Shown here in pieces: positions 1 through 64,000 of a DNA stretch of 64,000 bases. The stretch spans positions 46,580,854 to 46,644,853 of the forward strand of contig OX411551.1 in assembly GCA_948146395.1 (NCBI GenBank). The letters run 5' to 3'. A program made the position numbers and the translations under genes. The DNA comes from Fragum whitleyi (Eukaryota; Mollusca; Bivalvia; Cardiida; Cardiidae). The notes beneath the pieces were generated by a model that saw only the letters and a program-made list of their open reading frames with translations, searched no databases and had not been told where the DNA came from. Position 1 is the first letter of the stretch, and each line of letters begins with the position of its first letter.

Positions 1-5
1 TCCTA

Positions 6-2409
6 TGGCGTGTAATCGGTTGCAAAATTATATGAAAAAAATAATTGTTCTATAATACGAATATTTATTTCAAAAATAAATAAATTATGGTAAAAAGAAA
101 ATATATATTCAATAAATTAAATTATTTGTTCTATGGTTATTTATATCTATTCAATAATGATAAATATCGATTCTATAATAATGATTTTTTTTTTTCAAAA
201 AAATAAATAATTTATTCAATAATTAAAAATATTTATTCTATAATTGTAAATATTTGTTGTATAATGAAAAAAATATTTATTGTATAATTCAAAATATTTA
301 TTGTATAATTTAAAATATTTATTATATAATCTAAAATATTTGTTCAAAGATTGAACATAAATAATTATTTCTATAATTTAAAATAATTTATTCAATACCT
401 CACACAAAATATTTATTCAATAATTAGCATTCTGGGAAGGAAGTGGCTAGCCATAGACTGGGAACATGATCGACTTTCACGATCTAGACTGGTAAATCTA
501 CGTTATTTCCCGGAAGATTTTAACAGGCTCAATTATGAAGTTGACTGTGTTAATACTTTCAAAGAGAGAAAAAGTGACGAAATTCATCTACCCTTCAATT
601 AGATTTAACTGATCTATTGATTTTTGGTGGTACTCCCCTTTGGCTGGCCAGTTGTTAAGAAAAATCAGTTTGGCGAAATCGTATTACTTAAAACTGTTCC
701 TAAATGAAAGTCTTTTTGAGGAAAGGTGTGCTTTTGTGACCAATGAATGTCCTCCGTGCGTTGTGTGTCGTCCGGCATCAACAATTTAAGTGTTTACACT
801 CAAGGAGCCACAAATATGGCCCAATCTTCATGAAACTTGGTCAGAATTTTGGCCAGGTCACAAGAATGAACCCTATTGAAAATGGGAGGGATCTATGCCA
901 TATCACGAGGAATGGGGCCTTGTTGACAATTTACTTGTTCACACTCTAGAAGCCATATAAATGACCCAATCTTAATGAACGTTGGTCAGAATAATGGTCA
1001 GGTCACAAGAATGAACCCCATTGAAAATTGAGAGAATCCATGCCATATCACGGGGAAAGGGGTCTTAATAAAAATTTTCTTGTTTACACTCTTGAAGTCA
1101 TAATTATGGCCCAATCTTTATGACGTTGGTCAAAATATTCATGGTCACAAGAATGGACCCTATTGAAAATGGGAAGGATACATGCCATATCATGTGAAAA
1201 GGAGTCTAATGACAACTGTCTTGTTTTCACTCTTGAGGCCACACATATGGCCAAATTTTCATAAAATTTGGTCAGAATGTATACCGGGTATAAAGTCAAA
1301 ATGATAATCCCTTTTGAAAAATGTATTGTCATATGAGAAAATACAGTAAAAATAGCCTTTATTCTCTTTATCAACTCTAGGGGTTATCAGTATTTCAATA
1401 TGTTTATCTTGTCAAAGGTTGATTCCCCCCCCCCCCCAGAAAAAAAAACCTTGTTTAGAAGTGGCTAGAAACTTATGCAGGGATCATTGGAACAGAATAA
1501 TGTCTTTCTTTAAAACATCTAATGATCATTTAATGATTTTAAAGCATTTAATTTTGCTAAGTGGGGAGTCAAAAAGATGAAGGTGAGCGATTTAGGACCA
1601 TTATGGTCCTCCTGCTCAAATCATCACATTGTCTCTCGAGACTCAAGGACGATCATATGAAATTCCTCAAAAAGACTTTCATTTAGGAACAGTTTTAAAT
1701 TATACGATTTCGCCAAACTGGTTTTTCTTAACAGCTGGCCAGCCAAAGGGGAGCACTGCCGAAAATCAATAAATCGGTTAAATTTAATTGAAAGGTAAAT
1801 GAATGTCGTCAGTTTTTCACTCTTTGAAAGTATTAACACAGTCAACTTCGTAATTGAGCCTGTTAAAATCTTCAGGGAAGTAACGTAGATTGGGGAGATT
1901 TCCAGTCTATCGTGAAAGTCGATAATGTTCCCAGTCTATGGCTAGCCACTTCCTTCCCAGAATGCTAATTATTGAATAAATATTTTGTGTTAGGTATTGA
2001 ATAAATTATTTTAAATTATAGAAATAATTATTTATGTTCAATCTTTGAACAAATATTTCAGATTTTACAATAAATATTTTAAATGATACAATAAATATTT
2101 TAAATGATACAAAAAATATTTTAAATTATACAATAAATATTTTTTTCATTATACAACAAATATTTACAATTATAGAATAAATATTTTTGATTATTGAATA
2201 TATTGTTTATTTTTTTTAAAAAAAATATAATCATAATTATAGAATAAATATTTATCATTATTGAATAGATATAAATAACTATAGAACAAATAATTCAATT
2301 TATTGAATATATATTTTCTATTTACCATAATTTATTTATTTTTGAAATAAATATTCGTATTATAGAACAATTATTTTTTTCATATAATTTTGCAACCGAT
2401 TACACGCCA
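6..2409. mobile_element. Foldback element with ~720-750 bp inverted arms, TA target duplication
   Basis: The left arm (6-723) and right arm (1663-2409) are inverted copies over almost their whole length. The outer end reads TGGCGTGTAATCGGTTGC on the left and its complement on the right. TA dinucleotides flank both ends (4-5 and 2410-2411), the target duplication expected of Tc1/mariner-type transposition. Each arm has an AT-rich outer half made of degenerate units resembling AATATTTATTGTATAATT and a unique inner half. No transposase ORF is seen, so it is non-autonomous. The centre is filled by an unrelated tandem-repeat element (next entry). The arms differ by scattered substitutions and short indels, so it is not a recent insertion. 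Confidence 0.85.
724..1615 (+). mobile_element. Tandem-core element nested in the foldback (family F)
   Basis: Four or five diverged repeats of roughly 120 bp are visible, each carrying versions of 'cccaatcttcatgaaacttg' and 'accctattgaaaatggga'. The right end (about 1582-1615) has a short hairpin, GGACCA-TTA-TGGTCC, after GGTGAGCGAT. That matches the 3' end of the element at 5901-7119. It lies where the two foldback arms meet, so it either inserted there or was captured. Confidence 0.55.
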
Positions 2410-2634
2410 TAATCTCCTCTGGATCCGCCAGTTGATTTTTTTTATTGCTATGTTCGATTTCGTGATGCTGATAACTGTATCCTTACTTTCTATATATTTA
2501 TAAGAGATATGAATGTAACGAGGAAGTAAACGTATATATTTTATGCGTGTTGATCTTTCTGGCGTAAGATACGGATTATCACTATATCGGATATCATAGG
2601 CTTACTCAGATTCGTGATATTACTTCATACATTT

Positions 2635-2791
2635 AAGGTAGTGGACCCGTAATAGTTCCGCAACATTTCGGAGCTTATGATAATCCACAAAGTTAGCCGA
2701 GGTTTCCTAATGAAATCATTAGGAATCCTCGGTTGACAGTGTTAAAGTTAATGACTTCCGAAACTTTGCGGAACTATAACGTGTCCACTAC
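2635..2791. mobile_element. Small inverted-repeat element, family E copy 1
   Basis: The left end AAGGTAGTGGACCCGTAATA and the right end are imperfect inverted repeats of about 37 bp around a short spacer with its own hairpin. A second copy lies at 7593-7725. It ends 56 bases before the start codon of the CAP gene, so it may overlap that gene's promoter or 5' UTR. Confidence 0.6.
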
Positions 2792-2847
2792 AAAAGTTAT
2801 TTATTTTTCTGCAGATTTCATAAAAATCCCTAAGATGTTGATAAACA

Positions 2848-2908
2848 ATGGCTGATAAATATGGATTAGCAAAGTTGGTAGTTATATGGATTACATTCTC
2901 AATTGCAG
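2848..2908 (+). CDS. CAP gene exon 1: start codon and signal peptide
   Basis: Encodes residues 1-20 (MADKYGLAKLVVIWITFSIA) and the first base of codon 21, ending at G|GTAAGT. The hydrophobic core after a lysine is a typical secretory signal. No alternative upstream ATG in frame was needed. The exon is followed by an 11-kb intron packed with repeats. Confidence 0.8.
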
Positions 2909-5900
2909 GTAAGTCAAAATTCAAAAAATAGAGAAAGAGGGGGGTGGGTGGGGGGGGGGGGGGGGGTCCTTAGTTGTCCAAATTTATAGGGCTTGCAGAC
3001 AAAAATGAATAATTTGAGTCTGTGTGTTACATTTCCAATGATTTCACGTGTGTGCAAAAAAGGCCCTGATCACCCATTGCATCCGTACATACTGTAATTG
3101 CACTGAAAGGCTGTTAAGGCTAATCAATGTGCGTTGCGCGTGCACGGATTGAATTATTGAAAATGTCACGCACAGGATCTTTTATATACTGTAAAGACAG
3201 GCCCAATACAGTGTGAGATAGAACATTTTTTCAGGTTGAGATAGAACTTTGATGTAACCTCCATTAGACTATTTCATTTGCAAATAAGTTGTATGGGCAA
3301 AAAAGAACTATTAGGGAACACTTGAAATAAAATATTTGGAAAAGATATTACCTCATGTTAAGGTCAACCAGATGTCGCATTTCAGAAATTCCTTCGCGGG
3401 TAGTTAGCTTTATCATTCATTATGGGCCGCCATCATAGCGCAGTTGGTAGCGCGTCAGACTGTCAATCTAGAGGTCCTGGGTTCGATCCCCGACGGCGGC
3501 ACTCATTCTTTCCGACTATTTGTCTCTCACCAATGGGTTGATAATCATAGACCTATGTGAGATAGTAGCTGGAGGCTAGGAAAGGATGTGATGGTTGTAC
3601 TGGTGAGAAAAATACCAGGAATCCATTGTTAGGTGCTCCAGCCGCCGCGATATAACTGAAATAATGTTGAAAGCGGCGTTAAACTCCATTCAATCAATCA
3701 ATATCATTCGTTATTTAGAAAATTAAAAGAAAATCGACCCGAATAAGCAAGCGTAGTTAACGCAGTTGGACTAGGATTAGACTGCAAAATCTGGCCTATC
3801 AACGCTACCCTCCGAAACTGGATAGATTGAGACAGACTCGCCAGTCAGGACTAAGATTAACACTTTACGCACTAAACACATGGTTCCATTTTATCTGACG
3901 TGTACCCATGTTTTATTGTTGTTTTCCTGTATTTAAACGTCTGCTTCTGTTCTTCTTTTCAACCACACGCTTTCCAATTTAAATATTGCTTTCAGTTATT
4001 AAAGAACCTTGAGCCAGTGCGTGACATTTCCAACAATTTCGTCTGTGGTTAACGTTAGGACTCTGATCAGCCTGTGCAGCCCCGCACAGTCTGACCGGAG
4101 TCTTCACTCTACGCTCAATAAAAAGATATGGTCTTAATGCCTCTTCAGGTGGTCACCATTATATTCTTATTGTATTTTGTCGTTATCTGTGTTGTCCAAC
4201 GTATGTATATCACGCACGTTTGAAATTGTTGGAACTGTCACGCACAGGCTCATATTAAAATTTATATTACGACGACTGTCAATATCAATCGTTTAAAAGT
4301 TTCGTTTGACGGTAGAGGATTGATAAATGCAAAGAAAACTCAGAGGTACAGTTAAAAACATCGTGAAATTGACAAGGTGAATGATTTTGGAATGATTAAG
4401 GAATGAAATTGAATGAGTGTGTGGAGCGACTTTTGAGTGAATTGAATGGGAGGTAATCCAGTATTGCAAATTTTGTTCAGGATGAACAAAATTAGCAATA
4501 TCGATTGCCTCCCTTTAATAAAATATACAAACAAGTTCTATTGATAGCTCCCTATATCTTCAAGAACCTATCAAAGGCTTACAATTTCTATTAAATAAGC
4601 GAAATCCCGATTTTTTCGCCTAGCTATTATTATTTTGAACGAAGTTGTTGTTATATGTTTTTCAGTGAGTTTGGAGCGTTGTTGAATGGTTTGAGTGAGT
4701 GTTTGGAATGAATGAATGGAGCGCTGAGTGAGCGGTTTAGAATGGTTTTGATTGAGGTGAATGTCTATTTCACGATGTAACTAACTGTATTCATTTCATA
4801 CTTAAACACGAAACAGCAGTTTTAAAAGGTCCCGCCCAAGCGTCTCTTATTTATGTGCAATTAAATGTAAACTAGATTAAAAGTGTTTTTTGTGTGAATT
4901 TGTGTGTTTTACTAAAGATTAGAGAAATTATGTCATATCCCAGTTTGATCCACTTCAAACATGAATTAGACAACATTTTTACAGTGTTTGTTTATATAAA
5001 TTTAAGATGATGAGTTTTTTTTTTTATTTTTAATCCATGATATTGTCCTGGCAGGATGGGGCCAAAGTAACGGGTTAATGTTTATAATCGCATTTAAAAT
5101 TAGTTGACAATGTAAACGAAAGTAAACTAAAGTAAAGTAAAGTTTAACTATTTGTCGGTAACCAAACCCTCGTTACTTCATTTTGAACAAGCTGATTAGG
5201 GTTTTATGATTCAGTAGCCGCCACCAGAGCGCAGTTGGTAGCGCGTCGGTCTATCAATCTAATGGTCCCGGATTCGATCCCCGACGGCGGTACTCATTCT
5301 TTCCGACTATTTGCCTCTAACCAATGGGTTGATAATCGTAGACCTATGTGAGTTAGCAGATGGAGGCTAGGAAAGGATGTGATGGTAGTACTGGTGAGAG
5401 AAATACCAAGAATCAATTGTTAGGTGCTCCAGTAGCCTGGCTCCCAGGCTGTCAGTTAGTTTTAAAATCATTAAGGTAGACCACTCATGTGTAACTATTT
5501 TATTTCAAATTACCTCCCATATCCTCAAAAAATGACAGCCCCACTGATCGGCCAGTCAGAGAATATAAGCTGATAAGAAATTTTCTTTCTCTAATTGAAT
5601 TGGCTTATTTTTTTCACAATACTTCAGATCAGTGGGACGGGAGCCAGTCTAGGTGCTCCAGCTGCCGCTATATAACTGAAAAATTGTTGAAAGCGGCGTA
5701 AAATCCCATTCAATCGATCAATCAATTAACAATAAGGATTTCAGAATACAGTTTTTTTTGCTTGCATTAATGGTTATTGCCGGCTCATTCCCCAAAATGA
5801 GAAGTAAACTATGCTCATTACGTCACGGCTAAGCCACGCCCATCCAGGTAAATAATAACGCAGAATATCATACACGGGTAGTTGAAGTTATTATATTTTT

Positions 5901-8900
5901 AGCTCACCTGAGCACGAAGTGCTCAAGGTGAGCTATTGGGATCGTAGAATGTCCGTCGTCCGTCGTCAGTCGTGCGTCGTCCGTCGTCCGTCGTGCGTCG
6001 TGCGTCGTGCGTCGTCCACAATTTCTTTTAACATCTTCTCCTCCTAAACCAGTGGGCCAATCTTGATGAAACTTGGCAGGGATGTTCCTTGAGTCAAGCT
6101 CTACCAAAGTTGTTTAAATAAATGAAATCTACCCTTAACTTTCCCTTTACCCTTAACAAAAAAGGTGAAAATATGAAAATCTTTAAAAATCTTCTTCTCT
6201 GTTCATATCAAGACCCTGGGGTCATATTTGGGCTTTGCCCGGGCCCAACCCTTTTTACATAGAATCAAAGAGCGAAAATCTTTAAAAATCTTCTTCTCTG
6301 TAACCAGATGGAAGGCAGCTTAAATATTTGGTGTGTAGCATCACCTAGTGGGCCTCTACCAAGTTTGTTCATAACAAGACCCCTGGGTCATATTTGGGCT
6401 TTGTACAGTTGCATCCCTTTATCTCTTATGAGCACGAAGGGTAAAAAAATGAAAATCTTCAAAAATCTTCTTCTCTGAAACCAGAAGGCAGACAGCTTTC
6501 ATATTTGGTATGTAGCATCATCTAGTGGACCTCTACCAAGTTTGTTCATATCAAGACCCTGGGGTCATGTTTGGGCTTTGCCGGGGCCCAACCCTTTTAA
6601 CATAGAATCAAAGAGTGAAAATCTTTAAAAATCTTCTTTAATCGAAACCAGAGGGCACACTGCTTTCATTTTTGGTATGTAGCATCATCTTGTGGGCCCC
6701 TACCAAGTTTGTTCATATCAAGACCCTTGGGTCATATTGGGGCTCCACCCGGGCGTATCCCTTTCAGCTCATCTGAGCACGATGGGTGAAAATGTGAAAA
6801 CCTTCAAAACTCTTCTTCTCTGAAACCAGAAGGCAGACAGCTTTCATATTTAGAATGTAGCATCATCTTATGGACCTTTTCCAAGTTTGTTCATATCAAG
6901 ACCCTTGGGTCACTTTGGGGTCCACCTTGGTGCATCCCTTTTTACATAGAATCAAAGAGCAAAAAGGCATATCTGTCTTGCTCTTCGCTGAAAACGTTCC
7001 TCGGTATTGATCTTAAGCAATTATCTTCTTTTTGACATCTGCCTATCTATTTAATGTGATGTCCCAGGGGTCATAGAGACTCAGGTGAGCGATCTAGGAC
7101 CATCTTGGTCCTCTTGTTTATTTATCTTGACTTTCTTTTTTCATTTCCCTATTACATCATTTAAGCCTGTGCATGACATTTCCAACAATTGAAAATGTTC
7201 TCGAGGTGCCAACATTGATAAGCGTTGACAGCCACATACTGTGAATGTAAAGTTACCTGATAGACTACAGATACTTTAAAATCTTATCTATCTTCTGAAT
7301 TGCAAAGTGAAGAGTCTGGTCAGACTGTGCGGATGCACAGACTGATCAGAGTCTTCGCTTTGCGCCTTTTTGAAATTGTTGGAAATCTCACGCACAGGCT
7401 CATTTCTAAAACTTTGCGCATCTGTCAACTATGTTGGGTATTTGGAATATTGGAGTAGGATAAAATATATCAATAATTTTAAAATGTATCAATAAGTTTT
7501 CGTGTTTATAGGACGAGTATTAACTAACTGTAATCGAACTATCTTATGTTTATCCTTTCTTATGCCATATTGAGAGCTGAAGAACAACATTTAAGGTAGT
7601 GGATCCACCATAGTTCGGTAACGTCTCGGAACGCATTATCTTTCACAATGTTAACCAAAGAGTACACTGTGTTAAAGTTCCTTACTTCCGAAACGTTGCG
7701 GAACTATTACGGGTCCACTTCCTTTAATGTCTATCAACGATATTAAACTTGAATACAGTCCTTGTCAATATCCTTATCATAATGTGTGGGCTGTGCACGC
7801 TTACTAGATCTAGGGCCGAGAATTTTGATAGGCCCTATTTTGCAATTTTCTGAATCTTGAACGACCACTTTAGAAAAACGTTTTCAAATTGCCCAATGCC
7901 CGATTCTGTCTCGTCCTCTTACGGAGTCCTAGATTATGATTCTTCTCCGGTGACGGTATTCGGAACATCGCTCGGACTTTTCCGTAAACTTGAAAGTACC
8001 TCGGACGTAAGTGTGGTCTTTAGGTAATTAAGTTTCCGGAGGGGGGGGGGGGTACTTCGGTTATATAATACGCTTGTCGAAAAACATATCTTGTTTATCC
8101 TTTCCGATCGCCTGTGGAGATCTTCTAGGTACATTATAATTATATAATAATCTATCTATTTTGTTTTCGCAACGCCATCCTTAGCTACGTCTGTGACGTC
8201 AGATAAACCCACTTGCGATATGACGCGCTTTCATGTCTGAGCCCTCAATATTCCCGAGGTCTATTTCGTAGAATCACCGAAGGATCCCGAGCACGGTGAC
8301 GGATCACATATATCGATGTCCGAGTGTCAATTAGTCGTAAGTTCAAACACTGTTTAAGCACTTACTACATTTTAGAACTGTAATGTCGAGGTATACCTTA
8401 CATTTTTCATACTTCTAGAACTTAGAAGTTTCCCAAGCTTTCGTTCCAATCCTTTTCACAAAATATGTTGTTCATTATACCGTCTGTAAAATTTTCTGAA
8501 TAAAATATATTTAAACTACTTCTAGATCTAATACGAATTCGTATATATATGTGACCCGTCACGCGAAATGAGATTCATTTAAAAAAGAGATTTGGCCCAG
8601 CATTGGTAAACTAAAGGTCGCATATCAAAAATTCATTCACATGAAGGTAGATTAATCATTCTAGTTTCAGAAAACTAGCAAAGTGCGAAAAGTTTCGTTC
8701 CTAGTCAGTCTGCGCAATATGCGCAGTCTGACAAGGGTCGACACTTTACGCACTGCCCAGATGGTCCCTTTTCGCGTGATGGGTCACATATTTATATTGA
8801 ACCCTAGGAAATCATTAGCACAAGAAATATACATTATCAGAGATAAGCCATGGATTATCATAGATTAGCCGTTTCTGTATAATCCGGAAGATCGCTTCCT

Positions 8901-11900
8901 GATGTGATTTGGGACTTGCACATCAAACAAGCCATATGATCGCTAAAATAATCTCTTTGATATGGTCCGAATATTTCAGCTTACGAAAGCTAACCCGTCA
9001 TGCAAAAATAATGATTATCGGAGATCTCCTTGAAATATTTGGAAATGACATTGGATCCAGCGAGTCTCAACGAGGATGAAAAAAGTACAGTCGGTTTTCA
9101 AATTATAACCCGCTTTGCACGTGTACTTGCGTGCAAAGCGTGGCATAATTGGCAAACTGTTTGGACCGTTTTGTCAACCTGAAAACAGTGCTGGTTTACA
9201 TTTCAGAAATGACTATAAGAGGAAAATTAGAAAAATCGTTCCAGATTTAGAAAATGGCAAAAACTTGGAAAAATTTCGACACAATCCAGTCTGCACAGGT
9301 CAAGCAGTCCGACCAGGTTCCGTAGTTTTTCGCATTTCCCAGATAGTCCTTTTATTGATTATTCATATAAACTGTGACCCGTCATGCTAAAAGGGACTAT
9401 CTATGCAGAGCGTAAAGTGCCGACCTACTCAGGCTGCGCGGACTGCGCAGACTGACTTGGATCGAAACTTTACGCACTGGAACTATTTTCTGAATCTAGA
9501 ATATTCAATTTACCTGCCTTTGTCTAAAAATTGAAATGCGAAATCTGGCTGACCTATGCTTGACACAATCTCTTTTTCAAACTATTTCAATTATTTATTT
9601 TAAGGAGTTCCGAGATGGTACCTTTTCGCACGATGGTTCAAATTTATAGAAAAAAAGTAAGGTTGATCATACTAAATAGTCTGTACCGTCATGAGAATGT
9701 TTGTTGGTAGGCAGGATGTGTTCCATAAGAGCATACGATAAGCATTTCTAGTAATTTGACATCTGAAATGCGTGAATCGGGCAGTGAACTTCTGATATAC
9801 ATTTTTGAGATATTGACCATTTGGCCCGAACCCAGCACGAACGGTATTCAATTTACACCAATATCAATAAATTTGCCAAATTGGATGCGCATTGATTTAC
9901 TTCATTGAATACGCCCTATTTGTTATACTATATTCGATACCTTTTTAACAGCAAGTCAATGTTTAAAGGCAGAAGTAATGATTCTAACAAATTCATTTCA
10001 GTTTCTTAGGTTAAATAATCAAGCTATTCCATCTAAAATTCACTATGAAGCGAGAAAAAAATATTTACATGAACAGAGTATCATGGAAATAATTTATACT
10101 CGGTCAAACGGTCAAAGAAATGCTAAAATAAACACACTTCTTAGAATATTTATGAAATACGAAACAAATCAGTCAATGGGTTTGAAGAAAACCATAAATC
10201 TATCAATAGCTTCATGGCTACCAGACGATCCGCCGTCAAAGTGCAGTAGCGCAGCATCTCACAATTTTCAATCAAGGGGGCACATGTTCGATCCCCGGTG
10301 GCGAAACTTGCCCTTTCCGACATTGGAATCCTGCCAATAGGCAGATAATAGATAATCGTAATTTAAAGTGGGATAGTAGATGGAGGGTAAAGGAAATTCT
10401 GTGATACTAGTTCAAGGAATACAAGAAATCTATCGTTAGGTACACATGCTCCCGTTTGGTATAAATTACGGATTTCAAAATCTTTGAAAGAAACTTTTAG
10501 ATATTTCCTAGGTTAATGTCACAACCTAAGCGTGACGCTAAAATTGCGCTTGTCCGGAGCATATCTTTAATAGTAAGTAATGGATTCCGTAATGACTTCT
10601 AAAATTTTCCCGTACCATAAGCACATGTTCTTTTTTGAATTTCATTGAAGAAAGTTAATAGGTCAGGGTTAAGCTGAAGGTCAGATGTTAAAAAATACGG
10701 GAATCCTAAGCGTTTTTTTATATATTTATTTAAGAATGATTCTCAAAAAAACCAAAAGAAAAATATGATACAATTATTCCCCTTCATAAGTTGAGGTGTC
10801 ATCTAAAATTGTTTTAGAACATGGTAAAATTTGCAAGAAGAATGATTTTGGAATGACTTTGAAATAAAATTGGATCAGCGTATGGAGCTGATCAGGATGA
10901 ATAAAATTAGCAATATTCATTACTTCCCTTTAATAAGATATGCTTCAAAGTTCTATAAATAACTTCCTATTTCTTAAAGAACCAATCAGAAGCTTACACG
11001 CATTCAAATATGTCAGTGTCATCTTGTTTTTAAGCTCCACTGGACGTAGTCCAGCGGGGCTATTTCCATAGCCTGGTGTCCGTCCTGGGTGCGTGTGTAC
11101 GTGCGTTTGTGCGTTCGTCAGTCCATTTCATTTTTCTTTAAACTCCTTCTTCTCTTAAGCCGCTTGTCAGATTTAAACCAAACTTCACAGGAATGATGCT
11201 AAGAACATGTTCTTTTACATCTGTTCGTGAAATTCTGATCGCGCTGATGACATGGGCTCTACGGGCCGAAGCGTCTCTGAAAAATGGTCCCGTATGATGA
11301 AATATAAAAAAAATATTCTTCTCTGAAATTACTTCTCGGGATTCAACAAATTTCACAGAAATGATGCTTAGAACATGCTCTTCAAGATTTGTTTGAGAAA
11401 TTCTGATCGAGCTGATGACATTGCCTTTTTAGGCTGCCGTGTCACTAAAAAATGGTCCCATACAGTTAACAACACCGTGAAATTGACAAGGTGAATGATT
11501 ATGGAATGATTTAGGAATAAAATTGAATGAGTGTATGGAGCGAGTTTTGAGTGAAATTAATGGGAGGTAATTCAATATCGCAAATTTTGTTCAGGATGAA
11601 CAAAATTAGCGATATTGATTACCTCCCTTTTTTATAAAATATGCATACAAATTCTATAGATAATTTTCCATTTCTTCATGATCCTATTAGACGCTTGCAA
11701 TTTGAATTATGTTAGTGAAATCGCGATTTTTCTCTATCCAAATTTATTTTGACTGACGTCGTTAATTTCATATTTTTCAATGGATTTGAACGTTTTTGAA
11801 TGGTTTGAATGAGTGTTTGGACTGAATGATTGGATCGCTGAGTGAGTGATTTAGAATGGTTTTAATTGAGGTGAATATCAATTTCACAATGTAACTAATT

Positions 11901-14900
11901 GTGTGATGAAATATAGAAACAATCTTCTCTGAAACGCCTATTCAGAATTTAACCAGACTTCACATTAATGATACTCAGAACATAGTCTTTCAGATTTTAT
12001 TGTTAATTTTTGATCCGGTGGATAAGAATGGCTCTATGGGCTGCCGCCTAAGGGAAGAATAGTCCAATATGACGAAATAGAGAAAAATCTTCTTCTCTGA
12101 AACTACTGGTCAGAAAACACCAAAACTTCACTTGAATGATGCCTGTGATATGCATTTTAAGATATCGTATTGATGAAATGTGCTTTGCGGGCTGCAGTGT
12201 CACGGAAAAATAGTCCCTTATTATTCAATAATAAAATAATCTTCTTCTGTGAAATTTTTTGCCAGTTACAATAAAACTTCACAAGAAGGACACTTAGAGA
12301 ATTACTTCGTTTCATTTGGATAGGGTTGGTTGCTTTGACTCTATCGGCCGTTGCATTTCCGAATAATGGTCCCATATGATGAAATAAAAGAAATCTTCTT
12401 CTCCGGAACTACTGGTCAGAATTCATCAAAACTTCTCAAGGATGATCCTTAGGACGTGCTCTATCAACTATCTCTGTTTTGGTGATACAATGCTGCGTCA
12501 TGGAAAAGGGGCATCTGTGATGCAACATATCTCGTTATCACAACTTGTACATTTATTTAACAGATATTTGTGAAATAAATGATTTTTTTTAAATCACATA
12601 ACTATGCAGTAATGGCGAATTAAAGCTGCTTGGAAATATTATATCAGACCATGGAAAAGGGGCCTTCTTGTATAAATGATGAAAATCTGCTAACAAATGG
12701 TTCATGCCTTAGCTGAATACTTTCAGTGCCATTAATTGACGTATTCTTATCAAAACACTAGTCCTAAAGTGCCAGTGGAACGATACTGGCTCTCTTGGGC
12801 CTCTTGTTTCTAGCTATTTTACATTTTGAATGTTGTTGAAGATCTTATCTTTTTAAATGATTTTGGACCGTTTTGGAATGGTTTGAATGAGTGTTTAGAA
12901 TGAATGAATGGAATACTAAGGGAGCGATTTAAAATGGTTTTGATTGAGATGAAAGTCAATTTCACCATGTTACTAACTGTAGCTACCTATGTAAAAGGTC
13001 ACAGCTCAATTTCGAAGGATCATAGCCATTACATAAATTGGCGGATTTTTAAATTCTTAAGATTACTTAAAGAATTCTTGTAAAGTAACTTGATATTCTT
13101 AGTTTTCTTATTCGTGTATTTTATAAGTTGCGACAGTTCCTTCTCAATACAAAGTGAGTGATAACATCGCCCTGATAATACCAAGGGCAAGGCCATCTCC
13201 ATTTTAGTTCGTATGAGTTTCACATGCCCTTGAGAAGGCGAATCAACCTGAAACACCTTTAAACCCTTTCGTCTCCAAAATAAATTTTGGCTTAGGCATT
13301 AAATAAAAAGCAAATAGTTGATGAGAGACCTAAATGTCAAAACTTTTGTTGAACGGCTTGAAAATCGCCCGTCAACGAAAACTCTTTACAAACAAACGGC
13401 GGATGTTACCATTGCTCTTTGATTCAATTATTGATTTGATTAGTCAAACGATAATACCTGAATAATACTTGATACATTTTTTTATCAAAGACACATGCTT
13501 AAACCTTCATTTGGTACTTATTTCACTATCGCATGTCGAACAGATAGATGGTTACGGCCAATTCTCTTAAAAGCCTTCTTAATAATCGGTGGCCATTTTG
13601 ACTTGCAGGCGGCCATCTTAAGGAAGGCCGACGTTTAAATGAAAAAATATTTATCTTTAATAAAAGACATATGTTTTACTTGCCAAATGGTATCAAAATA
13701 ATGGTTTTATGATGTTCAAAATATAACATATGTCCGATTAACTTTCAGACCTACTTCTTCATTGGCGGCCATTTTATTTTTGAGCGGCCATCTTGAAAAT
13801 GGCTAAATTTCAGGTGGCCAGACTTCGAATTTTGGTCTAGGGGGTTTGAAGAATGTTTGGTGAAAATTTCATGCTTGAATCACCAACTGAAGTATTTCCT
13901 CAAATTTAGCCTTTAATCCGCTGCACTATGAGTCTAAGTTTTGATTTGCTGTTTCAGATGCTTCCTCCTTAGATATTTTTAGACAAGTAAACAACAGATA
14001 TGGTCGATACAAGAGAGAGGTAGGTAACTAAGATCAGACCTTTGAAGAGTCAAACTATTGGAACTACAGCTTTAATCAATCATGAAGTCGCAAGACTTTT
14101 GTCGCCAAACCATGTAATTTTCATAGAATTTCCTCAAAATTTGAATAAATGTTGACCCGATTACAGTTAAAAACATCGTGAAATTGACAAGGTGAATGAT
14201 TTGGAATGATTTAGGAATGAAATTAAATGAGTGTGTGGAGCGACTTTTGAGTGAATTTAATGGGAGGTAATCCAGTATTGCAAATTTTGTTCAGGATGAA
14301 CAAAATTAGCAATATTGATTACCTCCCTTTAATAAAATATGCATAAAAGTTCATAAGATAGCTCCCTATTTTTTTCAAGAACCTATCAGACGCTTACAAT
14401 TTCAATTAAATAAGTGAAATCCCGATTTTTTCCTAGTTATTATTATTTTGAACGAAGTTTTTGTTATATGTTTTTCAGTGAGTCTGGAGCGTTTTTGAAT
14501 GGTTTGAGTGAGTGTTTGGAATGAATGAATGGAGAGCTGAGTGAGCGTTTTAGAATGGTTTTGATTGAGTTAAATGTCAATTTCACGATGTAATTAACTG
14601 TAAGAAGAGAAATCTTTATGTATTTAAAACTCTAACAAAAATTATATAAATTCAAGGCAGATAAACTTTTTGTATTCATTTCTTAAGAAATTAGCCAATT
14701 TACCTCCCTTGGATTTCGATCAAGGGAATCTTTTTTTTTCAAATGAGTGAAGTAAAATGTTGTTTCATATCTATTTATAAAACAACTTAATATGATATCA
14801 TTTTTCATAATAATTTCGTCCGTTCTTCCGTCCGCCTACCGATTTAGTCTGGCTGTTCCATTGTTTTTTTTTTAAATCCAGTCGTCTTTAGATTTATTAA

Positions 14901-17900
14901 ATTCTGACTTCTAACAAAAAGCCATTGGGGCTGAAACATACAACTACAGTAACAAATCTTTTCAAAGAAAAGGGTAGAAAATTTCAAAAAGTAGGCAATA
15001 AACTATCGATAACTTCTACCAAATTAGCTCTACACTCGTCTAATACAGCTCGGATGAAGCGTTATGGTTGTAGTGGTGCAAGAAACAACAGGAAGCCATT
15101 CTAAGATGAACCAGCTGCGCGATATAACTGCAATCAATCAATCAATCAATCAATTAATCAATCAGAGATTCATATAGCTTATTTTGTTACAGGTAGCATG
15201 CGCCAGAAGATACGAAACTGTGACCACAGGCCATACACGATGTTTGAAGTCATCGCCACAGGCAAAAAGTTTAGGTACATTTTCTATTTCATTTGGTGAC
15301 AAATATCGTTCTGTTATTTGAAACCGATATGAATTATACATTTTATTTGACTCAAAACGAAAGTTTTTTTTTCTTTTTTTTTTTTTAAATTATGAAACTA
15401 AAACCTTATCATGCTTTTCATGGCATAAATCTGCCGCACACAAAGCTTTTCTTAACAGTATTGACGTGCAGTCTGACCTTAGTCAACACCACCTCTTTTC
15501 TACGTAACAATTGTGGGTAAAACTTAACACAGACTGGTTTCAAAAAAATATTAAATAGTGAATTATTTGAATAAATTTTAGATTAAACAGGATAAGGGTA
15601 ACATATTTTTTAATAGGTGATGTAACTCAAGAAGACCAAAGGCTGATTGTTGATATGCATAATAGAGTACGAGGGGAGGTGAGGCCGACAGCAGCAAACA
15701 TGGTGAAAATGGTAATAATTAAGTTATCGTGAATTTGAAGATAAACGAATTTTGGAATAATTTTGGTATGAAATTAAATGGATTATGACAGACAAAATTT
15801 GAATGATATAAACGGTTGGTATTTGAAATGGCCTTTAAGTCCTTCAGATTGAACGAAAGGACCGACGCTATAGCACCCCCCCCCCTTTTCGGCTTAAAAA
15901 GATTGCTGGTCTCTTTGAATTGTTTCACACACTCACGGACCCATCAGTCGCTTCGATATGAAGATCGGTCCATGATAAGATTGGATCAAATCAGAGCGAT
16001 TTAGAAGAGTTTGTGGGTGATTAAGGAGCGTTCTGACCGATTTGAGTGAGTGGTTGAAATGCTATAAATGAAGCGCTGAGCGAGCGGTTTGGACTTATCG
16101 GTAAACGAAAACGTTAATCAGTGTAAATATGTAAGTAACACCCAGTAGGTTCTTAGTAGCTTCGAAATAAAGTAGTGCCTATTAAGATTCAATTTAGTAT
16201 TTCTCTAGTCATCTTTTCGCAATATCACTGTTTATTTCGTTATTAGCGTGGTATTAGAATTCTTTTTCTTGTGAGGATAATAAAAAAAATCCCCTAAAAC
16301 TACAAAATAAATTAGCAAAGTTTAATCATGCGTATGGGTGATCCGCGTAAGAATATCGATGGTTTAGAGCAAAAACAAAGTTTGTCTCTATACTGTTTAG
16401 ACATATACTATGTTTTTGATCTAAGCCCGCGATATTTCAACGTGTAGTAATTTGCCGGAAACATGTGTTTCTTGGTGGTGACCTCCTGAACTTTGTTTTT
16501 ATCATATATACCCAACACGTAGTAGCATTAGAAACGGTAACCAGTCTAGTGACATCCGTGAACAACGAATGCGTTACGATTTTACCGAAGATGATTGACA
16601 AATTATTAAACACGTAATGTCATGTCTATATACAGCTTGCAATCGCATCACGGTTGAATGAGCATTAATCGTCGAAAGTTCCGAATTGCTGCTTAAAATT
16701 ACAAATCATAAATTGAAATCACTTTAGGTAAATAATGTTAGCAATAAAATCATTTAATTAGAAATAAATACCTAATTTCGTCTAAAGATCTACTTTGAAT
16801 TTATTTACGAAATGACGAAACTACGCAACGTTGCATCAGTCTGCACAATTTTATTATGATTGCATGTAAATAATCCTTATTATGAGCGTATGTCAATTAT
16901 TTCATGTAGTTCATTTGGTGAGATCCTTTTTCTTAGAAGCTAAAGCACGCATGGATGTCAACAAAATCTCACAAGAATTACCCCAGGGGACCCTTTAACA
17001 GAAGGAACTTATATCATTCTAATGAAAATTCCTCGATTTATGAGCATAGTTTGTTTCCATATATGAAAAATATTCATTCAACATTTTAAAGAGATGATAC
17101 TTGGGTGGCGTTTAAATTGCATGACAAGAAAAACTGATTAATTGGATTACCTTGGTATTATTAATTTGACATATTTCTATTTAATGCCTATATTGAGTAA
17201 ATTTTCGACTAGATATGACTTTCACCCTACTATGCGAACAGGGATGTAAACTTTCAGTGCTTTGATTTTTCAGTGGGGGGATCGTTAATAAACGATGTAA
17301 TTTATTGTATTATTGCAAAAGATCAAATAAATGAGTATTCATGATAAATCAATGTAGCGCATTGCGTAATTTGGATTTTGAAATTTATACGCACTCAGAA
17401 GGCGACGAACATAGATATATTGGATAAAGACAATAATTGGACTGTGACAAAAGAGGAATGTATTCCATCCGCTTGACTTTTCTATGAATTGAGCGTTGGT
17501 GAATAATCAAAACACTTTAAACATCGTAACTACAACTTGGATAAGCTATAGTTTCGATGTTATGATCATTCATCAATTAAAATTTTCGGAAGTGGATAAG
17601 TTTCTATTACGCACTTGCTTGATGTGCGTAATGGCAGTTACGCCCTAGTAGCGAGCCCTCAGATTTTACCTTCCGCATTTAAATCCTTCTCTGTCAGACT
17701 TTATTTATGGACATATCAACGAGAAAATGAAAGACAAATATTCAATCGGTGTTGAGGAGATATTTGTCTTTATCAACAGCTGTGGATACGACATCTTAAT
17801 TTCTTACCGAATTCTTTGTTTTATTTCCAGAGCTGGGACACTAGTTTAGCAATCACTGCCTCCAAATGGGCTTTCAACTGTGTACAAAATCATGATAAGG

Positions 17901-20900
17901 GCTATAAAAGATATGAATACGGTTTGTATGATTAAAATATTTGTTGCACAAAAGAAATAATTTATTGGAATTGTTTAAAAGAATACGGGCTCCAATTTCA
18001 AAACGCAAAGTGAAAAAAAAAGTCATTTAGGTCTTTTAATGGGGAGCATTTATTTGGATGATTGACAATTACCTTATTTTAAATCCTTAAAAAGTTCTTG
18101 AATGATCATTTCAGTCCTATCCAATTAAATCTCCGAAATAGACATGTAACCAGCACCTTAGAAGTTTGTCTCACAATCCCTCCTGTTCCATCATTTTATA
18201 TGCTTATATATACTCAGTTCCAAAAAAGGTGTATACTTTTTATATTCGAGTATCTCGAAACTTACTTAATGTACTGTCACAAGATTTTGCATGACAAACC
18301 TCGACACTATTGACCAACGATACTTTGAGAAATAAGGCACGCGGAACTCATTGACTAAAGGCTAGTAAAGAACCTTTGATTTTGAGTGATTTGCTTTTGT
18401 ATCCCACAGTTGAAAAATAACTATTTTGGAATCGCATTCAGTTCAATTTATGTGCCCTGCCTTGTGATAAATTCACATCCGAATGACAATTGGACACTAT
18501 GAAACAACGTTGGTTGACGCGCAAATTTCATGTGTGGGCGAAAATTAACCCCGCGCAAAGAAATTTGTTCGTAAAATTAAAACTTATATGCCAAAAGAAA
18601 TCGTATGTATCCGCTTGAACTTCCTCTGTTAGGCATTAACTAATATTGTATAACGCTATTGCATCGTTGTATCTTACGTTATTTACCAATCAACGTAGCG
18701 ATTTCTAACGTTGGCGCAGGTGTGACGTCTGCTAGTCCCTAGTGAATCTACGAAATACCATACAAGCAATTTTTTCTCTTTACCAAAAATGAAATTCTAG
18801 GGGGGCTAATCCCAACACCGTATGTGCTGAACAAGTACCCACAGAATACGCAACTTATTTTGAAATCGAATTTTTTGCCTCTTTTCTAAAGAGTCATGTC
18901 TGAAACATGCAACGGATTTTTCAAGCAAGAGTTCCTCAATCTTTGCAAATATGAAGGAAAACCAAATAGCGAAATTGCACACTTTCTTTTGGAACTAAGA
19001 ATAGAAAGTCAACCACAGCTAGAATATTCTACCATTTTCTTAAAAGATAATCTTGTTAATCGAGTGATAAAAATAGAAACATGTGTCATAACTGAATTAC
19101 ATAATATTACATGTATTCTGCGTAATTAATGAACTGACAGGGTGGGGCTTAGCCGTGACGTAATTTGGCGAGTTAACTTTTCAATAGTTTGGGTTCTTTC
19201 GGTAATCATCGTTAACGCGCTCAAATAACTGTACCCTAAAACCCAAAGGATTCACGTGCTTTGAGAGAGTGAACACATTTCATCGTTTGGTTACAAAAGC
19301 CTTGTAACTTCAGCTTGATTAAGCTGAAGTTACGAGGATTTTGGTTACCAATCTACGATTAAAGGTCTCGATTTATTAATGTCGACTCTCTTAGAAGTAG
19401 GTTATTTTAGATAAAAGCTGATTTCCCTTAACATTAAGTGCAACGACCCGTTACTTAGGCTCCGCCCTGCCAGGGCATTTATCATGGATAATACTTACTA
19501 TAAACTTGGAGAATAAAGGGTTTTATAACATGACCAGGACATGTGTACCTGATATGAAAATAATATGATAGTATTCATCTGAACATACTCAGCCTCACAA
19601 CACCTCCCCTCTTATCATTATTATTAATTATTTGTTATTTTTAATGAAAATTTGGTCTGCTTTTAATAAAAAAATAAATGAATGAAAAAAAGATGAATGC
19701 ATTCTATAATATAATCATTCTTTCGAAATACGCGCCAGACGATTGATATTAATCTCAGAAAAAGCTACATCGTGACTTCTCGTCGATTGTATTACTTTAT
19801 GCAGATTTTGAAGTTGCCTATTTATATTTTGATGCTTAAATGTTTCTGTAAAGAATTTACACTTTTGCCTTAGGAGCCTACATCTAAAAATAAAGGGGAA
19901 CATGAATGTCTCAGTGCGAAACGGTTGGGACTGCCTATAAATATATAGGCAGTTAAAACTGGTTCGCGCTGAACTTTAGATGTATGATATCATTTGATAT
20001 CTAAAATAGAATTCTTCTTCATTAAGATGTTTTGCTTTCAAAATAATTGGGAATAAACACGGCAACTGTTACGTAAGTTTAGTTAGATGTATGGCTTACC
20101 TTGGTTTATTTCTTTGTAATTTGACAGGTAGATTTTCAGTTGGTCAGAATTTAGCCTGGGCTTCCTACGAAATGGGGTGGCAAAAAGCTATAAGCCTGTG
20201 GGCGGACGAAGTCAAAGATTTTACATACCGCGGACAAAATAACTTATTTGCAGTTGGTCATTATACACAAGTAAGAACAGTATAGTATAGTATGAGCCTG
20301 TGCGTGACATTTCCAACAATTTGAAACATGCGTGAGTTGCAATCATCGTGCATTCTCGATAGTTCCACGGTGCAACGGGAAGATTGACTGTCTGTCTAAA
20401 GACACTTCTAGACCTGGTCTATCTACAAAGAGAAAAAGTAAATGCCGACTGGCCAGGGTCTTGGCTTGGAACGGATTTCGAATTGTTCGAAGTGTCACGC
20501 ATAGGCTCATATATAACTCTAGTTATGTCTATTATCAAACAGCTTTCAGCCTCGCAATGAAAATTCACGAACGTTAACTAACGTTTAAGTGAAACCCTCT
20601 ATGCAAATAAGCACACTCAAATAAATGACATTAAAAAAATAACTACGCAAAATTGGTGTATAACTGCAAATAGAATCGTTCCATCTTTCTCAAAATAAGT
20701 AAAATTTACTTTTGATGATATTGTTTTTAATTGCACATGTGTGTTATGTGCGTAGTTGAAGTAGTGCCCTCTCCTTGTCCCCAAAACTATCGAGATATAC
20801 TAACCAGATGATAATTAGGAACTCTCGAGTTGAATTTAAAGGATGTCATTTTCTCAGCACTTAGACAAGGACGAATGTATTTGAGACTATGCGTAACATT

Positions 20901-23900
20901 TCCAACAAATTGAAATATTCATGAGGTGTAAACGTTGACAAGAGTAGACATCCACATACTGTAGATATAAAGTAACCTGATGGTCTACTTATACTTAAAG
21001 ACCTTATCTATCTACTGAGTGCATAGTGAAGACATTGGCCAGACTGTACAGATGGACAGGCTAGTCAGAGTCTTTGCTTTATGCATTGTCCCTAAGATCT
21101 GAAGTCATTAGCAAAATTTAATTAAAAAGAAAACAAGCTCTGTAATCCAAGAAAAACCTGCATAAATGCTGGTGCAAACTGTTTGCGAATTATGCCCCGA
21201 TTTGCACGTGCCTTTGCGTGCAAAGCGGGGTATAACTTGCAAACAGTCTGCAACCTTTTGTCATCCTGAATGAAGGGTAAATTATACAAAACGAACCATT
21301 TTAGACTATTTCAAAACAGAGGAACTCAACCTAAATTCATTTTGCTTTGATATTGAAAAGAGACGGCAAATAATTGAAGAAAGCAGGGGGGGGGGGGGGG
21401 GGGAAGAAAATGGCTTGATGCATACGTGTTATTTTTTTTTCTAAATGCTATTGCACTTTTTTGATTTGCAGTCCATATTAAACTTAAGTGCATTAAGTCC
21501 ATAATCTCCGAATTGTACGAAAATGGTTACACGAAATCAAATTGTTTTAGGAATTACACAATTGTTTCGCACTTAATGAATAATAAAATGTGCGTTTTTA
21601 AAGAGATTAAGTTTAAGTCTTCGGTAATTCATATCATTTAGGTAGGTTTTACTGAAAAACGGATCAATAATGTAAATTATTTATCGGCCGTGACTGGTCA
21701 ATTGATGGCGTGTTATTTTTTCAATAACATATGAGGCCATTGAATACAGTTAATATTCATGATCGCTCATTCATCGCTCCATTCATTTACTTCAAATACT
21801 CACTCGAACAATTCAAAAACGCTAATTAATCATTAAAAATTATAAGATCAACAACTATATTCAAAATAGAATCGCTACAAAAATCTACGATTTGATTGAT
21901 TTAAGGTAACTGCGGACAGATAACATGGTCGAATTTACAACTTTCTTAAAATCTCACAATAATTTCTGAGATTTATATTTGAAGTACGGGAATTAGCGAA
22001 CACGCAATAAAAAGGGTCTGAAGCTCGTTCATTTGACGTCGTGACGTCATTAAGGGGCCAACCCCTTTTCGACCCGACAAAATCATTATTTGCAAATGTT
22101 TTCCTAATAAATCGGCCGATTTTCACGAAAAAAGTTCCATTTTGAAAGTCCAAGAACGCCCGAGCTAATCGTTTAATTTATGTGCACATTCAAATAGAGA
22201 AATAAGCCCGAAACGCTAACTATTTCGCGAATTTTAAGATTTGACGTTCCTTTTTTCATTTCATTTTTTGTAAATAAGTAGAAATTTCTCAAAATTTCGT
22301 CCGGTGACCTATCTTGATTTTTTGTTATTTTGTAGCGAAAAGAATATGCTTTGCATTAATCAAATAAAAATGATATGTTTTCGGGTTATATTTTGTATTA
22401 AATTCGGTTTTGTAAAGTTGTTGCAACATTTTTCGGCTATTTCTTCGTTGCACTAAAACCATCGGCACTATGCTTATTTGGAGCCAACCTCCGTGCAACA
22501 ACGTATTCTAACATATTTAAAATTAAGGTTTATTGTAAAATATAGGCTTCAGAAGTATTAAATCTGAATGTGATTTTAAGAAATACAAAAATTCATTTAA
22601 GTTTTATCCATTTTAAAAGACAGCTTTTGTGAACATTTGACGTGACGTTGAAATATCCTTTGATTTGCGATATCTTCGCGGAATCGAATTTTACAAAAAA
22701 ATCTAACCCGAAGACACATGGTTTGTATTTCAAATTTCTTCAGGGGAATGGTTTGGCAGTAACATATATAAATTTCAACATAGGTCACCGGACAAATTTT
22801 CGAGAAATAAGGAAATATTTCCAGTGACTGTACTCGAAAACAGCAACGCAGAAGGCATTAACATTTAAACCGTTACACTTAATTGTATTTCTTACACTTA
22901 TATCTTCATATCAATAAAACATAACATCATGCGTCTTTAAACGAAGCAAATGGCGTTTTCGGGATGAAAATCGGTTTATTATTTCCGAAAAAATGGACAA
23001 ATACTGATTCTGGTCCCTAAAAAGGGGGTCGGCCCCTTAATGACGTCATGACGTCAACTCTACGTTATGAAGCTCCTTTTTATGACCGAAATATGAAAGC
23101 GGGTACTTCAAAGTTCAGTTTTATCGCATTCGGCATGATTTGCAGACAATTTAAAATTTGGACCTAAAATGGCCCTCTATGTGTCCGCAGTTACCTTAAT
23201 TCAATTTTTTTCAGCTTTTGATTGGTTCGTGAAGACAAAGAAACTGTTTATAGAGTTTGTTCTCATGAAGGGAGGTAATAGAAATGGTATAATATTACCT
23301 CCCCTGAAATTCAATCAAAACTCACTCATTGCATTCATTCAATGTCATTCCGAACTCATTCCAATAACATTCATCTTGTCGATTTCACCATGTGCTTAAC
23401 TTTAGGTTAGTTTAGTATTATCGGAGTGGTGTAACATATATGTCTAACTGAACAGAATCTGGCAATTTAGAAGCCAGGCCATTTGCCACTATACTTGTAT
23501 ATTATTTTAATCTGTTTTGCAGATGATTTGGGCGACGTCAGTTAAAGTGGGTTGTGGTCAAGCCCTATGTGGTGGCACGTACTACTATGTTTGTAATTAC
23601 GGTCCAGCGTAAGTAAGTTTTATTATTTGTAGCCCTAGCGCTTGAGAGCGCCTATGAATGCTAAATCGAAGTGCCGATTTTAACGTATGTAAGGGATGCA
23701 TTAAGAGGAAGAGTATCTCAATCTTCAATCATTATACTGAATAAAACCATCGGCAAATTTTGTGTTAAAATCAAAGAAGTGAACGCGTTGGATGCATTGA
23801 CAGTGAGTCCTTATTTCTTTGGGACAATATATTTTTTTTTATCAATAAGAAAAATTAAGTGGCATAGAAAAAGATCGGACTGCATACATGCACAGACTAA

Positions 23901-26900
23901 TCTTTTTCCATACCTTTTTCCAAAATAAGAAATATAATCCGCGCGGGTCAACTTGACAGGGGTTTATAACAGAGATAACTCTTTATGACCAAGGTAAAGT
24001 TTTTTCACAATTTCCCACCATAGGCCTATACCTACAGTTTATAACATCATAGATTTGATACTCACCCAATTCTTATTCATTCCAAATAGATAACTCAATG
24101 CTTCATTCATTTATTCATTCATTCTTTCGTTCATTCATTCAATCATTCATTCCATTCATCCATTCATTCCATTCATTCCATTCATTCCAAACACTCTCTA
24201 AATCATTCGAAATTGTCCATGAATCGTTCACAATTTTTCACAACTTCATTCAAATCGAAACAATCATTCATTTGTTCATTTGATTTCGAAGCGACCTCAG
24301 ATACTTCAAAGTTTTATATAAAAAGTAATAAGATATTTAAAAGGGAGATAATAAATTCCGATAAGTTGGATAAAACTAGCGATATTGGATAACCACCTTA
24401 AATTTCGTTTCAAACACGCTCCACACACTAATTCCGTATCATTCCAAAAGTATTCACTTTGTTGATTTCACGGTAATGTTTTCTGTACATCTACACCGAC
24501 CACGATAGGGTCGTCATAATAACTATTTGTTCCAAACAGCCAAACAAAAACGGATTATTATTAGAAATCAAAATGACTTTCATAAAACATGTTTAAGATC
24601 TTATCCGGCTTATTTTGTAATGCAAAGAAATGCTTTCTAGAAAATACATGCATACCAACATATATTTTTATTCCAGAGGAAACCTTGACATCAATATTCC
24701 ATACAAAAGCGGTCCAACATGTGGCGATTGTCCTGGAAAATGCAGAAATAATTTTTGTGGTATTTCTTTTTACACTTCATTCTACATGAGGACTATTTTA
24801 CATTCTCGTAATATTTCATTGATTATATAACTTGCTAAAAATAGTGTTGGTTCTATACTTGTAAATACCACATGTATAGCTTCTTCAATCATATGCTGTT
24901 GGCGAAATATTTCATCTTTTTAATATCCGAAGTCTTGCCAAAAATATGTTGAGTTGTTCAGTAAATCTTCCGAAAGCAACCAATATCCGCAAGCTTCATT
25001 TATGAGTTTTTTGGTCCCCTACTGATTAACCCTTTGCTGTTTAATCCCTGCCTTTTACGTGCCTGTGATTTAATGATTGAGAAAACATTGTGAAAAAAGA
25101 AGAAATTGCTTCTGACAAGCAATTTCTTCTTTTTCCACACTATTTTCTACCCTACTGAATGGTTATTTTTCAAATTAGACCCACTTTTAATTTTCGTCTG
25201 CAAAACCTTTGAATTTGGACAGGTCCAAAATTTTGTTAATCAGGAAAGGGTTAAATAATCTTCTATTGCAGATTGCGGTGATATGGTTTGTTTAAATGGA
25301 GCCGAGCTCGAACTAAGTACGTGTTCCTGTAAATGTACACAAAGATTCCATATACCACCATATTGTGGGTGTAAGTATACATATATGACCGTCACGCGAA
25401 AAGGGAACTCCGTAAAATGAAATCGCGCAAAGGAGATTTGTTCCAGTAGAGGTCGACCAGAGGTCGCATTTCAAAAATTCTTTCACTGGAAGGTAGATTT
25501 AACCTTCTTCATTCAAAAAATAAGAAAAGTGCGAAAAGTTTCGATCCTAGTCAGCCTGGCAACCCGCGCAGTCAGACTGGGGTCGACACTTTACGCACTA
25601 ACCAGATGGTTCCTTTCCGCGTGACGGGTCACATATATTTCGCAATCGGTTTTTGTAACTTTTAATGGGGATTACGCCGCTTTCAACAATATTCCAGATA
25701 TATCGCGACACCCTACAATGGATTCTTGGTATTTCTCATAGCAGTGCTATCCATAATCCTTTCCTGGCCTCCAGCTGCCATCCTACATAGCTCTACGTTT
25801 ATCAACCCATTGATGGAAAACAAATGGTCGGAAAGGATGAGTATCGACGTCGGGAGTCGAAACCGGGACTTTTTGAGTGATAGTCAGACGCGCCATCACT
25901 GTACTATGACGGCGGCAATTTACTGAAATCCAACGCGATCGTATATATGATAAGGGAATATAATAGAATTTTGACCAATCAGGTCAAATGGAATATCTTT
26001 AAGAATATTTAAAAAAAAATCCCGAATACAAGAACTAGATGACAACCAGAAATTGCATTTAAAAACCGTTATACAATAAAACACAATACTATACAATAGA
26101 ATACAGTAAGTGCAAATGACCCACAATAAAACAGCTGAAATTGGGATTTACATGGATTTACACGAGTACACGGAAAAAGTTAACAAGTTTCTAGATACAA
26201 ATATTCATATTGATGAAGGTGACTTTCGATTATTTCGAAACCAAATGTGTAAACAAATTATTCTTTAATATGTTGAGCTCTTTAAAAGTATGAATATTTT
26301 GGGCAAGTCAGAAGAAGGTTGAACGTATCATTTTGTAACATATTCTTTCTTTTCTTTCAATTTCTACTATCGACCATGTTCAATTTCTAGTGTTTGAAGA
26401 ATGGTAGAATTATTCTCTAGATTTATGACAGCTCAGTCTGACCTCGTTCTTTACTTTTGTAGATCTTTCTGGGCTGCCCTTCTTTGTGAGTCGGGTTACA
26501 TTTCTATTTTTTTTTTCAGTAAACTGTACAGATATCGAGTATACACAACCACGATATTGTTCCCAATTTGGTGTCTCTGGGTGTAGCATTTACAGCAATG
26601 TACCCCAGGAGTGTCCCTCGATGTGTCGCTGGTGTCCATGTACGTATGCGAAGCCTTTATGAATACCCAACATTTTCTTTGTTCGGGTATCATCGACAGA
26701 TCAGTAAAATTATCGAAACGAAGCCTGACTCCATAAGACTTTTTTTCGCGTTTCACCATTGAGAAAAGATGCAAGACCAGCATAAAGCGATTTTAGAAAT
26801 TTCACCGGTTTTCCTTTCTAATTTCATTCGTGTTATCATCAGTATGAAAGAAAAAGAAAATACAACTTGTGAAATTGAGGCATTAGTTTTTCACCTTTCA

Positions 26901-27338
26901 CCTACTGAAAATTGTACCTGACAAAACACAGTTTTCCCCTTGTGGTATTTTCTAAGTATAATTAAATGTATATCACTCTCTCTAGGGTCATGCTTCCTGA
27001 CAAAACACTTTAATGCTCCAAGAGGGACGTGTTTTTGTTGATAAAATTATATGCCTGAACAATTATATTTAAGGTTTAATAAGACACAAAAAGATACCTA
27101 ATGTGATTGGATTTTATGTCCAAATTGTTCATGAAAACTCAAGGAACTGCTACATTCAAAGCATACTCCCGAAATCGACCGTGCTTACTAATGTATGATA
27201 TAACTTTTTTTTTCAGATGCCGATTACAATATCATCAAGCAAGAACTTGGTGGCGAGCCGTCATCTGCAATCAGGACACATATAGTTACATGGACCTTTT
27301 ATATTCTGTTTTCAATATTCATGGCATTGGCGTATTAA
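2848..27338 (+). CDS. CAP/SCP-domain secreted protein with EGF-like and ShKT modules (11 exons, 347 aa)
   Basis: CDS = join 2848-2908, 13958-14019, 15193-15274, 15617-15711, 17831-17921, 20128-20270, 23523-23608, 24677-24759, 25272-25370, 26520-26639, 27217-27338. Every junction is GT-AG, phases match, and the total is 1044 nt ending in TAA. Residues 1-20 form a hydrophobic signal peptide. Residues 21-68 are a leader with two Cys. The CAP domain spans about 75-212, with HNRVR at 83-87, GQN at 136-138, CRISP signature 1 GHYTQMIW at 174-181 and signature 2 YYVCNYGPAGNL at 199-210. Cysteines at 222-266 form an EGF-like segment. Residues 270-306 form a ShKT domain (C270, C281, C289, C299, C303, C306). 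A hydrophobic tail at 330-347 after SSA (323-325) suggests GPI anchoring. CAP proteins are secreted and bind lipids, ions or receptors; the specific role here is unknown. GQN replaces the GEN seen in many CRISPs, as also occurs in antigen-5 types. Confidence 0.9.
2941..2966. repeat. G-rich homopolymer tract
   Basis: An almost uninterrupted run of G just inside intron 1 of the CAP gene. Similar runs occur at 1427-1437 (C), 8041-8051 (G), 21387-21402 (G) and 63481-63494 (G). Their exact lengths are prone to assembly error. Confidence 0.9.
3015..3181. mobile_element. MITE family B, diverged copy
   Basis: Ends resemble TGAGTCTGTGTGTTACATTT and its complement TGTCACGCACAGG. Shorter than other family-B copies. 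Lies in CAP intron 1. Confidence 0.55.
3424..3701 (+). mobile_element. tRNA-derived SINE, full-length copy with target duplication
   Basis: The head (3424-3500) folds as a tRNA: acceptor stem GCCGCC/GGCGGC, A box TAGCGCAGTTGGTAGCG, anticodon-like loop CTGTCAATC and B box GGTTCGATCCC. A conserved body follows, then a tail AAGCGGCGTTAAACTCCATT and CAAT repeats. It is flanked by TATCATTCATTAT (3411-3423) and a one-mismatch copy (3702-3714), the target-site duplication of LINE-assisted retroposition. Because the same head occurs in every copy, it is scored as a SINE and not as a tRNA gene. Confidence 0.88.
4010..4252. mobile_element. MITE family B
   Basis: Inverted ends of about 30 bp (TGAGCCAGTGCGTGACATTT and its complement), plus an internal palindrome around CCTGTGCAGCCCCGCACAG. 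No coding capacity. Confidence 0.75.
4349..4787 (+). mobile_element. MITE family A, reference copy
   Basis: Ends are CAGTTAAAAACATCGTGAAA and its near-complement TTTCACGATGTAACTAACTG, flanked by TA on both sides (4347-4348, 4788-4789). The centre has a strong palindrome, AGGTAATCCAGTATTGCAAA...GATTGCCTCCC, around GTTCAGGATGAAC. The right half has AATGAATGAATGG-type repeats. This family recurs about 20 times in the window and accounts for most short ORFs in the introns. Confidence 0.88.
5216..5735 (+). mobile_element. tRNA-derived SINE split by a later insertion
   Basis: Head at 5216-5290 with A box GAGCGCAGTTGGTAGCGCG and B box GATTCGATCCC. The body runs to 5432, is interrupted by the element at 5433-5649, and resumes to an AATCAATCAATT tail. 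Same family as 3424-3701. Confidence 0.82.
5433..5649. mobile_element. Short inverted-repeat element inserted in the SINE
   Basis: Flanked by exact copies of TAGGTGCTCCAG (5421-5432 and 5650-5661), which occur once in other SINE copies, so this is a clean insertion. The ends share CTGGCTCCC and its complement GGGAGCCAG. A target duplication near 11-12 bp is longer than usual for cut-and-paste MITEs. Family unknown. Confidence 0.75.
5901..7119 (+). mobile_element. Tandem-core element, Helentron/HINE-like (family F)
   Basis: Starts AGCTCACCTGAGC and ends CTCAGGTGAGCGATCTAG, GGACCATCTTGGTCC hairpin, CTCTTGTTT, so the two ends carry short inverted repeats. A (GTCCGTCGTC)n tract follows the start. 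The core holds about five diverged repeats of ~150 bp with AAAATCTTCTTCTCTGAAAC and TTTGTTCATATCAAGACCC. A 3' hairpin, short subterminal inverted repeats and a tandem core are features described for HINE-type elements; the assignment is inference. Confidence 0.65.
7163..7402. mobile_element. MITE family B
   Basis: Ends TAAGCCTGTGCATGACATTT and its complement GTCACGCACAGGCT-like at 7388-7402. The internal part contains the family motif AAAGTTACCTGATAGACTAC. Confidence 0.75.
7593..7725. mobile_element. Small inverted-repeat element, family E copy 2
   Basis: Ends AAGGTAGTGGATC and CCACTTCCTTT with TTAA overlapping each end (7591-7594, 7723-7726). Inner parts CTTCCGAAACGTTGCGGAAC match copy 1 at 2635-2791. 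Confidence 0.6.
7930..8345 (+). repeat. Interspersed repeat family G, copy 1
   Basis: Segments GCTCGGACTTTTCCGTAAAC, AAAGTACCTCGGACGTAA and TTCCCGAGGTCTATTTCGTA reappear inverted at 38400-38830. Contains a G run and no credible ORF. Class unknown. Confidence 0.55.
8550..8788. mobile_element. MITE family C, reference copy
   Basis: Ends TGTGACCCGTCACGCGAAA and its complement TTTCGCGTGATGGGTCACA, flanked by TA (8548-8549, 8789-8790). Internal GC-rich palindrome CAGTCTGCGCAATATGCGCA. The long ORF across it is non-coding. Confidence 0.8.
9085..9265. mobile_element. Hairpin element family D, copy 1
   Basis: Built around the palindrome AAATTATAACCCGCTTTGCA / GCAAAGCGTGGCATAATT, followed by GGCAAACTGTTTGGACC. 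Copies at 21165-21275 and 47226-47335. Confidence 0.5.
9373..9640. mobile_element. MITE family C, diverged
   Basis: Starts TGTGACCCGTCATGCTAAAA, has the internal AGGCTGCGCGGACTGCGCAG palindrome and ends in a weak complement of the start. A further fragment with a similar centre precedes it at about 9280-9365. Confidence 0.6.
10230..10455 (+). mobile_element. tRNA-derived SINE, strongly diverged
   Basis: A degraded A box at 10250-10260, a recognisable B box TGTTCGATCCC and the body motifs GATAGTAGATGGAGG and TCGTTAGGTACA remain. Old copy. Confidence 0.5.
10810..11010 (+). mobile_element. MITE family A, central fragment
   Basis: AATGATTTTGGAATGACTTT through CTATTTCTTAAAGAACCAAT matches the middle of the reference copy; both ends are missing. 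Confidence 0.55.
11032..12809 (+). mobile_element. Tandem-core element (family F) with a nested MITE
   Basis: Starts AAGCTCCACTGGACGTAGTC, with a small hairpin, and ends AGTGGAACGATACTGGCTCTCTTGGGCCTCTTGTT, shown in parts: the AGTGGA near the end complements TCCACT at the start. The core has six or more diverged repeats of ~150 bp with ATCTTCTTCTCTGAAAC and AAACTTCACAGGAATGATGC. A family-A MITE sits at 11463-11902. Confidence 0.65.
11463..11902 (+). mobile_element. MITE family A nested in family F element
   Basis: Starts CAGTTAACAACACCGTGAAA after TA. Central palindrome GGGAGGTAATTCAATATCGC / GCGATATTGATTACCTCCC. The right end TTTCACAATGTAACTAATTG is eroded. Confidence 0.8.
12811..12980 (+). 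mobile_element. MITE family A, right half only
   Basis: Begins at the end of the family F element and finishes TTTCACCATGTTACTAACTG. Fits truncation of an older MITE by the family F insertion or by deletion. Confidence 0.6.
13540..13860. repeat. Degenerate repeat with GCGGCCAT motifs
   Basis: Two loosely similar units carry CGGTGGCCATTTTGACTTGC / GGCGGCCATTTTATTTTTGA and later GCGGCCATCTT. No ORF. It lies just upstream of CAP exon 2; class unknown. Confidence 0.35.
13958..14019 (+). CDS. CAP gene exon 2
   Basis: Acceptor TTTCAG, donor GAG|GTAGGT. Encodes residues 21-41, a polar, basic segment with no recognised fold. It enters in phase 1 and leaves in phase 0. Confidence 0.8.
14164..14600 (+). 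mobile_element. MITE family A, full length
   Basis: TA-flanked (14162-14163, 14601-14602) with ends CAGTTAAAAACATCGTGAAA and TTTCACGATGTAATTAACTG. It is the copy most similar to the 4349 reference by eye. Confidence 0.88.
15035..15165 (+). mobile_element. SINE tail fragment
   Basis: Body remnants (GGTTGTAGTGGTGCAAGAAA, CCAGCTGCGCGATATAACTG) run into a clean (CAAT)n tail 28 bases before CAP exon 3. The head is missing. Confidence 0.65.
15193..15274 (+). CDS. CAP gene exon 3
   Basis: Acceptor GTTACAG, donor G|GTACAT. Encodes residues 42-68, including Cys44 and Cys60, which may pair. This segment lies between signal peptide and CAP domain and has no recognised family. Confidence 0.8.
15617..15711 (+). 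CDS. CAP gene exon 4: start of CAP domain
   Basis: Encodes residues 69-100, including the helix motif IVDMHNRVRGEVRPTAANM (79-97) typical of the CAP N-terminus. Acceptor TTAATAG, donor ATG|GTAATA; phase 1 to phase 0. Confidence 0.9.
15725..16110 (+). mobile_element. MITE family A, diverged copy
   Basis: TTTTGGAATAATTTTGGTATG on the left and GAGTGGTTGAAATGCTATAA with GAAGCGCTGAGCGAGCGG on the right match family A; the central palindrome is replaced by a C run. Starts 14 bases after CAP exon 4. Confidence 0.5.
16140..16620 (+). repeat. Interspersed repeat family H, copy 1
   Basis: Motifs AAGTAGTGCCTATTAAGATTC, shown here in a 20-base window AGTAGTGCCTATTAAGATTC, CACTGTTTATTTCGTTATTA and TTTAGACATATACTATGTTT recur inverted at 52430-52715. 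No ORF; class unknown. Confidence 0.5.
16621..17830. other. Intron 4 of the CAP gene, no further element recognised
   Basis: AT-rich sequence without convincing ORFs, inverted repeats or SINE motifs. The longest open stretches lack family resemblance. Confidence 0.5.
17831..17921 (+). CDS. CAP gene exon 5
   Basis: Encodes SWDTSLAITASKWAFNC (101-117) and onward to residue 130, matching the WDxxLAxxAxxWA stretch of CAP domains. Acceptor TTTCCAG, donor G|GTTTGT. Confidence 0.9.
17922..20127. other. Intron 5 of the CAP gene with isolated hairpins
   Basis: Mostly featureless. Two compact palindromes are visible: TTGTAACTTCAGC / GCTGAAGTTACGA (about 19303-19340) and CTGCCTATA / TATAGGCAG (about 19931-19952). 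A segment near 19450-19490 (GCCCTGCCAGGGC, ATCATGGATAA) recurs inverted near 5030-5070. The ORFs at 18098 and 18896 have no recognisable domain and are not called. Confidence 0.45.
20128..20270 (+). CDS. CAP gene exon 6: GQN motif to HYTQ
   Basis: Encodes residues 131-178: VGQNLAWAS, then WADEVKDF, then VGHYTQ with the cavity His175. The family's usual Glu of GEN is Gln137. Acceptor TTTGACAG, donor CAA|GTAAGA, phase 0. Confidence 0.93.
20293..20509. mobile_element. MITE family B, TA-flanked
   Basis: TA at 20291-20292 and 20510-20511; ends TGAGCCTGTGCGTGACATTT and GTGTCACGCATAGGCTCA. Begins 22 bases after the donor of CAP exon 6. Confidence 0.82.
20884..21090. mobile_element. MITE family B, right end lost
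   Basis: Starts TGAGACTATGCGTAACATTT and retains AAAGTAACCTGATGGTCTAC; the right end is not recognisable. Confidence 0.55.
21165..21275. mobile_element. Hairpin element family D, copy 2
   Basis: Nested palindrome GTGCAAACTGTTTGCGAATT / ... CTTGCAAACAGTCTGCA around CCCCGATTTGCACGTG and GCAAAGCGGGG. Fits one element folded on itself. Confidence 0.6.
21745..23400 (-). mobile_element. MITE family A split by a 1.3-kb element
   Basis: Left part 21745-21904 starts CAGTTAATATTCATGATCGC; right part 23196-23400 holds GGGAGGTAATAGAAATGGTA and ends CGATTTCACCATGTGCTTAA. Removing the insertion at 21905-23195 with one TTAA restores a continuous family-A copy. Confidence 0.75.
21905..23195. mobile_element. 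TTAA-flanked inverted-repeat element, non-autonomous
   Basis: TTAA lies on both sides (21901-21904, 23196-23199). The ends are GGTAACTGCGGACA and TGTCCGCAGTTACC. Imperfect inverted arms of about 165 bp include GACGTCATTAAGGGGCC on both sides. TTAA target duplication is the rule for piggyBac-type elements, but those usually start with CCC or CCY, so the class is unsettled. Only short shadow ORFs inside. Confidence 0.75.
23523..23608 (+). CDS. CAP gene exon 7: end of CAP core
   Basis: Encodes MIWATSVKVGCG through VCNYGPA (residues 179-207), carrying both halves of the CRISP signatures and Cys189, Cys194 and Cys202. Acceptor TTTTGCAG, donor GC|GTAAGT, phase 2 out. Confidence 0.93.
24035..24487 (-). 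mobile_element. MITE family A with expanded TTCA repeats
   Basis: Starts CAGTTTATAACATCATAGAT and ends GATTTCACGGTAATGTTTTC then TGTA. The AATG-type portion has expanded to a ~110-bp (ATTC)n-like stretch at 24098-24190, which explains the Phe/Ser/His-rich ORF there. Confidence 0.65.
24677..24759 (+). CDS. CAP gene exon 8
   Basis: Encodes GNLDINIPYKSGPTC and the close cysteines C222, C225, C229 and C234, the usual hinge after the CAP domain. Acceptor TATTCCAG, donor G|GTATTT. Confidence 0.9.
25272..25370 (+). CDS. CAP gene exon 9: EGF-like Cys-rich segment
   Basis: Encodes residues 235-267 with cysteines at 236, 241, 252, 254, 256 and 266. The spacing resembles a small EGF-like module. Acceptor ATTGCAG, donor T|GTAAGT. 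Confidence 0.88.
25384..25634. mobile_element. MITE family C in CAP intron 9
   Basis: Starts TGACCGTCACGCGAAAAGGG 14 bases after exon 9; ends CCGCGTGACGGGTCACA; internal GCCTGGCAACCCGCGCAGTC palindrome. Confidence 0.72.
25660..25918 (-). mobile_element. tRNA-derived SINE, reverse orientation
   Basis: Reading the minus strand, the head starts TGCCGCCGTCATAGTACAGT, then an eroded B box GTTTCGACTCCC, body and the AAAGCGGCGTAATCCCCATT tail. The plus-strand ORF here is a shadow. Confidence 0.78.
25922..26519. other. Intron 9 of the CAP gene, right part
   Basis: No repeat family or coding segment recognised; the reverse ORF near 25920-26126 is low-complexity and unsupported. Confidence 0.45.
26520..26639 (+). 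CDS. CAP gene exon 10: ShKT domain
   Basis: Encodes one whole ShKT (SXC) domain, residues 268-307, with all six cysteines and the closing pattern ECPSMCRWC. ShKT domains are disulfide-rich modules found in many secreted animal proteins. Acceptor TTTTTTCAG, donor T|GTACGT. Confidence 0.9.
27217..27338 (+). CDS. CAP gene exon 11: C-terminal hydrophobic tail and stop
   Basis: Only the frame joined from exon 10 is used; a longer ORF in another frame across this segment is a shadow. Encodes a short spacer, small residues SSA at 323-325, then an 18-residue hydrophobic tail ending in Tyr and TAA. Tail, spacer and small residues fit a GPI signal; a single C-terminal membrane helix is the alternative. 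Confidence 0.8.
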
Positions 27339-27827
27339 CGGATGCAGTGAAATATCACCCCGCCTTTCAAAAATCCAGTTGCCTTGCTCATGTTGCTTTG
27401 CCCATCCCTATTAAGCAAGCAATTTCAAAATTAAGGGAACATTTTCAAATGCCCCTTAACGAAGTTAAAGTGAAAATGGCATAATTCTTAAAAACCTGGT
27501 GCCTCTCGCTTGATAGCATGTATTGCTCTTGTAGTAGTTAATATAGGGGCGAAATCCCTAGTTTCAGGTAAATAACTTCATGAAAATAGGCATACAGCTT
27601 AAAGCTTGGATTTTTACTTTGTCCAAATCTACATCATCACTGATAACGACAGACCCATCACATTTAATAGACTTTTGTGCAAAGCAGGCGAACTAGAAAT
27701 TTTTATTGAAGATCAAAGTAATATTTTGAATGATAAATGTATTTGTCACTCACTTGCCTATATATGTTTCAAGTAGGATCTTAAATAGATTAACTTGTAT
27801 TGAAGCTTTTCTCACTTTTATTTTGTT
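27339..27827. other. Probable 3' UTR and flank of the CAP gene
   Basis: Starts after the TAA. No strong AATAAA site was found before the family F element at 27828, so the transcript end is not defined. Confidence 0.35.
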
Positions 27828-28621
27828 AGCTCCACTAGCAAAGGCCAGCGAGCTATTGTCATGGCGGAGTGTCCGTTGTGCATGCGTGTGTATGTCCGCA
27901 CGTGGGCCCGTGCGTGAACTTTTCGTCAAACGTTTTCTCCTCCTGAAACTTAGCAGACATGGTCCTTGGGTGAACCTCTTCTAAAGTTGGTAAAGACATT
28001 TGCATTGACCCTCAAATGTGGGCGTGGCAAGGCGTGGCTTACTATCACTATATAAATCTTTAAACATCTCCTCCCAAACCATTGGCCTGATTTCAATGAA
28101 ACTTGGTATGAATGATCATTCTATGACCCCCCTCTAAAAATGTTCAAGAAATTTAGACTGATCCTCAAATATAGGCGTAGCAGGTCGAGACTTATTTTCA
28201 CTATAAAATATTCTTTTTCCCAAACCATTTGATCAATTTCAACCTAACTTTGTATGATAATGATCATTGAATAAATCTCATTCAGTATAATTTTGATTCG
28301 ACCATGTATGGGTCGTAGGGCTTATGTTCACAAATTTAAAGTAATTGTCGTTATTCCATGTTGTATAAGGTATTGTTTACTGGTTAAAAGATCAAGAGAT
28401 ATCTATCTTATAAAAATAACTTTTTCTATTTAGAATGAATACTAATATATTTTGCAAATCGGCTTGTCATATAAGGTTTAGCCTACACTTAAATCGGCAT
28501 TTCTTTTCATCGTTTGACCTCTTCACAAAGTTTCTTGTAAACTTCAATATCTGACTAAGTTTCTCATTGATATATACCTGAAAGCCAGTGGAGCGATACC
28601 GGCCATCTTGAGCCTCTTGTT
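27828..28621 (+). mobile_element. Tandem-core element (family F)
   Basis: Starts AGCTCCACTAGCAAAGGCCA and ends AGTGGAGCGATACCGGCCAT then CTTGAGCCTCTTGTT; TCCACT and AGTGGA are inverted. Internal repeats carry AAACATCTCCTCCCAAACCA and TGAAACTTGGTATGAATGAT. Confidence 0.65.
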
Positions 28622-28779
28622 GTACCAAACGATATCCTGTTAATGTTATTCTAAATCGTATATCTATGAATCAAATGTACAGTTTACACAATTTTTTATG
28701 CATTTATTTGTTATAATATATGAGATTAATTCGATGATGTTAAACTTGCTATTTTTTTGTCATTTATTTGTAGAAGAAC

Positions 28780-29110
28780 TAGATGACCAATTTATCATGC
28801 AATGAAGCCTTTATTGACCTGATACCACCTGTCTGATCACATAACATGATATCAGGCAGTCTATTTTTAGAAACAATTTGCATACACTTTCACCTGAATT
28901 TCTTTGCTTTTTAAGGGTTTATCATACTTACACACTGAAATATGATTGCATGATAAATAGAATAACATGTTAGTGTCTTAAAATATCAATGTTATCAGGT
29001 TTCGGCTGTGAGATATTATCATGACTCGGCAAAGCCTCGTATTGATAAATTCTCCCAACCTTGACCAGATAACATTATTCTCTATATCTTTTATCATTGA
29101 CCCTCAAAAC
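28780..29110. repeat. Palindromic repeat family I, copy 1
   Basis: Inverted halves TTATCATGCAATGAAGCCTT and ATGTTAGTGTCTTAAAATAT...AACATTATTCTCTATATC around a centre with ATCATGACTCGGCAAAGCC. Related to 38860-39120 and more distantly to 39850-39960 and 45040-45150. Confidence 0.5.
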
Positions 29111-29719
29111 GCTAGTCAAAATGTTTCCGTAGAATGTGTTTATTCTTGTTTCCGATGCCCCAAGAGGACGGTTAGTTGTTACATGTACGGGGGACAGTGC
29201 AAGGATACATGGCGAAACTACTGCTGAGATCCGCCATGGTTCTTCGACGTGCTCAGTTTACAGCACCGTCATACGGGACCACGGTTAACGTCTCATCCGA
29301 AAGAAATAGAATGCCATTGGCGAACTTTAAAAGCTTGATCGATTGCAAAGCTAACTGCTCGTTGTACAGATTCACCTTTTTTTCAAATTTAGGGATCAGT
29401 GTATGTCGAGATCCTCTTTATGTAACAGAGACATAGCCTCCCTAATACGATCTGATCCCGTAGTCAACTTGTCCGTTCCATTTTGTCCTTAAAATATCTC
29501 GGGCATTTTTGCCATATTTCAAAATATGCTCAACTGTAACATTCGTTCAGTACAGTTTTACAATGCAATGTCAATATCAAAACAAGATCATTTTCAAGTC
29601 AGAACTTCGCCACGAACATGTTCCTCTAAGCATGATGCTAGAAAAAAGATAAGCACTCCTAATGGGTAAAAAAAAGCGTTCAACAATTGCTGTGCAAGGT
29701 AAAAATGTATACCCAGGAC
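29111..29719. other. Intergenic segment with an unassigned relatively GC-rich stretch
   Basis: The 29176-29436 ORF lies here (CGGGACCACGGTTAACGTCT, CATCCGAAAGAAATAGAATG). It looks like part of an interspersed repeat, but no family is assigned and no host gene is supported. Confidence 0.3.
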
Positions 29720-29790
29720 TTAAGGATTGACAGTCCGACACGCTACATGTACTAAATGCGCTATGACGACAGCTTCAGTTTGAAACATAG
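29720..29790 (-). mobile_element. SINE head fragment
   Basis: GGATTGACAGTCCGACACGC and TGCGCTATGACGAC are the complement of the SINE anticodon-loop and A-box region. Confidence 0.5.
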
Positions 29791-29794
29791 TAGA

Positions 29795-29985
29795 ATTGGC
29801 AAGATGACTGTTTTTAAAATGATTTTTGAATGACTTTGAATATGGCGCTCAGAGAGTTTTGGATGAAATTGAGGGGTGGGTGTGTGGGGGGCAATACAAT
29901 ATCGCTAATTTTGTCGAAATTATTAATACTTTAATACATCCCTTAAAAAAATCAACGTCCTTTTCTATAGAAAATTGCTGTGTCT
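29795..29985 (+). mobile_element. MITE family A, left and central fragment
   Basis: AATTGGCAAGATGACTG, AATGACTTTGAATATGG and CAATATCGCTAATTTTGTCG match the family; heavily eroded. Confidence 0.45.
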
Positions 29986-30464
29986 TTTAGGATGCTTCCA
30001 GATTAAAACCAGCTCATACAAACAAAATTTAGCCCAGCATAACGGCAACATAGTACAATTAGAAGATTGGCTGACCGTCTAAAGGTACTATGAGACCTCG
30101 TATGACTTTAAAACGGTAACTTAAGGCTCTATCGAGTCTGTGCGGATGCACAGGCTGGCCAGTGTCTTTGCATGGTGCACTTTTGAAATTGTTGAAAATG
30201 TCAAGTACATATAAGTCTCAATGCTTCACAACTTCATACAAATAGAACAAATTGTTAATATATACCTGAACATGTTTTACAGAGTTACCTGGTTGTCAAT
30301 ATAACGTGATAGGTCATGAACACCCCTTATCACGTTCTAATTTATCGGTTTTCCCCTGAATACAAGTAATAATCACGTATTGCGTGATAAATTAAGTGCA
30401 AGTTAACCCCTCATTTAAATAATTATTGCTGGTCATTGTGACCTAGTAAAAGAAAAACAATCTA

Positions 30465-32700
30465 GGGTTTGGATTAGATTAGAGTTAGATTTTATTTAGG
30501 TAAAAAATACATGACATTACATGGTAAAACATGAAATAAATGATCGCAGTGTAGCCAGTATATAAAACAACTTAAAACACATGATCACAGGTACTAAATA
30601 GATGCCATGTCTGCCACATCCTTACCTAGGATAACGCAAAAAAGAGAAAGGTTATCCCTTATTTCCATTGCGGTCCTATGCAAGGGTGTGGCCGACATAG
30701 AGGGACATGGTGATTTACTTTCAAATTGGTAATTATTGAATACTCATCTTATCACAGCATTTTTATCACAGTTATATGAACTTAAGTTTTACAACGCTAA
30801 GCGGCGTAAGTGCCCTTTAATTTTAGCTTTAAATTGGGAAAGTGACTCAATAGCTTTGATATCGACTGGTAAGCGATTCCAAAGGCTGCAGCCCATGTAA
30901 GAAAACAACTTTCTCCCATGGGATCCAACCTTCGACACCGCAAAACAACCACTGCTGTTAAATCTGTTAAAATAACTGTTTACGGATGCCGGCGCTACAA
31001 AATGTTGTTTCATATAGTCAGGTGCTAATCCGTTTTTAATTTTGAACACATGTAAAAGCGTAATCTCTTCTACTCTTTTGGAAACTTGCAACAATCTTAG
31101 AGTTTTAAAATGTATATCTGAAATTTGGTATCTATGAGGTAGCTCTAGAACAAATCTTATCATTTTATTTTGCATGTTTGGAGCTTATCAGTCCACTTCT
31201 TGTTTAAACCAAAATACCAAAATGCACATGTGTAATCAAAATGACATTGAATTGAGGCTGAAACAAGCAGTTTTCTAGTTTGGAATGTTAGGTATTTGCT
31301 TTTACGATACAAGAATTTCAGGCGTGCGTTTGCTTTGTTGAGAATTGAACTAGCCATGAATTCACCGGATAAATTTTGGTCTAGAGTAGCTCCAAGATAT
31401 TTGACTGATGAAGTTGAATTAATAAGATTACCATTACATGTAACATTTATTTTTGTATTAGATTTAATCTTTTGCTTAGTACCAAAAAGAATACATTCGG
31501 TTTTACCAAGATGTAAAGACAGCTTATTGTCAATAAGCCGTGATCTTACAAGGTTAAGGTCCTCAGACTATGTCTTTTCCACAGTCACCATATCTCTACC
31601 AGAGACTAGTATAGCAGAATCATCTGCATAAAGAAAAAGTTTGTTTTTAATCAGAGCAGCCATGTCATTAACATAAATAAGAAATAACAGTGGACCAAGT
31701 ATCGAACCCTGGGGAACACCACATGTAATATCAGCAAGTGAAGAATGAACTTTATTTACGCCAACAAGCTGTTTTCTATCGTTCAGATATGAAGGGAACC
31801 AATTAATAATGTCATTACCGAATCCTAATGATTCAAGTTTCATTAAAAGTATCGAGTGATCAACAGTATCGAATGCATTTTGTAAATTAAGTAGGACCAT
31901 ACCTACATGGTTACATTTATCTATTTGAAATCTAATGTGGTCAGAAAGATGGATGAGATAGGTGTCTGTGGAATAGCCTCTTCGGAATCCAGATTGAATA
32001 TTATATAATAGATCTTTTTCTTTCAGATAATTTTCAACTTGGTCAAAAACAACCTTTTCGAATATTTTTGAGATAACACTCAATATAGATACTGGTCGAT
32101 AATTACCAACGCTAGTCTTATCACTTTTCTTATATAAAGGAACGACCCTAGCTGATTTTAAATCAGGGGGGGGGGGAACAATTCCCTGGACCAAAGACAA
32201 ATTTACAATATAAGTCAATGGGCATGCAATAATCGATTAGCAGTCTTTTACAAAACGTGCTGAAATACCATCCAAACCAGTAGACTTGTTCGCATCTAAT
32301 TTATCTAAATATTTCAATATTGTGTTTTCACTGACTAAATTAAAAGAAAAACTATTTCTACATATACCTTTTCTGGCATAGAATGATCCTACAAAATCTC
32401 TACCAAATATAAAAGACGGAGATGGTAAATTTGACAAAAGGTTGGCAGTTACCGTAGTAAAAAAGAGTTGAATCCTTCAGCCACAGTAAATTTATCAAAA
32501 CACAAACAGTTGTTAAGATTTAAAACTATGTTATCACAAGAACAATTATTCTTTTTGGATGGCATTCCAAGTTCTTTAAGACATTTCCACAAAGATTTAG
32601 AGTTATGTTTTTGCTCCTCACATGTGCTCTTAAAGTAATCTTTCTTGGCTTTGAGTAGACAATACTGTACAATACAAGGGTTTAGCTTGCTGAAATCATG
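30465..32700 (-). mobile_element. Non-LTR retrotransposon (CR1/Jockey-type) fragment with dead reverse transcriptase
   Basis: On the minus strand the reverse transcriptase reads from about 32700 to 30789: NYRPVSILSVISKIFEK, YNIQSGFRRGYSTDT, AFDTVDHSILL, GVPQGSILGPLLFLIYVNDM and LYADDSAI (near 31620), then the C-terminal RKLLVSASIQCHFDYTC and QNKMIRFVLELPHR segments typical of LINE ORF2 tails. Nonsense codons fall at about 32234 and 31568, and a frameshift near 31175 moves the last ~128 codons to another frame. The first catalytic Asp, expected before xxxAFDTVDH, is Asn. The endonuclease is missing (5' truncation). About 320 bp of 3' UTR follows, with a TCTAACTCTAATC-like tail. It lies between the two host genes. 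Confidence 0.88.
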
Positions 32701-32784
32701 TCAAAAGTATTACCAGAAACGCATTGAAAGAAAAATGCAACAAGTTTAAATATCGCTGCAATAACGTAAACCTATCTTTGATAA

Positions 32785-33155
32785 CAGTTAAGAACATCAT
32801 GAAATTTGCTCTCATTCCGATTAAAACGATACTAAATCGCTCATTCAGAGCACAATTCATTCAATCTAAACACTCATTCAAACCATTCAAAAACGCATAA
32901 AAATCACCTAATAAGATAAGATCAACAGACACCTTCAATATAAAAATATATATAAAAAACCACAATTTCACTGACATAGTTGAAATTGTAAGCGTCTGAT
33001 TGGTTCTTGATAAAGTAGGAAGCTATTTAATTAACTTAAATGAATATTTTATGAAAGGACGGTAATAAATTTCGCTAATTTCGTTCAGGATTAACACAAT
33101 TAGAGAAATTGCATAACCTCCTATTAATTTCACTCAAAACCCTCTGATGTCATTC
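32785..33155 (-). mobile_element. MITE family A
   Basis: Starts CAGTTAAGAACATCATGAAA. The central part GGACGGTAATAAATTTCGCT / GAAATTGCATAACCTCC is eroded. A second, partial copy follows at 33165-33345, so two family-A copies lie back to back. Confidence 0.65.
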
Positions 33156-33359
33156 ATTGATTTTCATTTAAATAGATAAGATTAGAAACTACATTCGAAA
33201 GGGACATATCTAGAAAAATTCGTGATTACACAAACATAATTGAAACTATAAGCGTCTAATTTGTTCTAGAAGAAATAGGAAGCTATTTAAAGAACTTTTG
33301 TGCATTTTTATTAAAGGGAGGTAATAGATATCGCTTATTTTGTTCATCCTTGAAATCTG

Positions 33360-33631
33360 TTTGTTTGAATGGAGTTTTTCGTCGCTTTTAACATTTTTCA
33401 GTTATATCGCGGCGGCTGGAGCACCTAACAATGGATTCCTGGTGTTTCTCTCACCAGTACAACCATCACATTCTTTCCTAGCCTCCAGCTGCTATCTCAA
33501 ATTTGTCTACGATTATCAACCCATTGGTGAGAGACAAATAGTGTGAGAGAATGAGTGCCGCCGCCGGGGACCGAACTCGGGACCTCTAGATTGACAGCCC
33601 GACGCGCTACCACTTGCGCTATGACGGTGGC
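33360..33631 (-). mobile_element. tRNA-derived SINE with perfect 13-bp target duplication
   Basis: TCCTTGAAATCTG flanks both sides (33347-33359, 33632-33644). On the minus strand the head starts GAGCCACCGTCATAGCGCAA and the B box is GAGTTCGGTCCC; the tail is AACTCCATTCAAACAA. It inserted into a family-A MITE. The intact duplication marks it as one of the younger insertions here. Confidence 0.9.
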
Positions 33632-34010
33632 TCCTTGAAATCTGAAAAAACCCCTTCGACCGTTTATCTTCCCCATATAGATTGAAAATCCTTAATTTAC
33701 ATAAGTGGCATGTGTATCTAGAATCTTGGCATGGATGCTATCGTCGGACCGGAATGAGACACACAATGCGTTTATGATGGTGTGATCCTCCTGCCGCAAT
33801 ATAATTGAAACATTAATAAAAGTGTAGTTAAATCCTTTTCAAGAAACAATCAATGACTAAAAATGAATTTCGACCGACCTTAAGAATACAAACCTTCTCC
33901 GGCAGTTTTTAACAATTACATATACATGTTTGCGAGGCGCAAACATTGCAATTCATATAGCAAAATTATTTGCTGTCTTTAAATAGAAACTGGTTCTTTC
34001 TCAATTAATT

Positions 34011-34264
34011 TGACCCGTCACGCGAAAAAGGATCATCTGGCAACTTTGTAAAATAAATACTTGAAAAAGAGATTGGTTTCAGTACCGGTCAATCTGAGAT
34101 TTTATTTCAAAATTTCTTTTACAGGCAATTTAAATTGATCATTATAAAATAATTATTATAATTATAATAAAAACAAATAGCACAGTGCCTCTAGGTTTCG
34201 ACCCCTGTCAGAGTTCGACAATTTCCGCACTACCAAGGTGGTCTCTTTCCGCATGACGGGTCAA
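34011..34264. mobile_element. MITE family C
   Basis: Ends TGACCCGTCACGCGAAAAAG and TTCCGCATGACGGGTCA. The internal palindrome is less conserved. Confidence 0.72.
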
Positions 34265-34346
34265 ATTTACATACATGTATCGCACAGAGATGGCTGCACA
34301 AGCTGCCCAAAGTCTTTGCAATGCTCGCATTAGAGATTCTTGGCTA

Positions 34347-34690
34347 CAGTTAAGAACATCATGACGTCATTCCCATCAAAACCATCCTAAATCGCTCACA
34401 AAGCGCTTAGTTCATTCATTCATTCATTCCAAACACACACTCACCATTCAAAAACGCTAAAAAATCACTTAAAAAGACAAAATCAAGAACTAAATTTAAA
34501 ATAACACTAGCTATTAAAAAAATACGATTTCTTTGACATAATTAATATTGTAAGACTCTGATTTATTCTTGAAATAATAAGCAGCTATTTATATTTATAG
34601 AGCTTTCATAGTTATTTTATTAAAGGGAGGAAATAAATATCGCTATTTTTTTTCCTTCTGAACAAAATTTGCAACATTAAATTCCATGAT
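34347..34690 (-). mobile_element. MITE family A
   Basis: Starts CAGTTAAGAACATCATGACG with the ATTCATTCATTCATTC block; the right end is truncated after the GGGAGGAAATAAATATCGCT centre. Ends about 350 bp before first exon 1A of the dehydrogenase. Confidence 0.65.
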
Positions 34691-35036
34691 ATTATAGACT
34701 GTAAGACTCACACATGCTTAAATTACGAATTTAAGGCTCTAAAAGAGAGGGTTTATAAGAGAGGGTTTATAAGAATAGTTGGCAAAACGAGCCCATGACG
34801 AACTTCTAAAAGTTCCAATTTTAGAGAGCCAAATTTAAAAATACACCAAATTACAAACAGCAATTAAAAATAAGTGTTATTTGAAATAAAAGAACATGTA
34901 TTTTATTGGATAGATAGCGTGTTGCAAAGAAGGACAATTTGATGGTTTCTAGTATGTAAGGTTGTAATGTCTGAGGACTATTATATCTGGTAAATCAGCC
35001 ACTATTTATTCTGTTGCATATGCCTTCTCTAACCAG

Positions 35037-35169
35037 ATGGCGGCGGATATTTTAATCTACATCTCTTCGTTTGAAGGGACAGTTCTTGAGAATTGGATGA
35101 AATCCTTTAGTTTACGGACATGTAAACTTGAAACATTTTATAACAAAGGGGGGTTAACAGAAGAATCGT
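35037..35169 (+). CDS. Dehydrogenase alternative first exon 1A
   Basis: 133 nt open from [23 protein letters not shown], then 24 more codons and one extra base before T|GTAAGT. The hydrophobic strand followed by an amphipathic helix matches the N-terminal beta-alpha unit of this enzyme family. Length and phase match the other first exons exactly. It is the most upstream and most divergent member, and is preceded by CTAACCAG, which could also serve as a splice acceptor. Confidence 0.65.
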
Positions 35170-38100
35170 GTAAGTGTTGATATTTTACATTTAATAACAT
35201 CTAGAAATTGACTCTCATTCTGAATTCAATTGTTCTAAAACGCCCACTCGGCGCTCCATTCTTTCATTCAAAACACCCACTCAAACCATTCAAAAAACGC
35301 TCTAAAATTACCAAATAGATTAGACCAACAACTTCAACCCAGTCCGCATGGGTTCGACACCGGCTCACGGCGGATATTTTTCAGCTATGCTCCGGTTGAG
35401 GACAGTTCGTAAATAACATGGGGGCTCGTCTGAGATTGGTCATTGAGCCACTTATGATGTCGGCATTGTACCGACTTGGTTAGTTCAGGAAGCACATTTC
35501 TGCCTAGATAGGCTTATCGTCACCAATGTATTGTTATGGGAGACACTATCATCTCTGTCTAATCTCTGCATAGCGTCGTTGGTTAAAATACAATGTCTGA
35601 CACCTTCATCAGGGAAGATCTTCTTTGGCTCAGTGGTTAGCGCATTGTACTTGTTAACCAAAAAAATTAATATTGTTATCCGCGTGGGTTTGACACCGGC
35701 TCGCGGCGAATATTTTTCAGCATTGCTTCGGTTGAGGTACAGTTCTTACGTAACGTGGGGGCTTGTTCGGGATTGACCGTTGAGCCATATATGTCTGCAT
35801 TGTGTCGGCTTTCTTTCTAAGTATCGTCATCAATATATGATGACTCTTAAGGGGGAGAGTGTTATGGGAGATCACTCTCACCACTGTCCTGCATAGCTTC
35901 GTTGGTTTAAATACAATTTCTGACACCTGCGTCAAGGAAAATCTTCTTTGGCTCAGTGGCTAGCGCATTGGACTTCTAAATGAAAATTTGAATGTAACTT
36001 GTCCGCATGGTTTCGAGGCCGGCTCGCGCGGATATTTTTTTATCTATGCTTCGGTTGAGGACAGTTCGTACGTAACAACGAGTTTCCTGATTTTATTGAG
36101 TTTTATAAGCGTATGATTGGTTCGCGTAGAAATTAAAAGCTATTCATAGAACTTGTATGTTCATTTTGATAAAGGGATGTAATAAAGATATATTCATCTT
36201 GAACAAAATTAGCGTAGTTGGATTACCTCCCGAAAATTTCATTCAAAACTCACTCTCGCTCAATCAATTTAATTCCAAAAACATTTCAAAATCAGAAACC
36301 CTGCCAATTAAACGATGTCGTTAACTATAAGTTACTCATATTATGTTTTGTCATGATCAAGATCTTAAATCATTTTGCCGTTGGCGTTGTTCTGTTGATT
36401 TGTATATATCCGAGTTCCAAGGGGGCTTGTCCGGGGTATTACATGTAATCTTACATTATGTTCATGTATGCTCAAAATTAAATGCTTATATAAAAAAACT
36501 ATCGCCTAGCTCTGAGCTCAAAGTCAACCATTTGAAAGTGTTAATTGATTTGTTACAATTTTTCTTCGTTTTAAAAAGACGTACCATTTAAACTTGCAGA
36601 GCTTTTTCAATTGCATGCCTTCTCTATTACCCCAATTACATGTCATTCAAAACTTCCTCATAATTTTCGTGTTTTTTTCTGTTTTTTTTTTATTTTTTTA
36701 TTTTTTGTTTGTCTGTTTATTTTTATACCCAGATCATTCAGGAGTGGTTAATATTGTTAATTGATAAATGTTTTTTAATTTCTCGGATCGTCAGTTGGTT
36801 AGACACTCTCATAACCAAGTATATAGTAGGAACATCTACTCAACAACTGAAAATGCATCGACACGCCTTCTCTACGCCAGATAATGACTGTACATCCCTA
36901 CATGTAATTAACTTATAGTAGCAATGTTACCTCATATTGACGAAAAAAGTCACCTGTCAGATTGTTCATTGATCGAAAAAAAGTTTATTTGTTACGATGG
37001 ATTTATACGTAATCAGCTGTCTCACAGGAATTGAAGAGGTTTTGACAAAGATGCTTCCAGATATAAATATGATTTATCATAGATTGACATTCGAAGACGA
37101 CAAGTTTAATATAGATAAATGTAAGTGGCGTTAATTGTACCCTTTATAGCTACAGTTAAGATAATCGTGAAATTGACAAAATGAATGATTTTGGAATAAT
37201 TTTGAAATGAAATTGAATGAGAATGTGCAGCGAGCTTTGAGTGAAATTCAAGGGGGGTTGTCCAATATTGCTAATCTTGTTCAAGGCGATAAACTCCCTT
37301 TAATAGAAGTTAACATTTTTTTAATTAATGTGTCTTTATGGACCCAAAAGACGCTTTAAAATCCATATGAGCAAGCAAAGTCGCAGAATAATGTTATTAA
37401 TTTGAACTATATGACGATCGTCTTGGTCGATTTCGAAATGTTTTCTACAGATTGTGGAGCATTTTTGATCGATTTCAGTGAGTGTTTTTTAATAAATGAA
37501 TTGAGCGCTTTGTGAGCGATTTGGAAACTTTTGATGGGAATTTGTGTCAATTTCACGATTGTTTTAATCGTAAGAATAACGTTAAATTAACATTCATCCC
37601 GATCAAAAACAATGAAAATTACCCACTATATAATCACTGTACTCAAACTTGTCATCCAGTCATTCTAATTGCTAAAATTCAGTCTAAGTCATCGTTCAAA
37701 ACGCTACACACTTTTTTTTTCAAACCGACCAACTGATTTCAATGGATGTCACTTTAAATATTCATTTGATGAAAGGGAATTTTTATTTTGTCAAATAATA
37801 GCTTGATCATTTCTATTTTGCAAGATCGAAATTAGTATCTAATTGTAAACACGTTCATACTTTGTACATGTGTAGTGCCTCTTATGGTCCGTGGTTTGAT
37901 AAATTAAGTTAAACAAATTCTTGACCTCTGCAGTCGGATGGACTTCATCATGAATTGGTCCACTGATCTGGCGGGAGCCAATGAAGTTTTGAGTTGCGTC
38001 GGATTATTTAATATTTGTGAATCAATGTTATATTTTGCACTCAACACGTACAAAGTAACTTAATCCAAATGCTGTCATTTTATCGAAACCCTACAAGGAG

Positions 38101-41100
38101 ATTCAAATAACACCCGTATCATATGACAAACGTTTAATATATAACCCTATTTTGTGTAAGTAAACTTTTGTAATGGATGTTTATGTGTTAAGTTTCTTAC
38201 AAAACATTGACAAGGAACTTAAATCTCTTTTACCAAATACTGTACAATTGACTTATCAAGAAGTGTTTTGGAAAGGACAGGTCTTTGATCTCTCAAAATG
38301 TAAGTGTTCATTTTGCACTATTTTCCCATCATCAAATGACATGGATGTATATGGCGATGGGCGCCTGGTGGCCCCATTCGGAACACTACTCGGCCAATCT
38401 CACGATCAACCTCGGATGTACACACTCGGGAACCCTCGCCGATTCTACGGAATAGACCTCGGGAATAATAGTGGCGCAGCCATGAAAGCTCGTCATATCG
38501 CACGTTGGTTTTATATGACGTCACAATCATTACTAATGATGACGATGCGAAAAATAAATTCAACATAAGGTTAGAATTTGGCATATTATAATTTCAAAAC
38601 AAAACACAGTGTTTTACTGCGTTTTGCTTTCAAATATAACGTACCAAGATGATCTCCACAGACGATCGGAAAACATAAAAGGAATAAACAATTCCTCAAG
38701 CGTATTAACCAAAGTACCACCTGAAGCCGAATTACCGAAAAATTGACCAAAAATTACTTCAATTACGTCCGAGGTACTTTCCAGTTTACGGAAAAGTCCG
38801 AGCGGGTTTGATTGATGGCCAGTATACATACTTTTTTTTGTTTTTTTTCATTGGATGTATATAGAGAATAACATGTAAGTGTCTTAAAATACCAACGTTA
38901 TCGAGATTGGGAGAATTTATCATGACGAGACTTTGCCGAGTCATGATGATTTCTGGCTGTCGAGACCAGATAACATTGATATTTTAAGATACTTACAGGT
39001 TTTTCTATTTATCATGCAACCTTTATCGTGCTTTATTATGATAAACCATTAAAAAGTCAAAGAAAATCAGGTGAAAGCCTATGCAAATTGTTTCTGAAAA
39101 TAGACTGTTTTCTATCATGCTATATTATCAGACGGGTGATTTCGAGTCCTTATGGGCTTCAATGCATGATATTTCTTTATAAGACTTATTCCTGGTTTCG
39201 GGCCTATCTTAACAAATGTAACATATTTTTTTTCTAAAAAAAACAAGCATATTAGAACAGAGCGCTTGTATGTACATACATATATCTTAAGGGAGAAGCG
39301 TACCAATGAATCACGGTCGTGACATAGAATTTATATCAATAAAATATCCATCCAACCTTTTCAAAGAAGGAGTAAACGAAAGGTAGTGGGAAAAAGAAAG
39401 TTAAACCGACTCAAATCAAAATCGCAACGGGAACCAATCAGTTGTAAAAGACAAGCTCGAGAAGAAAAGAGTTTAATCACCATTTTTTCTCCTTTTTGTT
39501 GTTAATTTTTCCGTTTTCGCTGAATCTATTCGTGCAAAACGGGAAGACACTTTCGTCAAAGGCCTCGTGGGTGAATTCGGTTTGAGAAAACGGATCATTT
39601 ACATTGTGATTAATCTGATATAGCCTATGTAAAAGCTACGCTCCTCGTTTGTGTTCAATAAAAAATAATAAACGAAATAAATGGAAGATCGTCCGACTAT
39701 TTTTGCTGGTTCTGCATTATTTGATATAGCTGAATGTTTGGAGAAAATATTACCAGAACATCGCATAAGTTCTTTAAGAGTTTCAAGAGATTACAGAGAA
39801 GGAAAACGCATTTGTAAGTATTTATATAATAGTTACTAAGCGTTTTGTATGAAATAAGATATCTAACGAGGTTGGGGGAAATTGATAATTCGTCGAGGCT
39901 CTGCCGAAATAATTATCAATTCCCACAACCGAATAAATATTTTTTCATACAATTCACTGGGTACGTAGTAATATATTTATCATATAACCTCTATTTGCAT
40001 TGTTTCGTCGATGTTCCTAACAGAAATGCAAGTTTCTTAATATAACATTATGTCATTGCTCTTAAAATATCTATGTGATATTATAAAATATATCATATGG
40101 GATGTTATCACACGGATGTTTGTAAAGTTATATAAAAACTAATCTCCTCGTTTGCGTAAAAAGAATAATGAACAAAACAAATGAAAGATCGTCCGACTAA
40201 TTTTGCTTGATCTTCATTATTTGATGTAACGGGATATCTTGAGAAAATATTATCAGATTATCAATAAGCTCCTTAAGAGTTTCAAAAGATCGCAGAGAAG
40301 TAAAATCATATGAAAGTATAAATCTTTTCATATTAGAGTAAACAAAATCGTGAAATTGACATTTATCTCGATCAAAACCATTCCATATCACTTGCTCAGC
40401 GTTCCATTCTTTCATTCCAAACACTCACTCAACCATTCTAAATAGCTCCAAACACACTGAAAAAAAAAATAGAAAAAGGTCATTCAAAAGAAATAAAGCT
40501 ACTAAAAATAAAGATTTCACTGACATAATTCAAATTGTAGGTGACCGGTAGGTACTTGAAGAAATGGCTATTCATAGAACTTGTTTGCACATTTTATTAC
40601 CTTCAAGGAAGGTAATAAATATCGCTAATTTTGTTGATGTTGAACAAAATTTTCGAAATTGGGTTACCTCTAATTAAATTCACTCAAAAATCGAACATTG
40701 TTTGTTGCATGAAATGTCGAGAACATCCTTAGAAGGGTCAAGTGTGAGGTGTGTCAATTCATTAGGGACGTAGCATAAAATTGGTTTCGTGAAATATCTT
40801 CCGAACCCCTGATGAAACCGAAAAACTTCTGAATCGTTTAAAATGGAAATTGTTCAGGGGAAATAATCAAATAATAAACTTTTATTGTTTGCGCCATTTG
40901 TTAATCCCCATCACTTACTACTTATTTCATGAATTATTATCTGTATTTCAACCACGGCTGGTGATTGATAAGTAAGTTTCGCCCCAGACCTATTGGGGTC
41001 AATTGAGGTATAAACAAAGCTACTTGTACACCGTAATTGAGTGTTTTGATATAGGCTACTTTCATCTTATACTTACCCCTTTAATGAGAAACACCTTAAT

Positions 41101-44100
41101 GGAGGGGTTTCCGACTACTTTTGCAGGATCTGCATTTTTTAACGTAGCTGAATACTTGGAGAAATTATCACCAGGTTATCAAATAAACACTTTACAAATT
41201 ACAAGAGATTCTAAGTACGGAGAATATACTTGTAAGTATAATCATTTTAGATGTTTCTTCGTTTTTTTACCGCAAATATGCTAAATTGTCGAGACAAAAA
41301 AAGGTATTTGTTGTTAGAGTGTAGGACTTAGTTGTACAAATTGCTTAATTTCTTCAGATTATACATTGTATTTTACATTTTATTCGTATGACATAATAAG
41401 ATCCTGGTAACCTAAAACTACGAAATATCTTAACCAATAAAATATTACTACATTTCGTGACGTGATAGACCGTATTACATGTACATTATTACTACATGTG
41501 CTTAATGTTTTTAACTATGTTTTTTATAAGAAGATTACTACTTTATCCACGTTCAAAAATCACTTAAAAAAAAGAACGAAAAACCCAAAGAATTTCCGTT
41601 TCAAAAAATTTGTATGCATTTATACGTACATGAAAAAGCAACACGATACGTAAGTTTACGTCACTGCATAACTCGGCAGAAACATTTGACGGCAAGGTAC
41701 AGAACTACACCCGTGACAATAACACTGTTTTTGACGCACACCATACGCCTGCAAGAAAAGAATAGTTCAATTTGTAAATGGCTAGGGATTCCGTGTCAAA
41801 CTGCAATTACAAAAAAAAAACAACACATACATGTACCTGTCACCAAGGAAAAAAATGTAAGGAACATCGTCAAATGGATACCCATCCGGCCAAAACCCTT
41901 CTGAATCGATTGTATAGTGTCCGATTTAAAGTAATATGTAAAAAAATAAATAAAAGAAAAAAACAACATTAAACTCGACAATCTTTCACAACGCTCAACA
42001 ACTTTATTCAAATTGAATAAATGCGCATGTACGTTACATTTCCAGCAATTTGAAATGTTCCTGAGGTGCAAACATTGGGCATTGTTGGCAGCCTAAATCT
42101 GTAAATATAAAGTAACCTGATGGTCTACAGCTACTTTAAGCCCTTGTGACATGCTCTTTCAGATATCTTAGTTAAAATATGATCAGGCTAATAACATGGG
42201 TGCTATTGTCCAAAATGATAAGATATAAAAAAAAATCTTCTCGGAAACGCCTGGTTAGAATTCATCCAAACTTCACTGGAATGATGACCAGGAAATGTTT
42301 TTTTTTTTCAGATGTGTTAGTTTATTTCTGAAAGCGTTGATGCCATGAGCTCTACAGGCTGTTGTGCCACCCAAACATGGTCCCGTATTATATAATGTAT
42401 TTATTTATTTAAAAAAATCTTGTTCTCTGAAACTACCAATCAGAATTCAACCAAACTGCAGAGGAAAGATCAATGAGATATGATCTTTCAGATTTCCTCG
42501 TTTAATTCTGATCGGGCTGGTAACATGGGATGGGGTTGGATGTCGCGTCACCATAAAAGGTCCCAAATATGAACAAAAACTTCTCTGAAGCTACCGATTA
42601 GAAATCATCCAAACATCACAGGAATGATGCCTAGGACATGCTGTTCAGATTTATTTGTTAATGTCTGATTCTGGTGATGAAGTGGGCTCTACAGGCTGTT
42701 GAGTCACCTAAAGATTGTTCCATAAGGTGAAATATATATAAACAATCTTCTTCTCTGAAGCTTTTAATCAGAATAAAACCAAAAAACCACGGGAATTAAA
42801 CTTGGGAAAGGCACTTTCAGATTTGTTTAAATCTGATCTGGCTAATTACATAGGCTTTTCGGACTGTGAAGTCACTGAAAAAAGGTCACATAGGATGAAA
42901 TATAAAAATCGTCTTCTCTAAATCTACTGGACTGGGTTCAACTGAACTGCAGAAGAATGATCCTTATGATATGCTCTATCAACTGTCTTGTATATTAGGT
43001 GATATGATGTTGCATCATGGAAAAGAGGGCCTTTGTAATGAAACTTTTATTGTTATCACAACATGTACATTTATGGACAGATTGTTTCATATAAAAATTT
43101 GCTAATCATATGACTATTGTAGCTACCCTTCCCTCGTTGGCTTCTTGTATTTAATTGGATTTGATTTTAATTGTGAATAAAAAACCGTCTGGTTGGTCCG
43201 GGAAGACAAATTTATTTATATAAAATTACTCATTTTTTATTCGTCGTAAAGGGAGATAATAGATTACCGCTTCTTTGGTTCATTTCAACTCAATAATAAA
43301 GAATATTCCACTGAATGATCCCAGTCATCTGAACTTGTGCATATTGTCAGGATTCGGTGATATTCACCTGCGTCACAGAAAAAAGAGAGCCTCGGTATTA
43401 AATTTCTTGTTAAAGCAATGCCTCATAGACTATAAATGGATTCCGATGAAAATTTCGCATATTGCTCGTTATCAAAAAGATTTTTTGGCGACCCCCCCTC
43501 CCCCCCGTTATTTGAAAAGTATACGTATACGTTCTTATAAAAGACTTTTATTTCTTCTTTCGGTCAGAGGTTTTTAAACCCAGACAAAGCGTTAATATCA
43601 CACTTTTTTCGGAAAATTTGAATATAGTTGTTTAGTTTTATTGGTAATATTAAATCACTGTTGATTGTTTAAGAGAGTTTTGGAGTGAGTACATGGGGCG
43701 GTAAATGAATGATTTATAATGATCTTGATTGGAATGAGTGTTAATTTCAAGATGACAAAAACTGTAGCTTGAAACGATGATTTGCACCATATTTCACCTA
43801 AGATAACAACTGACCAGTGCACTTATCCTTTTCCCGTGTTTTGAAGACTTGTCCATATTGAAAGAAGTTACAGATTAAAATAAAAAAAATATAAAAAAAA
43901 CACACACATCTTCAGTGTGAACTTTTATGGGAAAACAAGGAGCTGCTTTTTACAAGTTATATCTTGTTTATCATTAATATTTTTTGCAAAAAGGTTGATG
44001 GAATGTTGTCACATATTCTACACTTTCCTAACTATGAAAAATCGAATGTTGATATTGTAAACTGAAGAAGGGTAAAACTAACCATCCACAATATATACTA

Positions 44101-47100
44101 CGCATAATTTGATAAGGAACACTTTAAATAAGACTGTTTTGAATTCTAATACATGGATTTGAAAGTAAATTCCTTTTGACTACTAAAAATGTTGCAATTG
44201 CCAAAGAGTTTGTAAAGAAATTTTGAAATCTGGACAAAGGCTCAAACTTTTATGGAGCAATTTATAAAACTTTCAAAAGAAAAGAATCGAGAAAATTGAT
44301 TTAATATTGCTGCAAAACTCTTTGCGCTTGCCACATCTCTGTGCAGCTTTCTGATAGCCGGTTACAACTCCGCTTAGGTACATGCTTTCTGATTGGTCGA
44401 AAGCTGCGAATACAATGGCCGTTGCAGACATTTATTCTTCTTGGTAGTAAAAATAAAATAGAACAAACGAGTTGTAATTGTTGGCGATGTGGAATGGAAT
44501 TAGGTGGTAAGTGACAGGATAAAATGCTTTCTATTGACTGTAATCAGTGATTTAAGTAGTGCACCGTGCAATGTGTAAAGAGGAGTTGAGCGTTCTCGAC
44601 AGACTAGAATTTCTGCCAAAATCTGGACTGTTCGGGTCATTTTCTATATTATATAAAATGAAAAAAAAGTGTAATCAATTTTTTGATGTAAACTTTTGTA
44701 ATATTACACTATCTTCCAATGTGTTGGATACCTGTGGGCCTAGTCAAATAGAATTTTGCATGAAATTTAGGGGCACAAAAAGTACACGTACCTATACGAA
44801 TCGATTTACTACAAATTGGACTGTCTACCAAAGTCAACATTTTTTTTATTATTTATCTTATAATTATACAATTACCCGCGTGATAACATCCCGTATGGAT
44901 ATTTTTTATATTACACAGAGTTATTTTTAGAACAAAGATATAATGCGGTTATTATTAGAAACTAGCATTTCAGTTAGAAACATCGAAACAAATAGAGGTT
45001 AAAAGATAGATATAATGCGTACTTAGTGTATTGTATGTAAAAAAAATATCTAACCCGGTTGTGAGTATTGATAATTGTCTCGGCAGAGCCTCGAAAGTGA
45101 TCAATTCTCCCAACCGTGTTATATATTTTTTCTCATACAGATTACTAAGTACGTATTATATATTTAAACATGACTTGAAGATGCAATAGACATTAATGGC
45201 TGGTCAACCGGTCATGCCAACCACGGATCCGTATTAGCAGTAGGGAACACTGGATTTGTCTATTCAAATCTCATTTTGAACGACTGGAAATGATCATTCG
45301 AAGTCTGAAATGCTTATTTGTACACAAATCCCCTAAACCACAAGTAACCATACAGGAAAATAAAAAGTCCTTGATATTTCCCATTCCTGGTAATCACGTT
45401 TTATTGCCCCTATCATTTTAAAATTGCAGTTTCATAGTTTGAGTTTTACATTAATTACAGTAAAAATCAACATATTTTCAGAATCCGAACAAATATTCTG
45501 ATACAGTTAAGAACATCGTTAAATTGACCCTTATTTCGATCAAAACCATTCATAATTGCCCACTCAGCGCTACATTCATTCATGCATTCGAAACACTCAA
45601 TCAAATCACTCAAAAACGCTCCAAATTCACTAAATAGATAAGACCAACAAATACATTTAAAAGAAAATTGCTAGCAAAATCCACGATTTCTCTGCCTTTA
45701 TTGAATTTTGTTATAGTCGTGTTGTTCGCGAAGACATAAAAACCTATTTATAGAACTTGTATACATGTATTATTAAAGGGAAGTAATAGATATGGCTAAT
45801 TGTGTTCATCTTGAACAAAATTAGCGACATTGGATTACCTCCCTTTAATTTCACTCAAAACTAATTCCTCTCGCTCAATCTATTTCATTTCAAAATCATG
45901 AAAATACCATTCAGCCTGTGAATAAGACGATGTTCTAACTTACTTCCATTCTCTCTTAGAGAATAAATACAAACTTAAGAGTGGTCCTTTTCAAATTTTG
46001 AATACTATACATTTGAAGACAAATCATGGACCAAAAGTTATTCGTGTGTTCATTTTTACCCGGATTTGAACGACTAAAATTCATATTGTGTAATTCAAAT
46101 ATTAAGTACTTGAAAGTTTCGCAGGAACTTACATCGGATAACACATATAAATGTAAGTGGCAAACTGCTAAGTCTTCGTACAATTGTTACGTTATATTCA
46201 AGCACCATAACCACATAAAGAAATAATCAGTTAAATGTACTAGTTGATAAATATGTATTTTTGTAAGGGTTTTGTATTTCCTTTGATTTCTATAGGCAAA
46301 AGACATTTATTTGCATAACATTTTTTTTTTTTTTTGAATTTTGATCGATAAGTAAATTCTTGTTCAATGTACAGTATATCTTCTTAATTTTTACGAAAGC
46401 ACAGCGTGTGTATGGTATGCTGCAGGTGCTAGATTATATGAATAAAAATAAACAGTTAGATACATCGTGAAATTGACATTTATCTAAATTAAAACTATTC
46501 TCAATCGCTCACTCAGCTCTCCATTCATTCAAAACACTCACTCAAACAATTCAAAACCGCTTGAAATTACTAGAAATATATACGATTAACAATTCCTTCA
46601 AATAAATTGATATTTCAGTTTCAGAACGACGAAAGCCAAGATCCAAATCAGAGGTACAGATAAGAGTGGTTTATATTTCAAAATGAAACCCTACGTTGTA
46701 TGTACTCATTGAGATTGTCTCGACGAGACAATCTAAATGAGTACTCACAAAGTAGGGTTGAGCAGGGATCAGTGAAATATTCATATATGAATAAAAAAAA
46801 ACCCTCTACATGTAGGTCTGATAATAATTGAGCCTGTTCGTGTAACTTTCAACAATTTCAAATGTGCTCCAAGTTCAGACTCTGAGCAGCTGTACAGTCT
46901 GACCAGGGTCAGTGTGCGCTTTGTTGAAAGGTTATGCCCAAAATAGTTTCCAGAAAGTCAGGCAAACTTCTAATTATACTACGTGGCAGTCAAGGATGGG
47001 TAATGTTGGCCCTTCATGCACATGTCAAATTGTTGGAAATGTCACGCACAGGCTCATTTATTTTTTTCAGTTGAATGTCCAGCATTGGAAGATGAGGAAT

Positions 47101-50100
47101 TACGAAACAAAATTGAAGTTTTATTTGCTGATCTGCCCATCATTACAAAATACAGGAATCGCCTACCGAACCTAAAATGGGTCCACACTGCTTGGAATGG
47201 TCTGTATTTTCTGCCCTTCGTTCAGGATGACAAAACTATAAAAACTGTTTGCAAATTATACCCCGCTTAGAATTTAAGTGCACTTGCAAAGCGGGATATA
47301 ATTTTCAAACAGTTTGCACATTTTTTGAAATCCTGAACGCGGGGCTGCTTTCTGTAGATTCTTTGATATATTAAGTACTATCAAGTAATTGTTGACATTA
47401 ACTAATAAGATACACGAAACACTTTTAAAGCAATATAATAACAACGTATTTAACATATGGGCAAATCTCAACCCAACTTCACTATATCTTGATTGTTTGT
47501 TTCGTGATAATTTGTAAATTACGTTTAAAATATATTTTATAAAAACACATATTTCGTTTTTATAATATATTTTTGACCGCCACGTAAAAAGGGCTATCTT
47601 AGCACTTCGAGAAAAAATATTTGAAAAGGGATTGGTTCCAGTATATGCCAATTATGGGTCGCATTTCAATACCTCTTTCACCAGAAGGTAGAAAGATGAT
47701 TTCAGAATCAGGTCATCCACAAGTGCGAAAAGTGCCGACATTTCTCAGCTTGCGCTCTCTGCGCAGTCCGGCTAGGTCGATACTTTACGAACAACCCAGA
47801 TGGTCTGTTTTTACATTATGCGACACATTACGTTTTTCTTTTACTTTCTCTTTTAGGAGTCGACAATTTGATGAATGTAATTCACAAAAACGAAGAGGTA
47901 CGTAATAATACTAATTCAGCTTCCTTTAATTTATTCGAATTGGGGTCATGGCCACTATTTAATAACTTTACAGTCATAACTCGGCAACTGCAGCACCTAA
48001 CAATGGATCTCTGGAATTTCTCGCACAAATGCTAGCGATATATGCTTTCCTAGCCTCCAGATGCTATCAAACTTGGGTTAACGATTGGTCATCCTTTAGT
48101 TGGAAACAATCGAACGAGGAGATGTTTTCCGCCGTCGGGGATGGAACCCAGGACATGTCGTGATTGAGGCTTGAAGCTAGCATTAGAAATAAAAGTTGAA
48201 AGCGATGTTGATTTTAATGAAAATGAATTATCATCTTTTTTCGAACAGGAAACATCATTAAGCAAAAAAATCCTAATCATTGGATTTTTTTTTCAAATAT
48301 GATCAAGCCATAACATTAAATCATTTTTTTGAAATAAAATAAATATTCTAATACGATAGTATGTCATGGTAAATTCAATGATTTAACTCCTACGACCAAA
48401 AGGAGATCAGTCATTATTTTACTTAAATTTACTTAAATTACAGCCACTGCCGACCTTCACCTTAACTAAGACTTTGGGCATCGTGAATGCCCCATACATG
48501 GCAGAATACGTCATCGGTTACGTCATTGCTACAGAAAGGGAGTTCTTTGAAATGAAGAGGCTACAGGAAGAAAAGGAATGGGGACAGTGAGTCTATTTTC
48601 CAATTTTGTATCACAGACAGACTATATAGGCACCACACGCTTAACACACAACTACAGTTAAAAACATCGTAGATTTGACACCCATTCCAATCAAAATCAA
48701 TCACTCAGCGTCCCATACATTCATTTCAAACACTCATTCATATCGATCAAAAACGCTCCAAAATCGTTAGAAAACATCTCAAAATAGTTATAGGCGATCA
48801 ACATTTAATTCAAATCTTTCAAATAATTCTACGTTTTCTTGGCTAGTGTAGATTTTAAAGTGTCTGATTTGTCCATGAAGACACACAGACAGAAAAAGTG
48901 CGTATAATTGATAAGAGGGGAGGGCAATGAATATCGTTATTTTTTTTCATCTTGAACAAAATTAGCGATATTGATTACGTCCTTCTAATTTCAACCCAAA
49001 CCCGCTCCACACACTCATTCAATACCATTCCAAAATCACTCCGAAATCATTCATCTGGCGAATTTCATAATGTTGTATACTGTATCGAGCTTTACTTCTA
49101 ATGCCAACAGCTTGTAGTGCCTTTTATCAGACTTAAGACGAGTTAAACATGGATAAATAGGGACAAGCGGATTCCCTGTTGTCACATTCTCAACGGACAC
49201 TTCTATCCTATCCTTTAACCTTCAGCACACATGCACTTGTCTTGTGTCATCATGTAAAGCAGCGTGCTTTCGAGACCGACTTCATTATAAATAAATTCAC
49301 TTTATAATAAAAACAAACAGCAACAACAACAAAAAAAAAACAACAACAAAAAAAAAAAAAACAAAAAAAACCAGACAATTAATATCGATTGGGTAATAAT
49401 TAAAGTTGTAGTGATGATTTACTCTATCAGTATATCGGTAATTACATTTGTTAATTAGGACCGTTATCTTAAGTTGTTTTATTTTATTAACACAAATTGA
49501 AAAAAAGTAAAGAGATGTAATAAAATATGGCTTAATTGGATCCAATTGAACGACAGAACATCTTACCTTTCCTTTCAGTAAAAGATACTCGTACTTTCTT
49601 TTCTCTGAATAGATTAGTGGTACCTACCGGATGAGTCAAATACTTCCATATTTTCGCTTGCCTGTAAAATCTTTGAATATTGGGACAATTTGAATAACGT
49701 TTTTGGACAGTTAGAGAGATTTAGGGCCATTTCGAACGAGTTTTTAAAATGTTGGGAATTCATGAATGGGGATCTTATGAAAGAATCGTCTGTACAATAT
49801 TATACATGTACCTTTGTAATATGTCTTTTCCACATTTCCTTTTCAGATTAAAGTTTGGATCAGTTCGGAAGCTGAACCGATTAACTATAGGATTTCTTGG
49901 GACAGGAGCTATTGCTGAATACAGTAAGTCTATTGAGAATAATCATTTGATAAAGTGTAAAATCAGGTAATCTTTGATTTATGGAACAACATACCTTTAA
50001 TTTCCATGAGTTACGGATCAACAGTGTCCATATAACTAAAAATGAAAGATTTACCGGTGTCACACAAAATGAATTAAACAAACCAACATCCACAACAAAG

Positions 50101-53100
50101 GTCGAAACATAGTCCATATAAAATAGCATGATTACATTTACACAAGCAGAGTTTATTTACAATTTTTATTCACTGGAAATCATCTTCAAATGTTAATTCA
50201 CTATAAAAATCTTAATGATTCGATAAATAACGTTTCTAGAATTCTTCTAGTCGTTAGGAAATATGAGTTCCTCGAAAAAATGTAACTCGCAATACTGGGT
50301 GAATTTCAAAGTAAAAGGAATTATTTGATCGGTTGCGATAGATCTTTGATCCCTGTAAGGTATCTAAGCAAACATGAAAGATCTAAGAGTAATGATCCAG
50401 TAGAAAACATTGGTCTCTTTATTCTAGATGCTGTAAAACCCTGTAGCATGGGTTAAAGTTGATAAACTACTCAAAGTTTGCCAAGCACCAAACCTTTTCG
50501 CTGTCCAACATGGGCTGGTAAAAAATCAAAGCACTGAAAGTAATGATGGTGAACGAACATGATGGCATTCTAGAACGATATATTGAATTCAATTAGAAAA
50601 GAGAAATTATGTATGTAAAAATAGTAAAAAAAGGGGGATATTGTCTCGACAAAATTTACGTTATTCGGAATTTCACACGTTAATTCAAAGAAAGGGAAAG
50701 AGAGGAAAAGTCCTGTAAGAATAATATTTGTAAGAATATGAGTTGTTACTCTGTGAAAATTTCTTTTACGCACTTGCAATAGGTACATTTATTAATTAAA
50801 CATAAATGGGAAAAAAATAATCCTATCTAAAACTGTGCTTAACCTGTATTAAATGGTGTTTGTTTTTACAAAAGTAATTGTTATCATGTTTAAGTTTATT
50901 TCAATTAGATAAATTGTTGTATTTGTTTTAACTTTTTTTTATCTATCTTTGTTTCTTCTCAGAGGATGAAAAGGTCTTTGAGTACCAACCAAACAAACAC
51001 TTATAAATATCAGTCAGTCCTGAACTGTACTCATTGTTTAAAGATATGGTTTGTTAACTTATTAATAGTATTTTAAACCATAACCTAAGAGAATCCTTTT
51101 TATCATATCTGAAGCTAAAACCACTTCCGTCGTTGACACTTATGTCGTTATTCAATTTTACAATACAGGCTATCTGCAGGATGAGAAATAATTAGGTATA
51201 GATTAAAGGAGGTCTAGTGCCCTATTAGAATAATTCATAGATAATTTCTGTTTAGGGTTTAGAAATTAAAGTATTACTTTTTTTTTATTAAATAATTGCT
51301 TTATAGTAAATTGCATACTAAAAGTCTAAATAATTATTATTTTGTAACCTAATTTCAACGTCAAAAGCGAATAGGAATCTTATTCAAGAAATTTATGTTT
51401 TAAAAGGAGGTAACAATTGCATGACTATGTTTATTTAATAGTATAAGTATAATATAATGTTTTTTCCTCCCGACTTTCTTCCCAATAAGAATTGAGAATC
51501 CTTACAATTGTTGGTTTATTTTTTGCACTAGAACCTATTATTTACCTTCAAGAGTTTTAATGCCAGTAAAATCACTCACTACCAATATCTTATTACAGTA
51601 TTGCGGTTGATATTAGACTTTTCTGCTCGGAGCTAGTTTTTGCTTAAACTGTAGTTAACCAGTTCTAAACGTATTTGGAGAAGGATGGAGCCAGTCTTTA
51701 TTCATCGATTAAGATTTTTATGATTTCTGTAAAAAACACAATGACTTTTCCAGAATAATTTAACAACTAAACCCGCCTGTCGAATTGTAAACAAAAGCAT
51801 GACGGATCTGGCCCCCCTTGACCACGGCAATATGTATTCGTCAATTGGAGTGGTATCTAGGGTTGAATATTTAGCTATCATTTAATTAATTTTCAAATAA
51901 AATTTTGAATTGATAAGGTTTTACAGATTGCAAAAATGCAAAGTAGAATGGCCCCAATGACATATCTTCCGTGCCTGCCACATTTGGTATTCGCCAATAT
52001 TCGCTTCTCAGACAGACGAATACGATACGTTTTCGTTTGGAATAAGATATTCGGTTCACCGAATATTTGAATGTACCCTTACAGCCCTACTTCAGCCACC
52101 ACAATTTTAGAGAAAAAATGTTAATAGCGGCGTTCATATCTATTCAAATAAAAGGTACATGAAAGGTTGTACATGTAAAACTCGTGTCGAATAGTTCTTA
52201 AAACCCGTCTTAAGACTGACTGCTGCATGTTGAAAAGTTATGTAAAACCGCGTTACCGTTTATAATGACACAAGGTATCTTGATGTGTCATTCGTCTCAA
52301 CTCGGCCGATTTTGTAACCTACATTAAAATCGGATACGTCGGAGATCGCCCGAGTATTGCCGAATGTAAGTTCAAGAGGACAGGACCTAAATAAACACAT
52401 AATTCCGGCTAATTACTACAAGTTGCACTTGCGAAGGCTTTGGTCAAAAACATAGTATCTGTCTCTACGGTGTTTAGACACATACTTTGTTTTTGCTATA
52501 AACTCTCGACAAGCTTACGCCGATCAAAAATTCCCTTGATAAACATTGCAAGATCATTTTGTGTTTTGCAAGGCGAATATTCATTATCTTCACTTGATGA
52601 AGAATACTAGTATCACGCCATTAACATAATAAACAGTGATTTTGCGGAGAAAAATCTTGAAAGATACTAATTGAATCTTAAGAAGCACTGCTTTATTTCG
52701 AATGTATTAACATCCTACATGATTTTCCTGAGACAGTATAACACTGGTGAACGTCTTCGTTCACCAAAAAGGAAAAAAAAAACACAAAAAACATTCGTGC
52801 TCGTGTTTAAAATTGAACAATAAGGTATTGACAAGATATCTGATGTATACATTATCAAATTTGATACGCAATTTTTTCGCGAGACTCGTGCAAATTGAGG
52901 AAAACCGATTTCTTACCTGTCCTTTCCCATTTTCTACGTGTAGGCCTACGAATTCGTGAAGATGCTGAGTGTCTGTTTTTCAGTACTTTTAAGTCATTAC
53001 TCACGTCTAATCCAAATATCAGACGACATTTAACTGTCGAACAGTTGTGGCCTGTTGTATGTATGGTGGAGCAAGGGGCTTTCCACCGTGATGTTGGCAT

Positions 53101-56100
53101 GGTACTGGGGGTACACCATACTGTTGTAACCAGAGCTATGGAACGATACCAGCAGTATGGTACAACTGTGAGGAAACATGATTGAGGTAGGAGTAGAGCT
53201 ACCTCCGTCACAGAAGACCGATTTTTGTAAATTCAAGCCCGAGGGAACAGGTTTGCTACGGCAACGCAGCTATGTTCCGACCTTCTAAACGCCTCGGAAG
53301 TGCGAGTTTCGACCCAAACCATACGAACACGGCTGCATGAGCATAACCTGAGGTCAAGAAGACTAGGTATTCGTATTCCGCTGTCCCGAGTTCATTTTCG
53401 GGGTCGGTTTACATGGGCATTGGACCACGTTTGCTGGCGCATAAGACGCTGGCGCACCGTGTTATTCACGGATGAGTCCAGGTATTGCCTGGACTACACT
53501 GATAGGCGGGCTAGGGTGTTGAAAAGGCTGGGGAAAAGGTTTCATGCAGCAAACATTGCTGAGCACGATCGTTATGGGGGTGGGTCCATTATGGTTTGGG
53601 ATGGCATTAGCTCGGATGGGCGGACCGATCTTGTTATTTTAGAAAGAGGTGCTCTGACAGCTCGTAGGTACATTGATGAAATCCTCAATACCCACGTAAG
53701 ATTTTACGCTGGTGCTATTGTGGATGGATTCATTTTAATGGATGATAATTCCCGTCCACACACGGCCCGTACAGTCCAAGATTATCGCCAAGAAGAGGGC
53801 ATTCCGCGTCGGGACTTGCCGGCTAGCTCACCGGATTTAAATCCGATAGAGCATACGTGGAATGAGCTACAAGTCCGAGTTTCGGCTCGCCAGGTCCAGC
53901 CAAGGACACTCTAGGAGCTCGGCCAGATCCTAAGAGAAGAATGGTCTGTAAATCCCTTAAGAGTTATCCAAAACGTAATCAGGAGTATGCAATTTTCAAG
54001 AAAACAGACCAACTTCTAGGGTCTCCCTATTTGGTCTACATTTAAAGTCTTCTTATCATTATAAAGCTTTATTTTCTTCTTAAAATTTGATAAACTGATA
54101 CAATCGACCATTTTCCAACATTCTTATAATCAAATTAACTTTTTCCTTAAATTTTAGTATAAAATGTTTGATGCTTGATGAGTAGTATTTAAGAGCAATA
54201 AATGCATTAATAACTTTCAAATTGGTTAATATGTGACAAAATCTACTCCAGCAACTTTAAGAAAACGTATACTTAAAACAGCTGCTTCTTTCTCTTTGCT
54301 TCAGATTCGTTTTTGAATGCTAAAATATCAATGATATGATTTTTATTAAACGTCCAAGATCAAATGTATTTTTGTGATGGGGTATTGAGATAGACTTAAT
54401 TTAGGCTTTAGTGAGTCTTCTTGTTGTCGATTTCAGTCTTTATTGTTTGAGCGACCACTTCGATTTAGCAATCCATGCTATAAAGCAGTCGTCATGAAAC
54501 AATCTTTCAACTTAAGCGAAATCCATGAAAAAGTGGACATATCGAATCTGATGTTATTTGAACCAATTAGACGATTCTAATAGTTTCTAACATCATAGGA
54601 TTCAGTAGAACTTTATAAACATGTACTGTTTGTTATCAAAATGACCTGTCTTTATTATGAAATATTGTATTAAGCGACCGTTTCCATGAGCGACCACTAT
54701 TTGCGGTCCCGAAAGTCGTCGCTTATTACAAGTTTTACTAAAATTTCATTGGGTTTATTGGGTTTACAGAGCGAAATGGATATTGTTGTCGAACAACCAG
54801 AGATTTAAAGGCGCGTGTGTTCTACATACTGGGCTTCTCTCTAGCAAACTATTTGCAGCGACCGCTTTCCATATAAACGGAGTTGAGATTTGAATTTTCT
54901 ACATTTAACAACATCGTGAAATTGACAAGATGAACGATTGAAGAGTTACTTTGGAATGAAATTGAATGAGTGTGTGGAGCGAGTTTTGAGTGAATTTAAC
55001 GGAATAATCCATACCGCTAATTTTGTTCAAAATTAGCGGTATGTATTACCTCCTTTTAATTATTTAGACGTAATTTTCAGTTTATGTGTCTTTGTGGACA
55101 AAACAGACACTTTAAAAAACCTTTTCATGTAATAAAATTGTGAAATAATTCTATCAATTTGAATTAAATATTGGTCGGTTTGAACGCTTTCGTGATGGTT
55201 TCTAATGATTTCGGAGTTTTATTGATAACAATGATAATAATAGCTTAATTTATAGAAGGTAAACATGTTAAGACATAAACATATATGCACAAATCTTATT
55301 TTCAACACGGCCTTATGAAAAGAAAAAGTAGAACAATACAAATTAAACATAGCATGGATCGTTTTGAGTGAGTGTTTGGAACGAACGAATGCAGCGCTGA
55401 TTGAGGGATATTGAATGGTTTTGATCGCTTTGAGTGTAAATTTCTCGATGTTTTTAAGTGAACTCGTTATCAAACACCAGCACCGCAAAAAGCTTACACA
55501 TTTGGTACGTTTGGAGTCTGTTACATTTTGTTTACTTTCAGCTGCTAAGCTTTGTAAAGCTTTTGGAATGAAGGTTTGGGGACTATCACGACGGCTTAAA
55601 CAAGCAACAGAGAAAACCGCTAGTTTTGACGTCTATAAGTAAGCAAGACATTGAGATTTATATACTTTTTCTCTTTTCTACAGTTAAGAACATCTTGCAA
55701 TTGACTAAAGGAAAAAAATTAGAATGGTTTCGGAATGTTTTTATAAGAGTGGGAAGAGCGGATTTGAATCAATGTAATGAAGGCAACACAATTTAGCTAA
55801 TTGCGTTCACGATAAACGCCATATCCTTTTATCAAGCTTTAGTCTTTAGTATAAATTCGCATTGATATTTCACTAGATCATAAAAAAACTTACTTGTTAA
55901 AACTTCACTATAGCGAAACAGTTATCAAATGTTAGTTGGCCATAGTATATTGAATGTCTTGTTTTGTTTTCAAGAACAACAGAAGAGTTACCCGAGTTCC
56001 TTGAAAACTGTGACTATATTTGTAATGTGTTACCGAGTACACCGTCAACAAGGAATTTATTGTCTGGTGGAAAATTAGAACACTGTAAACATAGGGTAGG

Positions 56101-59100
56101 TACTTGCTATATTTGTAATGTGTAACCGAGTACACCGTCAACAAGAAATTTATTGTCTGGTGGAAAATTAGAACACTGTAAACATAGGGTAGGCACTTGC
56201 TATATTTGTAATGTGTAGCCGAGTACACCGTCAACAAGAAATTTATTGTCTGGTGGAATATTAGAACACTGTAAACATAGGGTAGGTACTTGCTATATTT
56301 GTAATGTGTTACCGAGTTCACCGTCAACTTAAACTTTATTGTCTGGTGGAATATTAGAACACTGTAAACATAGCGTATGTACTTGCTATATTTGTGATGT
56401 GTTACCGAGTACCCTTTCAACAAAGAATTTGTTGTGGAAGAATGTTAGAACACTGTAAACATAGGGTAGGTACTTGTTATATTTGTAATGTGTTACCGAT
56501 TACTAATTCAACTGAGAATTTTTTTCTGTTGGGATATTTAAACACTTTAAACATAGGGTAGGTGCTATTTATACTTCCTTATCATTGCCAAACACACCAC
56601 CAATGAAGAATGTTTGCCCGTCCAAAGACTAGATCATTGTTAACTTTGGATATTTGCATTATCATTTGTTGTTAATTTGCAAATACACCATCGACAAAGA
56701 ATACTTGGATACGTTAACAATGCTCCCGGGAAAAGTGGATGGTGATTTTTATGATAAGCTATACACATCGTCATCACAGAATTTCTAGTGTTTAAATGGA
56801 AATTTGAGCGAGTGATCAAAGGGCAGTTTTTTCGTTCATAGATAAATCGAACTTTTCTGTAAAGATAGAGGGATTCTTTGTTTAGCCTACTTGCTTAAAT
56901 TTGTATACCTACATGTACAGAAGAATGCTGGGGTGCTGTTAATAAAAGTGTTGATGAATATGTATGGATATCTGTTATTCATCATCAAATACGCATCAGA
57001 AATGGGATAACCCTCCGTCGAGAAAGGCAATCTGGTTTTAAATGCAGATTTCTTGAATTGATAGTACTTTTTTTCTTTTTTTTTCAGAAAACTGTTTTTA
57101 TCAATATAGGACGAGGAGATGTTGTTGACGATAATTGTATAGTTACAGCAATACAGTAAGTTACTTGTTACTCAATTTCAAAGTATGACTATTTTTGTAG
57201 TCATAGCGCTATTGTTTCGTGCGTCGGTAAACAACAAAAATGCTCTCGCAATCTTTGAATAATATAATAACACATAATTACCGTTGTTTATTGATTTTTA
57301 TATTGAAATTTTCATTCAGCCTTAGAACTCAGAATCGTGGTTAAATACTATCAATAGATAAGAGTTTTAAGAGCGGCGCATATACGCCGAGAGGGGCTTG
57401 TCGGTAACCTTGGCTTGTCAGTGAAATGAGTTTGAATGATAGCTTAAAAATTGCAAAAAGACGGACAGACGACTGGGGCCATAACATAGAATTTTTTACC
57501 ATTTGAGTGTATATTTAAAATTGTTTTATGCACAACTAAACACCATACAGAGTCTCTTTGGTAATATTTCAGTTCACTTCAATTCAAAGTGTAAGAGAAG
57601 TTGCTCACAAAAGAAATAAAGTAAATTTAAATCAAATATTCAAGGGCAGATAATACAAGACCCAAGCTTTTTGAATTTCTTAAGTCTTATGCTCAACTAA
57701 ATATCAGAGATATATTGTGGCAAGATTCAATTCAATCCAAAAGAAGTTGGAGGAGATGTGCATGCACACACATATGCCAAAAGAAGACCCAGTAATTTTA
57801 AGCTATATTGTTAAGTAAAGGGCAGATAATTTAGGAACAACTTAACATATCAAAAAGAGTTTAGTTCTAAGCACAACTAGACATCCTACAGAGTAATTAT
57901 GGCAAGTGTCGTTCATTCCCATTCAAAATGTAGTAGAAATGAGCTAACAAGAAATTTTGTGTTTCGTTCAATTCAAGAGAAGATAATTCAAAATGATTCA
58001 ACCATGACTGGAGCGGTTTGAATTTCAAAGTCTAATTCACAACTAAACATCATAGGGAGTAATTGTGCCAAGTTCCGGCTCATTCCCATTGATAGTTTAG
58101 GAGGAGTTGCGCACACACACAAAAAAAAACCCAGTGATTTTTGTTCACTTCAAGAACAATAATTCAAGGTAGCTCAAGAATGACTCGAGCGATTTGAATT
58201 TCAAAGGTCGTATCCACATCCAGACATCATAGGGAGTAATTGTGCCAAGTTTCAGCTCATTCCCTTGGATAGTTAAGAAGGACTTGCACACAAAAAATTG
58301 CTAACGGACAGACAGACGGACAGACGTATAGATAGACGGGCAGACAAACAGACAGTCGAGCGGACGACCGGGGCCATAACATTATACGACCCTTCGGGCG
58401 TTAAAAACGGTAAAAATTTGTTGTTATTTTATCATGACTAATAAATATTTACAATAACTACGGGTTAGTTCCCTTTGATAATAATCACCCTCCTTTTTCC
58501 CAACGTAACAGACGCAATGATTTCCGATTGATTCTTTGAAAAGTCAAATTCTTAAATTTTCCTACTTCGTTATCATCATTACCAACATACGTATCTTGCA
58601 CGTTTTTCCAACCTAAGACCTAAAAAAGACAATGAATTTCTCTTTTTTCCGCATAATATAGTTTAGTGCGTAGATAGATAATGTATGACAAGTCCAAAGT
58701 GCTCACGGTTAGGGCATGCAAAAGCCATACTAATAATAGGTTAAACTATAGTCAACTACTTAACAAGATAAGCCTACATTTATAATAAAAACGATGAACG
58801 AGGGATTTTTTCTGTCGATCACGGATTTCCGCTTCGTTCTCATAATTTCGTCGTCGAGCATCCAAGAACAAACCTCAATTCTATGTTATCCTGGCTGATT
58901 ATAATAATATGAACAAATATTTAGGTACAAAGCCGCTATCTCTCAAACTCCTCCTCAGCCGAGTTAAGTCCATAATTTAATTTGTGACCCATCACGCGAA
59001 AAGGGACCATCTTGGTAGCGCGTAAAATGTCGATCCTGGTCAGACTGCGCGAATTGCGCAGACTGACTAGGGTCGAAACTTTTCGCACTTTGCTTATTTT

Positions 59101-61433
59101 CTGAATCTAGAATGAAACATCTACCCATCAGTGACGGATTTTTTGAAAATCGACCTCTTGTTGATCTATGCTGGACCCAATCTCCATTTCAAATGTTTAT
59201 TTTACAGAGTTCCCAGATAGTCCATTTGCGCGTGATTGGTCACATTTATCAACCCATCCATATAAAGTAAAGGTGAATGAGTAACCAATGATCGCTTACG
59301 TCATGGTTCTACTATTCAAAAACCAACGTTATGGTACAGAGTAAAGCCTGCGAATTTCAGTCTTTCTATTTGAAACTTTTTTCATCAAATAAAAATACAC
59401 AAAACATGCCAGGCACAACTGTAATTCATTACATGCATTTGCAATTGATTTATCAGGTATTGCAGTGTTTATTCTAGGATTTCAAAAATGTGGGGGATCT
59501 CAGCATGAAAATTGACACAATAGAGAAATGTGGTAATTCATGCTCTTTGGTTAAAGTAAAAAGTCCCCCACAAAATCCAAGAAAATATGGGGGATCTTTG
59601 AAAAAAAGCGGGGGAATTCCCAAATTCCCCTGCCTAGAATAAACACTGGTATTGAATTAATATGTATGTAAACAGGATTTGTCAGACTGAGTTTTCCACT
59701 ATTCGATCCTATCATCATGGAAATCGGTTCATGTGAATAGTGTTTTGCGCTACTTGAACAGTTTATCAGTCTTATTGTGCTCGCTTGAGCATCTTACCAT
59801 TAAATCCTGGGATTTTCCTCACTAACACTTGTACTTGTACTCACACTGTCCTTTCGGAGCCTTCAGCGCGTCAATTTCTAGGTTAGAAAATGTTGTTCCT
59901 ATACATTCTATAGGCGCATATATTTTGCATAATTATAATCATATAAAAATAAAGAAATAAATACATTTAAAATGAATATTTAACTTACTTTTCGAGGGTA
60001 GCTCGGCTTTACTTCAATAAAAATAGTCGAGGTGATAAAGCGAAACAATAAAAATAATCGATAAATATAATTCGTATGGTGCACCTTGTAATCCAAACTT
60101 TTTTTTACAGAAATAAATGGTTATCAAAAGCTATTCTAGACGTGGTGAATACAGAACCTCTTCCACAAGATAGCCCCTTGTGGATCATACCGGAAGTCAC
60201 AATTACTCCTCACGTCTCCGGTTGGTCAACGGACAAATCTGTAAGTAAATTTCAGTTTTCTCACAGACGCACTTCTCATTTTTTAAAAGTTTAAGACGTG
60301 AAACGTCACACATGAGGGGAACACAAAGAAAATGCGAGAAGTATCAACCCTGGTCAGACTGCGACATCTGCGCAGACTGACCCGGGTCGAGACGTTTCTC
60401 TTTCGGTTTCTTGAACGAATATAGACGGATTAATCTACCTTCCCATTTATTTATTTAAAAAACACAAAAATTCCGGTTAACATTCACCGGAAAAAAATTC
60501 TTTTTGCATTGTTATTTAACAGAGTTCCTAAATGGCCCTCTGTCGCGTGGCGGGTCACATTCTTACAATTGATGAATACTAGGCCAACATCCACTGATAT
60601 TCATCAACTTAGCCCGTGTTGGTGTTACAGTATAACAGTTTCAATATTTTGTACAGTGAAAAGTTAAAGTTATATTATTATAACTATCAATTATTATAGC
60701 CACTAGTGTTATTAATTTGTTTTGAAGAATTATAACTTCTTTTTTTACACCATCAAGACCTTGTGACCAAGTATGGCATCTGTTTACCATGCTCGTGTAT
60801 AAATAGTGTTGTGTGTTTTATTTTTGGATAACCTTATTATCTGTCTGTAAATATGCATGTTTAGCTAGTAACAACGTGAAATTGGGTCTCATCCCGAGAA
60901 TAATCATTCTATTCGCTCAGCGATCCATGCATTCATTTCAACACAAATCTTTATAAACACCTAGAAATCGACAGAAACGGTTTGCTCATTTATTCAAATC
61001 GGTCACGCCATTCCACGATTCCATTGGATGCTGCAGATTTTGAAGCCCCTGATTGGTCCCTGAAGTCACACAAATCTATTTATGGAATAGTTTATCCTTT
61101 TTTGTTTGTAAAGGGTGGTAATACATATCGCTTATTTCGTTTATATTAAACGAAATAAGTGGTATTATAAAGCATCTCTGTTATTTACTGAAAACTGTCT
61201 TATCACACTCGTCGAGTTTTAATCAAAAACATTACTGTATCACTCCATTTGTAAATTACTTCGTCATAATGTTCGTTACTTTAAATATATCATATTTCAT
61301 TACCATTCTTTAACTGTCCTTTTTATATTTTCAGCATTATGAACAATTATTAAAGTGCTTCGTTGACAATTATCACCGATATATAAACAACGAACCTCTA
61401 CAGGGCGTCCTAGACTGGGAACAAGGATATTGA
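35037..61433 (+). CDS. D-2-hydroxyacid dehydrogenase gene with six alternative first exons
   Basis: One of six first exons (1A-1F) plus shared 47071-47199, 47857-47897, 48444-48586, 49847-49923, 55542-55638, 55975-56095, 57088-57155, 60111-60240 and 61335-61433. Every junction is GT-AG and every phase closes, giving 342-345 aa. Numbering with exon 1B: substrate-domain motif [24 protein letters not shown] before the cofactor domain; Rossmann loop GFLGTGAIA at 161-169; catalytic Arg253 in [10 protein letters not shown]; Glu282 in NTEPLP; His301 in TPHVSG; C-terminus DWEQGY. This matches D-isomer-specific 2-hydroxyacid dehydrogenases of the glyoxylate/hydroxypyruvate reductase type, which reduce 2-oxoacids with NAD(P)H. 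Arg188-Arg189 after the second strand suggest NADPH use (inference). No targeting signal is obvious. The true substrate is unknown. Confidence 0.9.
35193..36330 (-). mobile_element. MITE family A split by a tandem tRNA-like element
   Basis: Left part 35193-35338 (CTCACTCGGCGCTCCATT-like and ACCATTCAAAAAACGCTC motifs) and right part 36080-36330 (AACAAAATTAGCGTAGTTGG, TTACCTCCC, ending AAACGATGTCGTTAACTATA) are the two halves of one copy. The insert is 35339-36079. Confidence 0.65.
35339..36079 (+). mobile_element. tRNA-like SINE in ~2.5 tandem units
   Basis: Three diverged copies carry an A-box-like TTGGCTCAGTGGTTAGCGCA (35629, 35951) and/or a B-box-like GGGTTCGACACCGG (35349, 35687, 36009), with period about 320-335 bp. 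Each is followed by GCGGATATTTTTCAGCTATG and, in the first two, a ~280-bp body ending TGACACCTTCATCAGGGAAG. The head differs from the main SINE family, so this is a second tRNA-derived family arranged in tandem. Confidence 0.6.
36997..37120 (+). CDS. Dehydrogenase alternative first exon 1B
   Basis: 124 nt: [20 protein letters not shown], then [20 protein letters not shown] and Lys, with the last base completing Phe with exon 2. The strand-helix-strand pattern ending in (F)DIDK-like residues is the closest of the six to ordinary family N-termini. Donor T|GTAAGT. A family-A MITE begins 32 bases downstream. Confidence 0.85.
37153..37569 (+). mobile_element. MITE family A
   Basis: Starts CAGTTAAGATAATCGTGAAA; the centre is reduced to TCCAATATTGCTAATCTTGT; ends CAATTTCACGATTGTTTTAA. 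Confidence 0.7.
38173..38299 (+). CDS. Dehydrogenase alternative first exon 1C
   Basis: 127 nt: [20 protein letters not shown], then [20 protein letters not shown], Ser, Lys, plus one base at T|GTAAGT. Downstream in-frame codons of the longer ORF are intron and belong to a repeat (family G). Confidence 0.85.
38400..38830 (-). repeat. Interspersed repeat family G, copy 2
   Basis: Inverted relative to 7930-8345: TTACGTCCGAGGTACTTTCC, GTTTACGGAAAAGTCCGAGC, GATTCTACGGAATAGACCTC. Starts about 100 bases after exon 1C. Confidence 0.6.
38860..39120. repeat. Palindromic repeat family I, copy 2
   Basis: ATGTAAGTGTCTTAAAATAC and GATATTTTAAGATACTTACA are inverted around ACGAGACTTTGCCGAGTCAT; the outer part ATTATGATAAACCATTAAAA, ATCAGGTGAAAGCCTATGC matches 28780-29000 in reverse. 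Confidence 0.55.
39681..39813 (+). CDS. Dehydrogenase alternative first exon 1D
   Basis: 133 nt: [20 protein letters not shown], then [20 protein letters not shown] and four codons plus one base at T|GTAAGT. It pairs with 1E as a subfamily sharing TxFAGSAxF and the longer 44-codon length. Confidence 0.85.
39845..40030. repeat. Palindromic repeat family I-like, copy 3
   Basis: AACGAGGTTGGGGGAAATTG / CAATTCCCACAACCG inverted around GTCGAGGCTCTGCCGA. Close to the copy at 45030-45165. Confidence 0.5.
40181..40312 (+). pseudogene. Dead duplicate of first exon 1D
   Basis: Aligns to exon 1D along its length (ATGAAAGATCGTCCGACTAA versus ATGGAAGATCGTCCGACTAT) and shares the upstream CTCCTCGTTTG and ACAAAACAAATG-like flank, so about 200 bp was copied. 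It has stop codons (TGA at the tenth codon and TAA later), small indels, and TGAAAGT in place of the TGTAAGT donor. Not usable as a coding exon. Confidence 0.88.
40335..40695 (-). mobile_element. MITE family A
   Basis: AAAATCGTGAAATTGACATT at the left, GAAGGTAATAAATATCGCTA / CGAAATTGGGTTACCTC at the centre; the right end is lost. Begins about 20 bases after the dead exon. Confidence 0.65.
41099..41231 (+). CDS. Dehydrogenase alternative first exon 1E
   Basis: 133 nt: [20 protein letters not shown], then [20 protein letters not shown] and four codons plus one base at T|GTAAGT. Related to 1D in sequence and length. A longer ORF starting at 41003 includes it; ATG at 41099 is chosen by alignment with 1D. 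Confidence 0.85.
42024..42140 (+). mobile_element. MITE family B, left half
   Basis: TACGTTACATTTCCAGCAAT, AAAGTAACCTGATGGTCTAC; no right end. Confidence 0.5.
42150..43110 (+). mobile_element. Tandem-core element (family F), ends missing
   Basis: Six or so ~140-bp repeats with AATCTTCTTCTCTGAAGC, ACTTCACTGGAATGATGACC and GGTCCCGTATTATATAATG, the same units as 11032-12809. The terminal TCCACT/AGTGGA repeats were not found. Confidence 0.6.
43765..45029. other. Intron stretch without recognised elements
   Basis: Fragments of family A lie just upstream (about 43180-43290 and 43650-43764). The 44559-44930 ORF has no family resemblance and no splice donor in the required phase, so it is not called as a first exon. 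Confidence 0.4.
45030..45165. repeat. Palindromic repeat family I-like, copy 4
   Basis: ATATCTAACCCGGTTGTGAG and AATTCTCCCAACCGTGTTAT are inverted around GTCTCGGCAGAGCCTCGA; the flanks repeat GTATGTAAAAAAAATAT and its complement. Confidence 0.5.
45504..45935 (-). mobile_element. MITE family A, full length
   Basis: Starts CAGTTAAGAACATCGTTAAA after TA; centre GGGAAGTAATAGATATGGCT / GCGACATTGGATTACCTCCC; ends AGACGATGTTCTAACTTAC. Lies 90 bases upstream of exon 1F. Confidence 0.75.
46026..46152 (+). CDS. Dehydrogenase alternative first exon 1F
   Basis: 127 nt: [20 protein letters not shown], then [20 protein letters not shown], Tyr, Lys plus one base at [15 protein letters not shown] resembles the common family start xxSFxPGh. 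It is the first exon nearest the shared body, 918 bases upstream of exon 2. Confidence 0.85.
46452..46610 (-). mobile_element. MITE family A, left half
   Basis: CAGTTAGATACATCGTGAAA through AACAATTCAAAACCGCTTGA; truncated before the central palindrome. Confidence 0.6.
46687..46759. repeat. Long hairpin
   Basis: Two ~36-base arms, AACCCTACGTTGTATGTACT...GATTGTCTCG and its complement, face each other around a single A, with about four mismatches. Could be the core of a small mobile element or a structured transcript segment in the intron. Confidence 0.75.
46829..47056. mobile_element. MITE family B abutting exon 2
   Basis: Starts TGAGCCTGTTCGTGTAACTT and ends TGTCACGCACAGGCTCA. Only 14 bases (TTTATTTTTTTCAG) separate its end from the first base of shared exon 2. 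Confidence 0.8.
47071..47199 (+). CDS. Dehydrogenase shared exon 2
   Basis: Completes a Phe with the single base from any first exon, then encodes [40 protein letters not shown] and WN. This is the substrate-binding domain up to the LKWxxxxxxG motif. Acceptor TTTTTTTCAG; donor G|GTCTGT, phase 1. Confidence 0.93.
47226..47335. mobile_element. Hairpin element family D, copy 3
   Basis: ACTGTTTGCAAATTATACCC / ATATAATTTTCAAACAGTTT inverted around CGCTTAG...GCAAAGCG. Begins 26 bases after exon 2. Confidence 0.6.
47573..47829. mobile_element. MITE family C near exon 3
   Basis: Starts TGACCGCCACGTAAAAAGGG, has CAGCTTGCGCTCTCTGCGCA inside, ends TTACATTATGCGACACA. Exon 3 follows 27 bases later. Confidence 0.65.
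47857..47897 (+). CDS. Dehydrogenase shared exon 3
   Basis: Only 41 nt: [14 protein letters not shown], continuing the WxGVDxL motif begun in exon 2. Acceptor TTCTCTTTTAG, donor GAG|GTACGT. Confidence 0.9.
47965..48165 (-). mobile_element. tRNA-derived SINE, truncated, reverse
   Basis: Complement of SINE body: CAGCACCTAACAATGGATCT, TTTCCTAGCCTCCAGATGCT, GTCGGGGATGGAACCCAGGA. The A-box end is missing. Confidence 0.65.
48444..48586 (+). CDS. Dehydrogenase shared exon 4
   Basis: Encodes [40 protein letters not shown], then QEEKEWG: the linker helix into the cofactor domain, with the APxxAEYVxG pattern of the family. Donor CA|GTGAGT, phase 2. Confidence 0.93.
48655..49085 (-). mobile_element. 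MITE family A, full length
   Basis: Starts CAGTTAAAAACATCGTAGAT after TA; centre GGGCAATGAATATCGTTATT / AGCGATATTGATTACGTCC; ends AATTTCATAATGTTGTATAC. Confidence 0.72.
49847..49923 (+). CDS. Dehydrogenase shared exon 5: dinucleotide-binding loop
   Basis: Encodes [20 protein letters not shown] and GAIAEY. The Rossmann loop reads GTGAIA, so the third Gly of GxGxxG is Ala. Acceptor TTTTCAG, donor A|GTAAGT. Confidence 0.92.
49924..52400. other. Intron 5 of the dehydrogenase gene, left part
   Basis: Largely unique AT-rich sequence; no SINE, MITE or coding motif recognised. Confidence 0.4.
52430..52715 (-). repeat. Interspersed repeat family H, copy 2
   Basis: AAAAACATAGTATCTGTCTC, TAAACAGTGATTTTGCGGAG and TACTAATTGAATCTTAAGAA are the inverse of segments at 16140-16620. 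Confidence 0.5.
52880..54019 (+). pseudogene. Tc1-like DD34E transposase, decayed
   Basis: One reading frame from 52895 to 54019 carries paired helix-turn-helix-like segments ([39 protein letters not shown]) and the DDE domain: FTDESRY (first Asp), [24 protein letters not shown] (second Asp) and [14 protein letters not shown]. Exactly 34 residues separate the second Asp from the Glu, the Tc1 signature. In-frame stops at 53183, 53228 and 53912 break it. Clear terminal inverted repeats were not found. It lies in intron 5 of the dehydrogenase gene on the same strand. Confidence 0.88.
54903..55450 (+). mobile_element. MITE family A, enlarged
   Basis: AACAACATCGTGAAATTGAC, centre CATACCGCTAATTTTGTTCA / AATTAGCGGTATGTATTACC, right end AATTTCTCGATGTTTTTAAG. 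About 100 bp longer than the reference because of an insert around 55220-55340. Confidence 0.65.
55542..55638 (+). CDS. Dehydrogenase shared exon 6
   Basis: Encodes [20 protein letters not shown] then [20 protein letters not shown] is the second Rossmann strand with two Arg where NAD-preferring enzymes usually have an acidic residue. Acceptor TTTCAG, donor AA|GTAAGC. Confidence 0.92.
55681..55825 (+). mobile_element. MITE family A, left fragment
   Basis: CAGTTAAGAACATCTTGCAA after TA, then GAATGGTTTCGGAATG; no right half. Confidence 0.55.
55975..56095 (+). CDS. Dehydrogenase shared exon 7
   Basis: Encodes [20 protein letters not shown] then [20 protein letters not shown] and Arg, the family's LPEFLxxCDYxxxxLPxTPxT motif. 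Acceptor TTTTCAAG, donor AGG|GTAGGT, phase 0. The last 81 bases are the first unit of the tandem array at 56015-56570. Confidence 0.9.
56015..56570 (+). repeat. 93-bp tandem array derived from exon 7 and its splice donor
   Basis: Units begin TATATTTGTAATGTG at 56015, 56108, 56201, 56294, 56387 and 56478 (periods 93, 93, 93, 93, 91). Unit 1 is the 3' part of exon 7 plus the first 12 bases of the intron. Units 2 and 3 have stops at the same codon (TAA, TAG), unit 4 has a TAA, unit 5 a frameshift. Most copies keep the AGGGTAGG donor; unit 4 has AGCGTATG. More degenerate copies continue to about 56720. Confidence 0.92.
57088..57155 (+). CDS. Dehydrogenase shared exon 8: catalytic Arg
   Basis: Encodes [20 protein letters not shown] and AI, with the substrate-binding Arg of the GRG motif. 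Acceptor TTTTTTCAG, donor CA|GTAAGT. Confidence 0.93.
57460..58405 (+). mobile_element. Tandem-core interspersed element, second type
   Basis: Four or five ~180-bp repeats share CTCAACTAAATATCAGAGAT / CACAACTAAACATCATAGGG, TGTGCCAAGTTCCGGCTCAT and GTTGCGCACACA. The end has a GACAGACGGACAGACG run, GGGGCCATAACATTATACGA and CGACCCTTCGGGCGTTAAAA. An earlier GACGGACAGACGACTGGGGC at 57452 marks the left part. Not related to family F by eye. Confidence 0.55.
58983..59244. mobile_element. MITE family C
   Basis: Ends TTGTGACCCATCACGCGAAA and GCGCGTGATTGGTCACA; internal CAGACTGCGCGAATTGCGCA palindrome. Confidence 0.78.
59463..59648. mobile_element. 186-bp MITE with GTATTG duplication
   Basis: Ends CAGTGTTTATTCTAGG and CCTAGAATAAACACTG are perfect inverted repeats, flanked by GTATTG on both sides (59457-59462, 59649-59654). 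CAGTG termini recall hAT elements, but those make 8-bp duplications, so the class is uncertain. Confidence 0.82.
60111..60240 (+). CDS. Dehydrogenase shared exon 9: catalytic Glu and His
   Basis: Encodes [20 protein letters not shown], then [23 protein letters not shown]. It holds the Glu-His pair of the active site. Acceptor TTTTACAG, donor TCT|GTAAGT, phase 0. Confidence 0.94.
60298..60558. mobile_element. MITE family C
   Basis: Starts GTGAAACGTCACACATGAGG and ends TCGCGTGGCGGGTCACA; internal CAGACTGCGACATCTGCGCA palindrome. Starts 57 bases after exon 9. Confidence 0.7.
60864..61280 (-). mobile_element. MITE family A, diverged
   Basis: AGTAACAACGTGAAATTGGG on the left, central TACATATCGCTTATTTCGTT / AACGAAATAAGTGGTATTAT palindrome, weak right end. 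Confidence 0.5.
61335..61433 (+). CDS. Dehydrogenase shared exon 10 and stop
   Basis: Encodes [32 protein letters not shown] and TGA. The VDWExGY-like end is the usual C-terminus of this subfamily. Acceptor ATTTTCAG. Confidence 0.93.
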   Translation, partial: HYEQLLKCFVDNYHRYINNEPLQGVLDWEQGY

Positions 61434-61945
61434 GATCTAAAAGCGTTTTAGACTGGAACTTGATCAAAAGACATGGACAAATCTACGGCGAACAACTATC
61501 CAGAAAACAAATTTTATAAATGACTTAGATAAAATTAAAAGAGAGGTTGAATGTAAATGCAAAATGGTATAAAAAATTAAAATGCATTTTTATCCTTTCA
61601 TTTAAACACAGTATTCATTTCGCCCTTATATCTTCCAGCCCTTCTTAATAAGGAACCTCTTTTGACTTTGTTTGGAAAAAGCCCCAGGGAATAATAAGGG
61701 CACATCCATAAAAGTACGTCGTTTCTCGCGATGGTTAAATCATCAAGGTTGTCGCTGAGATACGAATGAAAACAATCAAAAGTGGCATTAAATTCAAGTC
61801 AAACAATCTTAATTCATTTGAAAACACTATCTTTTTATCCTTTAAATTCTGAATGACAACAATTACTCGAACGATTTTCTTAAATTCAAGTTGGCAGCTC
61901 TACATAGGCAAAAGGGATTTTCCCTTGCGTTACCTTTCTTTGGTC

Positions 61946-61951
61946 AATAAA
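61946..61951 (+). promoter_or_regulatory. Candidate polyadenylation signal
   Basis: AATAAA 512 bases after the dehydrogenase stop. It is a possible 3' end, but AT-rich sequence gives chance matches. Confidence 0.3.
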
Positions 61952-62382
61952 CTTCATAAGCTATAAAAATCATTAAATTTTGACGGCCAATGAACAAATG
62001 ATTACGATATTTGTGAATTTGTAAGGCAGAGAAGAAGGCGATTGAATTAAATTATTTAAACTATGTGTTTCAGCAGATAAATTATTATAATATGACCTAC
62101 GAGGCGAGAGTGAAATAGCCCAGTTGAATTTTTTTTATTCTACATGGGTGTTATTACACATTTGGAATTACTATGCAAATGAGCTAAAAACGGATATCAA
62201 CGTTATATTTTCGGCGTGAAAATGACGTCACAATGGATTTGCTGGCGTTATTTCGCAAACGGCTTTCGCGGAATAACTTGAATCGATAAATATCGGGATT
62301 TCCTGGTTTAATCACAAACATTATGGTCATTTTAGAAATAGAATATCAAATTTGTGCTCAAAAAATACAGAATTTCTTAAAC

Positions 62383-62446
62383 TCGTCATCTAAAACAGAT
62401 AAAAATTCGGCGCAGCCTTGTTTTTATCTGTTTAAAGATGACTCGT
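62383..62446. repeat. Hairpin with AACAGAT/ATCTGTT arms
   Basis: CTCGTCATCTAAAACAGATA and TATCTGTTTAAAGATGACTC face each other around a short spacer. Function unknown. Confidence 0.6.
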
Positions 62447-62574
62447 TAAATAAATTCGGTATTAAATGACCACTCATTCAATATCCTCTTAATATGAGTT
62501 TGTAGTCAGTCTACAAACTGGAATAGGTAAGATCTGGAATTCGGAATCTTTTATAGTTATTAAAAAGGTTAATT

Positions 62575-62989
62575 TCATAAAAAAACGATTTCAGAATGAC
62601 CCGGGGATGAAATTGATTGAGTGCGATGAGCGAGTTATGAGTGAAAGTAAAGGAAGGTAACCCAATTTTGCTAATTTTGTTCAGGACGAATAAAATAAGC
62701 GTATTTATTACCCCCCCCCCCCTCTTTAATACAAAAAATATCAACAGTTCTATACATAGAATCTTTTTTCTTCTATACCAAATAAGACGCTTACAATTTC
62801 AATTATTTCATCGATTTTTTCTTTTCATATTTATTTTGAATGTAGCTTCTGATTTTATTTATTTATTGATTTTTGAGCGTTTTTCTAATGGTTTGAGTGA
62901 ATGTTTGGAATGAATGAATGGAGCGCTAAGTGAATGATTTAAAATGGTTTTGATCGGAATTAATTTCTATTTCACGAGGTTACTAACTG
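62575..62989 (+). mobile_element. MITE family A
   Basis: Left end eroded; centre AAGGTAACCCAATTTTGCTA with a C run replacing part of the palindrome; right end TTTCACGAGGTTACTAACTG followed by TA. Confidence 0.7.
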
Positions 62990-63064
62990 TATACTCAAAT
63001 TTGGCTGATTTCAAACAAGATGAGTGATTGAAATTTCTTCAAAAACACGAGTCGCCGTTACCAC

Positions 63065-63285
63065 GTGTGACAATAACTTAAAAGGTTCTGGGTTCGTTTC
63101 CCGAGGGCGGCGCTCATCCTTCCCGACTATTTGTCTTCCACCAATGGTTTGATGAGATAGCAGCATGGGGCTAGGAAAGGATGTAATGGTAGTAGTGTAA
63201 TACTGTACGCGAAATACAAGGCATCGATTGTTAGTGCTCCAACTGAAATATTGTTGAAAGCGGCGTAAAACCCAATCCAACGATA
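63065..63285 (+). mobile_element. tRNA-derived SINE, head truncated
   Basis: Begins near the B box GGGTTCGTTTCCC, continues through GCTAGGAAAGGATGTAATGG and ends AAAGCGGCGTAAAACCCAAT. Confidence 0.7.
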
Positions 63286-63737
63286 AACGAAACACAACCA
63301 TTGTCTCAACTTCATATGCTTTTGCATGTTAGCAATATCATTCAAAGAAAGTAAAGAAAACATACACTCTCCCTTTTTGGAATTTCGAATATATCGTTTC
63401 TCTTGGACAGAAGCACCTCGTTTGTAAGTTTACCATTGTCCCTTTTATCAAGGCATGTTTTTTTAATTTTTTTTTTTTTGGGGGGGGGGGGGGGACAATT
63501 CGTTTGTTTTTATACATGTTTGGAATTTGTTACGGAAAGTGGCTGGCTGTTAAAGGCCATGGGTTAATGGAACCAACTCACAGCCCAGAAAATTTGAGCC
63601 GAAACCCTGGAACTTTTTAAGGCTGGCCTGTGCAGACACCTTTTTTATCGGTTCTTAGCTGCACTTTGTTTTCGCCTCATGCCAACCTTGCACAGTCACA
63701 GTGCGTTGATGATCCAGAGGAGCCTTGCACATAATGG

Positions 63738-63845
63738 GAAGAAGAAGAAGAAGAAGAAGAAGAAGAAGAAGAAGAAGAAGAAGAAGAAGAAGAAGAAGAA
63801 GAAAAAGAAGAAGAAAAAAAGAAGAAGAAGAAAAAGAAGAAGAAA
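63738..63845. repeat. (GAA)n microsatellite
   Basis: About 108 bases of nearly pure GAA with a few AAA interruptions toward the right. It accounts for the poly-Lys and poly-Leu ORFs on the two strands. Confidence 0.97.
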
Positions 63846-64000
63846 CAAGATTTGGTTGACTGTATGGTATAGTGTTAAGAGCGCGAATTGTGTAGATTAA
63901 TTGCTTTGTTAAAGACATTCGTGTAGCGGTTAAAAAGGAAAACAGATAAGAGATATTTAAGAATCGATCATTATTATTTCATGAAAACATGAGTACACTG

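What the first reader, a model, noticed from the sequence alone, without database searches (positions are those of the whole stretch)
35037..47199. Cassette of six interchangeable first coding exons feeding one dehydrogenase
Seen: six different ATG-initiated exons (35037, 36997, 38173, 39681, 41099, 46026), 124-133 nt long, all open, all ending in phase 1 at the same T|GTAAGT donor. Each would join shared exon 2 by forming the same TTT codon. Each encodes a hydrophobic strand plus helix matching the N-terminal unit of D-2-hydroxyacid dehydrogenases. Most lack an upstream splice acceptor at the ATG. Inference: separate promoters or 5' UTRs drive alternative N-termini on one enzyme body, possibly changing substrate, dimer contacts or localisation. 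I know of no described first-exon array of this size for this family.
Basis: partly seen in the sequence, partly recalled or inferred. Interest (0 to 1): 0.92.

Follow-up and report, generated by a model that had tools for sequence, protein, structure and literature searches.

The report
Six alternative starts for one enzyme
A clam-like genome carries six different, intact starting pieces in a row in front of one enzyme gene, each fitting the same enzyme body, so the animal can probably make six versions of one metabolic enzyme; no RNA data were available to confirm it.

Summary
Six ATG-led exons (124-133 nt), each open, each ending in phase 1 at T|GTAAGT, precede one intact nine-exon body (47071-61433) of a D-2-hydroxyacid dehydrogenase. 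A mechanical filter finds exactly these six in the 47 kb upstream; Markov samples gave a mean of 1.4, and 0.09 with T|GTAAGT. They and one decayed copy (about 40181-40311) are the only matches found in the 1.22-Gb genome. The body occurs once; two diverged paralogous loci show one detectable first exon each. Joining any two in series gives an early stop (15 of 15 pairs), so they are mutually exclusive. By a model of a clam homologue, the exon encodes beta1-alpha1-beta2 of the substrate domain. In relatives the N-terminal unit is also decoupled from the body: 4 of 5 clade pairs with body identity of 60% or more have N-terminal identity of 25% or less, against 4 of 337 other pairs. Best reading: a multiple-variable-first-exon cluster, working like vertebrate UGT1 but in a clam metabolic enzyme. 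Separate promoters and junction reads are untested; altered targeting is unlikely; altered catalysis is open. Exon A is the weakest member.

The parts
35037..35169 (+). variable first exon A (44 codons + T); possible acceptor CAG directly before the ATG
   Evidence: open, phase 1, T|GTAAGT; acceptor-like tract; weakest homology, not recovered in leave-one-out
36997..37120 (+). variable first exon B (41 codons + T)
   Evidence: recovered in leave-one-out, narrowly
38173..38299 (+). variable first exon C (42 codons + T)
   Evidence: recovered in leave-one-out and top hit of the homologue-only model
39681..39813 (+). variable first exon D (44 codons + T)
   Evidence: leave-one-out 19.1 bits; sister of E (48% amino-acid identity)
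40181..40311 (+). decayed copy of first exon D (pseudo-exon): stops, two 1-nt gaps against D, donor lost (GAAAGT)
   Evidence: alignment to D, 79% over 121 columns; 1 TGA and 1 TAA inside; profile hit. End placed by the alignment to D
41099..41231 (+). variable first exon E (44 codons + T); in-frame ATG also at 41084
   Evidence: leave-one-out 15.4 bits
46026..46152 (+). variable first exon F (42 codons + T)
   Evidence: recovered in leave-one-out, narrowly
47071..47199 (+). constant exon 2
   Evidence: acceptor TTTTTTTCAG, phase 1 in; genome search
47857..47897 (+). constant exon 3
   Evidence: tblastn in the window
48444..48586 (+). constant exon 4
49847..49923 (+). constant exon 5, contains GxGxxA of the NAD-binding fold
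55542..55638 (+). constant exon 6
55975..56095 (+). constant exon 7
57088..57155 (+). constant exon 8, contains the GRG arginine
60111..60240 (+). constant exon 9, contains the EPLP glutamate and the TPH histidine
61335..61433 (+). constant exon 10 with stop codon TGA

Best explanation
A multiple-variable-first-exon cluster. Each of six first exons starts its own transcript from its own promoter (inferred) and carries the start codon. Its donor is joined to the single exon-2 acceptor, because first exons B-F show no clear acceptor at their ATG and are passed over as intron (sequence shown, splicing inferred). Series joining would shift the frame and hit a stop, so the choice is one of six (shown by sequence). 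The product is one D-2-hydroxyacid dehydrogenase body (NAD domain, catalytic Arg/Glu/His and most of the substrate domain shared) with one of six diverged beta1-alpha1-beta2 units at its N-terminus. The array grew by tandem duplication of the exon with loss of some copies. Most likely effect: six separately controlled forms of the enzyme, with modest tuning of the substrate domain (inference, least sure).
For: Six intact exons with the same phase and donor, more than chance. GTAAGT donors are 6 of 6 in the array against 3 of 8 in the body. Intact body with stop, PF02826 over its cut-off, found once in the genome apart from two diverged paralogues. No further match to the array exons in the genome besides a decayed copy (that search did not pick up the first exons of the paralogues, so it sees close relatives only). 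Both paralogues have one detectable phase-1 first exon of the same kind. The decayed copy of D has stops, gaps and no donor at 79% identity, while the more diverged pair D/E (74%) has no indel, no stop and both donors; chance of no stop at that distance 0.11 by simulation. 15 of 15 series joins stop at codons 54-59. Exon 1 equals beta1-alpha1-beta2 in the model of P0002. In the same clade the N-terminal unit is decoupled from the body: 4 of 5 clade pairs against 4 of 337 others.
Against: No transcript of this species was seen: no listed hit exceeds 57% identity to the window protein, and searches added none that looks like it. No shared promoter motif (1 shared 8-mer against 2.2 at random) and a TATA-like element in only 3 of 6 within 300 nt, one of them at -35. 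Exon A is not recovered by leave-one-out, and a model of outside homologues finds only C. dN/dS for D/E is 0.61 on 44 codons: only weak constraint. Other pairs are saturated at silent sites or nearly so.
Confidence: 0.75

Rival explanations
1. Relic array: one or two first exons are used, and the rest are leftover tandem duplicates that have not yet decayed.
For: One copy is visibly decayed. dN/dS for D/E is near 0.6. Exon A has weak homology. Each paralogue shows only one detectable first exon.
Against: A, B, C, D/E and F are diverged to saturation or nearly so at silent sites, yet all keep start, frame and the identical T|GTAAGT donor; unused copies of that age should look like the pseudo-exon.
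Confidence: 0.15
2. Six promoters, one activity: the first exons serve only to drive the gene in different tissues or conditions, and the differing N-termini are functionally equal. As far as splicing goes this is a sub-case of the best explanation.
For: Catalytic residues and NAD fold lie in shared exons; the N-terminal unit differs greatly across the clade; dN/dS for D/E about 0.6.
Against: Nothing direct. Recoding a 41-44-residue unit in the substrate domain without any effect would be surprising.
Confidence: 0.4
3. Assembly artefact: exons from separate gene copies were collapsed into one locus.
For: None found.
Against: No N in the window; it lies inside a 64.6-Mb contig; no further close body copies with matching exons elsewhere; where the spacers resemble each other at length, apart from the D copy, it is through a repeat with over 10,000 candidate places genome-wide (one copy was tested).
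Confidence: 0.03

Closest known systems
Vertebrate UGT1 (UGT1A) cluster
   [quoted passage not shown] variable part at the N-terminus on the substrate side, constant part binding the cofactor or donor; relics and pseudo-exons; birth-and-death growth (PMC1885805: abstract and two sections read).
   [quoted passage not shown] here only about 43 residues (one beta-alpha-beta unit). UGT1 splicing is established; here it is inferred. That paper calls the UGT1, GCNT2 and UGT2A organisation vertebrate-specific.
Clustered protocadherins (Pcdh alpha, gamma)
   Same: Variable first exons joined to constant exons (PMC1885805).
   Different: Cell-surface proteins, not enzymes; far longer variable exons (recalled).
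Canonical metazoan 'glyoxylate/hydroxypyruvate reductase A-like' genes, including the two paralogues in this genome
   Same: Same dehydrogenase family; both paralogues have a first exon of the same kind and phase.
   Different: One detectable first exon in each paralogue; outside the clade the N-terminus mostly diverges together with the body.

Membership tests
Multiple-variable-first-exon cluster (UGT1/Pcdh kind) | tandem array of different first exons followed by one set of constant exons | tested here: met
Multiple-variable-first-exon cluster (UGT1/Pcdh kind) | every first exon fits the same acceptor and frame, and only one can be used | tested here: met
   phase 1 and T|GTAAGT 6 of 6; 15 of 15 series joins stop early; only A has a clear acceptor at its ATG, C and E have weak ones 10-12 nt up
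Multiple-variable-first-exon cluster (UGT1/Pcdh kind) | first exons homologous to each other, with relics | tested here: met
   B-F recovered in leave-one-out, A not; relic of D
Multiple-variable-first-exon cluster (UGT1/Pcdh kind) | own promoter for each first exon | not testable with these tools
   no expression or start-site data; motif look gave nothing
Multiple-variable-first-exon cluster (UGT1/Pcdh kind) | mRNAs joining each first exon to the constant exons | not testable with these tools
   no own-species protein seen among the listed hits
D-2-hydroxyacid dehydrogenase family | NAD-binding domain PF02826 | tested here: met
   150.8 bits against cut-off 25.1, isoform C
D-2-hydroxyacid dehydrogenase family | catalytic Arg, Glu, His | tested here: met
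   R252, E281, H300 of P0002 invariant in 43 aligned relatives; present in the window protein; their catalytic role is recalled
D-2-hydroxyacid dehydrogenase family | substrate (catalytic) domain PF00389 | tested here: inconclusive
   not detected by Pfam in isoform C, but the whole-fold match of homologue P0002 to 3hg7 has TM-score 0.82
Glyoxylate/hydroxypyruvate reductase GhrA or GhrB (equivalog) | NCBIfam equivalog score | tested here: not met
   102 bits against cut-off 403 (GhrA), 99 against 492 (GhrB); the 'reductase A-like' name is by similarity only

The most novel reading that the evidence does not exclude
Heterodont clams evolved a UGT1-like diversifying enzyme outside vertebrates: a clade-wide array of exchangeable first exons that swaps a beta-alpha-beta unit of the substrate domain of one dehydrogenase, giving a set of enzymes with different substrates from one gene.
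Probability: 0.35. Interest if true: 0.8.

Novelty: new variant of a known kind. Interest (0 to 1): 0.6.

Why it matters
If the junctions are real, this is a variable-first-exon cluster in an invertebrate metabolic enzyme, where the exchanged piece is a sub-domain unit of about 43 residues inside one fold, not a whole domain. It offers a compact natural experiment on how much of an enzyme's N-terminal unit can be exchanged, and on whether clams make several enzyme versions from one gene. The first test (junction reads in RNA data) is cheap.

Tried and rejected
Shared promoter motif in the 300 nt before each ATG: none above random. A block of about 340 nt shared upstream of A, E and F looked like a common promoter but is a dispersed element: the search with the F copy had 10,422 candidate places in the genome (40 scored, 70 matches listed), some showing an inverted end. 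Own-species transcripts in the protein collection: none seen; two searches listed only the best 120 of 233 and of 2,980. One search gave six proteins: five single-exon, genomic-looking fragments and a sea-anemone protein. One-to-one orthology of single window exons with relatives' N-termini: too weak; best outside links were C to P0013, D to P0010 and F to P0013. Targeting peptides: rejected by inference. Extra first exons at the paralogues: none above background. Members of the Mercenaria cluster P0002 ('isoform X4', 8 members) could not be opened, so whether those isoforms differ in the first exon is unknown. In some searches, 91 of 229 proteins were dropped by length, unknown residues or N-terminal alignment, among them clade member P0001, whose N-terminus is too short; P0128's N-terminus does not resemble the unit and may be mis-predicted. 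In one search I chose 19 canonical sequences by hand; one search was run to remove that choice. One search prints rounded percentages; recounted exactly, one clade pair (body 59.9%) falls below the 60% line and one N-terminus is 24.4%, so the count is 4 of 5 at 25% or less (3 of 5 at 24% or less), not the 5 of 6 that the rounded values suggest. The 60% and 25% lines were set after seeing the data.
Full report
WHAT IS THERE. The window is a stretch of contig C9 (64.6 Mb) of an unnamed 1.22-Gb genome. That it is a clam-like bivalve is inferred from the nearest proteins (Ruditapes, Mercenaria, Mactra). Six ATG-led exons lie on the plus strand at 35037, 36997, 38173, 39681, 41099 and 46026. All are open, 124-133 nt long, one base over a multiple of three, and end T|GTAAGT. 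Each would join exon 2 at 47071. The body then runs through exons 47071-47199, 47857-47897, 48444-48586, 49847-49923, 55542-55638, 55975-56095, 57088-57155, 60111-60240 and 61335-61433 with consistent phases and a TGA at the end. The product (isoform C tested) scores 150.8 bits to PF02826. It keeps the GxGxxA motif and the Arg, Glu and His that correspond to columns invariant in 43 aligned relatives. Their catalytic role is recalled knowledge of the family.

MORE THAN CHANCE. A blind filter (ATG, open frame, phase 1, GTRAG donor, 100-160 nt) returns six places in the 47 kb upstream of exon 2, and they are these six. 200 Markov samples of that stretch give a mean of 1.4 and a largest count of 6; with T|GTAAGT also required, a mean of 0.09 and a largest count of 2. 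The same filter gives 0 in 37 kb and 1 (a chance frame) in 39.6 kb upstream of exon 2 of two paralogues. It also misses the paralogues' own first exons, whose donors are weaker. GTAAGT donors are 6 of 6 in the array but 3 of 8 in the body. In leave-one-out profile searches, five of six exons are recovered above the best unrelated hit: D 19.1, E 15.4, C 14.2, B 7.8 and F 6.7 bits, against 4.8-6.0 for the best unrelated hit of each search. D and E each had the other in the model. Exon A is not recovered. A model from outside homologues alone finds only C clearly (5.7 bits).

UNIQUE PLACE. A search of the whole genome with the six exons gives seven matches at E up to 10: the six and a decayed copy. 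That search did not pick up the first exons of the paralogues, so it sees close relatives only. The body gives this locus, two paralogous loci (C9 near 15.0 Mb, C8 near 40.7 Mb, minus strand) and weak matches to more distant dehydrogenases. Reading of about 70 and 60 kb shows that both paralogues have matching exons along most of the body and one detectable first exon each, again phase 1 and of similar size (133 nt at C9, about 103 nt at C8). So the array is special to this locus as far as could be seen, and a collapsed assembly of several genes is unlikely.

BIRTH AND DEATH. A copy of exon D lies at about 40181-40311. It is 79% like D over 121 columns but holds stops and two 1-nt gaps against D, and its donor reads GAAAGT. 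D and E are further apart (74% over 130 columns; 48% amino-acid identity), yet show no indel in the exon and no stop, and keep both donors. Under neutral change to the same distance an open frame would survive with probability 0.11. dN/dS for D and E is 0.61 (dN 0.33, dS 0.55, 44 codons). That is weak constraint, and it cannot be told from diversification on so few codons. Ten of the 15 pairs are fully saturated at silent sites, and the rest apart from D/E have dS above 1.

WHY ONE AT A TIME. Each exon is one base over a multiple of three, so joining two in series puts exon 2 out of frame: 15 of 15 pairs reach a stop at codons 54-59. B to F show no clear acceptor at the ATG; C and E have weak ones 12 and 10 nt up, and A has a plausible one exactly at the ATG. 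The natural reading is that a transcript starts at one first exon and its donor takes the only good acceptor ahead, that of exon 2. This is how UGT1 and protocadherin clusters are described (PMC1885805: abstract, Background and one results section read). Separate promoters are inferred; a motif search found nothing shared.

WHAT THE EXCHANGED PIECE IS. The model of the Mercenaria homologue P0002 (mean pLDDT 93.8, 43 sequences; first 40 residues 77-88) has strand 4-9, helix 13-22 and strand 27-31 before the residue that aligns with the exon-2 boundary, about residue 41-42. So a first exon is one beta-alpha-beta unit of the substrate domain. The fold matches D-2-hydroxyacid dehydrogenases (3hg7, TM-score 0.82). 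The few residues before the first strand leave little room for a targeting peptide, so a change of localisation is unlikely. I could not test whether the unit reaches the substrate.

THE SAME SIGN IN RELATIVES. In proteins of the same clade the N-terminal unit does not follow the body. Mercenaria P0002 and P0003 share 74% of the body and 15% of the N-terminus. P0003 shares 44% of its N-terminus with P0005, with body at 68%. Of 5 clade pairs with body identity of 60% or more, 4 have N-terminal identity of 25% or less. Among 337 other pairs with body at 60% or more, 4 do; with body at 65% or more it is 2 of 3 clade pairs against 0 of 192 (an exact recount; 138 of 229 proteins kept; P0001 dropped for a short N-terminus). 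The pairs are few in the clade and not independent, the cut lines were set after seeing the data, and database gene models may be wrong at the start. But P0005 and P0127 come from contigs of 1132 and 1170 bases that hold the whole protein, which for a ten-exon gene means spliced RNA (inference). This fits exchange of first exons across heterodont clams, though the arrays of those species were not seen.

WHAT IS NOT SHOWN. No RNA of this species was available; no listed hit exceeds 57% identity to the window protein, and searches added none that looks like it. The names 'glyoxylate/hydroxypyruvate reductase A-like' rest on similarity; the GhrA and GhrB equivalog cut-offs are far from met. Substrates are unknown.

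LITERATURE. Ten searches of open-licence papers gave no report of a first-exon array in this enzyme family or of one like it in a mollusc, judged from titles and abstract starts. The Manila clam paper PMC9803972 counts alternative first exons among common splicing events but its main text holds no mention of glyoxylate or hydroxypyruvate (passages only). Most subscription papers are not in that library.

VERDICT. Observation confirmed; cluster of alternative first exons likely (0.75); a functional change of the enzyme possible but unproven.

Noticed in passing
56014-56563: A 93-nt tandem repeat (about 6 copies) in intron 7 whose unit holds the last part of exon 7 and its donor, so several near-copies of the exon end and splice site follow the real one.
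   Followed up: partly
45500-45860 and similar blocks upstream of A and E: A dispersed repeat of about 360 nt, some matches with an inverted end, with over 10,000 candidate places genome-wide.
   Followed up: partly
53300-53914: An open frame in intron 5 that looks like a Tc1/mariner-type transposase (recalled motif, no family search succeeded).
   Followed up: no
31568-32218 (minus): An open frame that looks like a fragment of a LINE-type reverse transcriptase (recalled motif).
   Followed up: no
3429-3502 (plus) and 33555-33628 (minus): Two predicted tRNA-Asp (GTC) genes in the window; they may be part of a tRNA-derived repeat (guess).
   Followed up: no
relatives P0128, P0001: Dreissena and Ruditapes models with the same kind of body have N-termini that do not show the usual first strand; either mis-predicted first exons or further variants.
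   Followed up: partly
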